DNA from: Kitasatospora sp. NBC_00315
GTDB taxonomy: Bacteria > Actinomycetota > Actinomycetes > Streptomycetales > Streptomycetaceae
Direction: 5' to 3'
NCBI RefSeq assembly: GCF_041435095.1
Contig: NZ_CP108025.1
Location: 4,030,001-4,094,000 of the forward strand
DNA length: 64,000 nucleotides
Position numbers and translations under genes: made by a program. The notes beneath the pieces were generated by a model. The model searched no databases and was not told where the DNA came from. It worked only from the letters and a program-made list of their open reading frames with translations. Shown piece after piece: positions 1 to 64,000 of this stretch (position 1 is the first letter of the stretch; every line of letters begins with the position of its first letter).

Positions 1-696
1 TCCCGGGTCTGGTTCCTCGGCGACTTCACGGACCGCGGGCCCGACGGCATCGGCGTCATCGATCTCGTCATGCAGCTCGCGGCGGAGGCCGCCGCCGCCG
101 GCGGGTACTGCCGCGCCCTGATGGGCAATCACGAACTGCTCTTCCTCGGCGCCTCGCGCTACGGCGACGAGCCCGTCCGGTCCACCGCCGGCACCGCCTC
201 CTTCCTGGCCGCCTGGCGGCTCAACGGCGGCCAGCAGCACGACCTCGACCGGCTGGAGCCGCACCACGTCAGCTGGCTCTCGCGGCTGCCCGCGATGGCA
301 CTGGAGGACGGCCACCTGCTGCTGCACTCCGACACCACCGCGTATCTCGAATACGGCTCGTCCATCGCCGAGGTCAACGACGCCGTCCACGAACTGCTCG
401 CCGACGAGGGCGCCGACGAGTGGTGGGACGCCTTCCGCAGCTTCACCAAGCGGTTCGCGTTCCGCGGCGAGGCCGGCCCGTCCGCCGTCCACGAGCTGCT
501 CGACACCTACGGCGGACAGCGCGTCGTGCACGGCCACAGCCCGATCCCGTACCTGACCGGCACGGCCCACGCCGAGGACGGCACGCCGCCGCACATCCCC
601 GGCCCGTACGTCTACGCGAGCGACCTCGCCATCGCGATGGACGGAGGAGTCACCATGGACGGCCGGCTGCTGGTCGCCCGACTGCCCGTCAACTGA
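1..696 (+). CDS. Metallophosphoesterase (PPP-type), 5' end missing
   Basis: The reading frame is open from the first base, so the gene starts upstream of the window. The visible part begins with GDFTDRGPDG, the metal-binding GDxxDRG signature of calcineurin-like phosphoesterases. It is followed by GNHE (around residue 43 of the visible part) and, near the C-terminus, VVHGHSP, the histidine ligand motif. Together these are the metal-site motifs of PPP-type Ser/Thr phosphatases and their bacterial relatives. The likely role is a cytosolic phosphoester hydrolase; the substrate cannot be told. No signal peptide can be assessed because the N-terminus is cut off. Confidence 0.85.
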   Translation, partial: SRVWFLGDFTDRGPDGIGVIDLVMQLAAEAAAAGGYCRALMGNHELLFLGASRYGDEPVRSTAGTASFLAAWRLNGGQQHDLDRLEPHHVSWLSRLPAMALEDGHLLLHSDTTAYLEYGSSIAEVNDAVHELLADEGADEWWDAFRSFTKRFAFRGEAGPSAVHELLDTYGGQRVVHGHSPIPYLTGTAHAEDGTPPHIPGPYVYASDLAIAMDGGVTMDGRLLVARLPVN

Positions 697-945
697 CCCG
701 TTCGTCAACGGACCCCGCCCTCCGGCCGGCCCCAGCTGTCGGCCGATCCCGTCAACCGACCGTGCCCGGCCGAACACCGGGTGTCCGGCCCGCGCCCCCC
801 GGCGCTGAAATTCCGGAAACCTACTGTCTGCACGCCCCCACCCGCCCCTACCATCGAGGCACACCGCACCCGGCAGCCCCGGCCCCACCCACCGGGCCGC
901 CCGCGTGCGGACGTCAACCTCCGTGACGGAGCGAACGGGGTCCGC

Positions 946-1968
946 ATGAACAACGCCCCGCACCTGCTGGCCGAGGACCGCCCGGACTTCGAGCGCATCC
1001 TCGACGAAGCACTGCGCGACGGAACCATCCTGACGGCACAGCGTGAACCGGCAGGCACAAGCAGGACCAGCGAGCCGAACGAGACCCGGGACACCCGGGA
1101 CACGCGTGACACGAGCGCCGGTACAGGCGCGAGCGGGACGAGCGGGACGACCGCCACCCGGCTCACCAGCGAGCAGTTGCGCACCAAGGCGCTGCTCGCC
1201 GCCGGGACCATCGCCTCGGGCGCCGCCGTCGAGTACGAGCACTACACCCGGCTGCGCGAACACCTGCGCACCCCGCTCGAAGGACCGGCCGCCGCACCCG
1301 CCCAGGAGTCGACCCCTCGCAGCACCGGCCCGCAGACCGTCCGAGAACTCGCCGCCCAGCTCGGCTCCGAGAACGGCGCCGGGCTCCTCCCCGTGCTCAC
1401 CGTGCTCGCGCCGATCCTGGCCGGCGCCGCCGCGGTGGTCCTCCTGGCCCTCGGGTACCTGCTGCGCGCCGCGAGCCCGGCCCTGGTCCTGGGCCGTTCG
1501 CTGGTCACGGCGGGCTGGCTGACCCTCGCCGTCGGGATCGCCGCGATGGTCCTCGGCATCATCGGGCTGATCCTCACCGCCCTGCGGGACGGCGCCGGAC
1601 CGCCCGACGACGCCGACCCGGATCTCCGGGCCGAGGTCGCCGACGCCCGCCGCGCCTGGCAGCTGGCCCTGCGCGAGCGCGCCCTGCTGCCGTACCTGCG
1701 GGCCAACCTGGACTCCGAACCGGCGCTGGCGCCGTACACCCCGGCGCCGCGACCGGCGCCGGGGGAGGAGTCCGGTCAGCGCCAGGACCCTTCGGCCTCT
1801 CCGGAGTTCAGCAGTCCCGGCTACACCGGTGCAAGCTTCAGCAGTCCCGGCTTCTCCAGCCCGGGCGTCGAGGGTGTGACCGACCCCGAGGGCCGCACCC
1901 CGCGTCCCGCCGAGTTCAGCAGCCCGGGTTACAGCCCGCCCGCGTTCACCAGCCCCGACGACGTCTGA
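946..1968 (+). CDS. Two-helix membrane protein with FSSPG-repeat tail
   Basis: A 340-residue protein of unknown function. I chose the ATG at 946 because upstream in-frame sequence is low-complexity Pro/Arg. The N-terminal half is charged and Thr/Asp-rich. Two hydrophobic helices lie at about residues 145-170 and 180-208, followed by a short soluble segment. The C-terminal ~60 residues are Pro/Ser-rich and carry repeated FSSPG/FTSP motifs (EFSSPGY, SFSSPGF, FSSPGV, EFSSPGY, AFTSP). The tail looks disordered and might be a docking or phosphorylation region, which is inference. It stands alone between the phosphoesterase and a convergent small membrane gene. Confidence 0.8.
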   Translation: MNNAPHLLAEDRPDFERILDEALRDGTILTAQREPAGTSRTSEPNETRDTRDTRDTSAGTGASGTSGTTATRLTSEQLRTKALLAAGTIASGAAVEYEHYTRLREHLRTPLEGPAAAPAQESTPRSTGPQTVRELAAQLGSENGAGLLPVLTVLAPILAGAAAVVLLALGYLLRAASPALVLGRSLVTAGWLTLAVGIAAMVLGIIGLILTALRDGAGPPDDADPDLRAEVADARRAWQLALRERALLPYLRANLDSEPALAPYTPAPRPAPGEESGQRQDPSASPEFSSPGYTGASFSSPGFSSPGVEGVTDPEGRTPRPAEFSSPGYSPPAFTSPDDV

Positions 1969-2037
1969 GCCGTCGGGCCCGGCCGGCGCACCGGGCCGGT
2001 GCGCCCGGCCCGGGCGCACCCGACCCGGCGAAGCGGC

Positions 2038-2358
2038 TCAGCCGGCCTGGTTCGGCCCCGCCACCGGGGCCGGCCGCACGCTGTTACGCGCACCGAGCGA
2101 GCGGACGAACTGGACGATCAGGACGACCGGCAGGATGAACGCCTTGAAGAAGATGATGTACTCGCCGCCCTCGAAGATGAACCCGAGGTAGATGCCGTAG
2201 CCGGCGAAGCCGAGCCCGGCGAGCACGTTGAAGATCCGCCAGCCGATGCTCAGGCCGCCGAAGTTGGTGCTGCCGATCCCGAGCATGGCCACACCGCTGA
2301 TGAACAGCAGGACGACGTACCAGGAGAAGAGGGGCTCGGCGCTGAAGTCAAGGTTCAT
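2038..2358 (-). CDS. Small three-helix membrane protein, unknown function
   Basis: A 106-residue protein starting MNLDFS. Three hydrophobic stretches (about residues 12-28, 40-62 and 68-88) suggest an integral membrane protein with a short Pro-rich C-terminal tail. The start at 2358 is the first Met before the hydrophobic part; a longer frame back to 2502 would run through the divergent neighbour's upstream region and is unlikely. I do not recognise a family. It is transcribed divergently from the Stealth-like remnant at 2388. Confidence 0.7.
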   Translation of the reverse strand: MNLDFSAEPLFSWYVVLLFISGVAMLGIGSTNFGGLSIGWRIFNVLAGLGFAGYGIYLGFIFEGGEYIIFFKAFILPVVLIVQFVRSLGARNSVRPAPVAGPNQAG

Positions 2359-2387
2359 AGGAATTCCCGTATAAAGATCAGATAAGC

Positions 2388-2936
2388 ATGGTGGGACGAT
2401 CGCGTACAGTACTGGATTCCCGGACGCCCCGTCACCGCCTTTCACCCCCCGCCCCGGGGCCGAGCGCCCCGGGCGCGTCCCGACCAGGACGCTCGGCCAC
2501 ACGCCACACGCCGCGCACCGCGCACCGGAGCCTGCTGCGGCAGAACGCCGAGGACTTCTCGGCCGAGTTCGCCCGGACGGCCGCCGAACCGTTCCGCGCG
2601 CACCGCAGCCTCTCCCCGCTCACCCTCTGCGGGTACACCGCGTACCTGGCGGGGAAGGCCGTGTCCGTCCCGGGCGACGAGCTGTTCGTGGACATCGGCG
2701 ACCCGGTGGCGCTGCGGCGGCTGCCGGCGCTGACCGCGCGTCGGGAGCACGCGGTGCTGTGCCTCAACGACGTCACCACGGGCCTGCTCGACCCGGCCGT
2801 CCAGGACGTCGCCGTCCGCGAGTTCCTGGAGGCGTACTTCCCCGTACCCGGCCCGTTCGAGCGGCCCCGCGCCCTGCTCCCCCGGCCGGCCGAGGGCGTC
2901 GTCGCACCGGTGACGACGGCGGGAACGACAGGCTGA
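2388..2936 (+). pseudogene. C-terminal remnant of a Stealth-family sugar phosphotransferase
   Basis: The frame gives 182 residues. The first ~39 are low-complexity and resemble no domain. From about residue 40 (position 2505) the text follows the conserved blocks CR3 and CR4 of Stealth proteins, hexose-1-phosphate phosphotransferases of capsule and wall glycan synthesis. There is an HTPRTAHRSLL-like segment, then FRAHRSLS, YTAYLAGKA, VLCLND and finally FLEAYFPVPGPFER, which matches the family's usual FLE-FP-P-pFE ending. Catalytic blocks CR1 and CR2, normally over 150 residues upstream, are absent, and the next gene upstream is divergent. I infer a 5'-deleted gene that has stayed open. It may or may not still be translated. 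Confidence 0.6.
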
Positions 2937-2955
2937 GCCGGGCCCGGGCGGGCCG

Positions 2956-3435
2956 TCACTCGATCCCGAGGGGCGCGATCCCCAGATCCGCCCGCATGAG
3001 GCCGCGCATCCGCGCCATCGCGGCCCGGCGCTCCACGATCAGGGCCGCGTCCTCGGCGGAGCCGACGCCCGCGCCCGCGGCGTAGGCGTCACGGAGCCGG
3101 CGCAGGCTGCGGAACGCCTCGTTCCCGGCCGCCACCACCGGCGTCGGGCCGACCAGCCAGAGTCGTTCGCTCGCCGTGTACAGGTCGGCGCCGCGGAAGG
3201 CCTCCCGGACGGCCGAGTCCCGGGCCCGGTCGGACAGGTGGTCGCCCAGCGCGACCGCCCGGATCTCCTCCCCCGCCGTCTTGAGCGCCGAGACGAACAC
3301 CGTGTACACCTCGCGGCGCAGCTCCGTCGCCCGGCGAACCTCCTCACGCCGCCACCGGCCGCGGTCGGCGACCAGCGTGGCAGTGATGCCGATGACGGCG
3401 CCGGTCAACGTGGAGAGCAGGGGCATCCAGTCCAT
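2956..3435 (-). CDS. Membrane-anchored hypothetical protein
   Basis: A 159-residue protein starting MDWMPLLSTLTG. One N-terminal hydrophobic helix (about residues 4-23) is followed directly by Arg-rich sequence, so the rest is probably cytoplasmic by the positive-inside rule. The soluble part is largely alpha-helical with many charged residues and may form a coiled coil. No catalytic motif is visible. Proteins of this shape, a single anchor plus a helical domain, are common uncharacterised streptomycete proteins. It lies downstream of thiC on the same strand with a gap of 188 bases. Confidence 0.75.
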   Translation of the reverse strand: MDWMPLLSTLTGAVIGITATLVADRGRWRREEVRRATELRREVYTVFVSALKTAGEEIRAVALGDHLSDRARDSAVREAFRGADLYTASERLWLVGPTPVVAAGNEAFRSLRRLRDAYAAGAGVGSAEDAALIVERRAAMARMRGLMRADLGIAPLGIE

Positions 3436-3623
3436 GCCCGCAGCTTGTCCGAACCGGCCTGTCCGCACCAGGGGCCGTGCACCCGCCGGGTCCCCCGGTG
3501 CGTCCGGGCGCACCGGCGGGCCCGGCGGGCCGGTGCGACGGCGCGGAGGTCCGGGCGGACCGGACGGCGCCGCCCCGGGAAGCCCCCTCCGCCTCCCGGA
3601 ACGGCACGACCGGCGACCCGGCG

Positions 3624-5592
<1,969 letters not shown>

Positions 5593-5840
5593 TGTCTGCG
5601 GACGGTGTGTCCGCAACAAGACGTCAACACCGTAGCGACCCGATCGCCGCCGGTCCAGAGCGGGTCCACGCGACGGTCTGCTCCCGGCCAACCGCCACCC
5701 CGGGCGCCCCGGGGCGCCCGGACTGTGTTAACCGGAGGTTAGGTGTCGGCCCGGCCCCTGTACCGGGGCACCGCCCCGGCAGGACGCTGCGTGTGACGGC
5801 GCGACCACCCCGCGCCGCCCCCGCCACCAGGAGGTTCACC
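5593..5840. other. Divergent promoter region, thiC / MHS transporter
   Basis: This stretch, together with the riboswitch, separates thiC from the transporter gene. It must hold both promoters. I see no convincing operator palindrome. An AGGAGG ribosome site at 5829-5834 fixes the transporter start at 5841. Confidence 0.5.
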
Positions 5841-7202
5841 ATGAGCGCTGCCGGCCCCGGCACCCCCGCGAGAACGGCCCGGACACCGTGGAAGGCCGTC
5901 GTCGGCGGCTCGATCGGCAACATGGTCGAGTGGTACGACTGGTTCGTCTACGCGAGCTTCGCGACCTATTTCGCCTCGGCGTTCTTCCCGCACGGCAACC
6001 CCACGGCCCAACTGCTCAACACCGCGGGGATCTTCGCCGTCGGGTTCTTCATGCGCCCGGTCGGCGGCTGGCTGCTCGGCCGGTACGCCGACCGGCGGGG
6101 CCGCAAGGCCGCGCTGACCCTCACCGTCACCATGATGTCCGCGAGCGCGCTGCTGATCGCGATCGCCCCGACCTACCGGCAGGTCGGCTACTTCGGGGTG
6201 GTCGTCCTGCTGCTGGCGCGCCTCCTGCAGGGCCTCTCGGTCGGCGGCGAGTACGCCGCCAGCGCCACCTACCTGACGGAGGCGTCAGCGCCGGCCCGGC
6301 GCGGGTTCGTCTCCAGCTTCCAGTACGTCTCGATGACCCTCGGTCAGCTGATCGGCCTCGGACTCCAGATCCTCCTCCAGCACACCCTGTCCGACTCCGA
6401 ACTGCACGCCTACGGCTGGCGCATTCCGTTCGCGCTGGGGGCGGCCGGGGCCGCCGTGGTGCTCTGGCTGCGACGCAGCCTGGTGGAGACCGGGGCCTAC
6501 ACCGAGGCGGCCCAGGAGCAGCTCCGGCCGCGGGCCGCGCGGCCCGCCTCCGAGGAGCGCGGAACGATTCGCCAACTCATGCAGCACCGACGTGAGTTCG
6601 CCCTGGTGATGGCGCTGACCATGGGCGGCACGGTGGCCTACTACACGTACACCACCTATCTGACCAAGTACCTCTCCAACACGGCGGGCCTGAGCAAGTC
6701 GGACGCCGCGCTGGTCAGTTTCTGCGCGCTGTTCGTCTTCATGCTGTTGCAGCCCTTCGCCGGAGCGCTCTCCGACCGGATCGGGCGCAGGCCGCTGCTG
6801 ATCACCTTCGGTGTGGGCGCCACCCTCGGCACCGTGCCGCTGATGACCGCGCTCTCGCACGCCGGCACCTTCGGCGGCGCCCTGCTGCTCGCCGTCGCCG
6901 CCCTGGTCCTCGTCACGGGCTACACCTCGATCAACGCCGTGGTGAAGGCCGAGCTCTTCCCCACCCGGATCCGCGCGCTCGGGGTCGCGCTGCCCTACGC
7001 CCTGGCCAACGCCCTGTTCGGCGGCACGGCCGAGTACGTGGCGCTCTGGTTCAAGAACGCCGGCGCGGAGTCCGGCTTCTACTGGTACGTGTCCGGCTGC
7101 GCGGCGGTCTCGCTGGTGGTCTACCTGTCCATGCGGGAGACCAGGGGCACCCGGCTGACCCCGGCCGGGGTGAGTGCCGCGCCGGAGCGGGCCACCGTCT
7201 GA
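5841..7202 (+). CDS. MFS transporter, metabolite:H+ symporter (MHS) family
   Basis: A 453-residue, 12-helix inner-membrane permease. The start is fixed by an AGGAGG site 7 bases upstream. The N-terminal segment GNMVEWYDWFVYASFATYF is the hallmark of the MHS branch (KgtP, ProP, ShiA). It is followed by the loop RPVGGWLLGRYADRRGRK between helices 2 and 3, and the repeated DRIGRRPLL loop in the C-terminal half. MHS members carry alpha-ketoglutarate, proline/betaine, shikimate or dicarboxylates; which one cannot be read from the sequence. It is divergent from thiC and 54 bases upstream of a two-component pair. Confidence 0.9.
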   Translation: MSAAGPGTPARTARTPWKAVVGGSIGNMVEWYDWFVYASFATYFASAFFPHGNPTAQLLNTAGIFAVGFFMRPVGGWLLGRYADRRGRKAALTLTVTMMSASALLIAIAPTYRQVGYFGVVVLLLARLLQGLSVGGEYAASATYLTEASAPARRGFVSSFQYVSMTLGQLIGLGLQILLQHTLSDSELHAYGWRIPFALGAAGAAVVLWLRRSLVETGAYTEAAQEQLRPRAARPASEERGTIRQLMQHRREFALVMALTMGGTVAYYTYTTYLTKYLSNTAGLSKSDAALVSFCALFVFMLLQPFAGALSDRIGRRPLLITFGVGATLGTVPLMTALSHAGTFGGALLLAVAALVLVTGYTSINAVVKAELFPTRIRALGVALPYALANALFGGTAEYVALWFKNAGAESGFYWYVSGCAAVSLVVYLSMRETRGTRLTPAGVSAAPERATV

Positions 7203-7256
7203 GCCGGGCCCGCGAAGAGCCCGCGGCGCGCCCCGGTCGGACCTACCCTGAGCGGC

Positions 7257-7919
7257 ATGCACGTACTCCTCGTCGAGGACGACGACCGGCTCGCGGCGGC
7301 CCTGGCCGCCGCGCTGGCCCGGCACGGGCACCAGGTGGTCCGGGCCGGGCGGGCCGACGACGCACTCCGGCTCAAGGACACCGCCGAGTTCGTCCTGCTC
7401 GACCTCGGACTGCCCGACATGGACGGCCTGGAGGCGCTGCGCCGGCTGCGCCGGGTCTCCACCGTGCCGGTGATCGTGCTCACCGCGCGGACCGAGGAGC
7501 GGGACATCGTCAGAGGGCTGCGCTCGGGAGCGGACGACTACCTGGTCAAGCCGTTCCGGACGGCGGAGCTGGTGGCCCGGATGGAGGCCGTGCAGCGGCG
7601 CGGCACCAGGCCCCGGGCCGCCGCCGGGCGACAGGTCTCGGTCGGCGACACCCTGATCGACCTGGAGACCCGCCGGCTGACCGTGGACGGCGCCGCGGTC
7701 GTGCTGACCCGGCGGGAGTTCGACGTGCTGGCACTCCTCGCCCGCGAGCCCGGGGTGGTCCGCAGCCGCGAGGAGATCCTCGACGAGATCTGGGGGGACG
7801 TCCTGCTCTCCGCGTCCCGCTCGCTGGACGTCCACATCGCGGGGATCCGCGCCAAGACCGGTCGACCGGGCCTGGTGGAGACCCTGCGCGCGACCGGCTA
7901 CCGGCTGGCCACCGCCTGA
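7257..7919 (+). CDS. OmpR-family response regulator
   Basis: A 220-residue regulator with an N-terminal receiver domain (about 1-115) and a C-terminal winged-helix DNA-binding domain (about 128-218). Acidic residues E7-D8-D9, the phosphoacceptor D49 in LLDLGLPDMDG, and the conserved lysine in DYLVKPF are present. The winged helix shows LTRREFDVLALL and the recognition region SRSLDVHIAGIRAKTG. Its stop codon overlaps the start of the kinase gene by one base (TGATG), so the two are translationally coupled. It probably responds to the adjacent kinase. Confidence 0.95.
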   Translation: MHVLLVEDDDRLAAALAAALARHGHQVVRAGRADDALRLKDTAEFVLLDLGLPDMDGLEALRRLRRVSTVPVIVLTARTEERDIVRGLRSGADDYLVKPFRTAELVARMEAVQRRGTRPRAAAGRQVSVGDTLIDLETRRLTVDGAAVVLTRREFDVLALLAREPGVVRSREEILDEIWGDVLLSASRSLDVHIAGIRAKTGRPGLVETLRATGYRLATA

Positions 7920-9250
7920 TGCAGCGACGTCTGCTGGCCGTCTACACACTGCTGATCGCCTGCCTGGTCGCGGCGCTGGCCGTACCGCTCGCACTGGCCT
8001 ACTCCTCCCACCGCACCGGGGAGCTGCTGCTCGCCCGCCGCGCCGACGCCACCCGCTTCGCGGAACTCGCCGACCGCGCGATCCGGGACGGGGACACCGC
8101 CGGACTCACCCTGGAGGTCTCCCGCTACAGCGCCCTGTACGCGACGGCGGTGGAGATCCGCGACCGGGACGGCGTGACCGTCGCGGGCGGCGGCGTCCGC
8201 GACGAGGCCGCCGTCTCGCGCGCGCTGTCCGGGCGCACCACCGACCGGCTGCCGCTGCTCACCCCCTTCGGCCCCGCCGGCGTGCTGATCGCGGAGCCGG
8301 CCGGGCGGGACGCCCAGGTCACCGGGACGGTCCTGATGCGGGCCCCGACCGGCGCCGCGCGCCGCGCGGTGGCGGCCGTCTGGGCGGCCCTCGCCGGGGG
8401 CTCGCTCGCGGCCCTGCTCTGCTCCCTGGTGGCCGCCCGCCGGCTGGCCGGCTGGATCCTGCGGCCGGTCGGCGAACTCGACCGCACCACCAGGGCGATC
8501 GCCGAGGGCCGGTTGGACGCCCGCGCCGGCACCTCCCGCGGCCCGGCCGAACTGCGGCGCCTGGAGCAGCGGTTCAACACGATGGCGGATGCCATCGCGG
8601 GGGCGCTGGAGCGTCAGCGGGCCTTCGTCGCGGACGCCTCGCACGAGCTGCGCACGCCGCTCACCGTGCTGTCACTGCGCCTGGAGAACCTGGAGCCGCA
8701 CCTCGTCCCCGCCGGCCGGGCCGAGTTCGACGAGACGCTCGCCGAACTCGACCGTCTGAACGCTCTGCTGGAGGACCTGCTGACGCTCGCCCGGGTGGAG
8801 GCCGACGCCGGTCTGCCCGAACTGGACGCGGTGGAGCACCTGCTGCCCCGACTGGCCGGCTGGCAGGAGGTGTACGCGGCCCGCGGCATCGGGCTCGGGA
8901 CGCAGATCGCCGCGACCGGCCCGGTACCGGCCGCGGCGGCCCGGATCGCCGACATCGCCCTGGACAACGCCGCGAAGTTCGTTCCCGCCGGCGGCCGGGT
9001 CCACGTCACCCTGGCCGACGGGGTGCTCCGGATCGCGGACGACGGGCCGGGACTGGACGAGGAGAGCCGGCAGGCGGCTCTGGGCCGCTTCTGGCGGGCG
9101 CCCGGGCACGGCAACGTCCCCGGCAGCGGGCTCGGACTGGCCATCGCCGCCGAACTGGCCCGGGCCTGCGGCGGCGCCCTGGCCCTGCTGCCCAACCACC
9201 CGCACGGGCTGGTGGTGGAACTGCGGCCTCAGCCGTGGACCGAGCGGTAG
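7919..9250 (+). CDS. Sensor histidine kinase, partner of the OmpR-type regulator
   Basis: A 443-residue membrane kinase. One helix at about residues 5-28 and a second at about 145-175 flank an extracytoplasmic sensor of ~115 residues. HAMP follows, then a HisKA domain with the H-box ASHELRTPLTVL (phosphoacceptor H242), and an HATPase domain with DNAAKF (N box), ADDGPGLD (G1) and GSGLGLAI (G2). The gene ends 22 bases inside the convergent TAXI lipoprotein gene. That adjacency suggests the kinase and the binding protein may work together, which is inference. Confidence 0.95.
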   Translation: MQRRLLAVYTLLIACLVAALAVPLALAYSSHRTGELLLARRADATRFAELADRAIRDGDTAGLTLEVSRYSALYATAVEIRDRDGVTVAGGGVRDEAAVSRALSGRTTDRLPLLTPFGPAGVLIAEPAGRDAQVTGTVLMRAPTGAARRAVAAVWAALAGGSLAALLCSLVAARRLAGWILRPVGELDRTTRAIAEGRLDARAGTSRGPAELRRLEQRFNTMADAIAGALERQRAFVADASHELRTPLTVLSLRLENLEPHLVPAGRAEFDETLAELDRLNALLEDLLTLARVEADAGLPELDAVEHLLPRLAGWQEVYAARGIGLGTQIAATGPVPAAAARIADIALDNAAKFVPAGGRVHVTLADGVLRIADDGPGLDEESRQAALGRFWRAPGHGNVPGSGLGLAIAAELARACGGALALLPNHPHGLVVELRPQPWTER

Positions 9251-10179
9251 TACGCCTGCGCCCCGGGGTGCAGGGGCACGGTTCCGGTGCCGATCGCGTA
9301 GCGCTCGTCCAGCCGGCTGCCCGGCGCGTCCGGCACCTGGAGGCGCTCCCGCCGCCGGAACAGCACCTCGGTGACGGCCCGGACGGTGGCGGCGGCCAGC
9401 TCCGCGCGGCAGACCAGGTAGCTCGGCGTGCCCAAGGTCGTGGTCGGCTCCCGCTGCCCGTAGGCTCCCGCCGGTATCGACACGCTCTCGTAGACCGGAC
9501 CGTAGGTCTGTCGCAGTGCCGGCGCGAGCCCGCCGAGCGGGACCAGCCGGATCGGCAGGTCGGCGGCCAGCTCGGTGATCGCCCGGGTCGGGACGCCGCC
9601 CGACCAGAAGAACGCCTCCAGCGCCCCCGACCGCAGCGCCGCCACCGACTCCGGCAGGCCCAGGCGCCGGGCGCCGCCGGCATCGACCCCGGCCGCGGCC
9701 AGCACCCGTTCGGCCACCACCGAGGTGCCCGACCCGGCGGCGCCCAGCGACACCGCACGGCCGAGCAGCTGCTCCGCCGAACCGACAGGCGAGCCGGCCG
9801 GCACCACCAGGTGCAGCTGGTTCAGATAGAGCCGGGCGATCGCGGAGACCGCCACCGGCCGGTCGAAGGAGAAGCGCCCGGCCACCGCGTCCGCCGCGCT
9901 GTCGGCGAGCGTCAGCCCCAGTTCGGCCTCCCGCCCGCCGAGCAGCAGCAGGTTCTGCACGCTCGCCGCCGTACCGATGACCTCGACCGCCAAGCCGCCG
10001 TACGCCGCGTGGATCTCCGCCGCGAGCCGCCGGCCGAAGGCCTCGTACGGGCCGCCCTCCGGCCCCGCGGCCAACCGGAGCTCCCCGCGCGGCGCGGGCC
10101 CCGAACAACCGGCGGGCACGGCCGTGCCGAGAACTCCGGCACCGAGGGCCAGGACCGCGCGGCGGGAGAGGCTGGGCAC
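9229..10179 (-). CDS. TAXI-family TRAP solute-binding lipoprotein
   Basis: A 316-residue exported binding protein. The N-terminus has twin arginines (SRRAVLALG), a hydrophobic run and a cysteine (C25, in VPAGC) that probably carries the lipid; the position -3 residue is Pro, so the lipobox is imperfect. The mature protein matches the TAXI type of periplasmic binding protein: RLAAGPEGGPYEAFGRRLA near the start, a VIGTAASVQNLLLL segment, AELGLTLADSAADA, and FFWSGGVPTRAI. TRAP membrane subunits (DctQ/DctM-like) are not nearby. With the convergent two-component genes it forms a trio, and a sensing role rather than transport is possible. Confidence 0.85.
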   Translation of the reverse strand: MPSLSRRAVLALGAGVLGTAVPAGCSGPAPRGELRLAAGPEGGPYEAFGRRLAAEIHAAYGGLAVEVIGTAASVQNLLLLGGREAELGLTLADSAADAVAGRFSFDRPVAVSAIARLYLNQLHLVVPAGSPVGSAEQLLGRAVSLGAAGSGTSVVAERVLAAAGVDAGGARRLGLPESVAALRSGALEAFFWSGGVPTRAITELAADLPIRLVPLGGLAPALRQTYGPVYESVSIPAGAYGQREPTTTLGTPSYLVCRAELAAATVRAVTEVLFRRRERLQVPDAPGSRLDERYAIGTGTVPLHPGAQAYYRSVHG

Positions 10180-10240
10180 CGCGCCATGCTAGCCGGGCGC
10201 AGGGGCGTCACACTTGGTCCGGAACCGAAGGAGGCCGGCG

Positions 10241-10441
10241 ATGGTGGGCAGTACGGGCCGGGTGACCGGCACGGTGGGAGAGGGCCTGGTCGGCGAGGTG
10301 CTGCTGCACGTACCGCAGCGGCAGGGGACGGAGGCCTTCCTCGCGTACCTGGCGGTACCGGGGGAGCGGCTGCGCCCGGGCACCCAGGTGGTGGTGATCG
10401 AGCACCAGCCGCCGCGCACGGTGTACGTGGCCCCGCTCTGA
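10241..10441 (+). CDS. Small NfeD-like OB-fold protein
   Basis: A 66-residue protein with a strong GAAGGAGG site 6-13 bases before the ATG at 10241. It is beta-rich, beginning GSTGRVTGTVGEGLVGEV and ending VVVIEHQPPRTVYVAPL, which fits the small OB-fold found at the C-terminus of NfeD proteins. NfeD proteins commonly accompany SPFH/flotillin proteins, and a flotillin gene follows 215 bases downstream on the same strand. A role as flotillin partner is inferred from that pairing. It lacks the membrane helices of full NfeD proteins. Confidence 0.75.
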   Translation: MVGSTGRVTGTVGEGLVGEVLLHVPQRQGTEAFLAYLAVPGERLRPGTQVVVIEHQPPRTVYVAPL

Positions 10442-10656
10442 GCGCCGGCGGGTGCCGGGACGAGCGCCGAAGGGGCACCGACACCGCGCTGACCAGGGCG
10501 GACGGGCGACCGGGAGACTGATGCAGAATCAGGACGCGGAGCGCTTCCAAAATGATCGAAAGAGGCGCAGAATCTCCTGCTGCCACCGCGTTCCGCGCCA
10601 TCCTGCACAACAGAGCGCAGCCACGGAACCGGTGTGCCCTGAAGGGGGAAAAGCCG

Positions 10657-12129
10657 ATGCTCATCGGCATCGCAGGGGCGTCCGTCGCCTCTCTCATCAT
10701 CCTGATCGTGCTCTTCAAGCTCATGTGGCGGGTCGCCGAGCCCAACGAGGCACTGATCATCTCCGGTTCGAGGCACCGCGCCGAGGGGGTCGGCGAAGGG
10801 CTCGGCTTCCGCATCGTCACCGGCCGCGGCACGCTGGTGACCCCGGGCGTGCAGGTGGTGCGCAAGCTGTCGCTGGACCTCAACGAGGCCGACCTCGACG
10901 TCGAGTGCGTGACCTCACAGGGGATCCCGGTGCACGTCAAGGGCGTTGTGATCTTCAAGGTCGGCGACGACGCGGTGTCGATCGCCAACGCCGCCCGCCG
11001 CTTCCTGGACCAGCAGGCGATGATGGGCCACCGGGTCCACAACGTCTTCGCCGGCCACCTGCGCTCGATCGTCGGCGGCCTGACCGTCGAGGACATGATC
11101 CGCGACCGCGAGCGGCTCACCGGCGAGACCCGTGCCGCCTCCGGCACCGAGATGGAGAAGCTGGGTCTGATCATCGACTCGCTGCAGATCCAGGAGATCC
11201 TCGACCCGACCGGCTACATCCAGAACCTGGCCGCTCCGCACGCGGCCCGGGTCATGCGCGACGCCCGGATCGCCCAGGCCGAGGCGGACCGCCAGGCCAC
11301 CGAGGCCGAGCAGGAGTCCTTCGCCCGCAAGGCCGAGGCGACCCGCAACAGCGGCATCCAGCAGGCCGGCTACCAGGCCGAGATGGAGACCGCGACCGCC
11401 CGCGCCATGCAGGCGGGGCCGCTGGCCCTGGCCGCCTCCCGCCAGGAGGTCGTGGTCCAGGAGACGAAGGTCGCCGAGCTGGAGGCGCACCGCAAGGAGC
11501 AGCAGCTCCAGGCGGACGTCCGCAAGCCGGCCGACGCCCGCGCGTACGAGACCAGGACCAAGGCCGACGCCGACCGCGACGCCCGGATCTCGGCCGCCCA
11601 GGCCCAGGCCAAGGAGACCGAGCTCAAGGCCGGTGCCGAGGCGAACCGGGTGAAGATCGCGGCGCTCGCCGAGGCGGAGGCCACCAAGGCCCGGGGCCTC
11701 GCCTCCGCGGAGGCCACCCGTGCCACCGGCCAGGCCGAGGCCGCCTCCGCCGAGGCCAAGGGCCTGGCGGCGGCCGAGGCGGCCCGTGCGCTCGGCCTCG
11801 CCGAGGCCGAGGCGATCAAGGCCCGTGCGGCCGCCCTGGCGGAGAACCAGGAGGCCGTGGTCGCACAGCAGTTGGCCGAGAACTGGCCGGAGATCGTCCG
11901 GGCCGGCGCGGAGGCGTTCGGCAACGTCGAGCACATGGTGCTGCTGAACGGCGCCGAGGGCATGGGCGAGATGTTCGCCAAGGCCCTCACCATGGGCGGC
12001 ACCGGCCTCGGCCTGGCCCGTCAGCTGCTGGGCACCATGAACGGAGCCACCCAGCCGGCCGCCGACCTGCCCGCGCAGGCCGCCGCCGAGCGCCCCCGGG
12101 CGCAGTCCATCCCGGTCCAGGAGGACTGA
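10657..12129 (+). CDS. Flotillin-like SPFH-domain membrane scaffold protein
   Basis: A 490-residue protein with one N-terminal membrane helix (about residues 3-20). An SPFH/band-7 domain follows (about 25-200; note GIPVHVKGVVIFKVGDD and VEDMIRDRERLTGETR). The long C-terminal coiled coil is rich in Ala/Glu/Lys repeats (AEA, EAxxA) and ends with the flotillin-type region LAENWPEIVRAGAEAFGNVEHMVLL. The ATG at 10657 follows a GAAGGGGG site; the frame remains open upstream but has no better start. Flotillins organise lipid domains and protein assemblies at the membrane. Confidence 0.92.
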   Translation: MLIGIAGASVASLIILIVLFKLMWRVAEPNEALIISGSRHRAEGVGEGLGFRIVTGRGTLVTPGVQVVRKLSLDLNEADLDVECVTSQGIPVHVKGVVIFKVGDDAVSIANAARRFLDQQAMMGHRVHNVFAGHLRSIVGGLTVEDMIRDRERLTGETRAASGTEMEKLGLIIDSLQIQEILDPTGYIQNLAAPHAARVMRDARIAQAEADRQATEAEQESFARKAEATRNSGIQQAGYQAEMETATARAMQAGPLALAASRQEVVVQETKVAELEAHRKEQQLQADVRKPADARAYETRTKADADRDARISAAQAQAKETELKAGAEANRVKIAALAEAEATKARGLASAEATRATGQAEAASAEAKGLAAAEAARALGLAEAEAIKARAAALAENQEAVVAQQLAENWPEIVRAGAEAFGNVEHMVLLNGAEGMGEMFAKALTMGGTGLGLARQLLGTMNGATQPAADLPAQAAAERPRAQSIPVQED

Positions 12130-12133
12130 CCGA

Positions 12134-12176
12134 CCGGCGGCGTGCCCCCGCCGAAACGGCGCGGGCACGCCGCCGG
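12134..12176 (+). terminator. Hairpin terminator after flotillin gene
   Basis: Fourteen-base arms CCGGCGGCGTGCCC and GGGCACGCCGCCGG flank a 15-base loop just after the stop codon. There is no T-run, as is usual in streptomycetes. Confidence 0.7.
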
Positions 12177-12342
12177 GCCCCTCCCCCCGGTCGGCCGCCG
12201 GTCCCGCCCTCGCAGTGGATCTTCACAGCGCTACCCTGTTCCTGCTCCACGCCCGCACCCCGGGGGCGCCTCGCCGGCGCCCCGGCGTCGCGCGTGTCGA
12301 GCGATCGCGCCATCATGCTCTTCGCCAGGGGGAAACAACACC

Positions 12343-15156
12343 GTGCGTCTTCGTCACGCCGTCGGCCTCGCGGCCGCCACCGTCTCGGCCGTCGTCGGCC
12401 TGCCCACCGTCGCGTCGGGCGCGGAACCCGCCTCGGTGCTGTACGTGGACAACGCCGCCGCGGCGCACTGCCTCGACGGCGGTGCGGGCACGCAGGCACA
12501 GCCGTACTGCACGATCCAGGCCGCCGCCGACGCCGCCCGGCCGGGCCAGACGGTACAGGTGGCCCCGGGCGCCGACCTGGCCGGCGGGGCGAAGCTGACC
12601 CACTCGGGCAGTCCGGGCCACCCCATCGTGATCAACGGATCACCGCTGGCCCCCCTGGACAGCTCGGGGATGAGCGGACAGCCCTCGCTGCACAACGAGT
12701 CGGGCCATGTCCTCGAACTCTCCGGCGTCACCGACGTCATCGTCCGGGGATTCGACATCTACGGCACGGCCGACCCGATCCTGGTCACCGGTTCGAGCAG
12801 GATCGAGCTCGACCAGAACATCATCGAGTACTCCGGGACCGCGCCGCTGCCCGGTGGATCGGCGGCCGTCCGGCTGTCGGGGGCGAACGACCACGTCACG
12901 GTCAGCAGGTCGATCGTCTACCGGAACGCCGGCATCGTCGTGGAGACCGGCTCGCAGCACACCACGATCGTCGGCAACAGCGTCAGCTCCCCGGGGTCGA
13001 CCGCCCTGACCGTGACGGACGCCCCCGGCACGGTCCTCACCAACAACACCCTCGTCGGTCTCGGCGCCGGTCTCGACCTGCGCGGCGCCTCGCCGGGCTC
13101 CGTGATCGAGAACAACATCGTCATCGCGTCGGCCACCCGGTCGTCGGTGGCCCCGGTGTCGGTCTCGGCGGACTCCGTACCCGGGACGACGATGGACTAC
13201 AACATCGTCCACCGTCCGCAGCCGGGCGACGCGTACGCCTGGGGCGGGACGGGCTACCCGGCCCCCGCAGCGTTCACCGCCGGGACGGGCCAGGGCTCGC
13301 ACGACTCGGACGCGGACGTCCCGTTCGACGGGGTCACCGGCCTCTACCCGATGCCCACGGACGCGGCCACCGCGGCCGTCGACTCCGGCGACCCGGCCGC
13401 GCCCGGTCTGCCGGACACCGACATGTTCGGCAAGGCCGTGGTGGACGATCCGCTGGTCGCCAACACCGGACCCGGGGGTGGCGTCAGGGACCGGGGCGCG
13501 TTCGAGGTGCAGGGCCTGCGGTACGCCTCGCTCAACCTGTACGGCGTCGACCACCCCGCGCCGGGCCCGCAGGGCCCCGGCCCGCTCGTGGTGGAGCTCA
13601 CCGCGTACTCCTCCACCCGCTGGCCGACGGTCCTCCACTACACCTTCGACTTCGGTGACGGTTCCGCGCCGCTGGTCACCACGGACAAGACGGTCCGCCA
13701 CACCTACTCCACGGTCGGCCGCCACCCGGCGAAGGTCACCGTCACCGACGGCATCGGCGGCAGCGTCGCCTCACCGGACGGCTCCTGGGTGACCGTCAAC
13801 CCGGACGGCCCGGTCGTGCCGACCCTGGACGCCACGCCGAACGGCACCGACCCGCTGGGCTTCCGGCTCGACACCGGGGGCAGCAGCCCGTGGGGCATCC
13901 GCGACTACGCGGTGGACTTCGGCGACGGCAGCTCCGACTCGCGCTCGTACAGCGGCTTCACCCACACCTACGGCCACCCCGGCACCTACACCGTCAGGCT
14001 GACCGTCACCGACTTCGCCGGGCGCAGCGCGAGCACCACCCGGCAGGTCACCGCCGCCTACGCGGCCGCCGGCTTCACCGCGATCACGCCCGCCCGGGTG
14101 CTCGACACCCGCGTGCCGGGCAGCCGCAACGAGCAGCACGGCGCGTGGAGCAGCATCGACGTGAACGTGCGCTCCGCACAGGCGAACGGCTCGGCCGCCG
14201 TGGTGCCGGCCGGTGCGACCGCCGTCGTCATCAACCTGACCGCCACCGGCGGCAGCGGCACCGGCTTCCTCGCCGCCGGTCCCAACCGGGGCGAGCGGCC
14301 GGCCACCTCGAACGTCAACTACGGGCCCGGCCAGGACGTCGCCAACGTGGTCACCGTCCCGATCGGGGCCGACGGCAACGTCACGATCACCAACAGCACC
14401 GGCGCGGTGGGCGCCGTCGCCGACGTCCTCGGCTACTACCGGGCGGACAGCCCGGCGAAGTACACCGCCGTCACGCCGGCCCGGCTGCTCGACACCCGGG
14501 CCGCCGGTGACTCCCCGCTCGGCCAGGACAGGGCCCGCTCGCTGAAGGTCACCGGCGCCGGGGTCCCCGCCGATGCGGGCGCGGTCGTCCTCAACGTCAC
14601 CTCCACCGACGCCACCGCCGACAGCCACCTGATCGTCTACCCCACCGGGGCGAACCGGCCGGCGGCCTCGAACCTCAACTTCGGGCCCGGCCGGACCGTG
14701 CCCAACCAGGTGATCGTGCCGGTCGGCGCCGACGGCAGCATCGACCTGTACAACCACCTCGGCAGCACCGACGTGATCGTCGACGTGTTCGGCTACTACG
14801 GTCCGGACGGCGGCGGCCTGTTCACCCCGGTCACCCCGGCCCGCCTGCTGGACACCCGGCTGAGCGGCGGCGCGCTCGGGCAGGGGGCGTCCCGGAGCGT
14901 CGGCGGGGTCCCGGCGGGCGCCACCGCCGCGGTCGTCAACATCACCGCGACCGGGACGACCACGGACACCCACCTGATCGTGCACGCCACCGGCACGGCC
15001 CTGCCGGGCACCAGCAACCTCAACCCGGTGCCCGGGCGCGACGTGCCCAACCAGGTGACCACGCCGGTCGGCGCCGACGGCAGGTTCGACGTCTTCAACC
15101 ACATGGGCAGCACCCAGGTGATCGCCGACCTGTTCGGCTACTTCACCAACGGGTGA
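12343..15156 (+). CDS. Secreted beta-helix protein with PKD and LLDTR repeats
   Basis: A 937-residue exported protein. I chose the GTG at 12343, preceded by AGGGGG, because it puts a normal Sec signal peptide first (about residues 1-28, ending VASGAEP). Residues ~35-400 resemble a right-handed parallel beta-helix (ATIVGNSVSS, LTNNTLVGLG, IENNIVIAS) of the kind that binds or cleaves polysaccharides. Two PKD domains follow (about 427-470 and 507-571, each with DFGDGS). Three copies of a ~115-residue module complete it (580-703, 706-823, 826-937). Each begins TPARxLDTR and ends in a variant of VIADxFGYY. The same module occurs in the S53 protease at 23217. I see no clear catalytic residues. Confidence 0.85.
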   Translation: MRLRHAVGLAAATVSAVVGLPTVASGAEPASVLYVDNAAAAHCLDGGAGTQAQPYCTIQAAADAARPGQTVQVAPGADLAGGAKLTHSGSPGHPIVINGSPLAPLDSSGMSGQPSLHNESGHVLELSGVTDVIVRGFDIYGTADPILVTGSSRIELDQNIIEYSGTAPLPGGSAAVRLSGANDHVTVSRSIVYRNAGIVVETGSQHTTIVGNSVSSPGSTALTVTDAPGTVLTNNTLVGLGAGLDLRGASPGSVIENNIVIASATRSSVAPVSVSADSVPGTTMDYNIVHRPQPGDAYAWGGTGYPAPAAFTAGTGQGSHDSDADVPFDGVTGLYPMPTDAATAAVDSGDPAAPGLPDTDMFGKAVVDDPLVANTGPGGGVRDRGAFEVQGLRYASLNLYGVDHPAPGPQGPGPLVVELTAYSSTRWPTVLHYTFDFGDGSAPLVTTDKTVRHTYSTVGRHPAKVTVTDGIGGSVASPDGSWVTVNPDGPVVPTLDATPNGTDPLGFRLDTGGSSPWGIRDYAVDFGDGSSDSRSYSGFTHTYGHPGTYTVRLTVTDFAGRSASTTRQVTAAYAAAGFTAITPARVLDTRVPGSRNEQHGAWSSIDVNVRSAQANGSAAVVPAGATAVVINLTATGGSGTGFLAAGPNRGERPATSNVNYGPGQDVANVVTVPIGADGNVTITNSTGAVGAVADVLGYYRADSPAKYTAVTPARLLDTRAAGDSPLGQDRARSLKVTGAGVPADAGAVVLNVTSTDATADSHLIVYPTGANRPAASNLNFGPGRTVPNQVIVPVGADGSIDLYNHLGSTDVIVDVFGYYGPDGGGLFTPVTPARLLDTRLSGGALGQGASRSVGGVPAGATAAVVNITATGTTTDTHLIVHATGTALPGTSNLNPVPGRDVPNQVTTPVGADGRFDVFNHMGSTQVIADLFGYFTNG

Positions 15157-15174
15157 CCCACCCCCGCCCTGCCG

Positions 15175-15208
15175 CGTGCCCGTCCACCGATCCCGGTGGG
15201 CGGGCACG
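15175..15208 (+). terminator. Hairpin terminator after beta-helix gene
   Basis: Arms CGTGCCCGTCCACCG and CGGTGGGCGGGCACG pair with a single T-G wobble across a 4-base loop. It isolates the upstream gene from the OleA-like cluster. Confidence 0.75.
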
Positions 15209-15282
15209 TTGGGTATCCGGCGGCCCGGAACTGAGTACCCGTACTCAGGCCGTCGGAGCGCGCGCGACGGGAGCATGGCGTC

Positions 15283-16287
15283 ATGGACCTCCCGATAGCG
15301 CGGGTCGGCATCACGGCCGTCGGCTCGTTTCTGCCCGCCCACCGGCTGACCTCGCAACAGCTCCAGGACGAGGTGGCCGGGGAACTACGGCTTCCCGAGC
15401 GGATGTTCGAGAAGGCGACCGGCATCGTCACCCGGCACTTCGCCGCCGAAGGCGAGTACGCCTCCACGCTCGCCCTGGGCGCCGCCCGCCGCGCCCTCGA
15501 CGCCCGCGGCATCGACGCCACCGACATCGACCTGCTGCTGTACGCCTCGGCCACCCGTGATCTGTGCGAACCCGCCACCGCCCACCTGGTGCAGGCCGAA
15601 CTCGGCTCCCGCGCCCACGCCCTGGACGTCGCCAACGCCTGCAACAGCTTCCTCAACGGGATCGACCTGGCCCGCGCGATGATCCTGGCCGGCCGGGCCC
15701 GGCGTGCGCTGGTGGTGACGGGCGAGACCCCCAGCCGCGCGATGCGGCGCGACCCGGGCGGCCTCGCCGACTTCCGCGAGGGCTTCGCGGGCTACACCTT
15801 CGGGGACGCCGGCGCCGCCGTCGTGGTCGAGCCGGTGGCGCGTGGCGGCATCCTCGACGTCGAGACCGAGACCGCCTCCGAGCACTGGGCGGTCGGCGGC
15901 ATCCCGGGCGGCGGCTCGCGGCACCCGCGCGGCGACGAGTACAGCTACTTCCGCGGCGGCGGGACGCGGTTGCGCACCGTCTTCGAGAAGATCGGCGGCG
16001 ACATCCTGAACCGGGTGGCGGCCCGCACCGGCCTCGGCTGGGACGCCTACGCCCGCGTCCTGGTCCACCAGGTGACCGTCCCCTACCTGGAACGGTTCGT
16101 CGAACTGACCGGGGTGCCCGCCGAGAAGCTGGTGCTCACGGTGCCGGACGTCGGCAACGTCGCCAGCGCCACGCTCGGCCTCCAACTCGACCGCGTCCGG
16201 CACGAGCTGGCTCCGGGGGACCGGGTGCTGCTGATCGGCCTGGGCGGCGGCGTCAGCCTGATGACCATGGTCTGGGAGGCGTCGTGA
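15283..16287 (+). CDS. OleA-like thiolase (KASIII family acyl condensing enzyme)
   Basis: A 334-residue thiolase-superfamily protein. The catalytic set is complete: C120 in DVANACNSF, H262 in VLVHQVT and N292 in DVGNVAS. It also has E96 in CEPATA, which aligns with the glutamate (E117 in the Xanthomonas enzyme) that OleA supplies from its partner subunit and that ordinary FabH lacks. The blocks EPATA and DVANAC follow OleA closely. OleA joins two acyl chains head to head to give a 2-alkyl-3-keto acid. A GGGAG site precedes the ATG. The next gene overlaps it by four bases, and it is first in a five-gene run with OleC- and OleD-like genes. A FabH-like priming role is the alternative. Confidence 0.85.
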   Translation: MDLPIARVGITAVGSFLPAHRLTSQQLQDEVAGELRLPERMFEKATGIVTRHFAAEGEYASTLALGAARRALDARGIDATDIDLLLYASATRDLCEPATAHLVQAELGSRAHALDVANACNSFLNGIDLARAMILAGRARRALVVTGETPSRAMRRDPGGLADFREGFAGYTFGDAGAAVVVEPVARGGILDVETETASEHWAVGGIPGGGSRHPRGDEYSYFRGGGTRLRTVFEKIGGDILNRVAARTGLGWDAYARVLVHQVTVPYLERFVELTGVPAEKLVLTVPDVGNVASATLGLQLDRVRHELAPGDRVLLIGLGGGVSLMTMVWEAS

Positions 16288-17045
16288 CCGCCGGCCCGGG
16301 GAGCCCCGACGGGCTCTGGGTGATCGTCCCCGCGTACCAGGAGGAGGCGAGGATCGGCGACACCCTGACCGCCCTCGCCCGCCAGCACGACCGGGACTTC
16401 ACCCTGCTGGTCGTCGACAACGGCTCCACCGACCGCACCGCCGCGCTGGCCCGCGCGTTCGCCGCCGAGGCGCCGTTCCCCGTGCGGGTCCTGGTCGAGT
16501 CGGAGAAGGGCGTCGGCTGCGCCGTCGACACCGGGTTCCGGTACGCCCTGGCACACGGCGCCACCCTGCTCGCCCGGACCGACGCCGACTGCGTCCCCCG
16601 GCCGACCTGGACGGCCGCCGCCCGGATCGCGCTCACCGCCCGCCCCGGACTGGTCTGCGGCCGGATCCTGGCCCGGCGCGACGAGCACGGCCCGCTCGGC
16701 CGGGCCGGCTTCCGCGCGCTGGTCCTCACCGCCGCCGTGTTCGGACGCCTGCGCCCCGCCCACCACCGCCGGCACGGCTACCTGGCCCCCTACCGGATGC
16801 ACGCCGGCAACAACATGGCGATCACCGCCGAACTGTACGAGGCCGTCGGCGGCATGCCCCGGCGCCCGTCCCCCACCGACCGCGCCTTCCTCAACCGGGT
16901 CCGCCGGCACACCACCGCGATCAGCCGCTGCCGGGCCATGGCGGTGCACAACTCCACCCGCCGGCTGACCGCCTTCGGCGTGCTCGGGACGGCCCGCTGG
17001 TACCTGGACCGGGGCAGCGGCCGGCACGGCGCCAATCCGCGCTGA
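16284..17045 (+). CDS. Family 2 glycosyltransferase in the OleA-like cluster
   Basis: A 253-residue cytosolic GT-A fold protein with no membrane helix. Its GTG start overlaps the stop of the OleA-like gene (GTGA), which argues for coupled expression. It shows the GT2 pattern: VIVPAYQEEARIGDTL at the N-terminus, VVDNGSTDRT (nucleotide binding) and RTDADCVPRP (the DxD-type metal site). After the catalytic half the C-terminal ~80 residues are Arg-rich. The sugar and acceptor are unknown; its place in the operon suggests it decorates the product made by its neighbours. Confidence 0.85.
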   Translation: MTAGPGSPDGLWVIVPAYQEEARIGDTLTALARQHDRDFTLLVVDNGSTDRTAALARAFAAEAPFPVRVLVESEKGVGCAVDTGFRYALAHGATLLARTDADCVPRPTWTAAARIALTARPGLVCGRILARRDEHGPLGRAGFRALVLTAAVFGRLRPAHHRRHGYLAPYRMHAGNNMAITAELYEAVGGMPRRPSPTDRAFLNRVRRHTTAISRCRAMAVHNSTRRLTAFGVLGTARWYLDRGSGRHGANPR

Positions 17046-17051
17046 CCCGCC

Positions 17052-17118
17052 GCACCCGCGCCCACCGCGCGCACGACGCCCACCGCGCCCACCGCGCCCA
17101 CCGCGCGCACGACGCGCC
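17052..17118. repeat. CCCACCGCG / CGCACGACG short tandem repeats
   Basis: The 110-base gap inside the cluster is filled by imperfect direct repeats of the 9-mer CCCACCGCG, interspersed with CGCACGACG; an 18-base unit appears twice around them. No gene is coded here. A GGAAGG ribosome site for the next gene lies at about 17141. Confidence 0.7.
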
Positions 17119-17155
17119 GCCGACCCCCGCCCGAGCACACCGGAAGGACCGATCC

Positions 17156-18625
17156 GTGCTGGACAACCTCGCTCGGGCGCTGCGCACCGCGCCCGAGCGC
17201 CCCGCCGTACTGCGCAACACCCGTGGCGGCGCCGCCCGGGTGCAGATCCGCCGCGGTGAGCTCGCGGACCTCGCCGACGCCTACGCCGCCGCCCTGCACC
17301 GGCGCGGGCTGGGCCCGGGGGACACCCTGGGCGTGGCCGTCCGCCCGGGGCCGCGCGCGCTGGCCGTGCTGCTCGCCGCCCACCACCTGGGGCTGCGGAT
17401 CGCCGTGCTCGACCCGAGCGCCGGTCCGGACGTGCTGCGCGCCCGGCTGTCGCTGGCCCGGCCCGCGCTGATCCTCGCGGACGCCGCCGCCCAGGCGGTG
17501 ACCGGCTGGGCCCGCCCGCTCGCCCGCCGGGCCCACCTCGCGCTCCCTCCGCTCGCCGAACTCGGGCCGGTCGCCACCCTCGGGCGGCGCTGGCCGGGCA
17601 GCGCACCCGGACTACGGGCGGCCCCCGCCCCGCCGCCGAGGGCCGCCGACCCGGGGCCCGACGCGGACGCCGTCATCGTCTTCACCTCCGGCACCACCGC
17701 CGACCCGCGCGCCGTCGTGCACAGCCGGGCCGGCCTCGCGGCGGGCCTGCGCACCGTCGCCGCACTGGTCCGGCCGCAGGACGGATCGACCGTCCTCGGG
17801 GGCACCTTCTTCGTCCTGGTGCCCGCCCTGGCTGCCGGCGCAGGCGTCGCCCTGCCGGCTCGCTCGCCCGCCGCGCTGGCCCGCCAGCTCCACCACCTGG
17901 CGCCCGCCGAGACATACCTCACCCCACCGCTGCTGCGGGCCGCCCTGGCGGCCGGCGCCGGCTTCACCGGCCGGGTCTGGACCGGCTCCGCCCCGGCCGG
18001 CGCGGAGCTGCTGCGCCGGGTGAAGCGGGCCGGGGCCACCGAGGCCTGGAGTGTGTACGCGCTGACCGAGCTCTTCCCCGCCGCGGCCGTCGAGGAGGCC
18101 GAGAAGGCCGCCTTCACCGGCGCCGGGGATCTGGTCGGCCACCCCCTCCCGGGGGTGCGGACCCGGCTCGCGGAGGACGGTGAGCTGCTGCTCACCGGCC
18201 CCGGCGTCCGCCACCGCTACCTCGGCGAGCAGCCCGATCCCTGGGTCCGCACCGGGGACCGGGCCACCCTGACCGCCGACGGACGGATCGCGCTGGCCGG
18301 CCGCTGCAAGGACATGGTGCTGCGGCGGGCGGAGAACATCTACCCCGGGCTGTACGAACCCGCGCTGCACCTGCCCGGGGTCGAACTGGCCGTCCTGGTG
18401 GGCGTCCCGGACGCGGAGGGCGACGAGCGGCTGGTCGCCCTCGTCCAGCCGCGCCCCGGGGCCGACCACCGGCGGCTGCGCGCCGCCCTGGAGGAGCCGC
18501 TCGCCCGGATGGGCAGCGCCCGGCCGGACGCCGTCCTGTTCGCCGACGTGCCGCTCGCCGGCCGCTCCCGCAAACCCGACCGGGCCGCCGCGTCCCGGCT
18601 CTGCGCGGGGGAGCCGGCCCGATGA
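17156..18625 (+). CDS. OleC-like AMP-dependent ligase (possible beta-lactone synthetase)
   Basis: A 489-residue ANL-superfamily enzyme with a GTG start. The phosphate-binding loop is FTSGTTADPRAV (from residue 176), the A5 motif is VYALTELFP, the hinge region is WVRTGD and GRCKDMVLRRAENIYP, and the catalytic lysine is K473 in RSRKPDR. OleC enzymes use this fold to activate a 2-alkyl-3-hydroxy acid as the acyl-AMP and close it to a beta-lactone. Ordinary fatty acyl-CoA or AMP ligases look similar, so the OleC assignment rests mainly on the neighbours. The cytochrome P450 gene overlaps its stop by four bases (ATGA). Confidence 0.75.
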   Translation: MLDNLARALRTAPERPAVLRNTRGGAARVQIRRGELADLADAYAAALHRRGLGPGDTLGVAVRPGPRALAVLLAAHHLGLRIAVLDPSAGPDVLRARLSLARPALILADAAAQAVTGWARPLARRAHLALPPLAELGPVATLGRRWPGSAPGLRAAPAPPPRAADPGPDADAVIVFTSGTTADPRAVVHSRAGLAAGLRTVAALVRPQDGSTVLGGTFFVLVPALAAGAGVALPARSPAALARQLHHLAPAETYLTPPLLRAALAAGAGFTGRVWTGSAPAGAELLRRVKRAGATEAWSVYALTELFPAAAVEEAEKAAFTGAGDLVGHPLPGVRTRLAEDGELLLTGPGVRHRYLGEQPDPWVRTGDRATLTADGRIALAGRCKDMVLRRAENIYPGLYEPALHLPGVELAVLVGVPDAEGDERLVALVQPRPGADHRRLRAALEEPLARMGSARPDAVLFADVPLAGRSRKPDRAAASRLCAGEPAR

Positions 18626-19737
18626 GCGGCGCCGGCACGCGCCGGGCCCGGCGCCGCGACCGCCGGGTCTACCTGGCCGGCCATCCCGTCCTGTTCGTCC
18701 TGCTCGCCGCGACCCGTCGCCGCCCGGTGGTCCGGATCGGCCGGACGGTGCTGGTGCACGGCGGCGCGGCCTACCACGAGGTGCTCACCCGGCTCCCGCT
18801 GGACCGCACCGCGGCCGGCACCACCGGCGGCGCGGCCGCCGAACTCACCGGCGGCGGGCTGCTGTTCGACCAGGACGGCGACGACCACCGGGCCGCCCGC
18901 CGCACGCTGGCCGCCGACCTCGGCGCCCGGACCGCGCTGCGGCTGCGCCCACGGTGGCAGGCCGTGCTGGACGAGCGCCTGGCCGTCCTGGGCCGGGGCC
19001 TGGCCCTCGATCTCGTACCGCTGGCAGCCGAGTTGGCGGGCCTGACCGCCGCCGCGCTGACCACCCCGGCCCCGACCGCCGCCGGGCCCGCCGGTGCGCC
19101 CGATCCGCTGCTGCTCGCCCACGCCGCCACCGAGGCGGCCGCCGCCACCGCCCGCGACCACCTGCCGGGGCGCCGCCGCCCCGGCGGTGCCGAGGCCGCG
19201 GCGACGGCCGCCGCCCGGCTCAACTCGCTGCTGCCGGACGGCCTGGACGCGATGCTGGCCGTGGCCGCCGTCAACACCACGGTGGCCGCCCTCCCCCGGG
19301 CCGCCGCCTGGTGCGCCGACGCGGGCCTCTGGGCCGGGCTCACGCCCGACAACGCCCCCGGGGTCGCCTCGGAACTGCTCCGGCTGACGGCCCCCTCGCC
19401 CGTCCTGCCGCGCGTCGCGGCGGCCGGCGCCACCGTCGCCGGCTGCCCGATCGCCCGCGGCGACCGCCTCGTCCTGGTCGCCCGGCATGCCGCCGAGTCG
19501 CACCGCGACACCCCCGTCGACCCGGCCCGGGCGACCCAGGCCGTGTTCGGCGCGGGCCCGCACGCCTGCCCGGGCGCCGCCGCTGCCCGCGCGCTGCTCG
19601 CCGAGTTCCTGCTGGCCCTGGCCCCGTACCGGCCGACGGTCGTGAGGGCCCGCGCCGACCACCGCTCCGCCCTGCCGGGCTGGGCCGAGCTGCAGGTCAG
19701 GGCCGGGCGACCGGCCGGCCGGGGAGCGAGCCGATGA
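18622..19737 (+). CDS. Cytochrome P450, short form with altered I helix
   Basis: A 371-residue haem monooxygenase. The haem ligand is C316 in VFGAGPHACPG, and the ExxR motif is E251-L-L-R254. The I helix reads AAVNTT (N218, T219, T220), so the usual acidic residue before the conserved threonine is Asn. The protein is about 30-40 residues shorter than typical bacterial P450s, mostly before the I helix. Its start overlaps the AMP ligase gene and its stop overlaps the reductase gene. It likely oxidises an intermediate or the product of the cluster. No ferredoxin gene is nearby. Confidence 0.85.
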   Translation: MSGAGTRRARRRDRRVYLAGHPVLFVLLAATRRRPVVRIGRTVLVHGGAAYHEVLTRLPLDRTAAGTTGGAAAELTGGGLLFDQDGDDHRAARRTLAADLGARTALRLRPRWQAVLDERLAVLGRGLALDLVPLAAELAGLTAAALTTPAPTAAGPAGAPDPLLLAHAATEAAAATARDHLPGRRRPGGAEAAATAAARLNSLLPDGLDAMLAVAAVNTTVAALPRAAAWCADAGLWAGLTPDNAPGVASELLRLTAPSPVLPRVAAAGATVAGCPIARGDRLVLVARHAAESHRDTPVDPARATQAVFGAGPHACPGAAAARALLAEFLLALAPYRPTVVRARADHRSALPGWAELQVRAGRPAGRGASR

Positions 19738-20609
19738 GGATGGCCGTCACCGGCGCGAGCGGGTTCTGCGGCTCGCGGGTGGCCCTCGCGGCCGCCGCCC
19801 TGGGCGCCGAAGTGCTCTGCCTGGGGCGCGCTCCCGGCCCGCTCGGCCGGCACATCCGCTGGGACGCCACCGCCGGACGCCCCGACCTGGCCGGCGCCGA
19901 CCTGGTCGTGCACTGCGCGGCCGCGGTCGGGGACCCGGCCCCCGGCTCCCCCGCCGAGGCCCTGCACCACGCCGTCAACGTCGACGGGACCGCCCGGCTG
20001 CTCGAAGCGGCGGCCGGGCGCCCGGTGGTCTGGGTGAGCAGCGCCAGCGTGTACGACCCCCGGCCCGACCGCTCGCTGGTCCGGGAGGACCACCCCACCG
20101 CCGGCGGCCACCTCAACGCGTACGGGCGCAGCAAGGCGGCCGGTGAGCGGCTCGCGCTGGCCGCCGGCGCGGTGGTGCTGCGCCCGCGGGCGGTCTACGG
20201 ACCGGACGATCCGCACCTGGTGCCGCGACTGCTGGAGCGGGTCCGGCACGGGGTGCTGCTGCTGCCGGGCCCGGACGTGACGCTCAGCCTGACCGCGGTG
20301 CAGAACCTCGCGGACGCCTGTCTGGCCGCCGCCGGGTGGCCGCCCGGCGCCTACAACATCGCCGACGCCCGGCCGTACCGGCGGGACGAAACCGTACGCC
20401 GCGTCCTGGCGGCCCACGGCCGGAGCGTGCGGATCGGCCACCTGCCCGTCCGGCTGGCCGAGTTCGCCGCCCGCACCGGCCGGTTTCCCGGTCTCACCCG
20501 GTACGCGGTCGACCAGCTGGCCCGGGACGTCGTGCTGGACACCACCCGGGCCCGGGCCACCGGCTGGCGGCCCCGGTGGGATCTGGACTCCGCCCTGCCG
20601 TGGCCGTGA
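19734..20609 (+). CDS. OleD-like NAD(P)-dependent reductase (extended SDR)
   Basis: A 291-residue extended short-chain dehydrogenase. The N-terminal Rossmann motif is VTGASGFCG. There is a WVSSASVYD serine region, and the active-site pair is Y130-xxx-K134 in AYGRSK. The 3-beta-HSD/epimerase subgroup includes OleD, which reduces the 2-alkyl-3-keto acid made by OleA to the hydroxy acid used by OleC. The Ole role is inferred from context. The ATG overlaps the P450 stop codon (ATGA), and the operon ends in a strong hairpin 4 bases after the stop. Confidence 0.8.
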   Translation: MRMAVTGASGFCGSRVALAAAALGAEVLCLGRAPGPLGRHIRWDATAGRPDLAGADLVVHCAAAVGDPAPGSPAEALHHAVNVDGTARLLEAAAGRPVVWVSSASVYDPRPDRSLVREDHPTAGGHLNAYGRSKAAGERLALAAGAVVLRPRAVYGPDDPHLVPRLLERVRHGVLLLPGPDVTLSLTAVQNLADACLAAAGWPPGAYNIADARPYRRDETVRRVLAAHGRSVRIGHLPVRLAEFAARTGRFPGLTRYAVDQLARDVVLDTTRARATGWRPRWDLDSALPWP

Positions 20610-20612
20610 ACG

Positions 20613-20655
20613 CGGCGACGCCCGTACCCCTGGGACAGGGGTACGGGCGTCGCCG
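20613..20655. terminator. Bidirectional hairpin terminator
   Basis: An essentially perfect 18-19-base inverted repeat (CGGCGACGCCCGTACCCCT and its complement) lies between the convergent reductase and DUF5326 genes and should serve both. Confidence 0.85.
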
Positions 20656-20666
20656 GCCGAGGACCG

Positions 20667-20867
20667 TCAGTTCTTGGCGGCCTTCTTCACCAGGATCACC
20701 ACGGCGGCGGCGATACCGACCACCACCAGGACCTTGAACGCGAACGCGAGCAGGGCGCCGACCACGCCGAACACGAATCCGATGATCTGCCACGCCAGGA
20801 TCAGCACGATGATCGGGACGACGATGTTGCGCACCCACGAGGGCAGCGACTTCCAGAGCTCAGCCAT
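20667..20867 (-). CDS. DUF5326 family small membrane protein
   Basis: A 66-residue protein, MAELWKSLPSWVRNIVVP at the N-terminus, with two hydrophobic helices (about residues 15-36 and 38-58) and a Lys-rich C-terminus. The start at 20867 is supported by AGAAGGA. The length and the WKSLPSWV / FKVLVVV pattern match the small streptomycete family DUF5326, whose function is unknown. It stands alone. Confidence 0.75.
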   Translation of the reverse strand: MAELWKSLPSWVRNIVVPIIVLILAWQIIGFVFGVVGALLAFAFKVLVVVGIAAAVVILVKKAAKN

Positions 20868-21091
20868 GTCCGTTCCTTCTCTCCCCTCGGGCCGGCTGCC
20901 TGTCCGGTGCCGCATCCCGTCTGCTTCGGTACTTCGATCGTACGGGTGCCGAGCAGCCGGAACGAGGGCCCGCAGCCCCGAGAGAACCCGGAGATCACCC
21001 CGAGTCCCGACCCCGGGGCCAACCCTGGGAGTCGCTCCCCGGGAGCCCTCGGACCGGCCCCGGGGAGAGAGCGCGAGAGCCCCCGGCGGGA

Positions 21092-21817
21092 TCAGACCGG
21101 CCAGGTCTCACCGCGCCAGGCGGCGTCCCAGAACATCCACTCGTACCGGGAGGTGGTGGTGAAGTGCTCGACCACCCGGCGCCGCTCGGCCGGCGAGATC
21201 TCCTCGCCGATCCGGTCGGTGAGCGCCAGCACCCGCCGGACCACGCTCTGGAAGGCCTCGTCGCCGTAGGTGGCGATCCACCGGGCGTACAGCGGGTCCG
21301 GCGAGGACCTGGCGAGCAGCTGCTCGCCGACCCGGGCGTAGATCCAGTAGCAGGGCAGCACCGCGCCGACCGCCTCCGCGAAGGAGCCGCCGTACACCGT
21401 CGCGAGCAGGTAGCTGGTGTAGGCCCGGGTGGTGGGCAGGACGGGTTCGGCGGCCGCCTGCTCGGCGCCGGCGCCGAGGGCGTCCATGAACTCGGCGTGC
21501 ATGCCCTGCTCGGCGGCGAGCGCGCCCACCGCGTCGTCGGCGAACGCCCGGACGTCCTCCTCACCGGGCGCCTTGGCCGCGCAGACGGCCAGTGCCCGGG
21601 CGTAGTCGCGCAGGTAGTGCGAGTCCTGGACGACGAAGTGCCGGAACGCGGCGCGCGGCAGGGTGCCGTCGGTCAGGCCGCCCAGGAACGGGTGGTCGAG
21701 GATCCGGGTGTACACCGGCTCGATCGCCGCCCAGAGCTCCTCGGTCAGGCTCTGCGTGGCGACGGGCGTGGCGACGGGCGTGGCGCCGGACGCGCTCCCG
21801 GTCGGGCTCGGGGTCAT
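21092..21817 (-). CDS. tenA: TenA family aminopyrimidine aminohydrolase (thiaminase II)
   Basis: A 241-residue all-helical enzyme that salvages the thiamine pyrimidine (hydrolysis of aminomethyl pyrimidine to HMP). The family features are present: FVVQDSHYLRDYARAL near the N-terminus, the catalytic cysteine in LPCYWIYARVG, and the C-terminal glutamate in TTSRYEWMFWDAAW. The first ~22 residues include a variable ATPVATPVAT stretch, so translation might begin later. A GGGAGGGAG site precedes the ATG. The leader upstream looks like a divergent TPP riboswitch, tying it to the same control as thiC. Confidence 0.92.
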   Translation of the reverse strand: MTPSPTGSASGATPVATPVATQSLTEELWAAIEPVYTRILDHPFLGGLTDGTLPRAAFRHFVVQDSHYLRDYARALAVCAAKAPGEEDVRAFADDAVGALAAEQGMHAEFMDALGAGAEQAAAEPVLPTTRAYTSYLLATVYGGSFAEAVGAVLPCYWIYARVGEQLLARSSPDPLYARWIATYGDEAFQSVVRRVLALTDRIGEEISPAERRRVVEHFTTTSRYEWMFWDAAWRGETWPV

Positions 21818-21828
21818 GACTGCTGCTC

Positions 21829-21964
21829 CCTCCCTGTCCCGCACGGGGTTCGCCCCCGTGGCGGCCAGGTTCTGGCGGTCGGCGCGGCCGGCCGCACCCC
21901 GGCGGGCGGACCCGCCGTACGTGCCGCTCAGCGCCCTCTCAGCCCGCTGCCACGGGCTCCCGCG
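21829..21964 (-). promoter_or_regulatory. Divergent TPP riboswitch-like leader of tenA
   Basis: On the minus strand the leader has GGGAGCCCG, then GGGCTGAGAGGGCGCTG (the pyrimidine-sensing block, nearly the same as in the thiC leader) and later AGAACCTG. The expected TAATGCC-GCGTAGGGA block is not intact. In its place is a long GC stem (CCGC, then CACGGGG-GCGAA-CCCCGTG, then GCGG) followed by ACAGGGAGGG. The fold could still form, but the pyrophosphate-sensing part is changed. Confidence 0.65.
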
Positions 21965-22007
21965 GTGATCACGGACTGGTCCGGACGACCCTACCGGGGG
22001 CCGCCGC

Positions 22008-22325
22008 TCAGTCCTCCGGCGGGGAGAACACGACCAGCACCCGCAGCTCCTCGGTGACGTGGTGGAACCGGTGCGGCACACCGGCCGGCACGTACGCCAC
22101 GGTGCCCCGGCCGACGGTGGTGGTCTCGGCGCCGACGGTGAGCTCGGCCCGGCCGCTGACCACCTGGTAGATCTCGTCCTGGTCGTGCGCGGTCTGCTGG
22201 TCGGTGTCACCGGGGGAGAGTGCGTACAACCCGGCGGACATGTGGCGTTCCTTCAGGAAACGCAGATAGGCACCCTCGTTCGCGACGCGTTCCGCGTCGA
22301 GCGCGTCCAGCCGGAACACCTTCAT
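22008..22325 (-). CDS. Single-domain cupin protein
   Basis: A 105-residue protein forming one cupin barrel. Motif 1 is AHDQDEIYQVVSG and motif 2 is GTVAYVPAGVPHRF, which together supply His/Glu metal ligands, although the second His of motif 1 is an Asp. The ATG at 22325 has only a weak ribosome site. Small cupins serve as isomerases, dioxygenases or sensors, and the substrate is not visible. It is divergent from the holin-family gene. Confidence 0.82.
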   Translation of the reverse strand: MKVFRLDALDAERVANEGAYLRFLKERHMSAGLYALSPGDTDQQTAHDQDEIYQVVSGRAELTVGAETTTVGRGTVAYVPAGVPHRFHHVTEELRVLVVFSPPED

Positions 22326-22469
22326 CGGCAGCCGCTCCAGTTCCTCGGTGTGTGGGTCCCCGTACGGACGGTCTGCATCGGCGTCGGGGGCGTTTCGGCC
22401 AAGGGCATTCAACAACAACTTGTCCGCGCGGAGCTTCCCCCCACCCGAACGGCCTGCGACCATCGCGCC

Positions 22470-22844
22470 ATGAAGGGTTTCGTCATCAAGACACTTATCA
22501 ACGCGGCCGCCATCTGGGTGGCCGCCTGGATCGTCACCGGCATCACCCTGACGGGGAGCGACTGGGGGCACAAAACCCTCACGGTGATCGCGGTCGCCCT
22601 GATCTTCGGGGTGGTCAACTGGCTGATCAAGCCGCTGGTGAAGCTGCTCTCGCTGCCGCTGTTCATCCTGACCCTGGGCCTGATCACCTTCGTGATCAAC
22701 GCGCTGATGCTGTGGCTGACCTCGTGGGCCTCCGACAAGCTCGACCTGGACTTCCACGTGGAAGGCTTCTGGGCCGCCCTGTTCGGAGCCCTGATCATCA
22801 GCCTGGTCTCCTGGGGCCTCAGCCTGGCCCTCGACGACGACTGA
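22470..22844 (+). CDS. Holin-family (PF04020-type) four-helix membrane protein
   Basis: A 124-residue protein of four hydrophobic helices (about residues 5-25, 33-53, 58-80 and 97-120), with the family signature NWLIKPLVKLLSLPLFILTLGL between helices 2 and 3. Databases label this family phage holin family, but it is widespread in actinobacterial core genomes with no phage around it, as here. The function is unknown. An inverted repeat that may terminate it lies at 22871. Confidence 0.88.
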   Translation: MKGFVIKTLINAAAIWVAAWIVTGITLTGSDWGHKTLTVIAVALIFGVVNWLIKPLVKLLSLPLFILTLGLITFVINALMLWLTSWASDKLDLDFHVEGFWAALFGALIISLVSWGLSLALDDD

Positions 22845-23216
22845 CCCGTCCCCTTCCCACGCCCGTTCCCGCGCCCGCCCGGTCCTCCGGGCGGGCGCGC
22901 GGTCGTACAGGGCGCGGTCGTACGGGCGCGGAGTGCCGGCGTCCGGACGCGACCGGGCGCGGACCGGGCGCGGTCCCGCAGGTCGATATCCCCTTTCCGG
23001 AGTCCGGAGCGCGACTGATATAACGACCCTCGGTGATTCCACCGCCGGGGGTGGGGGAGTTGGGGGGATTCGGGCCGTTCGGTACGCACGGCCATCCACA
23101 GCACGTCCGCGCGGACCGGGATTCCCCGCCGTCCTCGTCCGGAGCGATTCCTCCCGGCCGTCGGAGTCACCACGGAGGCTGCGTTCGCAGCACTCACTCT
23201 CGTACGTCTCAGGAGA
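22845..23216. other. 372-base intergenic region before S53 protease
   Basis: It holds a hairpin (22871-22898, GCGCCCGCCCGG and complement) that probably terminates the holin-family gene. Short direct repeats of GGTCGTAC-GGGCGCGG and GACCGGGCGCGG follow (22910-22980). After that comes a less GC-rich stretch (22985-23216) that should carry the protease promoter. No regulator site was recognised. Confidence 0.5.
22871..22898 (+). terminator. Hairpin after holin-family gene
   Basis: Twelve-base arms GCGCCCGCCCGG and CCGGGCGGGCGC with a 4-base loop, 26 bases past the stop codon. Confidence 0.7.
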
Positions 23217-26200
23217 ATGTGGATGGCCCATCCCACGGATCCGCCCAGCGGATTCCGAATAGCCGGTGCCCGCGGGCCCCGAGCCCGCCGGCAGCCGTCG
23301 CCGAGGCGTCTGCTCACCGGATCGGCGACGGCCGCGCTGGTGGCCGCACTGCTCGTCCCCGGTACGGCGTTCGCCGACAGCGCGTCACCGGCCCCGGCGC
23401 CGCAGCGGGTCGGCAAGGCCCCGACCGCACCGGCCGGCGCCGTCGTCGCGGCCGCGCCGACGGACGACACCGTGCTCCAGCTCGGCGTCACGCTGTCGCC
23501 GCGTGACCCGGGCGCCCTGCAGAGCTTCGTCGGCGCGGTGTCCACCCCCGGCTCGGCGCAGTATCACCAGTACCTGAAGACCGGGGAGTTCGGGCAGCGC
23601 TTCGGCGCCGACCCGGCCACCCTGGAGAAGGCGGCCAAGGCGCTCACCGACCTCGGCCTGCACCCCGGCGCGGTCGGCGCCGACGGCCTCACCATCCCGG
23701 TCACCACGACCGTGGCCGAGGCCGAGCGCGCGTTCAGCACCGACATCACCGGCTACCGGCTGGCCGACGGCCGGAGCGCGTACGCCAACGCCACGGCGCC
23801 CGAGCTGCCCGGCAGCATCGCGGGCTCGGTCACCGGCGTGGTGGGCCTGAACACCCTGGCCAAGGTCCGCAGCAACCACGCCCTGCCGGACGGCGCCGCC
23901 GCCGCCCCCAAGGCCGTCACGCCGCAGGCCACCGGCGGCGCCGGGGTGGCACCCCGGGCCGGCACCACCGCGGCCCCGCAGCTGTGCCAGTGGGTCCAGG
24001 ACTGGCAGCAGCAGCAGTTCGGCCGGGCGGACTACCGGGACTACTACAGCAGTTCCGCGCTGGCCTCCGTCTACGGCCTGCCGTTCGTCGACGGCGGCTC
24101 GAACACCACCGTGGCGATCTTCGAGCTGGAGGACTACTCCGACGCCGCCGTCGCGGCCTACCAGCAGTGCTACGGCACCAGCACCTCGGTCTCGCGGGTC
24201 AGGGTCGACGGCGGCCCGACCCACGCACCGGACCTCTCCGACTACGGCATCGAGTCCGCACTCGACATCGAGACCGTCCTCGGCCTCGTCCCGAACGCGA
24301 ACATCCTGGTCTACCAGGGCCCCGACGCGCAGAACGCCACCAAGACCAACATCCTCGACGTCTACCGCGCGATCGTGAACGACAACCGCGCGCAGGTGGT
24401 GTCCACCAGCTGGGGACTCTGCGAGGCGGACTCCGACCCCGCGATGACGGCGACCGAGAACCTGATCTTCCAGCAGGCGGCCGCACAGGGCCAGACCATG
24501 GTGGCGGCCTCGGGTGACAGCGGCTCGACCGGCTGCTACCACCAGAACGGACCGCTCGACACCCGGCTGAGCACCGACGACCCGGCGAGCCAGCCGTACG
24601 TCACCGCCGTCGGTGGCACCTCGATGACGGGTCACTCCTACGACCTGGTCCAGTCGGCGTGGAACCGCGGCGGCGCGACCGGCGGCGGCGCCTCCGCCAC
24701 CTGGGCCCTCGACAAGGCCACCGGCTACCAGGCCGGTACCACCGGCCAGGGGTACAGCGACAGCCGCTGCTCCGCGGCCACCGGCACCGCCTGCCGGCAG
24801 GTCCCGGACGTGTCCGCGCTCGCGGACGGGTCCAACGGCTACCTGATCGCGGTCGGCGTCGACGCCCAGGGTCTCCAGTACTGGGGCCGGATCGCCGGCA
24901 CCAGCGGGGCGGCCCCGGTGTGGGCCGCCATCGCCGCCCACGCCGACTCCTCCCTGCAGTGCGCGGCGGACGGCCCGGTGGGCTTCCTCAACCCCGCGCT
25001 CTACAAGGCCAAGGGCAGCAACGCGTTCACCGACGTCACCACCGGGAACAACGTGCTGGCCGCCTCCGGCTACATCGGCGGCCTCTACCAGGCCACCGCC
25101 GGCTACGACCTGGCCACCGGCCTGGGCACCCCGAACGCGGGCACCCTGACCGACGTCCTGTGCGCCGCACCGCCGCAGAGCCCGGCCGGCACCTTCAAGG
25201 CCGTCGCGCCCAGCCGCCTGCTGGACACCCGGGACGGCGGCGGGCAGACCGCGGGCAGCCCCGTCGGCGCCTACCAGACCCTCTCCCTGAAGATCGCCGG
25301 CCGGCCCGGCATCCCGACGGACGGCCTGACCGGCGTCGTGCTGAACGTGACCGTCACCCAGCCCCGGGCGGACGGCCACCTGACCGTCTACCCCTCCGGC
25401 AAGGCGCAGCCGGGCACGTCCAACATCAACTGGGTGAAGGGGACGACCATCCCCAACCTGGTGACCGTGCCGGTCGGCGCCGACGGCACCGTGAAGCTGT
25501 ACAACGGCAGCTGGGACGCCGCCCACCTGATCGCCGACGTGTCCGGGTTCTACTCCAGCACGGCCACGGACGGGTCGACCTTCACGGCCACCGGTCCGAC
25601 CCGCATCCTGGACACCCGGCAGAGCGGCGGCCAGACCGGCGGCCGGCCCGCCGGCGCCTACCAGGAGATCCCGCTGGCGATCGCCGGCCGCCCGGGCCTG
25701 CCCGCGCAGGGCATCACCGCGGCCGTGCTCAACGTGACCGTGACCGGCACCCAGTCGGACGGCCACCTGACCGCCTATCCCTCCGGCGGGGCCCGCACCA
25801 GCACGTCCAACCTCAACTGGACGACCGGCCAGACCATCGCCAACCAGGTGATCGTCCCGGTCGGGCCGGACGGCAAGGTCATCCTGCTCAACGACACCTG
25901 GACGAGCTCGCACGTGATCGCCGACCTCTTCGGCTACTTCACGGCGGACACGACGGGCGCGAAGTTCCACACCACGGTGCCGCACCGGCTGATGGACACC
26001 CGTACCGGCACCGGCACCTACCAGGGCCCGTTCGAGGACCACACCATCCGCACGCTCCCGCTGGACTTCGGCGGGCTGCTGTCGCAGTCCAAGGCCGTGG
26101 TGCTCAACATCACCGTGACCGACACGTACGACGACGGCCACCTGGAGGTGTACCCGTACAACGGGACCACCACGGCCTCGGCGCTCAACTGGAGCAAGGG

Positions 26201-26315
26201 CCAGACCATCGCCAACCACGTCACGATTCCGGTCGGCGGCTCCGGCGCGATCGAGATCTACAACGCGAGCCTGCGGGCCCACGTCATCGTCGACGTGCTC
26301 GGCTACTACAGCTGA
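23217..26315 (+). CDS. Secreted sedolisin (S53) protease with three LLDTR modules
   Basis: A 1032-residue exported acid-type serine protease. A long signal region (about 1-53, with RRQPSPRRLLTG before the hydrophobic run) is followed by a pro-domain (about 75-220) that should be cut off. The catalytic domain (about 255-640) has all key residues: E346 and D350 in IESALDIETVLG, the oxyanion D434 in SGDSGSTGC, and S563 in GTSGAAP. After it come three modules of ~115 residues. They begin APSRLLDTR, GPTRILDTR and VPHRLMDTR, and their ends resemble VIADVxGYY. They are the same module as in the protein at 12343 and may bind the wall or a polymer. An ATG six bases later is an alternative start. Confidence 0.93.
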   Translation: MWMAHPTDPPSGFRIAGARGPRARRQPSPRRLLTGSATAALVAALLVPGTAFADSASPAPAPQRVGKAPTAPAGAVVAAAPTDDTVLQLGVTLSPRDPGALQSFVGAVSTPGSAQYHQYLKTGEFGQRFGADPATLEKAAKALTDLGLHPGAVGADGLTIPVTTTVAEAERAFSTDITGYRLADGRSAYANATAPELPGSIAGSVTGVVGLNTLAKVRSNHALPDGAAAAPKAVTPQATGGAGVAPRAGTTAAPQLCQWVQDWQQQQFGRADYRDYYSSSALASVYGLPFVDGGSNTTVAIFELEDYSDAAVAAYQQCYGTSTSVSRVRVDGGPTHAPDLSDYGIESALDIETVLGLVPNANILVYQGPDAQNATKTNILDVYRAIVNDNRAQVVSTSWGLCEADSDPAMTATENLIFQQAAAQGQTMVAASGDSGSTGCYHQNGPLDTRLSTDDPASQPYVTAVGGTSMTGHSYDLVQSAWNRGGATGGGASATWALDKATGYQAGTTGQGYSDSRCSAATGTACRQVPDVSALADGSNGYLIAVGVDAQGLQYWGRIAGTSGAAPVWAAIAAHADSSLQCAADGPVGFLNPALYKAKGSNAFTDVTTGNNVLAASGYIGGLYQATAGYDLATGLGTPNAGTLTDVLCAAPPQSPAGTFKAVAPSRLLDTRDGGGQTAGSPVGAYQTLSLKIAGRPGIPTDGLTGVVLNVTVTQPRADGHLTVYPSGKAQPGTSNINWVKGTTIPNLVTVPVGADGTVKLYNGSWDAAHLIADVSGFYSSTATDGSTFTATGPTRILDTRQSGGQTGGRPAGAYQEIPLAIAGRPGLPAQGITAAVLNVTVTGTQSDGHLTAYPSGGARTSTSNLNWTTGQTIANQVIVPVGPDGKVILLNDTWTSSHVIADLFGYFTADTTGAKFHTTVPHRLMDTRTGTGTYQGPFEDHTIRTLPLDFGGLLSQSKAVVLNITVTDTYDDGHLEVYPYNGTTTASALNWSKGQTIANHVTIPVGGSGAIEIYNASLRAHVIVDVLGYYS

Positions 26316-26355
26316 CGTCGCCGTGAGGTGAGTGCCGGCCGACCGGCGGCACCGG

Positions 26356-26389
26356 GAGGGGTCCTGCACCGAAGGTGTGCGGGGCCCCT
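26356..26389 (+). terminator. Hairpin after S53 protease gene
   Basis: Imperfect arms AGGGGTCCTGCAC and GTGCGGGGCCCCT with a short loop, 40 bases after the stop. Confidence 0.55.
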
Positions 26390-26443
26390 TCGCCGTTCCC
26401 GGCGGCGCCCCCGGCCACTCCCGCGGACCCGCCGCGGAGCGGG

Positions 26444-26875
26444 TCAGCCGGCGTTGTTCTCGCACCCCCGGCTGAGGATGTCGGCGAGCTGCTCGTCGAG
26501 TTCGCCGCCGGTGAGCTCCTCGCCCATCGGCACCAGCCGGTCGGTCCGGGTGAGGAACGCGATCAGCGGCGGCGCCGAGGCACGCAGCAGCGCGTCGCCC
26601 TCGGGCGAGTGCAGCACGATGCAGACGTCGGAGAGCTCCTGCGCGCCGATGGGGTGGATGTGCACATCACCCTCGCCCGTCGGGCGGCTGATCCCGTCGA
26701 GCAGCAGCTCGCGGGCGAAGACCCAGGTCACCGGTTCGTCGCCGGGCAGATGGAACGTGAAGCGGACCGCGAACGGGTCGTCGGGGTCGTACTCGAGATC
26801 GACCACGATGCGGAAGGAGAGCTCGTTCGAGACCACGAGGTTCATGACCACGTGGCCCTGGACTGTGCTGTGCAT
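26444..26875 (-). CDS. ssgA: SsgA-like sporulation / cell division activator
   Basis: A 143-residue cytosolic SALP (SsgA-like) protein, a family confined to sporulating actinomycetes. The text follows SsgA itself: VVSNELSFRIVVDLEYDPDDPFAVRFTFHLPGD in short blocks, PVTWVFARELLLDG, RPTGEGDVHIHP, and APPLIAFLTRTDRLVPMGEE. SsgA recruits the division machinery during sporulation by helping SsgB place FtsZ. The ssgR gene lies directly upstream on the same strand, the arrangement known from Streptomyces, which separates SsgA from the other paralogues. The N-terminus is about seven residues longer than I recall for S. coelicolor SsgA. Confidence 0.9.
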   Translation of the reverse strand: MHSTVQGHVVMNLVVSNELSFRIVVDLEYDPDDPFAVRFTFHLPGDEPVTWVFARELLLDGISRPTGEGDVHIHPIGAQELSDVCIVLHSPEGDALLRASAPPLIAFLTRTDRLVPMGEELTGGELDEQLADILSRGCENNAG

Positions 26876-27233
26876 GCGCCAGTACCTCTCGTTCTGCCCG
26901 GCTGTGCGTGCTGATGGTCCACCGATGGCCGGAAACTGCGGTTTGCTGTGTACATACGGTGATGCCCCGAGTGGGCGCTCCCCGCCGGAGCGGATGCCCC
27001 GCCCCGGGATCGCCCGGGAGCGTGCGGCTGCCGACTCCGAGAAGTCCTGCCAATTCTGTTGTTTTCGCCCCGATCCCCCGTTCAAACCTCATCGTCCACG
27101 TTTGGGGAGGTAGTGGACAAGGTGTGCTTTTTCAAATGGTGAACGAGCACGAACCGCCCGGTCCCACGCCGCAGCAGCCCCGGTGACCCCCCATGCCCCA
27201 GGAGCCCCGGCGGCGAGGCGCCCGTGGCGCCGG
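26876..27233. other. 358-base ssgR-ssgA intergenic region
   Basis: It must carry the ssgA promoter. A GTCCAC...GTGGAC inverted repeat at 27094-27118 surrounds TTTGGGGAGGTA and could be an SsgR site, but this is only a candidate. The nearby sequence is relatively AT-rich (TTTTTCAAATGG at about 27127). No small gene is supported. Confidence 0.4.
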
Positions 27234-28055
27234 TCAGAGTGCGAAGGACGGCGACATCGCGCCAACCTTCTGCCGCAGCTGTTCGGCGGTGGCCCGCAGC
27301 CGTCCCGCCTGCTCCAGCGGGAGCGAGAGCGCCATGGTGGCCACCACCGATCCCACCGTGATCGGCACGGCCGCGCACACCGTGCCCAGTGCGTACTGCT
27401 GGCACTCCAGCACCGGTACGGCCGGCCGCACCGTCGACAGCAGCCGCAGCACGGCGGCCGGACCGGCGACCGTCGAGGGGGTGAGCCCGGTGGGCGGGTG
27501 GCGGTCGAGGTGATCGCGCCTGGCCTCCTCGGAGAGCTGGCCGAGCAGGCACTGGCCGATCGCGTGCGCGTGCGCGGTGGCCCGCAGATCGGCCCAGATC
27601 TCGACCGACGGCTGGTTGGCCCCGGCGGCGACGTCCACCACCCGCACCTCGCCCTCCTCGTAGACCGCTAGGTAGACGGCGGCGCCCAGCTCGTCCCGCA
27701 ACTGCTCCATCCGGGCCCGCAGATCGGTGCGGCCCGACTGCGCCTCGTCCGCCCGGCTGATGCCCTCGACCGAGTCGCCGTAGAAGAACCTGCCGTCGGC
27801 CCGGCGCAGATACCCCTCGTGGGTCAGGGTGCGCAGGAGGTGGTACGTGGTACCGAGCGGCAGCCCCGCGGCCCGGGCGAGCTGTTTGGCGGTGGCTCCC
27901 TGCAGGAACTCCCCGACCGCTTCGAGCAGGCGCAGCGCGCGCTGCACGGAGGCGATCAGCGTGGGCTGCCCGTCCTTCCTCGGCGACGCCTTCGCCGGAG
28001 ACCGGGGCACCCTGCCCAGCCGGACGGTTTCCGACGGCTCCGCGATCTGATCCAT
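27234..28055 (-). CDS. ssgR: IclR-family regulator SsgR, activator of ssgA
   Basis: A 273-residue regulator. The N-terminal ~30 residues are polar and variable. A winged helix-turn-helix follows (about 33-95: RALRLLEAVGEF, ATAKQLARAAGLPLGTTYHLLRTL). The C-terminal IclR effector-binding domain spans about 110-265. In Streptomyces SsgR activates ssgA directly and both are needed for sporulation; gene order here is the same. The ATG at 28055 is the first convincing start, although an earlier one is not excluded. It is divergent from the NUDIX gene. Confidence 0.9.
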   Translation of the reverse strand: MDQIAEPSETVRLGRVPRSPAKASPRKDGQPTLIASVQRALRLLEAVGEFLQGATAKQLARAAGLPLGTTYHLLRTLTHEGYLRRADGRFFYGDSVEGISRADEAQSGRTDLRARMEQLRDELGAAVYLAVYEEGEVRVVDVAAGANQPSVEIWADLRATAHAHAIGQCLLGQLSEEARRDHLDRHPPTGLTPSTVAGPAAVLRLLSTVRPAVPVLECQQYALGTVCAAVPITVGSVVATMALSLPLEQAGRLRATAEQLRQKVGAMSPSFAL

Positions 28056-28386
28056 GGCCACACCCAGCCCCCAGCCCCGAAGTTCATTGCACAGGAAGGC
28101 ATACGGAGTGGGCCGCTCCGTTTCGCCCGACAGTGGCTCATTGCAGCACAGGCGGCGCCCTGCCGCAATTACTCTCGTGCGTAGCACCGGCCAAAAACCT
28201 TCGAATAGTAGATCTGATAGGCGAATTGCCAAGGAAATGCCAGCGGGTTGCAATGATTGCCGAAGTATCCAAGATCCACTGCATCTTGCTCCCTCTGCCC
28301 GAACGGACGCACCCGGGCCGGGCAGCGTTTCGGCCGCCCCGAGGCGCGGCAGACTCCCGCACAACGCTCCAGCCCCGGAGGTGGCC
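28056..28386. other. 331-base divergent promoter region, ssgR / NUDIX
   Basis: The middle (28140-28280) is less GC-rich than its surroundings, as expected for promoters. A direct repeat, TCATTGCACAGG and TCATTGCAGCACAGG, occurs near 28083 and 28136. No recognised operator or RNA element is seen. The NUDIX ATG follows CGGAGGTGGCC. Confidence 0.4.
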
Positions 28387-28938
28387 ATGGCCAACCCGCC
28401 GCGTCCCGTCGTCAAACGCACCGCACGGGCGATCCTGCTGGAACTCGATCCGGACACGCCGCACGGCCCGGCCTCGATCGTCCTGATCAAACGCACCAGG
28501 CCGGGCAGCCGCCCGTACTGGATCACGCCCGGCGGCGGCGTGGAGCCCGAGGACCGCACCGTGGTGGAGGCCCTGCACCGCGAGGTGGACGAGGAACTCG
28601 GCGGCAAGGTCGTCGACGTCGTCCCGGCCTTCGTCGACACCATCGCGCACACCGTCCCCCACTCCCCGGGTGGCCGGACCCCGGCGGAGCAGGACGCCCT
28701 GCTCCACCCGCACGGGGTGAAGGTGCAGCACTTCTTCGCCTGCCGGCTGGCCTCGATGGACCCGTCGCTGCGGCACGGACCGGAGGTCGACGAGCCGCAG
28801 GGGGAGTACGAGATCGTCCGGCTGCCCTTCACCCGCGAGGGCGTCACCTCGGTCAACGTGGTGCCGCCCAGCCTGCGCGCGTACCTGGCCGCCAACATCG
28901 AGGGCGTCCGGGCCCTGCTCGCCCCCGACCTCGGCTGA
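28387..28938 (+). CDS. NUDIX hydrolase
   Basis: A 183-residue protein with a NUDIX fold. The NUDIX box reads GVEPEDRTVVEALHREVDEE then LGG. The REVDEELGG part that binds metal is intact, but the first glutamate of the consensus (Gx5Ex7REUxEExGU) is replaced by Arg. That glutamate is not a metal ligand in most family members, so activity is still likely. The substrate is probably a nucleoside diphosphate derivative and cannot be named. The ATG at 28387 is 4 bases past an AGGTGG. Confidence 0.85.
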   Translation: MANPPRPVVKRTARAILLELDPDTPHGPASIVLIKRTRPGSRPYWITPGGGVEPEDRTVVEALHREVDEELGGKVVDVVPAFVDTIAHTVPHSPGGRTPAEQDALLHPHGVKVQHFFACRLASMDPSLRHGPEVDEPQGEYEIVRLPFTREGVTSVNVVPPSLRAYLAANIEGVRALLAPDLG

Positions 28939-28978
28939 GAGGCGGGCCGCCCGGGGGCCGGGTCCACGGCGGCGCCCG

Positions 28979-30610
28979 CTATCCGGCCGCCAGGTCGCCG
29001 ACCAGGTCGTGCCGGATCCGCTCCGGCGCCACCCCGGCCCGCAGCAGCACGCCGACCCCGCGCCGCACCATGGCCGGCGGGCCGCTGAGGTACGCCTCGC
29101 GGCCCGACCAGGGGCCGAACCTGGCCACCACCTCGGGCAGCTCCCCCGGCAGCGCCCCGCCCGGCCCGGGACCCCCGGTGGCGGGATCGGCCGAGAACGC
29201 CCCCGGCCCGGACAGCACCGGCCGCACGGTGAGCCAGGGGTTGCGCTCGGCGAGCCGCCGCAGCACCTCCAGCCCGTACAGCTCCGCGCTCTGCCGTGCC
29301 CCGTAGAACACCTCGACCGAGCGCCCGGCCGCGCCGTGCTCGACCACCTCCTCGACCAGTGCGCAGACCGGCGCGATGCCGGTGCCGCCGCCCAGGCAGA
29401 GCAGGTCGGCCCCCGAACCGTGGTCCACCACCATCGCCCCGGCGGCCGGCCCGAGCCGGAGCACGTCGCCGGGCGCGGCCCGGTGCACCAGGGCGTTGCT
29501 GACCCAGCCGGCCTGGACGGCCTTCACGTGGAAGGACAGCAGGCCGTCCGGCCGGGGCGCGCAGGCGAACGAGAAGTGCCGCCAGACCCGCGGCCACCAG
29601 GGCGTCTCCAGCGTCGTGTACTGCCCGGCGCGGTACGGGTAGGCCGCGTCCGGACGGACGGTGACCACGGCGACGTCCGGGGTCACCCGCCGGTGCGCCA
29701 CCACCTCGGCCTGCCACCAGGGCGGCGCGACCTTCGCGGCGTCCTCGGCGGCGTCGGTCATGACGGTGGAGATCAGCCGGTAGGCGCGCCGCCAGGCCAG
29801 CTCCGTCCCGCCGTCCCAGCGGCTGCCGGCGTACCTGGCCAGCGCCGCCACCAGGCACTCGCCCACCGGGCCGTAGTGGGCGGCCAGCGTGCCGTACTTG
29901 CGGTGCCCCCGGCCCAGTGCGCCCAGGTACTCGGTCAGCGCGGCCGGGTCGTCCGCGCCGCGGGCCGCCTGGAGCAGCGCCCGGAACAGCCGGTCGCGCT
30001 GCACGTCCATGGCCGCCGGGAAGAGCGACCTGATCTCGGGGTGGTGCAGGAAGAGCAGGGCGTAGAAGTGCGCGGTGGCACGGTCCGCGACCGGCTCGAC
30101 CACCGCCAGACTGGCCCGGATCAGCGCGATGTCGTGGGCGGTCGGCGGCAGCTCGGCCCCGGCGGGCCCCGGCCCGGGGGCGGCCGCCTCGGCGGCGGGC
30201 GGCAGCGCCGGACGGGAGCCGGCCGACGGCTGGTCCGTCCACGCCCGGCTCCAGCGGTCGCCCGGTCCGGCCCAGTTGAGGCCGGGGGCATCGGTGAACA
30301 GCGGCGGCACGACCGGCGGCGGCCCGGCCTGCGACCCGGGGGCGACGGGGGGCGGGAACGACGGCGCGACGGCCGGGGCCGGGATCGACGGCGCGACGGT
30401 CGGCATGGCCGGGATCACCGGCGCGGGCGCGGGCCGCACCGGCTGCGCCGGGGCCGGGGGAGCGGGCTCGGCCACCGGCCCGGGCTCCGGCCCGGACCCG
30501 GCGGCCGGGGCGGGGGCCGCCTCCGCCCCCGCCGCGGGCAGCCCCGGCACGGCCGTGGCAGCCGCCGACCCGTGTCCGGCGCGGACCAGGAGCGCACTGC
30601 GTGACTTCAC
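28979..30610 (-). CDS. Globin-reductase fusion (flavohaemoglobin-like) with Pro-rich N-terminus
   Basis: About 543 residues from a GTG at 30610. The first ~165 residues are almost only Pro, Ala, Gly and Val. A globin domain follows (about 165-300), with a B10 tyrosine in HFYALLF and the probable proximal His in GRGHRKYG. A ferredoxin-reductase-like half completes it, with an FAD region (RVWRHFSFA), GGGTGIAP for the nucleotide, and FYGARQSAE. The FAD motif RHFSF departs from the usual RxYS. Flavohaemoglobins detoxify nitric oxide. An upstream GTG at 30667 would add 19 residues, and neither start has a strong ribosome site. Confidence 0.85.
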   Translation of the reverse strand: MKSRSALLVRAGHGSAAATAVPGLPAAGAEAAPAPAAGSGPEPGPVAEPAPPAPAQPVRPAPAPVIPAMPTVAPSIPAPAVAPSFPPPVAPGSQAGPPPVVPPLFTDAPGLNWAGPGDRWSRAWTDQPSAGSRPALPPAAEAAAPGPGPAGAELPPTAHDIALIRASLAVVEPVADRATAHFYALLFLHHPEIRSLFPAAMDVQRDRLFRALLQAARGADDPAALTEYLGALGRGHRKYGTLAAHYGPVGECLVAALARYAGSRWDGGTELAWRRAYRLISTVMTDAAEDAAKVAPPWWQAEVVAHRRVTPDVAVVTVRPDAAYPYRAGQYTTLETPWWPRVWRHFSFACAPRPDGLLSFHVKAVQAGWVSNALVHRAAPGDVLRLGPAAGAMVVDHGSGADLLCLGGGTGIAPVCALVEEVVEHGAAGRSVEVFYGARQSAELYGLEVLRRLAERNPWLTVRPVLSGPGAFSADPATGGPGPGGALPGELPEVVARFGPWSGREAYLSGPPAMVRRGVGVLLRAGVAPERIRHDLVGDLAAG

Positions 30611-30615
30611 CGCAA

Positions 30616-30697
30616 CTTGACGAGTACTCAAGAGAATCGTTTCGCCTCCGGCCGTCCCTGCAACCACCTGGCTTGTCCCTACCGAAGCCTTCGGTAG
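30616..30697. promoter_or_regulatory. Palindromes upstream of globin-reductase gene
   Basis: Two inverted repeats lie just before the start. CTACCGAAGCCTTCGGTAG (30679-30697) is a perfect 9+1+9 palindrome. CTTGACGAGTACTCAAG (30616-30632) has 5-base arms around GAGTACTC. Both have the size and placement of repressor or activator sites. The cognate regulator is unknown. Confidence 0.45.
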
Positions 30698-30784
30698 CGT
30701 GGCACGGGCGAACAGCTGATCCGACGAATCACGCGAAGACCGGACATCCGGCCCCCGCGCGCGCTACGCTCCCCCGATCCATGC

Positions 30785-30824
30785 CCGTCGCCTTGCGTGG
30801 CCGGTCCACCACGCAAGGCGACGG
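30785..30824 (-). terminator. Terminator of the bkd operon
   Basis: Perfect 16-base arms CCGTCGCCTTGCGTGG and CCACGCAAGGCGACGG with an 8-base loop, ending 9 bases beyond the E2 stop codon. Confidence 0.85.
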
Positions 30825-30832
30825 TCTGCGGC

Positions 30833-32170
30833 TCAGAGCCGGCGCAGCAGCATGCCCGGCTGCTCGACGCAGTCCGCGACGAACCGCAGGAACCCGCCCG
30901 CCGTACCGCCGTCGCAGACCCGGTGGTCGAAGGTGAACGACAACTGGGTCACCTGCCGCACCGCCAGCGCGCCCTCGTGGACCCACGGTTTGGCGATGAT
31001 CCGGCCGACGCCGAGCATGGCCGCCTCGGGGTGGTTGAGCAGCGGGGTGGAGCCGTCCACGCCGAAGACGCCGTAGTTGTTGAGGGTGAACGTGCCGCCG
31101 GTCAGCTCGGCGGGGGTGAGCGTCCCGGCGCGGGCCGCCCCGGTCAGCCTGGCCAGCTCCGCGCCGAGGCCGCCGGTGCTCAGCAGGTGCGCGTCCCGTA
31201 CCACCGGGACGACCAGACCCCGCTCGCTCTGCGCCGCGAAGCCCAGGTGCACGGCGCCGTGCCGTCGCAGCCCGGTCGGCGCGCCGCGGTCGTCGGCCAC
31301 CACGCTCGCGTTCAGCTCCGGATGGGCGGCCAGCGCCGCCGTGCAGATCCGGGCGAGCAGCGCCAGCAGACCGATCCTCGGCCCGTCGGTGCGGTTCAAC
31401 TGATCACGCAGGGCGAGCAGTTCGGTCGCGTCCGCGTCCACCCAGCAGGTGGCGGCGGGGATCTCCCGGTGACTGAGGGTCAGCTTGTCGGCGATCGTCC
31501 GGCGCAGGCCGCGCAGCGGCACCACGTCCTCCTGCGGGCCGGCGGGCGCCGCGGCTGCGGCCGCGACCGCCCGGTCCACGTCGGCGCGCAGGATCAGCCC
31601 GTCCGGCCCGCTGCCGCGCAGGGCGGCCAGGTCGATCCCGTGCTCCCGGGCGGAGCGCCGCACCAGCGGCGAGATCACCGCGACCACCGCCGGTGCGCAG
31701 GCCGGAGCGGCCGGCGGGGCAGGCTCGACGGGAGCGGGAGCGGGGGCCGAGACCGGGGCAGGAGCAGGGGCGGTGAGGGCGACGGGCGGCACGCCGGCGG
31801 GGCGGACCCGGCCGCGCCGGGCACCCCTGCCGGTCTCCGACGTCCCGTACCCGACCAGGACGTTGCCCGAGCCCTCGGCCGCGACGGCGCCCCCGGCCCC
31901 GAGGGCTCCGCCGGACGCCGGCGGGGACACCGCGACGGTGACCAGCGCGGCGCCGACCGGCACCTCCTGACCCGGCTCGCCGTACCGCGCGGTGACCACC
32001 CCGCCGTACGGGCAGGGCACCTCGACGACGGCCTTGGCGGTCTCCACCTCGACCACCGGCTGATCGACCGCGATCACGTCGCCGACCTCGACCATCCATC
32101 GCACCACCTCGGCCCCGGTGAGCCCCTCACCGAGGTCGGGCAGGGTGAACTCGCGTACGACGGGCATCAT
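30833..32170 (-). CDS. bkdC: Branched-chain keto acid dehydrogenase E2 (BkdC)
   Basis: A 445-residue dihydrolipoamide acyltransferase. The lipoyl domain (about 4-80) carries the lipoyl lysine K46 in ETAKAVVEV. A Pro/Ala-rich linker leads to the subunit-binding domain (SPLVRRSAREHGIDLAAL, about 165-200) and the catalytic domain, with the active-site histidine in FDHRVCDGG. It hands branched acyl groups to CoA, making isobutyryl-, isovaleryl- and 2-methylbutyryl-CoA, the primers of iso/anteiso fatty acids in streptomycetes. The start ATGATG overlaps the E1-beta stop. The E3 subunit is not in the operon. Confidence 0.95.
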   Translation of the reverse strand: MMPVVREFTLPDLGEGLTGAEVVRWMVEVGDVIAVDQPVVEVETAKAVVEVPCPYGGVVTARYGEPGQEVPVGAALVTVAVSPPASGGALGAGGAVAAEGSGNVLVGYGTSETGRGARRGRVRPAGVPPVALTAPAPAPVSAPAPAPVEPAPPAAPACAPAVVAVISPLVRRSAREHGIDLAALRGSGPDGLILRADVDRAVAAAAAAPAGPQEDVVPLRGLRRTIADKLTLSHREIPAATCWVDADATELLALRDQLNRTDGPRIGLLALLARICTAALAAHPELNASVVADDRGAPTGLRRHGAVHLGFAAQSERGLVVPVVRDAHLLSTGGLGAELARLTGAARAGTLTPAELTGGTFTLNNYGVFGVDGSTPLLNHPEAAMLGVGRIIAKPWVHEGALAVRQVTQLSFTFDHRVCDGGTAGGFLRFVADCVEQPGMLLRRL

Positions 32171-33171
32171 CCTCGGTCCTCCCACTGGAGCCGGGCGACC
32201 GCGTCCAGGATCCGGTCGACCCCGGGCAGATGGTGGTGCTCCAGCATCGGCGGCGGGTAGGGGATGTCCAGACCGGTGACCCGCAGCACCGGGGCGGCCA
32301 GGTGGTGGAAGCAGCGCTCGGTGACCCGGGCGGCGATCTCCGCGCCGGTGCCGCCGAAGCCGCTCGCCTCGTGCACGACGACGGCCCGGCCGAGCGAGCG
32401 CACCACCCGGCAGACCGTCTCGTCGTCGAACGGCACCAGGGAACGCAGGTCCAGCACCGCCAGGTCCCAGCCCTCGGCGGCGGCCGCCTCGGCCGCCTCC
32501 AGGCAGACCGGCAGCGAGGGGCCGTAGGTGATCAGGACGGCGGAGGTGCCGGTGCGCCGCAGCACGGCCCGCCCGATCGGCTCGACCGGGGCGACCGGGT
32601 CGAACTCGGCCCTGCCCCAGTAGAGCCGCTTGGGCTCCAGGAAGATCACCGGGTCGTCCGAGGCGATCGAGGCCCTCAGCAGTCCGTACGCGTCGGCGAC
32701 GGTGGCGGGCGCGACCACGTGCAGCCCGGGGGTGTGGGTGTAGTAAGCCTCGGAGGAGTCGCTGTGGTGCTCGACCCCGCCGATCCCGCCGCCGTACGGG
32801 ATCCGGACGGTGATCGGCAGGGGCAGCCGGCCGACCGTGCGGTTGCGCATCTTGGCGACGTGCGAGACGAGCTGCTCCATCGCCGGGTACGCGAAGGCGT
32901 CGAACTGCATCTCCACGACCGGGCGCAGCCCGTACATCGCCATCCCGACGGCGGTGCCCAGGATGCCCGCCTCCGCCAGCGGGGTGTCCAGGCAGCGGTC
33001 GGGGCCGAACTCGGCGGTCAGGCCGTCGGTGATCCGGAAGACGCCGCCGAGCGGGCCGACGTCCTCGCCGAGCACGTGGACGGAGCGGTCCTCGCGCATG
33101 GCGTCGCGCAGTGCGGCGTTCAGGGCCTGGGCCATGGTGGAACCGGCCCTGGCGGGTGCGACGGCGCTCAT
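32167..33171 (-). CDS. bkdB: Branched-chain keto acid dehydrogenase E1 beta (BkdB)
   Basis: A 334-residue E1 beta subunit. Family landmarks run along it: VLGEDVGPLGGVFRIT, DTPLAEAGILGTAVGMA, VEMQFDAFAYPAMEQLVSH, RIPYGGGIGGVEHHSDSSEAYYTHTPGLHVVAP (shown here only as a region) and FGGTGAEIA. The start is ATG 33171 or the preceding GTG 33174; both overlap the E1-alpha stop. It pairs with the alpha subunit to bind thiamine pyrophosphate and decarboxylate the 2-keto acids of valine, leucine and isoleucine. Confidence 0.95.
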   Translation of the reverse strand: MSAVAPARAGSTMAQALNAALRDAMREDRSVHVLGEDVGPLGGVFRITDGLTAEFGPDRCLDTPLAEAGILGTAVGMAMYGLRPVVEMQFDAFAYPAMEQLVSHVAKMRNRTVGRLPLPITVRIPYGGGIGGVEHHSDSSEAYYTHTPGLHVVAPATVADAYGLLRASIASDDPVIFLEPKRLYWGRAEFDPVAPVEPIGRAVLRRTGTSAVLITYGPSLPVCLEAAEAAAAEGWDLAVLDLRSLVPFDDETVCRVVRSLGRAVVVHEASGFGGTGAEIAARVTERCFHHLAAPVLRVTGLDIPYPPPMLEHHHLPGVDRILDAVARLQWEDRG

Positions 33172-34322
33172 CACTGCCGCACCCCGGCCTCGGCGGCCCG
33201 CTCGGCGGCCAGTTCGGCGGCCAGCTGGGCGGCCTGCTCGCGCAGCTGCGGCGTCGGTTCGGCGTAGACGTGCGCGAACAGCGACATCGGGTCGAGCTCG
33301 GCGTCGGTGTGGAACTCGGCCCGCATCCTGGCGGCCAGCGCCTCGGCCTCCTCGGCCGCCTGCCGCACCAGTTCGTCGTCGAGCAGACCGGCAGCGCGCA
33401 GGTGACGCTCCATCAGCAGGACGGGATCGTGCTCCCGCCAGGCGGTGACCTCCTCGTCCTCCCGGTAGCGGGTGGCGTCGTCGGCGTTGGTGTGCGCCTC
33501 CAGACGGTAGGTGAGTGCCTCCACCAGGGTCGGGCCACCGCCGGCCCGGGCCCGCTCCACGGCCTCGGTGAGCACCGCGTGCACGGCGGGCGCGTCGTTG
33601 CCGTCCACCAGCCTGCCGGGCATGCCGTAGCCGACGGCCTTGTGGGCCAGGCTGGGCGCGGCGGACTGCCGGGTGAGCGGCACCGAGATCGCGTAGCCGT
33701 TGTTCTGCACCAGGAAGACCACCGGGGCCTGCAGCACCGCGGCGAAGTTCAGCGCCTCGTGGAAGTCGCCCTCACTGGTCCCCCCGTCGCCGAGCAGCGC
33801 CAGCGCGACCACCGGATCGCCGGCGAGCCGGGCGGCGTGGGCCAGCCCGACCGCGTGCGGGGCCTGGGTGGCCAGCGGGGTGCAGAGCGGCGCGGTGCGC
33901 ACGGCTCGCGGGTCGTAGCCGGTGTGCGCGTTGCCGCGCAGCAGGGTGAGCGCCTCCAGCGGGTCGACGCCCCGGGAGACCACGGCGAGGGTGTCGCGGT
34001 AGCTGGGGAAGAGCCAGTCCCCCGCGCCCAGCGCCATCGCGGCGGCGACCTGACAGGCCTCCTGGCCGGTGGAGGCCGGATAGACCGCCAACCGGCCCTG
34101 CTTGGTCAGGACGGTCGCCTGCTGGTTGTAGCGGCGCCCGACGACCAGGCGCCGGTACAGCTCGCGCAGCACCGCCGGATCGTACTTCTCCAGCGCCGGG
34201 GTGCCGAGCACCCGTACGGGGGAGGCGTCCGGGAGCAGCGGCGCGGGGTCGGTGCGCGGGGCGGTGGCCCCGGGCAGCCAGCCCGGCACGGACGTGTGGT
34301 GTCTGTGATCGAGAACGGTCAT
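33171..34322 (-). CDS. bkdA: Branched-chain keto acid dehydrogenase E1 alpha (BkdA)
   Basis: A 383-residue E1 alpha subunit. The thiamine pyrophosphate motif runs from LGDGGTSEGDFHEALNF to VQNNGYAI. Other family marks are RRYNQQATVLTKQGRLAV, YPASTGQEACQV and YRLEAHTNADDATRYR. That last segment includes a position phosphorylated in eukaryotic enzymes. The start at 34322 has a GGAGGTG site 8 bases upstream. It is the first gene of a three-gene, stop-overlapping operon, divergent from bkdR. Confidence 0.96.
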   Translation of the reverse strand: MTVLDHRHHTSVPGWLPGATAPRTDPAPLLPDASPVRVLGTPALEKYDPAVLRELYRRLVVGRRYNQQATVLTKQGRLAVYPASTGQEACQVAAAMALGAGDWLFPSYRDTLAVVSRGVDPLEALTLLRGNAHTGYDPRAVRTAPLCTPLATQAPHAVGLAHAARLAGDPVVALALLGDGGTSEGDFHEALNFAAVLQAPVVFLVQNNGYAISVPLTRQSAAPSLAHKAVGYGMPGRLVDGNDAPAVHAVLTEAVERARAGGGPTLVEALTYRLEAHTNADDATRYREDEEVTAWREHDPVLLMERHLRAAGLLDDELVRQAAEEAEALAARMRAEFHTDAELDPMSLFAHVYAEPTPQLREQAAQLAAELAAERAAEAGVRQ

Positions 34323-34419
34323 CTCGGGCACCTCCAAGGGGTGGGGGAGGAGGCTGCGGTGGCAGCGGGTGGTGCCGTGCACGAGGAGCTGCGACCGGGT
34401 CGGCGACGCCCTCCTCCCT

Positions 34420-34434
34420 ACCGATTGTTCGGTT
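34420..34434. promoter_or_regulatory. ACCGATTGTTCGGTT operator candidate, bkd promoter
   Basis: The arms ACCGA and TCGGT around TTGT form a short palindrome 98 bases before bkdA and 101 bases before bkdR. The paaN promoter has the same site with one change (38077-38091). The CCGATTGT part also pairs with ACAATCGG at 34473-34480, a second inverted repeat across the divergent promoters. TetR and Lrp proteins are both plausible binders. Confidence 0.55.
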
Positions 34435-34534
34435 GTCTGTTCATTCTGACCACAGTTGCGCCGAGGTGGTGGACAATCGGCCGCGACGGCGGTCGACTGG
34501 AAGCCGTGCGTCCATAGTCGAGGGGTGGGGGGCC

Positions 34535-35017
34535 ATGTCCGCTGAACAGACGTCCAGAGGCAGGGAGCCGGGCCCCGAGCTGGACCGGGTGGACCGGGCC
34601 ATCCTGCGACTGCTCCAGCAGGACGGCCGCGCCTCGGTGCGCTCGGTCGCGGAGCGGGTGCACGTCTCCCGGGCGAACGCCTACGCGCGGATCTCCAGAA
34701 TGACGGAGACGGGCGTCATCCGCGGCTTCACCGCCCGGGTGGACCACGAGCGGGCCGGCCAGGGCGCGTCCGCGTACATCACCCTGAAGATCGTCCAGAA
34801 CTCCTGGCGAGCCGTACGCGAACAGCTCGTGGACCTCCCGGGCGTCGCGCACATGGCACTGGTCGGCGGTGAGTTCGACGTGCTCCTGCTGGTGCACACC
34901 GCGGACAACCGGGCGCTGCGGGAGCTGGTGCTCGGGCGGATCCAGTCGATTCCGCAGGTGCTGGCGACCCAGACGCTGATCGTGTTCGAGGAGACGGACC
35001 AGGTGCCGCCTCTTTGA
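34535..35017 (+). CDS. bkdR: Lrp/AsnC-family regulator, BkdR-like
   Basis: A 160-residue regulator with an N-terminal helix-turn-helix (about 17-70: LDRVDRAILRLLQQDGRASVR in part, AERVHVSRANAYARISRM) and a C-terminal RAM effector domain (about 78-155). It is divergent from the bkd operon, the arrangement known for BkdR in Streptomyces and pseudomonads, where it controls branched-chain keto acid dehydrogenase. The last four codons and the stop lie within a 52-base tandem repeat, so the C-terminus (QVPPL) may have been altered by repeat expansion. Confidence 0.92.
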   Translation: MSAEQTSRGREPGPELDRVDRAILRLLQQDGRASVRSVAERVHVSRANAYARISRMTETGVIRGFTARVDHERAGQGASAYITLKIVQNSWRAVREQLVDLPGVAHMALVGGEFDVLLLVHTADNRALRELVLGRIQSIPQVLATQTLIVFEETDQVPPL

Positions 35018-35158
35018 TTGGTGCGCCCGCTCGCCTCCGGGCCGCTCTCGTCCGGTGCCGCCTCTTTGATTGGGGCGCCCGCTCGCCTCCGGGGCGCTCT
35101 CGTCCGGTGCCGACGCCTTGATTGGGGCGCCCGCTCGCCTCCGGGGCGCTCTCGTCCG
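35003..35158. repeat. Three 52-base tandem repeats at the end of bkdR
   Basis: Units start at 35003, 35055 and 35107 with GTGCCG, each with CTTTGATTGG/CTTGATTGG and GCGCCCGCTCGCCTCCGG inside; a decayed fourth begins at 35159. The unit is not a multiple of three, so it is not a coding repeat. The bkdR stop codon is inside unit 1. The rest of the gap to 35286 is C/T-rich and contains nothing recognised. Confidence 0.9.
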
Positions 35159-35286
35159 GTGCCGACGGTCGTCGCTCCCGCGCTCCTTCGTCGCTTCCTC
35201 GCTCTCTCCCTTTCGGCACCGGCGCGCCCCTTCGGCTCGGGGCACGCTGTGTGGGGGGCCGGGGGCCGGGGGCCCGGGGGTCCGGG

Positions 35287-35877
35287 TCAGGTGAGGGGGG
35301 TGCGCAGGCCGTCGAAGGCGAGCCGGACCACGGCGTCCGCGACGCTGTCGGCGGACTTGCCGTCCGGCCGGTACCACTCCACGATCGAGTTGATCATGCC
35401 GAAGAGCAGCCGGGTGGCGAGTCGCGGCTCGACGTCCGAGCGCAGGGCGCCGTCGGCCACGGCGGCCCGGAGGAGTTCGGCGACCTGGTGGTCGAAGTCC
35501 CGGCGGCGCTCCAGGGCCCACTGCTCGGTGGCGGTGTTGCCGCGCACCCTGAGCAGCAGGGTGACGTACGGGAGCTCCGTCAGCAGGACCTCGGCCGTGC
35601 GCCGCACCACGTGCTCCAGCCGCAGGACGGCCGGGCCCCCGGTCGCGGCGGGCTCGGCCAGGATGCCGAAGAGGCCGTCCAGGGCCCGCCCGACGGCGAG
35701 GCGCAGCAGTTCCTCCTTGCCGCGCACGTGGTGGTAGATGGACGACTTGGAGATCCCGGCGGCCCGGGAGAGGTCCTCCATCGAGGTGCCGTCGTAACCC
35801 CGCTCGTTGAACACGTCGACGGTCACCGCGAGCAGCGACTCCACGGTGTAGGCGGTGCGGGTGATGTGATCGGCCAT
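35287..35877 (-). CDS. TetR-family repressor
   Basis: A 196-residue regulator with an N-terminal TetR helix-turn-helix (VFNERGYDGTSMEDLSRAAGISKSS in part, about residues 20-55, ending IYHHVRGKEEL) and an all-helical ligand domain. It lies between the bkd operon and paaN, both of which have an ACCGA-N4-TCGGT palindrome in their promoters. Repressors of this family (for example PaaR) control phenylacetate and related acyl-CoA pathways, so a CoA thioester ligand is a reasonable guess. No copy of the palindrome was seen before its own gene. Confidence 0.88.
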   Translation of the reverse strand: MADHITRTAYTVESLLAVTVDVFNERGYDGTSMEDLSRAAGISKSSIYHHVRGKEELLRLAVGRALDGLFGILAEPAATGGPAVLRLEHVVRRTAEVLLTELPYVTLLLRVRGNTATEQWALERRRDFDHQVAELLRAAVADGALRSDVEPRLATRLLFGMINSIVEWYRPDGKSADSVADAVVRLAFDGLRTPLT

Positions 35878-36142
35878 CCTCCGAGTATCCCCGGCGGCCG
35901 TGCGCCCGGTCAGGCCGGGGGGAGTTGGGCGCCGCGCGGCCGGAAGGCACCCACCCCCGCCGGCCCGGACCGGCGGGGGTGCGCGATCGTCCGATCGGCG
36001 CAACCGGACCCCGGTGGGGCGTCCACGCCCGTACCGTAGACTGCGGCGATTCCGCTCGGGCGGTTCGCGGTCCGAGGACACCTCGAAACGGTGCGGGCCG
36101 ATCAGCAGATCCGCCCCCTCGAACCCGGGAATCCCGCAGCCG

Positions 36143-36607
36143 ATGCCCTCCGACTCCGTGCACACCGCCGCCGCTCCGGAGCCGGCCGCGCCCTCGTCCG
36201 GAACGCGCCGGGCCCGCCGCCAGCTGCCGGTCTTCGCGGTCGTCGGCGCCGTGTGCACCGTCGCCTACCTGGGGCTCTACGCCGCGCTGCAGCCCGTCAC
36301 CGGCCCGCAGACCGCCAACCTGATCGCCCTGCTGGTCACCGCCGTCGGCAACACCGCCGCGAACCGCCGCTTCACCTTCCAGGTCCGGGGCAGCCGGGGG
36401 GCGGCCCGGCACCAGTTGCAGGGGCTGGTGGTCTTCCTGGCGGGGCTGGCGCTGAGCAGCGGCGCGCTGGCCCTGGTCCACCTCACCGATCCGCACGCGT
36501 CCTCCCTGGTGGAGATCGGCGCACTGGTGGCGGCCAACGTGGCGGCCACCCTGCTGCGCTTCGTCCTGCTGCGGCTGTGGGTGTTCAAGGAGGCCGTGCC
36601 GGGCTGA
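36143..36607 (+). CDS. GtrA family membrane protein
   Basis: A 154-residue protein with four hydrophobic helices (about residues 28-48, 55-75, 92-112 and 122-145). The GtrA pattern GNTAANRRFTFQV lies between helices 2 and 3, and RFVLLRLWVF is at the C-terminus. GtrA proteins are thought to move polyprenyl-phosphate-linked sugars across the membrane or to support glycosyltransferases. It is upstream of a GT-C transferase on the same strand, which fits. The ribosome site is weak. Confidence 0.88.
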   Translation: MPSDSVHTAAAPEPAAPSSGTRRARRQLPVFAVVGAVCTVAYLGLYAALQPVTGPQTANLIALLVTAVGNTAANRRFTFQVRGSRGAARHQLQGLVVFLAGLALSSGALALVHLTDPHASSLVEIGALVAANVAATLLRFVLLRLWVFKEAVPG

Positions 36608-36703
36608 GGCGTCGGCCCGCCGGTGCCGGAACCTGCCTGAACCGGTCTGGACCGGTGCCCTAGAATCGGCGCACTATCGTCCTCGGCAGCAGGGTGGGGT
36701 CCA

Positions 36704-37969
36704 GTGAGCGCGACACCGGCAGTCACCGCCGACGTGCCCGAGCAGCGCAGTGGTGGGACACCGGACGCGGCGGACGGCCGGCGCGAGCGCGCCCGCCGGC
36801 TGGCCCTCCGCTACGGTCCCGCCGTCTGGTGCTACACGGTCCTGAAACTGGTCGGCTTCACCGTCTTCATGCGGATGCTCCAGTTCTCCGGCGAGTACCT
36901 CAAGAAGGACCCCCGCTTCGGCGGCGGCGCCCAGCCCTGGGACGTGCTGGCCTCCTGGGACGGCTGGTGGTACCAGCAGGTCGCCCAGTTCGGCTACCAC
37001 CCGCAGCTGATCCCGGTGCCCGGCGCCACCAGCGGCTTCATGATCGAGCAGAACTCGTCCGCGTTCTTCCCGCTCTACCCGGGCCTGATGCGGCTGGTGT
37101 CCGACGTCACCGGCCTCGGGCTGTACGGCGGCGGGATGCTGGTGTCGGTGATCGCCTCGCTGTTCGCCGCCGCGGGAATCTTCGCGGTCGCCGAGCGGCT
37201 GGCCGGCACCCGGGCTGGCGTCATCGCGGCCGGCCTGTGGGCCGTCATCCCGGGCTCCGGCGCCGAGTGGGCGATCTACTCGGACTCGACCTTCGTCGCG
37301 CTGGCCGCCTGGTCCTGCTACTTCGTGATGACCCGGCGGTGGATCGCGGCCGGTGTGGTCACCCTGGTCGCCGGGCTCAACCGGCCCACCGCGGCGGCGC
37401 TGATCGCCGCCGTGGGCCTGGCCGCGCTCATCGACCTCCACCGCCGGGAGAGCGGCGTGCTGCGCCCGGTGGCCGCGATGCTGCTCGCCCCGCTGGGCCT
37501 GCTCGGCTACGTCGGCTGGGTGGGATGGCGGATGGGCGACTACGGGGGCTACTTCAAGCTCCAGCGCGAGGCCTGGCTGCACTACTTCGACTACGGCCTG
37601 ACCACCTGGCACGCGATGCGCGGGGTGATGCTGGGGCGCTACGACTACCCCTTCGCCTACCCCGTCCCGGACATGCTGGCCGTACTGATCGTGCTGGCAC
37701 TGCCGATCCTGATCGTGCTGATGCTGCGACTGCGGCCGCCGGTGGTGCTGATCGTGTACACCCTGGTCACGCTCGTCACCGTGCTCGGCAGCGCGCAGAT
37801 CTTCGGCAACGTGTCCCGCTACCTGCTCCCGGTCTTCCCGCTGTTCGTCCCGCTCGCCATCGCACTGCGCAAGCTGAGCTGGCCGGTGCTGGCCACCGTG
37901 CTCGGCTCCGCGGCGATCGCCTCCGGCTGGTTCGCCGGCTACATCCTCTTCGAACTGGGCGTGCCGTAA
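36704..37969 (+). CDS. GT-C glycosyltransferase, PIG-V-like mannosyltransferase
   Basis: A 421-residue polytopic membrane enzyme with about ten helices and a GTG start after AGGGTGGGG. After the first helix, the segment WDVLASWDGWWYQQVAQFGY is typical of PIG-V-like GT-C transferases that use polyprenyl-phosphate mannose, with the catalytic acidic residue in the first outer loop. NSSAFFPLYPGLMRL follows. With the GtrA protein upstream and the GT2-GtrA fusion downstream, it may form one lipid-linked glycan route; acceptors are unknown. Confidence 0.85.
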   Translation: MSATPAVTADVPEQRSGGTPDAADGRRERARRLALRYGPAVWCYTVLKLVGFTVFMRMLQFSGEYLKKDPRFGGGAQPWDVLASWDGWWYQQVAQFGYHPQLIPVPGATSGFMIEQNSSAFFPLYPGLMRLVSDVTGLGLYGGGMLVSVIASLFAAAGIFAVAERLAGTRAGVIAAGLWAVIPGSGAEWAIYSDSTFVALAAWSCYFVMTRRWIAAGVVTLVAGLNRPTAAALIAAVGLAALIDLHRRESGVLRPVAAMLLAPLGLLGYVGWVGWRMGDYGGYFKLQREAWLHYFDYGLTTWHAMRGVMLGRYDYPFAYPVPDMLAVLIVLALPILIVLMLRLRPPVVLIVYTLVTLVTVLGSAQIFGNVSRYLLPVFPLFVPLAIALRKLSWPVLATVLGSAAIASGWFAGYILFELGVP

Positions 37970-37984
37970 CCCCTGCCCCACCAC

Positions 37985-38019
37985 TGTGCTCCCCGGCGGG
38001 TGTCCTCCGGGGGAGCACA
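37985..38019 (+). terminator. Hairpin after GT-C gene
   Basis: TGTGCTCCCC and GGGGGAGCACA pair around a 14-base loop just after the stop. Confidence 0.7.
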
Positions 38020-38076
38020 CCCGTGCCCGGCCGCGCCCGCCGCGCCACGGCGGGCCCGGCACGGGGTCTTGCCCCG

Positions 38077-38091
38077 ACCGATCGTTCGGTT
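38077..38091. promoter_or_regulatory. ACCGATCGTTCGGTT operator candidate, paaN promoter
   Basis: Same palindrome as before bkdA with one different central base, 42 bases before the paaN start, where it would overlap the promoter and allow repression. Confidence 0.6.
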
Positions 38092-38132
38092 ACCCTGAGC
38101 TGTGTCCCGCCCGCCCCTGTGAGGAGCGCACC

Positions 38133-39833
38133 ATGGCTGCTGCGACCCCCGACCACTCGGTCTCCGTACTGATCGAACGCCACCAGGACACCCTCGACCG
38201 CGCCCTGGCCGCGATCACGAGCCGCGACTACTGGTCGCCGTACCCCGAGTTCCCCAAGGCGTACGGCGAGAGCGGCGCCGCCGACGGCGGCGCCGCGTTC
38301 GAGGCCCTGCGGGGCGCCCCGTTCGCGCTCGACGGGCACCCCGGCGACGGCGACCTGGTGGGCGGCGAGAGCTCCCCGTACGGCATCGAGCTCGGCATCG
38401 GCTACCCGCACGCCGAGCCGGACGCCCTGATCGCTGCGCTGCAGTCGGCCCGGCCCGGCTGGGCGGCGGCCGGTCCGGCCGCACGGGCCGCGGTCTGCCT
38501 GGAGATCCTGGCCCGGATCAACGCCCGCTCCCACGAGTTCGCGCACGCGGTGATGCACACCACCGGCCAGGCGTACGGCATGGCCTTCCAGGCGGGCGGC
38601 CCGCACGCCCAGGACCGCGGACTGGAGGCCGTCGCGTACGCCTACGCCGAGCAGACCAGGCTCCCGTTGCGGGCGAACTGGACCAAGCCGCAGGGCAAGC
38701 GGGAGCCGCTGGAGATGACCAAGGAGTTCGCCGTCGTCCCGCGCGGCGTCGCTCTGCTGATCGGCTGCAACACCTTCCCCACCTGGAACGGCTACCCCGG
38801 GCTGTTCGCCTCGCTGGCCACCGGCAACCCGGTGCTGGTGAAGCCGCATCCGCGCGCCGTCCTGCCGCTGGCGCTGACCGTGCGGATCGCCCGGGAGGTG
38901 CTGGCCGACGCCGGTTTCGAGCCCGACCTGGTCTGTCTGGCCGCCGAGCACGAGGGCTCGACCGTCGCCCAGCAGCTGGCGGTGCGCCCGGAGGTGAAGC
39001 TGATCGACTACACCGGCTCCACCGCCTTCGGCGACTGGCTGGAGGACAACGCCCGGCAGGCCCAGGTCTACACCGAGAAGGCCGGCGTCAACACCGTCGT
39101 CATCGACTCCACCGACGACTACCGGGGCATGCTGGCCAACCTGGCCTTCTCCCTCTCGCTCTACAGCGGCCAGATGTGCACCACCCCGCAGAACCTATTG
39201 ATCCCGCGCACCGGCGTCCCGACCGACCAGGGCGAGAAGTCGTACGACGAGGTGGTCGCCGACCTCGCGGCCGCCATCGAGGGACTGCTCGGCGACGACG
39301 CCCGGGCCGCCGCCGTGCTCGGCGCCGTGGTGAACCCCGGGGTGCTCCAGCGCACCGTGCAGGCCGCCGGCGGTGAGTTCGGCGAACTCGCCCTCGCGCC
39401 GCGGGTGGTGACGTCCCCCGAGTTCCCGGGCGCGACCGTCCGCACGCCCGCCCTGGTCAAGGCGGACGCCGACAAGCCGGACGACCGGGCGGCCTTCCTG
39501 GCGGAGTGCTTCGGCCCGGTGTCCTTCGCCGTCGCCGTCGAGAACACCGGGGCCGCCGTGGAGCTGCTGCGCCGCACCGTCCGGGAGCAGGGCGCCATGA
39601 CGGCGGCCGCCTACACCGTCTCGGAGGAGGTCGAGGCCGCCCTGGTCGAGGCCGCGCTGGACGCCGGCGTCTCGCTGTCGCTCAACCTCACCGGCGGGGT
39701 CTACGCCAACCAGACCGCCGCCTTCTCCGACCTGCACGGCACCGGCGCCAACCCGGCCGCGAACTCGGCGTACTGCGACGCGGCCTTCGTCGCGAACCGC
39801 TTCCGTACGGTCGAGGTGCGCCGCCACCGCTGA
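38133..39833 (+). CDS. paaN: Phenylacetic acid degradation protein PaaN
   Basis: A 566-residue aldehyde dehydrogenase-superfamily enzyme. PaaN landmarks are GIGYPHAEPDALIAA near residue 85, GVALLIGCNTFPTWNGYPGL, PVLVKPHPRAVLP, and the catalytic cysteine in LYSGQMCTTPQN. In actinobacteria PaaN acts on the semialdehyde formed after ring opening in the phenylacetyl-CoA pathway. No other paa genes (paaABCDE, paaK) lie within the window. A GAGGAG site precedes the ATG, and the operator candidate is in the promoter. Confidence 0.92.
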   Translation: MAAATPDHSVSVLIERHQDTLDRALAAITSRDYWSPYPEFPKAYGESGAADGGAAFEALRGAPFALDGHPGDGDLVGGESSPYGIELGIGYPHAEPDALIAALQSARPGWAAAGPAARAAVCLEILARINARSHEFAHAVMHTTGQAYGMAFQAGGPHAQDRGLEAVAYAYAEQTRLPLRANWTKPQGKREPLEMTKEFAVVPRGVALLIGCNTFPTWNGYPGLFASLATGNPVLVKPHPRAVLPLALTVRIAREVLADAGFEPDLVCLAAEHEGSTVAQQLAVRPEVKLIDYTGSTAFGDWLEDNARQAQVYTEKAGVNTVVIDSTDDYRGMLANLAFSLSLYSGQMCTTPQNLLIPRTGVPTDQGEKSYDEVVADLAAAIEGLLGDDARAAAVLGAVVNPGVLQRTVQAAGGEFGELALAPRVVTSPEFPGATVRTPALVKADADKPDDRAAFLAECFGPVSFAVAVENTGAAVELLRRTVREQGAMTAAAYTVSEEVEAALVEAALDAGVSLSLNLTGGVYANQTAAFSDLHGTGANPAANSAYCDAAFVANRFRTVEVRRHR

Positions 39834-39845
39834 GCCCGACGGTCC

Positions 39846-39874
39846 TCAGCCCCGGGCGCCCCGCCCGGGGCTGA
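39846..39874 (-). terminator. Hairpin overlapping the end of the GT2-GtrA gene
   Basis: CAGCCCCGGGCG and CGCCCGGGGCTG-type arms around CCCCG. The hairpin includes the stop codon and last codons of the minus-strand gene and sits between convergent genes, so it could terminate paaN as well. Confidence 0.6.
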
Positions 39875-41123
39875 AGACCCACACCCGCAGCAGCACGAAG
39901 CGCACCAGCGTCGCCAACGCGTTCGCCGCCACCAGCGTGACCAGCTCCGCACCGTGCCGGGCGTCCGGCTGGAGGAGCCCCAGCAGGGCGATCGCGCCGC
40001 TGCTCAGGCCCAGGCCGATCAGGAACGCGATCCCGCCCTCCACCTGGTGCTTGAGCGCGTCCCTGCTGCCCGTCACGCCGAAGGTGAACCGCCGGTTGAG
40101 CGCGGTGTTGGCCACCGCCGTCAGGCCGAGCGCCAGCGCGTTGGCGAGCAGCGCCGGCATCGCCTGGCGCATCATCAGGTAGAGCAGCACGTAGGCCAGC
40201 GTGGAGAGCGTGCCGACCACCGCGAAGCTCGCCAGCTGCCAGCCCAGGCCCGGCGCCAGGCGCGCCTGGCCGACCCTCGGCGGGACGGGCAGCCGGGTCG
40301 CGCCCCAGAGCGAGCGGCGGGCCACCCTCGCCATGCCCTTCAGGTCGTCCAGCACCGTACGGACGATGTCCACCCGGCTGTCCGGGTCGTCCACCCAGTC
40401 CACCGGCACCTCGTGGATCCGCAGGCCCGAGCGCTCGGCCAGCAGCAGCAACTCGGTGTCGAAGAACCAGGCGTTGTCCTCCACCTCGGCCAGCATCCGC
40501 TGCACCACGTCGGTGCGGGCCGCCTTGAAGCCGCACTGCGCGTCCGAGAACTTCGCCGCCATGGTCGCCCGCAGCAGCACGTTGTAGGTCCGGGAGATGA
40601 ACTCGCGCTTGGGGCCGCGTACCACGGCCGAGCCGCGGTGCAGCCGGCTGCCGATCGCCAGGTCGCTGTGCCCCGACAGCAGCGGCGCGACCAGCGGCAG
40701 GAACGCCTCCAGACCGGTGGAGAGGTCGACGTCCATGTACGCCACCACGTCCGCGTCGCTGTCACCCCAGACCTGCCGCAGCGCCCGGCCGCGGCCCTTC
40801 AGGTCCAGGTGCACCGCCCGGACCTGGTCGATCTCCGCCGCCAGCGCCGTGGCGACGGCCCAGGTGCCGTCGATGCTGGCGTTGTCGGCCACGGTGATCC
40901 GGTAGTCGTAGGGGAAGGTCTCGTCGAGGTAGGCGTGCAGGCGGCGCACGCACTGCTCCAGCACGTGCTCCTCGTTGTAGACCGGGACGACCACCTCGAC
41001 CAGCCTGGTCCTGACCCGCGAGGGCCCGACGGCGCCCCCGGCGCCCCGGCCCCCACCGGGCGGGACGTCGGCGGAGAGCGGGCCGGGCGCGCGGACGGTC
41101 TCGGAAGCTGCGGACTGAGTCAT
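39846..41123 (-). CDS. GT2 polyprenyl-phosphate sugar synthase fused to GtrA domain
   Basis: A 425-residue protein. The N-terminal half is a family 2 transferase like dolichyl-phosphate mannose synthase: VVVPVYNEEHVLEQCV, DNASIDGTW, MDVDLSTGLEAF (the DxD), and DAQCGFKAARTDV. The C-terminal ~140 residues are four hydrophobic helices with NTALNRRFTF and RFVLLRVWVF, a GtrA domain. The fusion couples making a lipid-linked sugar with moving it. The ATG at 41123 or a GTG at 41138 could be the start; neither has a clear ribosome site. Confidence 0.9.
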   Translation of the reverse strand: MTQSAASETVRAPGPLSADVPPGGGRGAGGAVGPSRVRTRLVEVVVPVYNEEHVLEQCVRRLHAYLDETFPYDYRITVADNASIDGTWAVATALAAEIDQVRAVHLDLKGRGRALRQVWGDSDADVVAYMDVDLSTGLEAFLPLVAPLLSGHSDLAIGSRLHRGSAVVRGPKREFISRTYNVLLRATMAAKFSDAQCGFKAARTDVVQRMLAEVEDNAWFFDTELLLLAERSGLRIHEVPVDWVDDPDSRVDIVRTVLDDLKGMARVARRSLWGATRLPVPPRVGQARLAPGLGWQLASFAVVGTLSTLAYVLLYLMMRQAMPALLANALALGLTAVANTALNRRFTFGVTGSRDALKHQVEGGIAFLIGLGLSSGAIALLGLLQPDARHGAELVTLVAANALATLVRFVLLRVWVFSPGRGARG

Positions 41124-41224
41124 GAGTGGGAGATTCACAGGTCTCGATGGGCCCGCGATGATGGGAGCCTGAGAGCGTGCTGAGAAGTCGCTCCCACCCT
41201 CGTCCGATCATCGGGAGATGACAT

Positions 41225-42805
41225 ATGACCGAGAAGCAGCTCAGCTCCGATGTCCTGATCGTCGGCGCCGGACCCACCGGCCTCCTGCTGGCCGGCGACC
41301 TGGCCACGGCCGGGGTCCGGGTGACGGTGCTGGAGAAGCGCGGCAGCGAGTCCAATCTGACCCGGGCGTTCGCCGTGCACGCCCGGACCCTTGAGCAGCT
41401 CGACGCCCGGGGCCTGGCCGACGACCTGATCGCCACCGGCGCCCCGCTCTCCTCGCTGCGCCTCTTCGGCCGCCTGCGGATCGAGCTCGGCGACCTGCCG
41501 ACCCGCTTCCCGTTCGTCCTCATCACCCCGCAGTCCAACACCGAACGACTGCTTCAGGAGCGGGCGTTGAAGGCCGGTGCGACGATCCTGCGCGGTGTCG
41601 AGGTGACCGGGCTGCGGCAGGACGCCGAGGAGGTCCGGATCGAGACGCTCACCCACTCCCCGGGCGGGGACACCCCCACGGCCGGTGCCACCGTCGTCCA
41701 CCGGGCCCGCTACGCGGTCGGCACCGACGGCGTCCACAGCACCGTCCGCGACCTGCTCGGCATTCCGTTCCCCGGCGAGTCCGTGGTCAACTCCCTGCTG
41801 CTGGCGGACGTCCGGCTGGAACGCACTCCCGCGGAGGTGCTCACCGTCGGCGCGACCGAGGAGGGCTTCGCCTTCCTCGCGCCGTTCGGCGACGGCTGGT
41901 ACCGGGTGATCGCCTGGGACCGCGCCCGGCAGCTGCCCGACACCGCGCCGGTCACCCTCGCCGAGATCGCGGACATCGCCCGCCGCGCGCTCGGCGAGGA
42001 CTACGGCCTGCACGACGCCCGCTGGACCTCCCGCTTCCACAGCGACGAACGGCAGGCCCCGAACTACCGCTCCGGCCGGGTCTTCCTGGCCGGCGACGCG
42101 GCGCACTGCCACTCCCCGGCCGGCGGCCAGGGTATGAACACGGGCCTCCAGGACGCCGCCAACCTCTCCTGGAAGCTCGCCGCGGCCGTCCGGGGCTGGG
42201 CCCCCGACGCCCTGCTGGACAGCTACCAGGGCGAACGGCACCCGGTCGGCCGGGCCGTGCTGCGCGGCTCCGGCGCCCTCGTCAGGCTCGCGCTGGCGCG
42301 CTCCGCGCCGACCCGGGCGCTGCGCTCCGCGCTGACCGCCTTCGCCGACAACCTCGGCCCGGTCACCGCCCAGGGCGCCCGGACGGTCTCCGGCATCGGC
42401 ATCCGGTACCCGGCGCCCAAGGACGCCCACCCACTGGTCGGCCGCCGCATCCCGGACCTGCGGCTCACCGGCCTGTACCCGACCGGCGAACGGCGGCCGG
42501 AGGAGCCCTCCGAGCCGGCCGGCTCCGCCGGAGCGGCGGCGGGCCGGCCGAGCAGCCCCGGCCGACTCTACGAGGCCCTGCGGGAGGGGAAGTTCGTCCT
42601 CGTCAGCAATGACGAACTGTCCGCCGCCGAGCCCTGGGCGGACCGGGTGCTGACCGCCGCGCCGGCCGACCCGCACGGCAAGCTGCGCGACACCGTCCTG
42701 CTGGTCCGCCCGGACGGCCACGCCGCCTGGGCCGCCGTCGACCCCAGCCGGGGCGAGCTGCGCGCGGCCCTGGCGCACTGGCTGGGTTCGCCCTCCGAGG
42801 ACTGA
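41225..42805 (+). CDS. FAD-dependent aromatic monooxygenase (PheA/TfdB type)
   Basis: A 526-residue flavoprotein hydroxylase. It has the N-terminal dinucleotide motif VLIVGAGPTGLLLAGDLA, the central segment YAVGTDGVHSTVRDLLGI, and the second FAD motif VFLAGDAAHCHSPAGGQGMNTGLQDAANL. The thioredoxin-like C-terminal part is degenerate. It probably hydroxylates an aromatic or polyketide substrate with NAD(P)H and oxygen. It is divergent from the GT2-GtrA gene and has no biosynthetic neighbours, so a detoxifying role is as likely as a biosynthetic one. A GGGAGATG site lies at 41219. Confidence 0.9.
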   Translation: MTEKQLSSDVLIVGAGPTGLLLAGDLATAGVRVTVLEKRGSESNLTRAFAVHARTLEQLDARGLADDLIATGAPLSSLRLFGRLRIELGDLPTRFPFVLITPQSNTERLLQERALKAGATILRGVEVTGLRQDAEEVRIETLTHSPGGDTPTAGATVVHRARYAVGTDGVHSTVRDLLGIPFPGESVVNSLLLADVRLERTPAEVLTVGATEEGFAFLAPFGDGWYRVIAWDRARQLPDTAPVTLAEIADIARRALGEDYGLHDARWTSRFHSDERQAPNYRSGRVFLAGDAAHCHSPAGGQGMNTGLQDAANLSWKLAAAVRGWAPDALLDSYQGERHPVGRAVLRGSGALVRLALARSAPTRALRSALTAFADNLGPVTAQGARTVSGIGIRYPAPKDAHPLVGRRIPDLRLTGLYPTGERRPEEPSEPAGSAGAAAGRPSSPGRLYEALREGKFVLVSNDELSAAEPWADRVLTAAPADPHGKLRDTVLLVRPDGHAAWAAVDPSRGELRAALAHWLGSPSED

Positions 42806-43380
42806 CCCCGGCCTTGGGGGAGCGGCCCCGCGGCCCGGCACCCGGGCGCGGGGCCCCAGGGCGGGACGGACCGCGGGCGCGGGGATCACCCCTTCACCCG
42901 CGGTCGCCGCCGCGGCCGCGGGCAGCCGGGCCGGATGCGGCCGGTAGGTGCACGAGCCGGGCCGGATGCGGCCGGTACGTGCACGGCCCGGGCCGAGTAC
43001 CGCCGGATATCGTCGCCCGGCACCGTCGAGGATCTCCGGTGCCATTCCCGAGCGGATAATTTCACGGCCCTTCGACGCATATCTCCGCGAATCCCGACGG
43101 CCACTTCCGGCCATCCGCCGGACGATTGGGCCAGACCAATTTTCGATCTTCCCGACATCCCCCGCCAACTGCCGGAATGACGCCGCGAAGGTCATTCACT
43201 GTATGGACCGGCACCCATTCTGTTTCTGAATTAGCCGTCCACACTTGACTGTTCTTTAGTAATGAATTGCTTGGCCATAAGCCAATGAGCGCACGGGTTC
43301 TGGGATGTTCTAGCAAGCGTTTTCGACCCCGGAACGCGTAGTCCCTGCCGGCCCCCACATGCCGGCCAGAGGAGGAGCCC
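42806..43380. other. 575-base intergenic region before second S53 protease
   Basis: The first part is very GC-rich. A 31-base direct repeat GCCGGGCCGGATGCGGCCGG... occurs at 42925 and 42956, with a decayed third copy. From about 43020 the composition falls to near 55% GC, the lowest in the window, up to the AGGAGGAG ribosome site at 43370. The protease promoter should lie here; TTGACT at 43244 is a possible -35. No gene or RNA element recognised. Confidence 0.5.
42925..42986. repeat. Two 31-base direct repeats
   Basis: Adjacent copies at 42925-42955 and 42956-42986 of a GCCGGGCCGGATGCGGCCGG unit followed by TAgGTGCACG, differing at two or three positions. Confidence 0.8.
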
Positions 43381-45786
43381 GTGCGCCCCCGCCCGCTCGC
43401 CCTTGCCGCAGCCCTCGCCGTCCTGCCGCTGACCGCGGTCTCGCTCGGAGTCACCGCCGCCCAGGCCGCGCCCACCCCTAACGCCGCCGCCTCCCGAGTC
43501 GCGCTTCCGGACACCGTCACCCCGGCGGTCGCCCGCTCCCAGAAGAAGGGCGACGTCCCGGCGGCCCAGCAGTTGTCGGTCGCCGTCAGCCTCAAGCTGC
43601 GCGACACCGCCGAGCTGGACAGCTTCCTGGCGGCCGTCGCCACCCCCGGAACGGCCGAGTACGGCAAGTACCTGACGCCGGAGCGGTTCACCGCGCTGTA
43701 CGGTCCGACCCAGGCCGCCGTCGAGCAGGTGAAGAGCTACCTCAAGGCGCAGGGCCTGACCGTCGGAAGCGTCAGCGACAACCGCCAGGTGGTGAACGCG
43801 CAGGGCACCGCCGAGCAGATCGCCAAGGCCTTCGGCACCCACGAGAGCTCCTACCTCGACCCGCAGCAGCAGCGGACGTTCTTCGCGAACGACGCGGCCG
43901 CCTCGGTGCCGGCCGACCTCGCCGAGGTGGTCCAGGGCGTCTCCGGCCTGAACGACTTCACGGTGCGCACCACCCGCCTCGCCAAGCCGCAGAACGCGGC
44001 CCCGCACGCGACCCCCAGCGGCTTCGGGCCCAGCCAGTACGACGGCGCCTACAAGCTCAACGGGATCGGCGCGGACGGCACCGGTTCGACCGTCGCGCTC
44101 TGGGAGTTCGACGGCTACAAGTCGGCGAACCTCAGCACCTACGACACCCAGTACGGCCTGTCCGGCCCGGCGGTCAGCACCGTCTCGGTGGACGGCGCGA
44201 GCTACGACTCGGCGCCCGGCGGGGGCCAGGGCGAGGTCGAGCTGGACAGCGAGATCGTGCGCGGCGTCGCCCCCAAGGCCACGCAGCTGGTCTACGAGGC
44301 CCCGAACAGCGACCAGGGCGAGATCGACATGGCCGCCAAGATCGTCGCGGACAACCGGGTCTCGGTCATCTCGATCTCCTGGGGCTCCTGCGAGCCGGAC
44401 ACCACCGCCTCCTCGATGACGGCGGTCGACAACTCCTTCAAGCAGGCCGCCGCGCAGGGCATCTCGATCTTCTCCGCCTCGGGCGACGACGGCTCCCGCG
44501 ACTGCACCCGCTCCACCAGCGGCTCGGCCGTCAAGGCCGTCGACTTCCCGGCGTCCAGCCCGCACCAGACCGGCGTCGGCGGCACCAACCTCAAGGTGTC
44601 CGGCACCAGTTACTCCTCCGAGAGCGCCTGGAGCACGGCCGGCGGCGGTGTCTCCACCGTCTTCGCCAAGCCCAGCTGGCAGACCGGCACCGGCGTCACC
44701 GGCACCATGCGCACCGTCCCGGACGTGTCGTCCAACGCCGACCCGGCCAGCGGCTTCGCGATCTACACCGCCGGCGGCTGGCAGGTCTACGGCGGCACCA
44801 GCGCCGCCGCGCCGCTGTGGTCCGGTTACGCCGCGCTGTTCAACCAGAAGGCCAAGGCGGCCGCCAAGCCCGTCCTCGGCGAGGCGAGCCCCAAGCTGTA
44901 CACGGTCGCCAACAGCACCGGCTACGCCACCTCCTTCCACGACACCACCACCGGCAAGAACCAGGACTTCTCCACCAAGGCCGGCTACGACCAGGTCACC
45001 GGCTGGGGCACCCCGATAGCCGACGGCCTGAGCACCGCGCTGCTCGGCGGGACCTCGACCGGCAACACCGTGACGGTCTCCAACCCGGGCACCCGCAACA
45101 CCGCCACCGGCACCGCCGTCAGCCTGCAGATCAGCGGCTCGGACAGCGCCACCGGCCAGACCCTGACCTTCAGCGCCACCGGCCTGCCCACCGGCCTGTC
45201 GATCAGCTCGACCGGCCTGATCACCGGCACCGCCACGACGGCCGGCACCTTCAACGTCACCGTGACGGCGAAGGACACCACCAACGCGACCGGCTCGGCC
45301 TCCTTCACCTGGACGGTCGGCGGCACCAGCACCTGCACCCCGGCGCAGCTGCTCGGCAACGCGGGCTTCGAGACCGGCACCGCCGCCCCCTGGACGGCCT
45401 CCTCCGGCGTCGTGGACAACAGCTCCGGCGAGGCCGCGCACGGCGGCTCCTGGAAGGCCTGGATGAACGGTTACGGCTCCGCTCACACCGACTCGGTGTC
45501 GCAGACCGTCACCATCCCGGCCGGCTGCAAGGCGACCTTCTCCTTCTGGGTCCACATCGACACCGCCGAGACCGGTTCGACCGCCTACGACAAGCTGACC
45601 GTCCAGGCGGGCTCCACCACCCTGGCCACCTACTCCAACGCCAACGCGGCCACCGGCTACGTGCAGAAGTCCTTCGACCTCTCGGCCTACGCCGGCCAGA
45701 CGGTGACCCTCAAGTTCACCGGCACGGAGGACGCCTCGCTGCAGACCAGCTTCGTCGTCGACGACGCCTCGGTCGCCACCTCCTGA
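43381..45786 (+). CDS. Secreted sedolisin (S53) protease with Ig-like and C-terminal beta domain
   Basis: An 801-residue exported protease with a GTG start after AGGAGGAG. A short signal peptide (1-29, ending AQAA) and a pro-domain (about 50-205) precede the catalytic domain (about 215-560). Key residues are E285 and D289 in [13 protein letters not shown]369 in SGDDGS, and S474 in GGTSAAAP. An Ig-like putative adhesion domain (about 562-645, with [17 protein letters not shown]) and a C-terminal beta-sandwich of carbohydrate-binding type (about 650-801, starting [12 protein letters not shown]) follow. It is a second S53 protease in the window, with a different C-terminal architecture. Confidence 0.93.
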
Positions 45787-45818
45787 CCCTTCCCACCTGC
45801 GCGTCCCTCACGCGGCGT

Positions 45819-45857
45819 CACCGCCGGGGCTGGCCTTCGAGGCCCGCCCCGGCGGTG
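45819..45857 (+). terminator. Hairpin after second S53 gene
   Basis: CACCGCCGGGGC and GCCCCGGCGGTG arms with a 15-base loop. Confidence 0.75.
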
Positions 45858-46043
45858 GTGTTTCCGCAGTGTTTCAAGATCTATAACCTTTGACCTCTTT
45901 TGTCGTGACCACTGTCATACGCGCAACTGATGACGTAGCCTCTCGTCCGTGCGTAGGGTTCCCCCAGCTCGGTGACGCAGCTCCCAGCGCATACCGGCGG
46001 CGGGCCGGTCCCGCCGAACTCGCTTGGTGGGGAAGGTATCCGG

Positions 46044-47219
46044 ATGGGCTCACAGCACCCGCAGAACGCCGCCAGGCTCCGCCTGGTCGGACAACGGTCC
46101 ATCGACCAGGAGCCGGGTGCGCCGCAGCCGGCCGGTCCCGGACCGACGGACCGTCAGCCGACCGCCTCCCCGCCCTCCTCCTCACCCGCCCTCACTCCCG
46201 CGGACCGGCCCGCCGACGCCCCCCGGTCGACGGCGGCCCGCCCGCGCACCCCCGGTCCGGCCGCGGCCCCGCCGGCCGCCCCGCCGGCCTGCGCCACCGG
46301 CCGGGAGCCCGTGGCCAGGACCAACGCGGCCGGCAGCTTCGCCGAGGCCCTGAACGCCGCCGTCGAGGCGAGCGGCCTGAGCCTCGACCGGATCCGGGCC
46401 GCCCTGGCCGCCCGCGGCGTCCGGGTCAGCGTCACCACCCTCAGCTACTGGCGACGCGGCCGCAGCCAGCCCGAGCGGGCCGCCTCCCTGCACGCCGTCC
46501 ACCTGCTGGAGGAGCTGCTCGGCCTCCCTCACACCGGCCTGTCCGCGCTGCTCGGCCCGCCGCGCCCGCGCGGCCGCTGGGCCGCCGCCCCCGCCGCCGG
46601 AAACCTCCGACTGGAGGACGTCTGGCCCGGTGAGCAGCAGATCTCCGACGTCTTCAGCGAGCTGGACGCGCCGCCGATCGGCGAACTGGAGCGGCTCAGC
46701 ATCCACGACGCCTACTACGTGGACGCCCACCGGCGCGGCTACCTGCTGAGGATGCGCCAGGTCGTGCGGGCCACCGTCAGCGGCGTCGCCCGCTGCCTGG
46801 TCGTGCACAAGGCGGACGACGAGGCGACGGGCTGCCCGGAGATCACCTCCGTCCGGCACGGCCGGCTCGGCCGGATCCGGCGCCGCCCCGAGATCGGCCT
46901 GATCGTGGCCGAGCTGATGCTCGACCGCCCGCTCGGCCTGGGCGACAGCACCGTCTTCGAGTACGAGGTGGAGATCCCGCCCGGCGGCCCGACCACCGTC
47001 TACGGGCGGCGCTTCGCCGTCCCGGTGCGCGAGTACGTGCTCCAGGTGCACTTCGACCCGGCCGCGGTGCCGGCCCACTGCGAGCGCTACGACCGGGCTC
47101 CCGGCGAGGAGGTGGACCGGCGGCGCGAACAGCTCTGGATCGGCGCCTCGGCCAGCGCCCAGGTGCTCTCCCCGGACCAGCAGCCCGGCCAGGTCGGTAT
47201 CCGCTGGGAGTGGGAGTAG
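46044..47219 (+). CDS. Helix-turn-helix protein, unknown regulator
   Basis: A 391-residue cytosolic protein with GGGAAGG before the ATG. The first ~90 residues are Pro/Ala-rich and probably disordered. An XRE-like helix-turn-helix (about residues 92-150) shows FAEALNAAVEASGLSLDRI, VTTLSYWRRGRSQPERA and LEELLGL. The C-terminal ~200 residues form a separate domain with alternating beta strands and no recognised motif. Similar proteins are common in streptomycetes without known function. DNA binding is likely; the target is unknown. Confidence 0.78.
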   Translation: MGSQHPQNAARLRLVGQRSIDQEPGAPQPAGPGPTDRQPTASPPSSSPALTPADRPADAPRSTAARPRTPGPAAAPPAAPPACATGREPVARTNAAGSFAEALNAAVEASGLSLDRIRAALAARGVRVSVTTLSYWRRGRSQPERAASLHAVHLLEELLGLPHTGLSALLGPPRPRGRWAAAPAAGNLRLEDVWPGEQQISDVFSELDAPPIGELERLSIHDAYYVDAHRRGYLLRMRQVVRATVSGVARCLVVHKADDEATGCPEITSVRHGRLGRIRRRPEIGLIVAELMLDRPLGLGDSTVFEYEVEIPPGGPTTVYGRRFAVPVREYVLQVHFDPAAVPAHCERYDRAPGEEVDRRREQLWIGASASAQVLSPDQQPGQVGIRWEWE

Positions 47220-47382
47220 CGGCACGCGGGCCCCGGCCCGGCGGTGTCACTTCGTACCGGCACCACCCTTCCCGGGAGCGGCGGACACCGCACCACGGCG
47301 GCACACCGTCAGTCACCACCCGTTCGCCGGGGCGCCGCGCTCACCCACCCGGCCCAGTCCGCCGCGCCGAACACCCGCCCGA

Positions 47383-47402
47383 TTTGGGACTTTGGTCCCG
47401 AT
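47383..47402. promoter_or_regulatory. DosR/DevR-like box upstream of NlpC/P60 gene
   Basis: TTTGGGACTTTGGTCCCGAT matches 17 of 20 positions of the mycobacterial DosR consensus TTSGGGACTWWAGTCCCSAA. It is 86 bases before the start codon at 47488. Streptomycetes carry DevR/OsdR-type dormancy regulators that bind similar sites. Confidence 0.55.
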
Positions 47403-47487
47403 AACACACGGAATCGACCGGGGAAGGTCACTCCTGCCGTGCCGTCAGAGGTGACCACCGAGGACGTACCCCGGGAAAGAGGCGGAG

Positions 47488-48801
47488 ATGACCGACCTGC
47501 TGGACTTCGACGAGGTCGAACCCGACACCGACTGCATATGCGCGGGCTGCACCGCCCGCCGCCGGGCCCGGCTGCACGCCGCGTCCGTCCGGGACGGCGG
47601 ACACGCCTCCTCGCACAGCCGCCGCCGCCGCGCCGCCGTGCTGGTCGCCGCGGTGGGCACCGCGATAGGAGGCGGAGCGCTCGGCGCGGCCGCCACCCCG
47701 GCCCCGGGCGGTACCAGCAGCACCCCGGCCCCGGGCACCCCGCAGGGCGAGGTCAGCGGCCGCTTCGGCGAGAGCCCGCCGGCCGACGGCGCCGGCCGGC
47801 GCGCGCTGCAGGGCATCACCCGGGAGCAGATCATCGCCCGCGCCCAGGGCTGGGTGGACCAGAAGGTGCCGTACAGCATGAGCACCTACTGGACGGACGG
47901 CTACCGCCAGGACTGCTCCGGCTACGTCTCGATGGCCTGGGGCCTGGACAGCAGCCAGACCACCTGGACCCTGCCGGATCTCGCCGACCGGATCACCAAG
48001 GACGAGCTCCAGCCGGGCGACGTACTCATCTACAACAACGCCGCGAACCCGCAGGCCGGCTCACACGTCACGATCTTCGGCGGCTGGACCGACTCCACGC
48101 GCACCGGCTACCTGGCGTACGAACAGACCTCCCCCGCCACCACCCGGCGGACCACCCCGTACGCCTACTGGAGCAACTCCGCCTCCTACCTCCCCTACCG
48201 CTACCGGGCGCTGTCGCCCGCGGGCGGCGGCGCCAGCAGCGACGGCGCCGGCCAGAGCACGGCCTTCCCCGGCGCCGACAAGTTCGCACCCGGCCGGTCC
48301 AACGCCTACGTCACCGAGCTCGGCCGGATGCTCGTCCGGCGCGGCGCCGGCCGGTTCTACACCGAGGGCCCCGGCCCGGACTGGGGCGAGGCGGACCGCC
48401 GGGCCACCGAGGCGTTCCAGCTCGCCCAGGGCTGGACCGGCGCGGAGGCGGACGGCTACCCCGGGCGGGACACCTGGGACCACCTGGTCAACGGCACGGG
48501 CCGGAACATCGACGGCGGCTCGCCCCCGCCGCCCACCACCACCCCGCCGCCCGCGAGCGGTGTGCCGCCCTTCCCGGGCGCGGCGAGCTTCGCGCCGGGG
48601 ATGTCCAACAGCCATGTGCAGCTGCTCGGCGAGCAGCTGGTGCGCAAGGGCTTCGGCCGCTACTACACCCAGGGGCCCGGCCCGGTCTGGACCGAGAGCG
48701 ACCGGCTCAACGTGCAGGCCTTCCAGCTCTCGCTGGGCCTGCGCGGCAGCGAGGCGGACGGCTACCCCGGCCCGGACACCTGGCGCCGGCTCTTCGGCTG
48801 A
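47488..48801 (+). CDS. NlpC/P60-type wall hydrolase with two peptidoglycan-binding domains
   Basis: A 437-residue protein. A Cys-containing N-terminal cytosolic tail (CICAGC) precedes a membrane helix at about 48-70, then a NlpC/P60 cysteine peptidase domain (about 112-245) with C143 in QDCSGYVSMAWGL and H193 in GSHVTIFGGW. Two similar ~75-residue peptidoglycan-binding repeats (about 262-340 and 365-437) share FxPGxSN and the RYYTQGPGPxW/ADGYPGxDTW pattern. A Pro/Thr-rich linker separates them. It likely cuts wall peptides outside the membrane. AAGAGGCGGAG precedes the ATG, and a DosR-like box is upstream. Confidence 0.9.
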   Translation: MTDLLDFDEVEPDTDCICAGCTARRRARLHAASVRDGGHASSHSRRRRAAVLVAAVGTAIGGGALGAAATPAPGGTSSTPAPGTPQGEVSGRFGESPPADGAGRRALQGITREQIIARAQGWVDQKVPYSMSTYWTDGYRQDCSGYVSMAWGLDSSQTTWTLPDLADRITKDELQPGDVLIYNNAANPQAGSHVTIFGGWTDSTRTGYLAYEQTSPATTRRTTPYAYWSNSASYLPYRYRALSPAGGGASSDGAGQSTAFPGADKFAPGRSNAYVTELGRMLVRRGAGRFYTEGPGPDWGEADRRATEAFQLAQGWTGAEADGYPGRDTWDHLVNGTGRNIDGGSPPPPTTTPPPASGVPPFPGAASFAPGMSNSHVQLLGEQLVRKGFGRYYTQGPGPVWTESDRLNVQAFQLSLGLRGSEADGYPGPDTWRRLFG

Positions 48802-48902
48802 CGCCGGGCGGCGCGCGCCCGGACGAACGCACGCCGCCCGGCACCCGCCTCCCGGCGCCCGGCGCCCGGCTGGCCCGTCGGCCCCGAGGACCTGCGCGGT
48901 TC

Positions 48903-49670
48903 TCAGGGCCGGCGACCCGCCATCCAGTGGAACAGTCCCATCGCCACGCTGGTCGCCAGGTTGAAGCTGGAGACGCCCGGCTGCATCGGCACCGCGACCA
49001 GCTGCGCCGCCCGCCCGCGCAGCTCGTCCGAGACGCCGTGCCGCTCCGAACCGAAGGCCAGCAGGGCGTCGTCCGGCACGGTCACCGAGCGGATGTCGTC
49101 GCCCTCCGGGTCCAGGACGAGGAGCGGCCCGGACGGCAGCTCCGCGAGGGCCAGCCGCTCCACCGCCGTCGCGAAGTGCAGCCCGGCGCTTCCCCGGACG
49201 GCGTTCGGGTGCCAGGGGTCGAGGTCCCCCGTGGTGACCACCCCGGCGGCGCCGAAACCGGCCGCCAGCCGGATCACCGCGCCGACGTTGCCGAGGTTGC
49301 GCGGGTTCTCCAGCACCACCACCGGGGCCCGGCGCGACGCCGGCGCCAGCGCGGCCAGCCGGGCCTCCCGCCCGGGCCGCACCGCCAGCGCCGCCACCCC
49401 GGTGGGGTGCGCCTTCGCCACCAGCGTGCGCAGCAGCGGGGCCGGCAGCTCCACCGCCAGGGCGGCGACGGCGGGGCTCACGTCCGGCGCGAGTTCGGCG
49501 GCCAGCGCGAGCAGCGCGGCCCGGTCGGCGGTGACCACCTGGCGGACGTCACCGCCGAAGCGCAGCGCGTGCTTCAGCGCGTGGAATCCGTCGAGCAGCA
49601 CCGTGCCCGGTGCCTCGGCGCACTCGCGCCAGCTGCGTACCAACCCGGTGGCCCCGGCATCGTCGTTCAT
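48903..49670 (-). CDS. TrmH/SpoU-family RNA 2'-O-methyltransferase
   Basis: A 255-residue SPOUT methyltransferase. Motif 1 is VVVLENPRNLGNVGAVIRLAAGFG, motif 2 is LLAFGSERHGVS, and motif 3 is PMQPGVSSFNLATSVAMGLF. The N-terminal ~90 residues form the substrate-recognition part. It probably adds a 2'-O-methyl group to 23S rRNA or tRNA. The ATG at 49670 is used; a GTG nine bases upstream (49679) is possible. Confidence 0.92.
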   Translation of the reverse strand: MNDDAGATGLVRSWRECAEAPGTVLLDGFHALKHALRFGGDVRQVVTADRAALLALAAELAPDVSPAVAALAVELPAPLLRTLVAKAHPTGVAALAVRPGREARLAALAPASRRAPVVVLENPRNLGNVGAVIRLAAGFGAAGVVTTGDLDPWHPNAVRGSAGLHFATAVERLALAELPSGPLLVLDPEGDDIRSVTVPDDALLAFGSERHGVSDELRGRAAQLVAVPMQPGVSSFNLATSVAMGLFHWMAGRRP

Positions 49671-49724
49671 GGCAGCCACTCTCCCACCCGCGCCCGCCCG
49701 GGCGGTGTCGCGGGTCGGCGGGCC

Positions 49725-51893
49725 TCACTCCCGGCGCCGGCCGACGCCGCTGGGAGCGGGCGCGGGTCGGGCGGCGGGCGAACCACTCGGGCGGCCGGCG
49801 CGCCGCAGCGCCCGCTCCAGGTCCTTCAGCGCCTGCAGCAGCAGCCGGGTGGCGGAGCGCACCACCTCGATCCGGTGGCTCTCCGGAGCGGCGCGCAACC
49901 CCTTCTCCAGGGCGCTCTGGGCGTCCCGGACGGCGTCGAAGTCGACCAGCCGCCCGGTGAGCAGGGCCCCGGCGGCCAGCGCGGTGCCGTACTTGAGCTC
50001 CTCGGCGAAGTCCGCGACCCCGGGCACCGGCTCGGCGTCCGGGCCGGGCAGGTGCGCCTCCAGCAGCAGGCCGATCCGGCCGAGGTGGCCGACCGCCGCG
50101 CGGGCCTTGTCGATCTGCTTGCGGGAGACGTCCGGCAAGCGGGTGACGTTCCTGACCGGCTCGACGTCGGCCCGCTCCACCGCCAGCATCAGCTCCGAGC
50201 GGGCCTCGCGGGAGTCCAGCAGGGCGGCCCGCACCTCCTGGGCGTGGTCGGCGCCCGGCTCCCCGTAGGCCGTCAGCACCGTCGCGTTGTAACGGCCCAC
50301 GGCGGCCAGCCACTCCGCCAGCCGCTCGCCGAGCCGGGCCGACTGCCAGGTCGGGAACAGCGCGTACGCGAGCAGCGCCACGCCGCCGCCGAGCGCGGTC
50401 AGCCCGACCCGCTCGAACGCCGTCTCCAGCGGATTGCCGGGCTGGAGCCCGAGCAGGAACACCACGTAGGAGGAGACACAGGCCGTCATCAGCGCGTACC
50501 CGGTCCGCAGCGTCAGATACGCCCCGCCGATGCAGAGCACGGCGAGCGCGGCCGACAGCCACTGGCCCGGGTCCAGCACCTGCACCACCAGGGTGGAGAG
50601 GACCACACCGACCATGGTGCCCGCGAGGCGGGCCACGCCCCGGCTGTAGGTCTGGGCGAAGTCGGGCCGCATCACCATGGCGGAGGTCAGCGGGGCCCAG
50701 TACCCGTGCTCGAAACCGACCAGCCGGGCCAGCAGGTACGAGACGGTGACCACTGCGCTGAGCCGCACCGCGTGCTGGAAGATCGCCGAGCGCGGCTGGA
50801 GCTGACGGCGCACGGCCCGGGCCGCCACCGGCAGCATCAGGGACAGCGGCGGCCTGCGCAGCGAGGTGCCCGCGTCGACCGCCAGACTGCTGACGGTCTC
50901 CTCGTCGTTGCCGTCCAGCGAGTCGGCGGCCCGGCGCAGCAGACCGGCCAGCCGGCGGGCGGCCCGGCGGGCGGCGCCGTGCAGCTGCGCGCCCTGCGCC
51001 GGTGCGACCAGGGTGAGCGCGGGGGCCGAGCGCGGCAGCCGCAGCGGCTCGCCGGAGCGCACCGCCCGGGTGATCGCGTCCATCGCCTCGGCCGCGGCGG
51101 CCAGCACCTCCCGGGCCCGGTCGCGCTCGGGGCCCTCCGCGGGAGCGCCGACCTTGGGGTCGGCGATGGCGGCCAGCGCCGGGCGGATGCGTTCCGCGAT
51201 GCTGCGCAGCCCCCGCATCTCGGGCGGCCGGTGGCGCTCCTGCCAGGGGGTCAGGGCGGCGGCCTGACGGGCGGTGATGAAAGGCGCCGGGTCCAGGTGC
51301 GCGACCGGGTCGTGCCGCAGCCGGCGGGCGTAGTCGGCGAGCTCCGCGTAGGTGTCGGCGAGCGCCTCGCGCTGGGCGGTCCAGCTGCCGACCGGCCAGA
51401 GCGTGATCACCAGGGCCTGGGCCGCACCGCCGAGCGCGCAGACCAGACCGTGCCCGAGCGCGGTGGACACGCTGACCGGCAACTGCACGACGACCAGCAT
51501 CACCGCGACGGTGGTGGCGGCGACGACACCCGCGGTGCGGCCGATCGCCCACATCAGCCCGGCGCCGAAGGCCCAGAGCGCCAGCAGGACGGGAAAGGCC
51601 CCGGGAACGCCGACCGCCAGATAGCCGAGGAAGGTGCTGACGCCCAGCCCGGTACCGGCCGCCACCGCGATGGTGGGGCGGGGCCGGAAGCTGCGCTGGA
51701 AGGTCGCGGTACCGGCGATGAAGGCGCCCATCGCGGCGGAGGTGGCCAGCCTGGGGCCGCCCACGGCGAGGGTCGGGAAGATCACCACCGCGACGGCCAG
51801 CGCACCGCGCGCCGCCCGTCGGGGGTTGGTCAGGGCCCGGTCCAGGGTCAGGCCGGTCCGTGCGGTGTCGCGAAGGGCCGCCAGCCAGGACAT
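49725..51893 (-). CDS. FUSC-family membrane transporter, probable aromatic exporter
   Basis: A 722-residue protein with two sets of about five to six membrane helices (about residues 30-180 and 370-530), each preceding a soluble helical region. This is the FUSC/YccS/AaeB layout, with RPRPTIAVAAGTGLGVSTFLG and the second block YWAPLTSAMVMRPDFAQTYSRGVARL carrying the family signature. Members export aromatic carboxylic acids, but function in actinobacteria is unproven. It ends 54 bases from the methyltransferase gene and is preceded by the HTTM gene on the same strand with a 10-base gap. Confidence 0.88.
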   Translation of the reverse strand: MSWLAALRDTARTGLTLDRALTNPRRAARGALAVAVVIFPTLAVGGPRLATSAAMGAFIAGTATFQRSFRPRPTIAVAAGTGLGVSTFLGYLAVGVPGAFPVLLALWAFGAGLMWAIGRTAGVVAATTVAVMLVVVQLPVSVSTALGHGLVCALGGAAQALVITLWPVGSWTAQREALADTYAELADYARRLRHDPVAHLDPAPFITARQAAALTPWQERHRPPEMRGLRSIAERIRPALAAIADPKVGAPAEGPERDRAREVLAAAAEAMDAITRAVRSGEPLRLPRSAPALTLVAPAQGAQLHGAARRAARRLAGLLRRAADSLDGNDEETVSSLAVDAGTSLRRPPLSLMLPVAARAVRRQLQPRSAIFQHAVRLSAVVTVSYLLARLVGFEHGYWAPLTSAMVMRPDFAQTYSRGVARLAGTMVGVVLSTLVVQVLDPGQWLSAALAVLCIGGAYLTLRTGYALMTACVSSYVVFLLGLQPGNPLETAFERVGLTALGGGVALLAYALFPTWQSARLGERLAEWLAAVGRYNATVLTAYGEPGADHAQEVRAALLDSREARSELMLAVERADVEPVRNVTRLPDVSRKQIDKARAAVGHLGRIGLLLEAHLPGPDAEPVPGVADFAEELKYGTALAAGALLTGRLVDFDAVRDAQSALEKGLRAAPESHRIEVVRSATRLLLQALKDLERALRRAGRPSGSPAARPAPAPSGVGRRRE

Positions 51894-51903
51894 AACGGAC
51901 AGC

Positions 51904-53172
51904 TTAGGGCAGCGGTGACGGCCGGGCAGGACAGCGGCCGGTGCGGCCGACCAGGTCCCCGATCCGCAGCAGCGCGGCGGTGGGCAGGAAGACCGCGTCC
52001 GCCGCGATCATCGCCAGGGAGAACACCGGCAGCCCGAGCACCACCGCGATGGCCGCGTGCTCGGCCATCATCACCACCAGGAGCACGTTCTTGACCCGCC
52101 GGTCGAGCAGCGTGAACGGGAACGCCACCTGGACCGCCACCGTCCCGTAGGTGATCAGGAACACCGGCAGCAGCGCCGAGCCGAGCAGCCCCGACAGCCA
52201 GGGCCAGGGAGCGAAGTAGTCCAGGTGCAGCGGGTAGTAGAGGGCCGTGCCGTCCTGCCACCGCGAGCCCTGCACCTTGTACCAGCCGGCCGTCGAGTAG
52301 ATCAGCACCACCTCGGCGGCGATCACCAGCAGCGCGCAGTTGTGCACCATGGTCGCGACCGCGTCCAGGACGGCGCGCGGCTCGCCGCCGGGCCACCACC
52401 GGTTGACGGCGTACCAGAGGCCGGCCACCGCCCACAGCGCCCAGAGCGCGGTGGCGGGCGACAGGTACGGTCGTGCCGGTGAGAGCCGGTCCAGGGTGGT
52501 GCCGGAGAAGCCGCCGAACTGGGCCGCCGTCAACGCGGCGCCGAGCACCGCCCAGAGCAGCACCCCGACCGCGTCCCGGCCGGTCCGCCGGCGGCGGGCG
52601 TCCAGCGACCAGACCGTCGCGCACCGGGTGAGGAGCAGGTAGACGGCCATCACGTGCAGGACGTTGTCCCCGCCGTCGCCGACGAACACGTTGCGGTTCT
52701 GCAGCGACAGCACGGTGACCGCCAACAGCACGCCGCTCGCCCTGGTCCGCCAGCCGAGCACCACCAGCACGGCGGCGAGCACGGCCAGGTGGTAGACCAG
52801 CTCGAACCAGAACCGCCCCCCGAACCAGGGCAGCACGGTGAACGCGCCGTTGTCGGCCAGCAGCCTCCCGGCCAGCTCGGGCGACCAGGGCGAGAGGTCG
52901 CCGTACAGCACCCGGCGCTCGGGCCACTCGCGGAGCAGGAAGGCCAGCCAGGCCAGGCCGAAACCGATCCGCACCGCAGCGGCCTGGTACGGGCCCAGCA
53001 CCCGGCCGGTGAACAGCGCGAACGCCCGGGCGAGGGCGGCCGGGGCGGCCGGCCCCCCGCCTGGCCGGGCCGGCCCCCCGTCGGCGAACGGCGAACCGCC
53101 CGGCTGACGGGGGATGCCGACCACCCGCTGCCGGTCCGGCGAGGTCCCGCTCACGCCGGCGGTCCCGCTCAC
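51904..53172 (-). CDS. HTTM-domain membrane protein
   Basis: A 422-residue polytopic membrane protein. The GTG at 53172 overlaps the stop of the DUF5819 gene (GTGA). The HTTM (vitamin-K gamma-carboxylase-like) features are RIGFGLAWLAFLLREWPERR in helix 1, VLSLQNRNVFVGDGGDNVLH (a polar outer loop), and the YSTAGWYKVQGSRWQDGTALYY region. The enzymatic lysine used by true carboxylases is not obvious. The gene pair with DUF5819 is recurrent in streptomycetes, and the function is unknown. Confidence 0.85.
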   Translation of the reverse strand: MSGTAGVSGTSPDRQRVVGIPRQPGGSPFADGGPARPGGGPAAPAALARAFALFTGRVLGPYQAAAVRIGFGLAWLAFLLREWPERRVLYGDLSPWSPELAGRLLADNGAFTVLPWFGGRFWFELVYHLAVLAAVLVVLGWRTRASGVLLAVTVLSLQNRNVFVGDGGDNVLHVMAVYLLLTRCATVWSLDARRRRTGRDAVGVLLWAVLGAALTAAQFGGFSGTTLDRLSPARPYLSPATALWALWAVAGLWYAVNRWWPGGEPRAVLDAVATMVHNCALLVIAAEVVLIYSTAGWYKVQGSRWQDGTALYYPLHLDYFAPWPWLSGLLGSALLPVFLITYGTVAVQVAFPFTLLDRRVKNVLLVVMMAEHAAIAVVLGLPVFSLAMIAADAVFLPTAALLRIGDLVGRTGRCPARPSPLP

Positions 53173-53894
53173 GCCAGCCCCCGGTAGTCCTCGTCGTCGA
53201 CCGGCCACCAGGGCAGCTCCCGGGGCGCCGTCGCGACCGGCTCGCTCTCACCGCTCCAGGGCGGCGGGGCGACGGCCGTGGTGGTGGCACGGAACTGGAT
53301 CTCCAGGATCCGCTCGCCGTCGGCGGTGCGCCCGATCCGCTGCAACGCGATCCGCTTGAGGTACTCCTCCGCGAGCTTGCCGCGCGGGGTGCTCAGCGCG
53401 CCGTCCGGCCCGGTGTGTGTGCCGTCGTAGAAGTCCCAGGCGCGGCGCAGCAGGTTCTGGTCACCGTGGCCGGGCGCCGGGTTGCCGCGGATCGCCGCGA
53501 TGTCCTGTGCGGTGAGCCCGATCCAGTCGTGGGTGCGGGTCTCCCCGCCCGGGACGACGGTGCGCACCCGGGCGTCCACGCTGATGTTCTGCTGCAGCGG
53601 GTTGGGCGCGAACAGCTTCCAGTTCTGCTCGAACTCCGGGTAGACGACGGCGTCGACCTGCGCGCGGTACTCCCGGGAGAGCGAGTTGGCGGGCGCGACG
53701 TGCAACAGGATCGCCCCGAGGAAGAGCGCGGTGGCGCCGATCAGCAGGGCCGCCGTCAGGCCGAGCACCACCAGGGCGGGGGTCGACCAGGCCCGCACTG
53801 GGCCGGCGTCGGCCGGTCGCGGCCGGGACGGCGCCGGCGGCCCCGCGGCCGGCTCCGCCGACTCGGCCGGCGGTCCGGCGGTGGTCGGCGCCAT
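53169..53894 (-). CDS. DUF5819 family membrane-anchored protein
   Basis: A 241-residue protein. The first ~35 residues are Pro/Ala-rich. A single membrane helix spans about 40-65, and the outer domain contains FEQNWKLFAPNPLQQNISV, a block typical of DUF5819. A GGGGGGAG site precedes the ATG at 53894. It is translationally coupled to the HTTM gene, suggesting the two proteins work as a pair. The WKLFAPNP wording also occurs in other HTTM-linked proteins. Confidence 0.82.
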   Translation of the reverse strand: MAPTTAGPPAESAEPAAGPPAPSRPRPADAGPVRAWSTPALVVLGLTAALLIGATALFLGAILLHVAPANSLSREYRAQVDAVVYPEFEQNWKLFAPNPLQQNISVDARVRTVVPGGETRTHDWIGLTAQDIAAIRGNPAPGHGDQNLLRRAWDFYDGTHTGPDGALSTPRGKLAEEYLKRIALQRIGRTADGERILEIQFRATTTAVAPPPWSGESEPVATAPRELPWWPVDDEDYRGLA

Positions 53895-54032
53895 GCTCCC
53901 CCCGGGTGCTCGGTCGCGTCCCGGCGGTGGTGCCCCGACGCGCCCGCCCATCTTGCCCCACCGCCCCTGGGCACCCGTCCTGGACGGCCCGGCCCCTCAG
54001 CGGGCCCTCCGGCCGGTCCGCCCCGGGGCACC

Positions 54033-54175
54033 GGCCGGGGCCGGGAGGGCCGGGGCCGGGAGGGCCGGGGCCGGGAGGGCCGGAGCCGGGTCGGCCGGAG
54101 CCGGAGCCGGGTCGGATCAGCCCGGCTCGGCCCGGCTCAGGCCCGGCTCAGGCCCGGCTCAGACCCGGCCGGACG
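54033..54175. repeat. GC minisatellite: 15-base and 12-base repeats
   Basis: At least three copies of GCCGGGGCCGGGAGG are followed by degenerate GCCGGAGCCGGGTCG units, then four copies of CCCGGCTCAGG-type 12-mers. It fills the space between DUF5819 and the fusion gene below. It is nearly all G and C and unlikely to code. Confidence 0.85.
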
Positions 54176-54180
54176 GATCG

Positions 54181-55446
54181 CTAGAGAACGAAGGCCTGGC
54201 CACCGCCGCTGCCCACCATCGGCCGGCCGGCTGCCTCCCAGGCGTACATCCCGCCGTCCACGTTGACCGCCTCACGCCCCTGCTGCACCAGGTACTGCAC
54301 GACCTGGGCGGAGCGCCCGCCGACCCGGCACAGCACGTACAGCTTCTCCTCGGGCAGTTCGCCGAGCCGGGCCACCACCTCGCCGATCGGGATGTGCAGC
54401 GCGCCGTCCACGTGGCCGGCGTCCCACTCGTCCTGCTCGCGGACGTCGAGCAGCGCGGCGTCGGCCGGGACGGAGACGGCGTCGGTGGTGGGGATCTGGG
54501 CGAACATCGTCTGGGTCTCCTGGGTCTGGTGGTCGGTGGTGCGGCCTGCCGCCGGGCGGTCGTGCGCCGGGCGGTCGTGGGCCGGGCGGTCGTGGGCCGG
54601 GTGGTCGTGGGCCGGGTGGTCGTGACCGGCCAGCAGCCGGTCCAGTTCGGCCTGCTGGGCGGCCGCCTTGCCGAGCAGCTGCTCGGCGAGCTCCTCCAGC
54701 AGCCGGTCCGGATCCTGGGGGGCCAGCGCGAGCAGCTCGCCCATCGCGGTGTTCTCCAGCCTGACCTGCTCGGCCGCCACCTCGGCGATCTTCCCACCGA
54801 GCCACTCCAGCCGCTGGCGCAGCCAGGCCGGCCGGTCCGGCGAGTCGGCGGCGGGCGCGGCCTCCGGGTCGGTGGACCACTCCTCGGCGAGCTGCTCCAG
54901 CGCCAGGGCGTCGCCGTGCGCGTAGGCCTCGTTGACCCGGGCGATGAAGGCGGAGCGGCGCCGCTGCTCGACCGGGTCGGTGGACAGGTCGGGGTGGGCC
55001 CGGCGGGCCAGGTCGCGATAGATCCGCTGGGCGTCCTTGCCGGGACGCACCCGGGTCGGCGGCTGCGGCTGCGCCGCGGGCGGAAGGCGACCCTCGTCCT
55101 CGGCCTGCTCCCGGACCTGGGCCGTGACGTCGGCGATGTCGCTGAAGAGGGCGTCCAGGTCGGGCAGGTCGTCCACCCGGCGGCGGGCCTCGGCGGCGCG
55201 GCGGGCGTCCTCGGGGTGGCCGCTGCGGGCCGCGACGGCCTCCGCGATCAGCGCGTCCAGCTCGTCGAGGCGGGCGTACAGCGGGCCGAGGAGCTGGTGG
55301 TGGATCAGGGCGAAGTTGTCGATCTCGACCCGGAGGGTCTGCACGTCGACGTCCAGGGTGAGCCAGGCGAGCTCGGTGGCGGCGACCCGCTCCTCCAGCT
55401 CCTGCCGCTCGGGGTCCGACCAGCGGACGGGGCTCTGCGCGGTCAC
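54181..55446 (-). CDS. J-domain protein fused to a rhodanese domain
   Basis: A 421-residue open frame. The N-terminal part is helical (about 1-130). The J-domain-like segment has the HPD triad at H151-P152-D153 (RRAHPDLS). A charged helical part follows, then an HDHPA/HDRPA repeat linker (about residues 275-300). From M314 a complete rhodanese domain follows with the active-site loop CRVGGRS (C373). The rhodanese Met (54507) has its own AGGAG site about 9 bases upstream and would make a normal 108-residue protein. So the frame may encode a fusion, a separate rhodanese, or both. Rhodaneses move sulfane sulfur; J domains stimulate DnaK-type chaperones. Confidence 0.8.
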   Translation of the reverse strand: MTAQSPVRWSDPERQELEERVAATELAWLTLDVDVQTLRVEIDNFALIHHQLLGPLYARLDELDALIAEAVAARSGHPEDARRAAEARRRVDDLPDLDALFSDIADVTAQVREQAEDEGRLPPAAQPQPPTRVRPGKDAQRIYRDLARRAHPDLSTDPVEQRRRSAFIARVNEAYAHGDALALEQLAEEWSTDPEAAPAADSPDRPAWLRQRLEWLGGKIAEVAAEQVRLENTAMGELLALAPQDPDRLLEELAEQLLGKAAAQQAELDRLLAGHDHPAHDHPAHDRPAHDRPAHDRPAAGRTTDHQTQETQTMFAQIPTTDAVSVPADAALLDVREQDEWDAGHVDGALHIPIGEVVARLGELPEEKLYVLCRVGGRSAQVVQYLVQQGREAVNVDGGMYAWEAAGRPMVGSGGGQAFVL

Positions 55447-55703
55447 CTTCTCGCCTCATGTCTCGTCGCTGTCCGGTCCGCCAGCGTACCGCGCGCGCCT
55501 TGCTCCAATCGGGTGGACAGGATGTACGTGACGGCGCACGCTGGGTGACACGCAACCGATACTTGGGAATCTCACCGTTTAGCTTTCAGTCCAGACCCTC
55601 TCCGTGCTTCGCTGGAACCGCTGGAACCGGCAGAGCACGCCGCCCCACCACACAGACGGGCCACCTCTCAGGCGCGGCGGCCAGGCGGGAGCAGATCGAA
55701 TCC

Positions 55704-58550
55704 ATGGTGGACGAGCCCAACCCGACAGCGAGTCCGGGCGCCGTCGCGCCCGCAGCAGCAGCCCTGGACGCGACCGCCGACCGGGACGACCCGTCGTCAG
55801 GGGTGGCGGCCCTCCTCCGGCTCGCCGCCGTACTGGTGGACGAGGACGGCCGGATCGTCCAGTGGAACCGGGCGGCCGAGGAGCTGTTCGGCCACCGCGC
55901 CGAGGTCGCGCACGGCCGCGCCGCCTCCGGGCTGCTGCCCGCCGTCGAGCCGCGCACCGGCGCCTGGGCCCTTCCCGGCCACGGCCTCGTCCGAGCACCC
56001 GCCGGGCGGCGCTGCGACGCCTTCGACACCCTGGACGACCTCACGCAGCTGGACACCCCCTGGGCGGGGGCGATGACCGTCACCGACCGCGAGGAGCGCC
56101 AGCGCGACGTGCTCTGGTGGGCGTACCCGCTGATCGAGCCCGCCGGACGCAGCCTGCTGGCGCTGGCCGCGGACGCGCGCCCGCTCCGCTCGGGCGGCCC
56201 CCGGATCGCGGTGGGCGAGCGCCTGCTGCCCTACGCCGCCACCGCCACCGCGCAGGGCGGCTTCAAGCGACTCGGCGCGATCTTCACCGCGCCCGGCCAG
56301 GGCTCCTCCGGCCGGCTGGCCGCACTGCTGCCCCACGCCTCGCCCGAACGCCGGAGCCGGCTGCTGACACAACTCGTCCGGGCCGGGCTGCCCGCCCTGC
56401 GGGTGGACCCGACGACGACCCTGCCCGTCCTGCCGTACGAGCCGCCGGCCGCCGGCACGGCCCGCGCGGCCGCGGGTCTCGGCCGCCGCTACCCGACCCC
56501 CCAGCAGCGCGCCGCCCGCCTCGGCCAGGCCAGGGCGGACGCCGTGGGCGCGGGGCGGCGCGGCGACAACGGCGGGCCGGCCCTCCGCAACGGCGCCGTG
56601 CCGGGACTGCGGGTGGTGCCGTCCACCGGCCCCGGCTCCGTACCGGGCCAGCGCGAGGCCGCCCGTGCCACCGGGCCCGACGCGGCCGCCCAGGACACCA
56701 CGGCCCCCGACCCGTCCGTACCGGCCGGCGCACCGGCCCCGCCCGAAGGAGGCGTCGCCATCGAGCCGGCCGCCGCCCAGCCCACCACCGACGGTCACCT
56801 CCCCCGGCCCGCGCCGGCCCCGGCCGGAGCCGTCGGCGGCTCCCCGACGGGCCAGCCCGTGCCGATCCTCACCAACGGCCAGGCGGGCGAGCAGCTCGCC
56901 CTGCTGAACGAGGTCGGCGGCAAGGTCGGCACCACGCTGGACCTGCACGCCACCGCCCGTGAGCTCTGCCAGGTACTCGTCCCCCGGGTCGCCGACTTCG
57001 CGTGCGTCGACCTGCTGGACGGGCTGATCTCCGACGCCGAGCTGCCCGCCGCCCGCCCGGACGACGACACCATGCTGCGCCGGGTCGCCCGCACCTTCAA
57101 CGAGGTGGCGGGGGAGTGGGACCACGTCCTGGAGGAGGGCGCCCTGCTGGCCATGCCGCGCAGCACCCCGCCCGGAATGGCACTGCAGCTCAACCAGCCG
57201 GTGCTGGTCCCGGTGATCAGCCCGGACGTCGCCGTCGACTACGCCGCCTCGCTGGGCGGCCCGGGGCTGGTCCCCGTGGTGACCGGCCGCTCGATGCTGG
57301 TGCTGCCGCTCGCCGCCCGGGGCAACGTGATCGGCATCCTGAAGCTGCTGCGGCTGCCCGACCGCGCCTGCTTCGACGAGGGCGACGCCGCCACCCTGAA
57401 GGAGCTGGCCGCCCGCGCCGCGCTCTCGCTGGACAACGCCCGCCTGCACCGCGCCGAGGCCAGGGTCGCCACCACCCTGCAGCGGTCGATGATCCCGACC
57501 CGCCCGCCGCGGATCCCCGGCGTGCAGATCGCCCACCGCTACCTGCCGGGCGACCCCCGGGCGGAGGTCGGCGGGGACTGGTTCGACGCGATCCAGCTGC
57601 CCGGCAGCCGGGTCGCCCTCGTGGTCGGCGACGTGATGGGCCACGGCCTGCACTCGGCCGCCGCGATGGGCCGTTTCCGTACCGCGATGCAGACCCTGGC
57701 CGCCCTGGACCTCCCGCCCGGCCAGCTGCTGCGCCACCTGGACAACCTGGCCCACAAGCTCGGCGACGACCATCTGGCGACCTGCCTGTACGCGGTCTAC
57801 GACCCGATCAACCGCACCTGCGAGCTGGCCAGTGCCGGCCACGTCCCGCCGGTGCTGGTCCACCCGGACGGCACCGGCGAACTGCTGGAGATCCCGGCCG
57901 GAGCACCGATCGGGGTCGGCGGCGTGCCGTTCGTCGCGAAGAAGATCGACGTGTCGGACGGGTCGATGCTGGTGCTCTGCACGGACGGTCTGGTCGAGGT
58001 CCGGGGCAGTGACATAGGAGCCGGGCTGGCCGCGCTCTGCGGCAATCTGATCGACCCCAAGCAGACCCCCGAGCAGGCCTGCGACGTCGTCCTGGACCGG
58101 CTGCACTCGGACGACCGCAAGGACGACGTCGCCCTGCTGGTCGCCCGCTTCGACGGGGTCGCCCCCAGCGAGGTCGCCACCTGGGACCTCGCGGTGGACA
58201 CCGCCGAGGTGCGCCGGGCCCGCGCGCTGGTCCGCGAGCAGCTGGCCGCCTGGCACCTGGAGGCGATCGCCGACACCACCGAGCTGCTGGTCAGCGAGCT
58301 GGTGACGAACGCCGTCCGGGTCGCCCGGGACCGGGTCAGGCTGCAGCTGATCCGGGTGGACAAGCTGCTGGTGGAGGTCAGCGACGACAACCACAACCTG
58401 CCCTCGCTGGAGCCCGCCGAGGAGCTCGGCGAGACCGGCCGGGGGCTGAACCTGGTCACCAAGCTGGCCGAACGCTGGGGCTCGGCCCGCAAGGCGGTCG
58501 GCAAGGTGGTCTGGTTCGAGCTGCCGCTGCCGCGGGCCGCCCGCGACTGA
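55704..58550 (+). CDS. PAS-GAF-PP2C (SpoIIE)-ATPase regulatory phosphatase
   Basis: A 948-residue cytosolic signalling protein. A PAS domain (about 32-100, with VDEDGRIVQWNRAAEELFG) precedes a Pro/Ala-rich linker, a GAF domain (about 400-590) and a SpoIIE-type PP2C phosphatase (about 590-812: ATTLQRSMIP, GGDWFDAIQL, VVGDVMGHGLHSAAAM, LVLCTDGLVE, DDVALLVARF). The C-terminal HATPase_c domain (about 830-945) resembles anti-sigma factor kinases, with ELVTNAVR and GRGLNLV. Such proteins in streptomycetes regulate alternative sigma factors by dephosphorylating anti-anti-sigma factors. The start at 55704 follows GGCGGGAG. Confidence 0.92.
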   Translation: MVDEPNPTASPGAVAPAAAALDATADRDDPSSGVAALLRLAAVLVDEDGRIVQWNRAAEELFGHRAEVAHGRAASGLLPAVEPRTGAWALPGHGLVRAPAGRRCDAFDTLDDLTQLDTPWAGAMTVTDREERQRDVLWWAYPLIEPAGRSLLALAADARPLRSGGPRIAVGERLLPYAATATAQGGFKRLGAIFTAPGQGSSGRLAALLPHASPERRSRLLTQLVRAGLPALRVDPTTTLPVLPYEPPAAGTARAAAGLGRRYPTPQQRAARLGQARADAVGAGRRGDNGGPALRNGAVPGLRVVPSTGPGSVPGQREAARATGPDAAAQDTTAPDPSVPAGAPAPPEGGVAIEPAAAQPTTDGHLPRPAPAPAGAVGGSPTGQPVPILTNGQAGEQLALLNEVGGKVGTTLDLHATARELCQVLVPRVADFACVDLLDGLISDAELPAARPDDDTMLRRVARTFNEVAGEWDHVLEEGALLAMPRSTPPGMALQLNQPVLVPVISPDVAVDYAASLGGPGLVPVVTGRSMLVLPLAARGNVIGILKLLRLPDRACFDEGDAATLKELAARAALSLDNARLHRAEARVATTLQRSMIPTRPPRIPGVQIAHRYLPGDPRAEVGGDWFDAIQLPGSRVALVVGDVMGHGLHSAAAMGRFRTAMQTLAALDLPPGQLLRHLDNLAHKLGDDHLATCLYAVYDPINRTCELASAGHVPPVLVHPDGTGELLEIPAGAPIGVGGVPFVAKKIDVSDGSMLVLCTDGLVEVRGSDIGAGLAALCGNLIDPKQTPEQACDVVLDRLHSDDRKDDVALLVARFDGVAPSEVATWDLAVDTAEVRRARALVREQLAAWHLEAIADTTELLVSELVTNAVRVARDRVRLQLIRVDKLLVEVSDDNHNLPSLEPAEELGETGRGLNLVTKLAERWGSARKAVGKVVWFELPLPRAARD

Positions 58551-58617
58551 CCCCCGGCCGGGGCCGGCGACCGGGGCCGGCGACGGAGCGGCAGCCGGGC
58601 CGGACGGCGGCCTCGGA

Positions 58618-59406
58618 TCAGGGGCTGACCGCGGAGGCGTGCCGGCGGGCGTCCGACGCCCGCGAGGCGGCCGCCGCGATGCTGGTGGCGGCCGCGACCC
58701 CGGCCAGCACCCGGGGCCAGTAGTCCCCGAAGACCTCCACCGCGGCGGCGATCAGTGCCGCCGCCAGCAGCGCGACCACGTGCTCCAGGCCGGCCAGGTT
58801 CGGCAGCACGACCGCCTCCCCCACCATCACCGCCAGCACGGCGGCACCGGTGAACCAGGCCCGGCAGCGGAACGCGACGCAGAGCGCGAGCGCCACCACG
58901 GCGGCGGACGGTCCGGTGTCGCGCACGTGCGCCACCCAGCGCGGGAAACCGAAGAGGTGATCCGGCCCGATCGCCACCGCGAACCGGGCGAAGAGCGTCC
59001 CGGCGAGGGTGCAGGCGTACGCGATGAGCAGGGTCAGCCGGCGCCCGAGCACGATCTCGGCGACCCCGAAGACCAGGAACACCTGGACCAGCGCGCCCCA
59101 GACCGGCAGATCGAGCGCGGGCACGTACAGCGACAGCGGGGTGCGCAGCAGCGAGACGCCCAGCGGCAGCGAGGCCTTGACCACGCCGACGTGGGTGACG
59201 AATCGCTCCCCCCCTGGCACGTGCTGGACGACGCTGAACAACAGGACGAGGAACGTCGCCGCCGTGGCCACCGGAACGGCCGCGAGCCGCTTTCGCGCCA
59301 CCCGCTCCCGGACGATCCCGACCAGCGGCCCCCACTCTGCGACAACGGCCCGTCGGGCAGATGCCCACGGCCCCTTTCGCACGCCCCCCGCGTGGGTCCT
59401 CTCCAT
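58618..59406 (-). CDS. Rhomboid-like membrane protein
   Basis: A 262-residue membrane protein with about six helices. The segment DTGPSAAVVALAL resembles the rhomboid GxSG region with A in place of the final G, and a histidine in a later helix (LAGLEHVVALL) sits where the catalytic His would be. This could be an inactive relative. I chose the ATG at 59406, which has a GGAG 12 bases upstream, over an ATG at 59460 with none. It lies downstream of the MprF-like gene on the same strand with a 273-base gap holding a terminator. Confidence 0.72.
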   Translation of the reverse strand: MERTHAGGVRKGPWASARRAVVAEWGPLVGIVRERVARKRLAAVPVATAATFLVLLFSVVQHVPGGERFVTHVGVVKASLPLGVSLLRTPLSLYVPALDLPVWGALVQVFLVFGVAEIVLGRRLTLLIAYACTLAGTLFARFAVAIGPDHLFGFPRWVAHVRDTGPSAAVVALALCVAFRCRAWFTGAAVLAVMVGEAVVLPNLAGLEHVVALLAAALIAAAVEVFGDYWPRVLAGVAAATSIAAAASRASDARRHASAVSP

Positions 59407-59656
59407 CACAGTCGTCGCTCCGTTTCCGATACTCCCCGAACCTCTACCACCACTCAACATTAGAAGGCGGCAGATGAATCCTCATCGGCATTTGTGCCGA
59501 ACCACTGTCATCCTCAAGTGGGAGATTCCCGGCCGGAGCACCGTCATTCGGGTTACATCCACGGGACTACCCGGTCATTCGGCCCGGACGGTTCCGGGCA
59601 TGCCTTTCGGCGGGCCGCCAATCCCGACGGCCCGCCCCGCGGGGCGGTCGTGGCCG

Positions 59657-59678
59657 CCCTCCGCCCCCCGGCGGAGGG
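59657..59678 (-). terminator. Hairpin after MprF-like gene
   Basis: CCCTCCGCC and GGCGGAGGG with CCCC loop, directly after the stop codon on the minus strand. Confidence 0.65.
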
Positions 59679-59679
59679 T

Positions 59680-61515
59680 CTACCCCTTCCCACTGCTTTC
59701 CGCCACCGGCACCCGGGGACCCGCGACTGCGGAACGGGCGTGTCGGCGACGGAACAGAGCGGGCAGGCTCGGTGCGGTGATGAATCCCTCGGCGCGGGCA
59801 CTGGCGATGCCGATCCGCGGAATCTCGCTGCTCTTCTCGAAGAGCAGATAGCGCGGCTCCCAGATCGGGCGGTACTTCGCGTTGGCCCGGTAGAGGGATT
59901 CGATCTGCCACCAGCGGGAGAAGAAGCCCAGCACCGAGCGCCACAACCGGAGAACCGGCCCCGCGCCCAGTTTCGATCCGCGCTCGAAGACCGAGCGGAA
60001 CATCGCGAAGTTCAGCGAGACCCGTTCCAGCTCGACCTCCTCCGCGCGCTGGAGAAGTTCGATCACCATGAACTCCATCAGGCCGTTCTCGGTGTCGCGC
60101 GCACGGCGCATCAGATCCAGCGAAAGGCCCTTCTCCCCCCAGGGCACGAAGCTCAGCAGCGCCTTCAGCTCGCCGTCCCCGTCATGGCACTCCAGCATCA
60201 CGCAGCGTCCGTCGCCGGGGTCGCCGAGCCGGCCGAGCGCCATCGAGAAGCCGCGTTCGGTGGCCCCGTCCCGCCAGTGGTCCGCCCGCTCGACCAGCTC
60301 GGCCATCTCGCACTCGGGAACGTCGTCGTGGCGCCGGATCCGTACGGTGTACCCGGCTCGCTTGACCCGGTTGTACGCCTGCCGGACCACTCGCATCGCA
60401 CGGCCGTCCAGCGAGAACTCGTCCAGCTCGACGATCGCCTCGTCGCCCAGCTCCAGCGCGTCCAGGCCGTGCCGGGCGTAGATCACCCCGGCCTCCTCGG
60501 AGGCGCCCATCACGGCCGGCGCCCAGGCGTGCTCGCGGGCCTCGGTCAGCCAGGCGTCGATCGCCCCGGGCCACGCCTCCGGATCACCGATCGGGTCGCC
60601 CGAGGCCAGCGAGACCCCGCCGACCACCCGGTACGTCACCGCCGCCTTGCCGCTGGGGGAGAAGACCACCGCCTTGTCCCGGCGCAGCGCGAAGTAGCCG
60701 AGCGAGTCCCGCTCGCCCTGGCGCTCCAGCAGGGCCCGCAGCCGGGCCTCGTCCTCCGGGGTGAGCAGTTCCTTGTCCCGCGGGCTGCGGAACGCCACGT
60801 AGATCACCAGCAGGAAGAGCACCGCGCTCATCGCGTTGATGACGGCGTTCACCCAGGTCGACACGGAGATCACCGAATCGAGGTGCTGGGAGGGCGCGAC
60901 CGTGACCATCCGGCCCAGCGAGTAGCGGAACAGATCCCAGAACTGCGCGCCGGTGAGGCTGTTGTTCAGCCAGACCAGGAACGATCCGATGCCCGCGCCG
61001 ACCAGCAGCCCGGCCACGAAGGTCGCCGCCGCGGTCTTGGGGTTGGAACGGTCCCCCTTGGAGGTGAACTCCTTGCGGCTGACCAGCAGCGACAGCAGGA
61101 ACAGGCCGGTCAGCGTGATGGAGAACCAGTTGAACGGGTGCCCGACGTAGTCGTAGCCGTCCTCCGGCAGCGCCATCAGCAGCACGTACACCAGGAAGGT
61201 CACGCCTCCCAGTGCCACGTTGAAGATCCAGGCGGCCCGCTTGCGCCGCCGCATGGCGACGGCGAGGAAGACCGACAGGACGACCGAGCTCAGCCCGGCC
61301 GTCATGAGGTACGGGGTGAAGTACTCCCCCTCGTTGTGGTCCTGCACCTGGTCCCGGAAGGGCACCGCGAGAACGGTCACCAGGTTGAGCAGGGCCAACA
61401 GGCGCAGGTACCAGACCGTCGCCGCCGCGGCCCGTGGGCGCCAGCGTGCGAGAAGTCCGGTCCGGCCCTCGACGGGTGGTGCGGTGGACGGCTCCGGCTT
61501 CACAGTGGACGACAC
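59680..61515 (-). CDS. MprF-like (DUF2156) phosphatidylglycerol lysyltransferase
   Basis: A 611-residue protein. The N-terminal ~265 residues contain about seven membrane helices. The rest is the DUF2156 catalytic domain: SLGYFALRRDKAVVFSPSGKA, GVSLASGDPIG, VMLECHDGDGELKALLSFVPWGEKGLSLDLMRR (described as a region), NFAMFRSVFERG and YRPIWEPRYLLF. These are the MprF marks. MprF enzymes transfer amino acids from aminoacyl-tRNA to phosphatidylglycerol and increase resistance to cationic peptides. The GTG at 61515 gives a normal N-terminus. The lysyl-tRNA synthetase domain found in mycobacterial LysX is absent. Confidence 0.88.
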   Translation of the reverse strand: MSSTVKPEPSTAPPVEGRTGLLARWRPRAAAATVWYLRLLALLNLVTVLAVPFRDQVQDHNEGEYFTPYLMTAGLSSVVLSVFLAVAMRRRKRAAWIFNVALGGVTFLVYVLLMALPEDGYDYVGHPFNWFSITLTGLFLLSLLVSRKEFTSKGDRSNPKTAAATFVAGLLVGAGIGSFLVWLNNSLTGAQFWDLFRYSLGRMVTVAPSQHLDSVISVSTWVNAVINAMSAVLFLLVIYVAFRSPRDKELLTPEDEARLRALLERQGERDSLGYFALRRDKAVVFSPSGKAAVTYRVVGGVSLASGDPIGDPEAWPGAIDAWLTEAREHAWAPAVMGASEEAGVIYARHGLDALELGDEAIVELDEFSLDGRAMRVVRQAYNRVKRAGYTVRIRRHDDVPECEMAELVERADHWRDGATERGFSMALGRLGDPGDGRCVMLECHDGDGELKALLSFVPWGEKGLSLDLMRRARDTENGLMEFMVIELLQRAEEVELERVSLNFAMFRSVFERGSKLGAGPVLRLWRSVLGFFSRWWQIESLYRANAKYRPIWEPRYLLFEKSSEIPRIGIASARAEGFITAPSLPALFRRRHARSAVAGPRVPVAESSGKG

Positions 61516-61937
61516 AGCTCTATTCCAAACGATCAGATGGTGGGGCGCATCCGCACGACCGGGCACCGGGCACCGGCGCCGGGCGTTCGCACCGGCCGTC
61601 GGCGCGGGTGTCCGTGCCGCACATCGGCACCGGCCCGTCCGCACAGGCCGCCCTCGCCTGGGTGGCATCCCGCCCGGCCGACGCCGGCAGGTGCCGCTCA
61701 CTACCATCGTGGCCCACCAGGGATGAGAAATTCATGAACCGGGCAGCGGATTCCCACCCCCGCCGTTCGGCGGGGGTGGCCGCCCGGGGCCGGCCCCGGC
61801 GGCCCGCGCCGGGCCGGGGCCCGGCGCCAGGGCCTAGGCTCGGAGCGCGCCCGGCACACCCCCGCCCACCCCGGCGGCCCGGCCGGCCCCACGGCGGCCC
61901 GCTCCCGGCCGCACCGACCCGACCCGAGGAGGGACCC
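61516..61937. other. 422-base divergent region, MprF-like / NarL regulator
   Basis: Both genes start outward from here. A hairpin, CCACCCCCGCC-GTTC-GGCGGGGGTGG (61754-61779), stands between them and might end transcription from either side or act as an attenuator. Short GGGCACCGG repeats lie at about 61560. A GAGGAGGG ribosome site at 61926 sets the regulator's start. No gene is supported. Confidence 0.45.
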
Positions 61938-62609
61938 ATGGCGACGACCCGTGTGCTGATCGTGGACGACGAGATCCTGGTCCGCTCCGGCCTGGGTCTG
62001 ATCGTCGGATCGGCCCCCGATCTGGAGGTGGTCGGCGACTGCTCCGGGCTGCGGGCCGAGGAGGAGGTGCTGCGGCTGCGCCCCGACGTGGTGCTGCTCG
62101 ACATCCGGATGCCCGACCTGGACGGCATCTCCGCGCTCCGGCTGCTGCGGGCGCTGCCGGAGCCGCCCGCGGTCGCGATGCTCACCACCTTCGACACCGA
62201 CGAGTACATCGGCACCGCGCTGCGGGCCGGAGCGGCCGGCTTCCTGCTCAAGGACACCGCTCCGGAGCAGCTGGTGCACGCCGTCCGGGTGCTGGCGGCG
62301 GGCGGCAGCATCCTCTCCCCCGCCGTCACCCGCACCGTGATCGGCGGATACGTCGACGGCGGCGGACCGGACGCCGAGGCCGCCGCGCGCACCCGCACCC
62401 TCACCGGCCGCGAGCTGGACGTGCTGGCACTGCTCGGCGAGGGCCTGTCCAACGCGGAGATCGCCGACCGGCTGTTCCTCGGCACCGGCACCGTGAAGGA
62501 CCACATCTCCGCGATCCTGGGCAAGCTCGGCGCCGTCAACCGCGTCCAGGCCGCCGTGGTGGCCCACCAGGCGGGCCTGGCCGGTCCGCGGCACCGCGGG
62601 GACGTGTGA
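61938..62609 (+). CDS. NarL/LuxR-family response regulator
   Basis: A 223-residue regulator. The receiver domain has D10-D11 in VLIVDDE, the phosphoacceptor D55 in VVLLDIRMPDLDG, and K105-type LLKDTAP. The C-terminal LuxR helix-turn-helix reads LTGRELDVLALLGEGLSNAEIADRLF and GTVKDHISAILGKL. Its last codons overlap the kinase start by four bases (GTGA), so they form one coupled two-component unit. The genes it controls are not visible here. Confidence 0.95.
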   Translation: MATTRVLIVDDEILVRSGLGLIVGSAPDLEVVGDCSGLRAEEEVLRLRPDVVLLDIRMPDLDGISALRLLRALPEPPAVAMLTTFDTDEYIGTALRAGAAGFLLKDTAPEQLVHAVRVLAAGGSILSPAVTRTVIGGYVDGGGPDAEAAARTRTLTGRELDVLALLGEGLSNAEIADRLFLGTGTVKDHISAILGKLGAVNRVQAAVVAHQAGLAGPRHRGDV

Positions 62610-63790
62610 CCACCACAGCGGCCGGTGCCCGCCCGGCCGCGGCGGGCCGCCGGCGCGCCCGGCTGACCGCTCCCTGGCTGATGCTGCTGCTGCCGGTGCT
62701 GTTCTCCCTGGTCGACGCCGCGCTGGTGGCCAAAAACGCCTCCTGGTGGGAGAACGGCCTGTCCGTCCTGGCAGCCGCGGCGCTGCTGCTGCGGCGGCGC
62801 GTGCCGGTCCTGGTGCTGCTGCTGACGCTGCCGGGCAGCTTCCTCGACTACATCTGGATCGCGCCGGTCACCGCGGTGTACTCGGTGGCCGCGCACCGGG
62901 CCAGGGTCGGGGTGAGCGCGCTCTGGGCGACCGTCTTCGCCCTCGTCGAGTTCTTCCACTGGCCGCTCGCCGACCACCCGCTGGCGCTGGACCGGGACAA
63001 CGCCCTGTACGCGATCCAGTGCGTGATGCTCGCGGCGGGACCGGCGGCCCTCGGGCTGCTCGCCCGTACCCGGCGGGAACTCGCGGCCCGGCTGGACGAG
63101 CTGACCCGGGGCCAGGAGCGGGAGAGCAGGCTGCTGGCGGAGCGGGTCCTGACCAGCGAGCGCGGCCGGCTGGCGCGCGAGATGCACGACGTGGTCTCCC
63201 ACCAGGTCAGTCTGATCAGCATCCAGGCCGGCGCCCTCCAGGTCAGCAGCGGCGACCCCGCCGCCGTGGCCACCGCCCGCACCATCCGCGAGCTGTCCGT
63301 CCGCACCCTGGAGGAGCTGCGCCAGATGGTCGGGGTGCTGCGGGCCGCCGGGGCCCGCGGTGACGTACCGCTCGCGCCGCAGCCCCGGCTCGCCGATCTG
63401 GGCCGGCTGATCGAGGAGAGCGGGCTGGCCGCCGAGAGCGAGATCCGGGCCGACGACCGCCTCTGGCCGGAGGCCGTCGAGCGGGCCGCCTACCGCACGG
63501 TGCAGGAGGCGCTCACCAACGTCACGAAGTACGCGCCCGAGGCGCCCGTCCGGGTCCGGGTCACGGCCGTCGGGGCCCGGCTTCGGGTCGAGGTGCGCAA
63601 CGGACCGCCGCCGGACCGCCCGGAGGCGCCGGGCCCGGAGGTGACGGGGGAGCGAACGCTGCCGGGCGGCGGCCACGGGCTGGTCGGCCTGCGCGAGCGG
63701 GCGCAACTGCTCGGCGGCACCCTGACCGCCGGACCGACCGGCGAGGGCGGCTTCGAGGTCCGCGCGGATCTGCCGGCCACCCGCGACTGA
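62606..63790 (+). CDS. NarL-type sensor histidine kinase
   Basis: A 394-residue kinase with a GTG start. The N-terminal ~165 residues hold four to five hydrophobic helices and no sizeable outer domain, so it may sense the membrane itself. A HisKA_3 domain has the H-box EMHDVVSHQVSL (H194), followed by an HATPase domain with NVTKYA and GHGLVGLRERAQLLGG. It pairs with the upstream regulator. It is the last protein gene before the tRNA. Confidence 0.95.
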   Translation: MTTTAAGARPAAAGRRRARLTAPWLMLLLPVLFSLVDAALVAKNASWWENGLSVLAAAALLLRRRVPVLVLLLTLPGSFLDYIWIAPVTAVYSVAAHRARVGVSALWATVFALVEFFHWPLADHPLALDRDNALYAIQCVMLAAGPAALGLLARTRRELAARLDELTRGQERESRLLAERVLTSERGRLAREMHDVVSHQVSLISIQAGALQVSSGDPAAVATARTIRELSVRTLEELRQMVGVLRAAGARGDVPLAPQPRLADLGRLIEESGLAAESEIRADDRLWPEAVERAAYRTVQEALTNVTKYAPEAPVRVRVTAVGARLRVEVRNGPPPDRPEAPGPEVTGERTLPGGGHGLVGLRERAQLLGGTLTAGPTGEGGFEVRADLPATRD

Positions 63791-63892
63791 GAAAGCTCCG
63801 GGCCGGGCCGGCGCGAAGGGCCCGGCCGCAGGGTGGCCGCCCTCCGTCGGCCCGGCCGGCGGAAGGACTGGCGGCACGACTGGCGGCACGAC

Positions 63893-63928
63893 AAAAAAAC
63901 CCCGCAGATCCGAAGATCTGCGGGGTTT
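63893..63928 (-). terminator. Rho-independent terminator of tRNA-Leu
   Basis: A 14-base perfect stem (AAACCCCGCAGATC with complement) and a 4-base loop are followed on the minus strand by TTTTTTT. It sits six bases beyond the tRNA 3' end and faces the histidine kinase gene. Confidence 0.92.
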
Positions 63929-63933
63929 CGCTG

Positions 63934-64000
63934 TGCGCGAGGGGGGAGTTGAACCCCCACGCCCTTTCGGGCACTGGAACCTGAATCCAGCGCGTCTGCC
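63934..64000 (-). tRNA. tRNA-Leu (anticodon CAG), 5' end beyond the window
   Basis: On the minus strand the D-arm end is followed by the anticodon arm CTGGA-TTCAGGT-TCCAG with anticodon CAG, a long variable arm TGCCCGAAAGGGC, the T arm GGGGG-TTCAACT-CCCCC and the acceptor strand CTCGCGC with discriminator A. The long variable arm is that of a class II tRNA. CCA is not encoded. The acceptor 5' strand and most of the D arm lie past position 64000. Confidence 0.95.

Follow-up and report, generated by a model that had tools for sequence, protein, structure and literature searches.

Among the gene clusters that start from OleA, the oleABCD clusters are olefin clusters, and the OleB-less oleACD clusters for lipstatin (lst) and nocardiolactone (nlt) are beta-lactone clusters. 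The closest described system to the locus studied here is an OleA-GT-OleC-P450-OleD cluster of Actinoplanes atraurantiacus, which was predicted to produce a hydroxylated, glycosylated beta-lactone without OleB (Smith et al. 2020, PMC7064751). In that study, assays in cells showed hydrolysis of p-nitrophenyl hexanoate by the A. atraurantiacus OleA; once purified, the Actinoplanes enzyme yielded no Claisen product from any acyl-CoA tried, and no product of the cluster was characterised. Apart from Smith et al. 2020, we found no account of the five-gene set in the open-access literature (preprints aside), and nothing there on an OleA with a glycosyltransferase in Kitasatospora.

We analysed 64,000 nucleotides of Kitasatospora sp. 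NBC_00315 (contig NZ_CP108025.1), hereafter the window. A run of five plus-strand ORFs at 15283-20609 encodes a ketosynthase (KAS), a family 2 glycosyltransferase (GT2), an AMP-forming ligase, a cytochrome P450, and a short-chain dehydrogenase/reductase (SDR). As the initial annotation had it, three of the four junctions are 4-bp overlaps (KAS/GT2, ligase/P450, and P450/SDR); GT2 and ligase are separated by a 110-bp gap. A 20-bp perfect hairpin 3' of the last gene (20613-20655, plus strand; fold -47 kcal/mol, z -6.0) is a possible transcription end without a U tract, and it is absent from the output of the terminator scan. A scan of 15000-20900 found no sigma-70-type promoter. The A. atraurantiacus cluster (our locus L088) has the same five genes in the same order and the same predicted product, and its proteins are 68% (KAS), 70% (GT2), 63% (ligase), 50% (P450), and 60% (SDR) identical to those of the window; the two clusters differ in host and in sequence. 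The initial annotation knew of no characterised cluster with this composition: both the composition and the guess at the product are already in PMC7064751, and what stands of the claim is that no product was characterised there, just as none is characterised for the window's cluster. The operon is a new member of a kind already published in 2020 and chemically uncharacterised.

The first gene (15283-16287, plus strand) encodes a 334-aa protein of the KAS III family (Pfam ACP_syn_III/III_C) in which the catalytic triad C120/H262/N292 and E96 are all present at the positions first annotated. PMC7064751 gives Glu117-Pro as a rule for OleA. In our alignment, the E96-P97 pair was found in 61 of 61 OleA-type rows, and none of four further KAS-like proteins encoded by this genome carried a Glu at the E96 position (four of the six other own-genome KAS matches were used for comparison; L006 and L007 were left out of the tree). 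The KAS tree held 65 rows, mostly chosen from 120 KAS hits, and was midpoint-rooted without a named FabH; the program warned of long branches for L182 and L004. Window-type and Actinomadura-type KAS formed a 49-row clade (100/97) together with OleA from the oleABCD clusters of Streptomyces, the OleA of other actinobacterial oleABCD clusters adjoined it, and the four own-genome KAS III-like proteins lay on the opposite side of the tree. Judged from the tree and the Glu-Pro motif, which together rule out a FabH, the product is an OleA-type ketosynthase, as annotated. Its score against NCBIfam PRK09258, a model that we take to cover OleA, was 161.7 bits, below the curated cut-off of 285, which the KAS of the nlt-like locus L182 also missed (135.7 bits). 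Among KAS relatives of 35-42% identity, we viewed the context of four of eight loci: the Streptomycetaceae OleA-type KAS of L189 and L190 have KAS II-type ketosynthases as neighbours and no OleC hit in their vicinity, and the neighbours at L195 and L203 are transporter, DUF1963, HtaA, and transposase genes.

The last gene (19734-20609, plus strand; 291 aa, Pfam Epimerase) encodes an extended SDR. OleD models were its top NCBIfam matches, at 77 and 66 bits for a cut-off of 580. In a family scan (22 members chosen from 60 listed plus that of the window), OleD models matched every one of the 22 and gave the lowest E-values among the models counted, and S102/Y130/K134 were invariant. The OleD of locus L075 reaches 215 bits against the same cut-off of 580, and none of 246 genomes in the phylum had a match above the cut-off of NF042422. 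The assignment of the fifth gene as OleD-like is supported at the level of models and motifs. The absence of OleB was also borne out: there is none in the operon, and none in the genome at E<=1e-15 with a Streptomycetaceae OleB as query, a search that recovered the distant OleB of genome G301 at 3.1e-29 (36%) and that a more distant OleB would escape.

The two remaining genes encode the annotated P450 and glycosyltransferase. The product of 18622-19737 (plus strand, 371 aa) is a short, divergent P450 with ExxR and FGAGPHAC motifs; its Pfam score lies slightly under the cut-off (20.2 versus 22.8 bits), the ExxR and FGxGxHxC residues are nearly invariant, and the predicted structure has a P450 fold. 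The GT2 (16284-17045, plus strand; 253 aa, Pfam Glycos_transf_2) has invariant family columns, a DxD motif (D100-A-D102), and a structural model (pLDDT 88.6) with a GT-A fold and no membrane part that agrees with the fold matches. Neither NCBIfam (TIGR04283, 55 bits for a cut-off of 182) nor the fold matches named its donor sugar.

The third gene (17156-18625, plus strand; 489 aa, GTG start) encodes an AMP-forming ligase (Pfam AMP-binding), as annotated; its OleC-like label was not confirmed. The ligase scored 90 bits against PRK09274 (cut-off 478) and 55 bits against the OleC model NF045786 (cut-off 900), and a general acyl-CoA ligase model scored higher (100 bits). The ligase of the Actinomadura form (L105) was also under the cut-off (121 bits). 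Across 24 family members (chosen from 64 listed plus that of the window), the best PRK09274 E-value was 1.2e-41, versus 1.7e-167 for the OleC of L075 and 1.3e-179 for that of L182; these two pass PRK09274 yet miss NF045786 (476 and 498 of 900 bits). The OleC model matched 79 places in the genome of the window, among which the ligase ranked 32nd. In five genomes, the ligase found its best matches among other acyl-CoA ligases; in G073, the match to the OleC was the weaker one (40 bits versus 59).

The best trees placed the ligase outside OleC and, more tentatively, next to it. The OleC clade was supported at 100/99 in a first ligase tree (from which L170 was dropped for length and L146 for want of a hit) and at 100/100 in a 60-row tree, with the window ligase outside both. 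In a 94-row ANL tree, ligase and OleC stood together apart from 46 other enzymes (taken from the 60 loci L204-L263) with 98 SH-aLRT; the same grouping obtained 100/98 with 27 others in the 60-row tree, made from those 94 rows by removing near-duplicates and rows that were long or divergent. AU tests on constrained groupings, chosen after viewing the tree, rejected the ligase inside OleC with Streptomyces, NRPS-type, and nlt-like OleC rows (p 5.9e-4) and the ligase with the acyl-CoA ligase subgroup L235, L239, L260, and L244 (p 8.6e-7); a grouping with acyl-CoA ligases as a whole was not rejected (p 0.126). At the C-end, the RHNxKI block, OleC-defining in our reading of the chosen rows whose motif blocks we examined, is missing (GRSRKPDR instead). 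Seven of nine OleC rows inspected have the block; L180 reads RHRSKI and L169 is not aligned there. The A8 block, NIYPGLYEP, is acyl-CoA-ligase-like. On these sequence comparisons, the ligase forms its own lineage outside the OleC clade and probably close to it.

The locus resembles oleABCD olefin clusters (L191, L192, and L194 in Streptomycetaceae; other actinobacteria among L168-L180) in its OleA-type KAS, 37% identical to that of L191 and 35% to that of L194, and in its OleD-type SDR. Unlike them, it lacks OleB, its ligase falls outside the OleC clade, and a GT2 and a P450 are added. With the OleB-less lst and nlt clusters it shares an OleA-type KAS, a ligase, an OleD-type SDR, and the lack of OleB; L182, which resembles nlt in gene content alone, differs by its two KAS genes, a true OleC (598 bits), and the absence of any GT2 or P450 hit. 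A new lead comes from three Micromonospora loci (L075, L086, and L100), whose KAS (62-63% identical to the window's) are nested within the window-type KAS clade and whose P450s are 53-54% identical to the window's. Unlike the window's operon, these loci have ligases within the OleC clade, together with OleD and a nonribosomal peptide synthetase (NRPS), and no GT2 hit. At L075, OleC scores 558 bits (cut-off 478), and the NRPS, annotated for this locus only, has A and PCP domains in 1006 aa. A KAS-P450-OleC-OleD-NRPS arrangement without GT2 suggests that the tailoring step is swappable. In the window's operon, the ligase and the SDR would seem to do the job of OleC and OleD.

Taken together, we read the five genes as an operon for a small OleA-initiated lipid, with a hydroxylated, glycosylated beta-lactone retained as its product at a probability of about 0.5. 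We infer every chemical step of the route, along with step order, chains, and sugar. The KAS would join two acyl chains by a non-decarboxylative, OleA-type Claisen condensation into a 2-alkyl-3-oxo acid, which the SDR would reduce to a 2-alkyl-3-hydroxy acid; the P450 may hydroxylate one chain, and the GT2 may place a sugar onto a hydroxyl. The ligase would adenylate the carboxylate, and the 3-hydroxyl would then, most likely, close the beta-lactone, which would persist because there is no OleB. Ring closure is the weakest step of this pathway. The OleA- and OleD-like parts of the original proposal and the lack of OleB stood; because the ligase is not OleC by family cut-off or by clade, the beta-lactone is a guess.

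An unlikely but serious alternative is that the pathway ends at the open 2-alkyl-3-hydroxy acid, a skeleton close to corynomycolate, and that the ligase forms an AMP or CoA ester for transfer, so that GT2 and P450 would give a hydroxylated glycolipid and no beta-lactone. The position of the ligase outside OleC and its A8 block favour this, and we keep the acyl-CoA ligase grouping as a rival because p 0.126 does not reject it. The GT2 also lies directly 3' of the KAS in 75 of the best 80 loci of a genome scan, the Actinomadura form included. Against it, the ligase adjoins OleC in the best trees, OleC-clade ligases occupy its place in the three Micromonospora loci, and the operon has no acyltransferase. 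More tentatively, and with rather low odds, the ligase may be the founding member of its own ANL family, found widely among actinobacteria, which acts on 2-alkyl-3-hydroxy acids and is not OleC. In that case, the products of the operon would be hydroxylated glycolipids built on a corynomycolate-like core, in bacteria that are not known to make mycolic acids, and at the Micromonospora loci nature would have swapped the sugar for an amino acid while keeping the scaffold.

Photopyrone-type synthases make head-to-head products such as a pyrone or a ketone, and the Glu general base also occurs in pyrone-forming relatives outside OleA. It is improbable, but conceivable, that the window KAS is OleA-like in mechanism and makes such a product, the ligase merely supplying activated acids. 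The contexts of L189 and L190 fit this, as does a Glu that is not limited to OleA. A pyrone route would not need an SDR, however, and 71 of the best 80 loci carry an OleD-like SDR within the operon, with seven of the other nine cut by a contig end.

The gene-neighbourhood search across actinobacteria that the initial annotation had proposed bore out the operon: the order KAS-GT2-ligase-P450-SDR was found in 58 of the best 80 loci, with a second GT2 in some. It is conserved across Kitasatospora, Streptomyces, Micromonosporaceae, and Nocardioides, and a reordered form occurs in Actinomadura. That the five genes are unrelated chance neighbours, for which nothing speaks except the gap 5' of the ligase, is ruled out for all practical purposes by conservation over the best 80 loci, 66 of which, in several families, hold all five together, and by the KAS/GT2 4-bp overlap, kept in 51 of 75 loci. 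Crude ORF clustering of the 80 loci gave no sixth gene common across families, save the second GT2 in some, a flanking-gene null that is weak because the ORF picker often positions genes wrongly where GC content is high.

Beta-lactones serve as warheads in drugs. Should the ligase make one, a large set of uncharacterised beta-lactone clusters would come within reach; if it makes none, the product guessed in print for clusters of this type has to be revised. Comparison with the Micromonospora loci is a ready way to decide what the glycosyltransferase and the P450 act on. With the ketosynthase as sole query, a KAS ortholog of at least 78% identity was found in 37 of 70 Kitasatospora genomes, and the whole operon recurs among the Kitasatospora loci of the genome scan; therefore, the lipid probably belongs to the normal physiology of many of these bacteria.

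We found the five genes where the initial annotation had placed them, on the forward strand and with agreeing coordinates: a ketosynthase (KAS, 15283-16287), a GT2 glycosyltransferase (16284-17045), an AMP ligase (17156-18625), a P450 (18622-19737) and an SDR (19734-20609). Three junctions are 4-bp overlaps, as claimed, and the GT2-ligase junction is a 110-bp gap. A 20-bp perfect hairpin follows the SDR (20613-20655; -47 kcal/mol, z -6.0); it has no U tract and is absent from the terminator-scan listing. On the 8.24-Mb contig, the window spans 4.03-4.09 Mb. Elsewhere in it, two apparently secreted proteins (12142-15156 and 23217-26315) have a C-terminal repeat in common, centred on RLLDTR...VIADVFGYY and present, by eye, in roughly three copies per protein; one has PKD-like repeats and the other resembles an S53 (sedolisin) protease, both named by eye. 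ARAGORN called a tRNA-Ala (1948-2040, 93 nt) and a tRNA-Phe (8438-8533, 96 nt), the latter probably false because it sits within an open histidine-kinase-like frame (7919-9250).

The KAS is OleA-type. In a 65-row tree it shares a clade of 49 rows (100/97) with the OleA proteins from Streptomycetaceae oleABCD clusters; those from oleABCD clusters of other actinobacteria are its neighbours, and four other KAS of the same genome lie outside. E96-P97 is conserved in 61/61 OleA-type rows, and Glu occurs in 0/4 of the others. Counting against this assignment, its score of 161.7 bits is below the curated cut-off (285) of PRK09258, a model that we take to cover OleA; the nlt-like KAS of locus L182 is likewise under that cut-off, and the general KAS III model gives about the same score (164 bits). 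The SDR proposed as the fifth gene is indeed OleD-like: its best NCBIfam matches are OleD models, which match 22/22 SDR members scanned and give lower E-values than any other model tallied. It scores far below the OleD cut-off, which 0/246 genomes attain either. At L189, a locus of the window's family, a weak second KAS precedes the OleA-type KAS (5819-6832 and 7906-8949); beside them are a KAS II-type ketosynthase and an MMPL transporter, with no OleC match at the locus.

The ligase had been read as OleC. It scored 100 bits with a general acyl-CoA ligase model, versus 90 with PRK09274 (cut-off 478) and 55 with the OleC model (cut-off 900). Across 24 ligase members the general model again gave the lowest best E-value (1.6e-49 versus 1.2e-41 for PRK09274). 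The OleC proteins of L075 (Micromonospora) and L182 exceed the PRK09274 cut-off (558 and 598 bits). OleC rows formed a clade (100/99) with the window ligase outside, and its best BLAST matches in five genomes were other acyl-CoA ligases. Its A10 block is GRSRKPDR, versus RHNxKI in 7/9 OleC rows printed, and its A8 block, NIYPGLYEP, is acyl-CoA-ligase-like. Thus, the OleC identification fails. When 46 (98) or 27 (100/98) other ANL enzymes were included, the best trees nevertheless put the window type and OleC together on one side, so common descent is our best guess; a grouping with acyl-CoA ligases is not rejected by the AU test (p 0.126). The ligase may still work like an OleC.

We searched 12 genomes for OleB at 1e-15 with the OleB of L191, a Streptomycetaceae oleABCD locus. 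No match appeared in the window's own genome or in G581, G545, G174 and G134, which have the KAS or the operon. Four further genomes, G265, G017, G062 and G020, each have a single weak match (E about 1.0e-23 to 2.2e-17, 32-37%). These look like background, since the query's own genome, which has a true OleB, yields a second match of this kind (3.0e-18, 31%). The best of them come near a distant OleB control, G301 (3.1e-29, 36%), and OleB in these four genomes is best called unlikely.

How widespread is the operon? Searching one genome per species, we found 220 KAS relatives and kept the best 80 loci. The window's gene order recurs in 58 of these 80: 41 have it exactly, 16 carry an extra GT2 inserted between the ligase and P450 genes, and L094 is counted with two adjacent GT2 matches that may be a single gene. 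Eight of the 80 (Actinomadura and kin) have the order KAS-GT2-P450-ligase-SDR, which L111 also fits if a Pfam P450 at 10805-11893 is included; identity of this form to the window is just 27-30% for the P450 and about 40-45% for ligase and SDR. Contig ends interrupt 7 of the 80, and 3 are partial despite room (L104, without GT2; L106; L110). With automatic start choice and the reordered Actinomadura loci included, 4-bp overlaps occur at KAS/GT2 in 51/75 loci, ligase/P450 in 20/73 and P450/SDR in 22/71. Own genome counted, 37/70 genomes of the genus encode a near-full-length KAS that is at least 78% identical, and 39/293 drawn from the order encode one of at least 69%. Among named relatives, Kitasatospora indigofera has the closest KAS (92%); L045, titled Saccharothrix sp. 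ST-888, has a Kitasatospora-like operon (KAS 84%), and the record name may be wrong.

The window GT2 belongs to the GT-A fold and keeps its DxD intact. The MAG locus L104, which has KAS, ligase, P450 and SDR and no GT2 match within 19 kb, suggests that glycosylation may be dispensable. In Planosporangium flavigriseum (L084, 12192-13775) the second GT2 carries a fused BrkB-type membrane domain, which suggests that this sugar step is tethered to the membrane; at the same place L092 has a frame of about that length.

Smith, Robinson, Molomjamts and Wackett (2020, mBio, PMC7064751) reported this gene set from A. atraurantiacus. They found no oleB candidate in that genome and predicted a hydroxylated, glycosylated beta-lactone. 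In cells, its OleA hydrolysed p-nitrophenyl hexanoate; once purified, the protein precipitated and yielded no condensation product. Judging by the text and the Fig. 6 legend, the OleC name there appears to derive from domain annotation, and it is not confirmed by our ligase tests. The composition, for which the initial annotation knew no characterised cluster, was already published, although we found no product in print (open-access literature, preprints excluded). The lipid-product reading, also published there, is partly supported: it keeps its OleA-type KAS and OleD-like SDR and lacks a confirmed OleC.

Three of the best 80 loci, all from Micromonospora (L075, L086, L100), have KAS-P450-ligase-SDR plus a second AMP-binding gene. 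They resemble the window in KAS and P450 (53-63% identity), the window P450 being short and divergent with ExxR, heme-Cys and the P450 fold present. They differ in the ligase, which lies inside the OleC clade. In the tree their KAS falls next to the Micromonospora window-type KAS (90/93, not starred). L075 also encodes an OleD (215 bits) and a protein of 1006 aa that contains A and PCP domains, and L086 and L100 share its layout by BLAST only. We infer an exchange between the two types, a sugar in one and an amino acid in the other. Beyond the published work, our analysis adds the breadth of the operon, the failed OleC test and this Micromonospora exchange.
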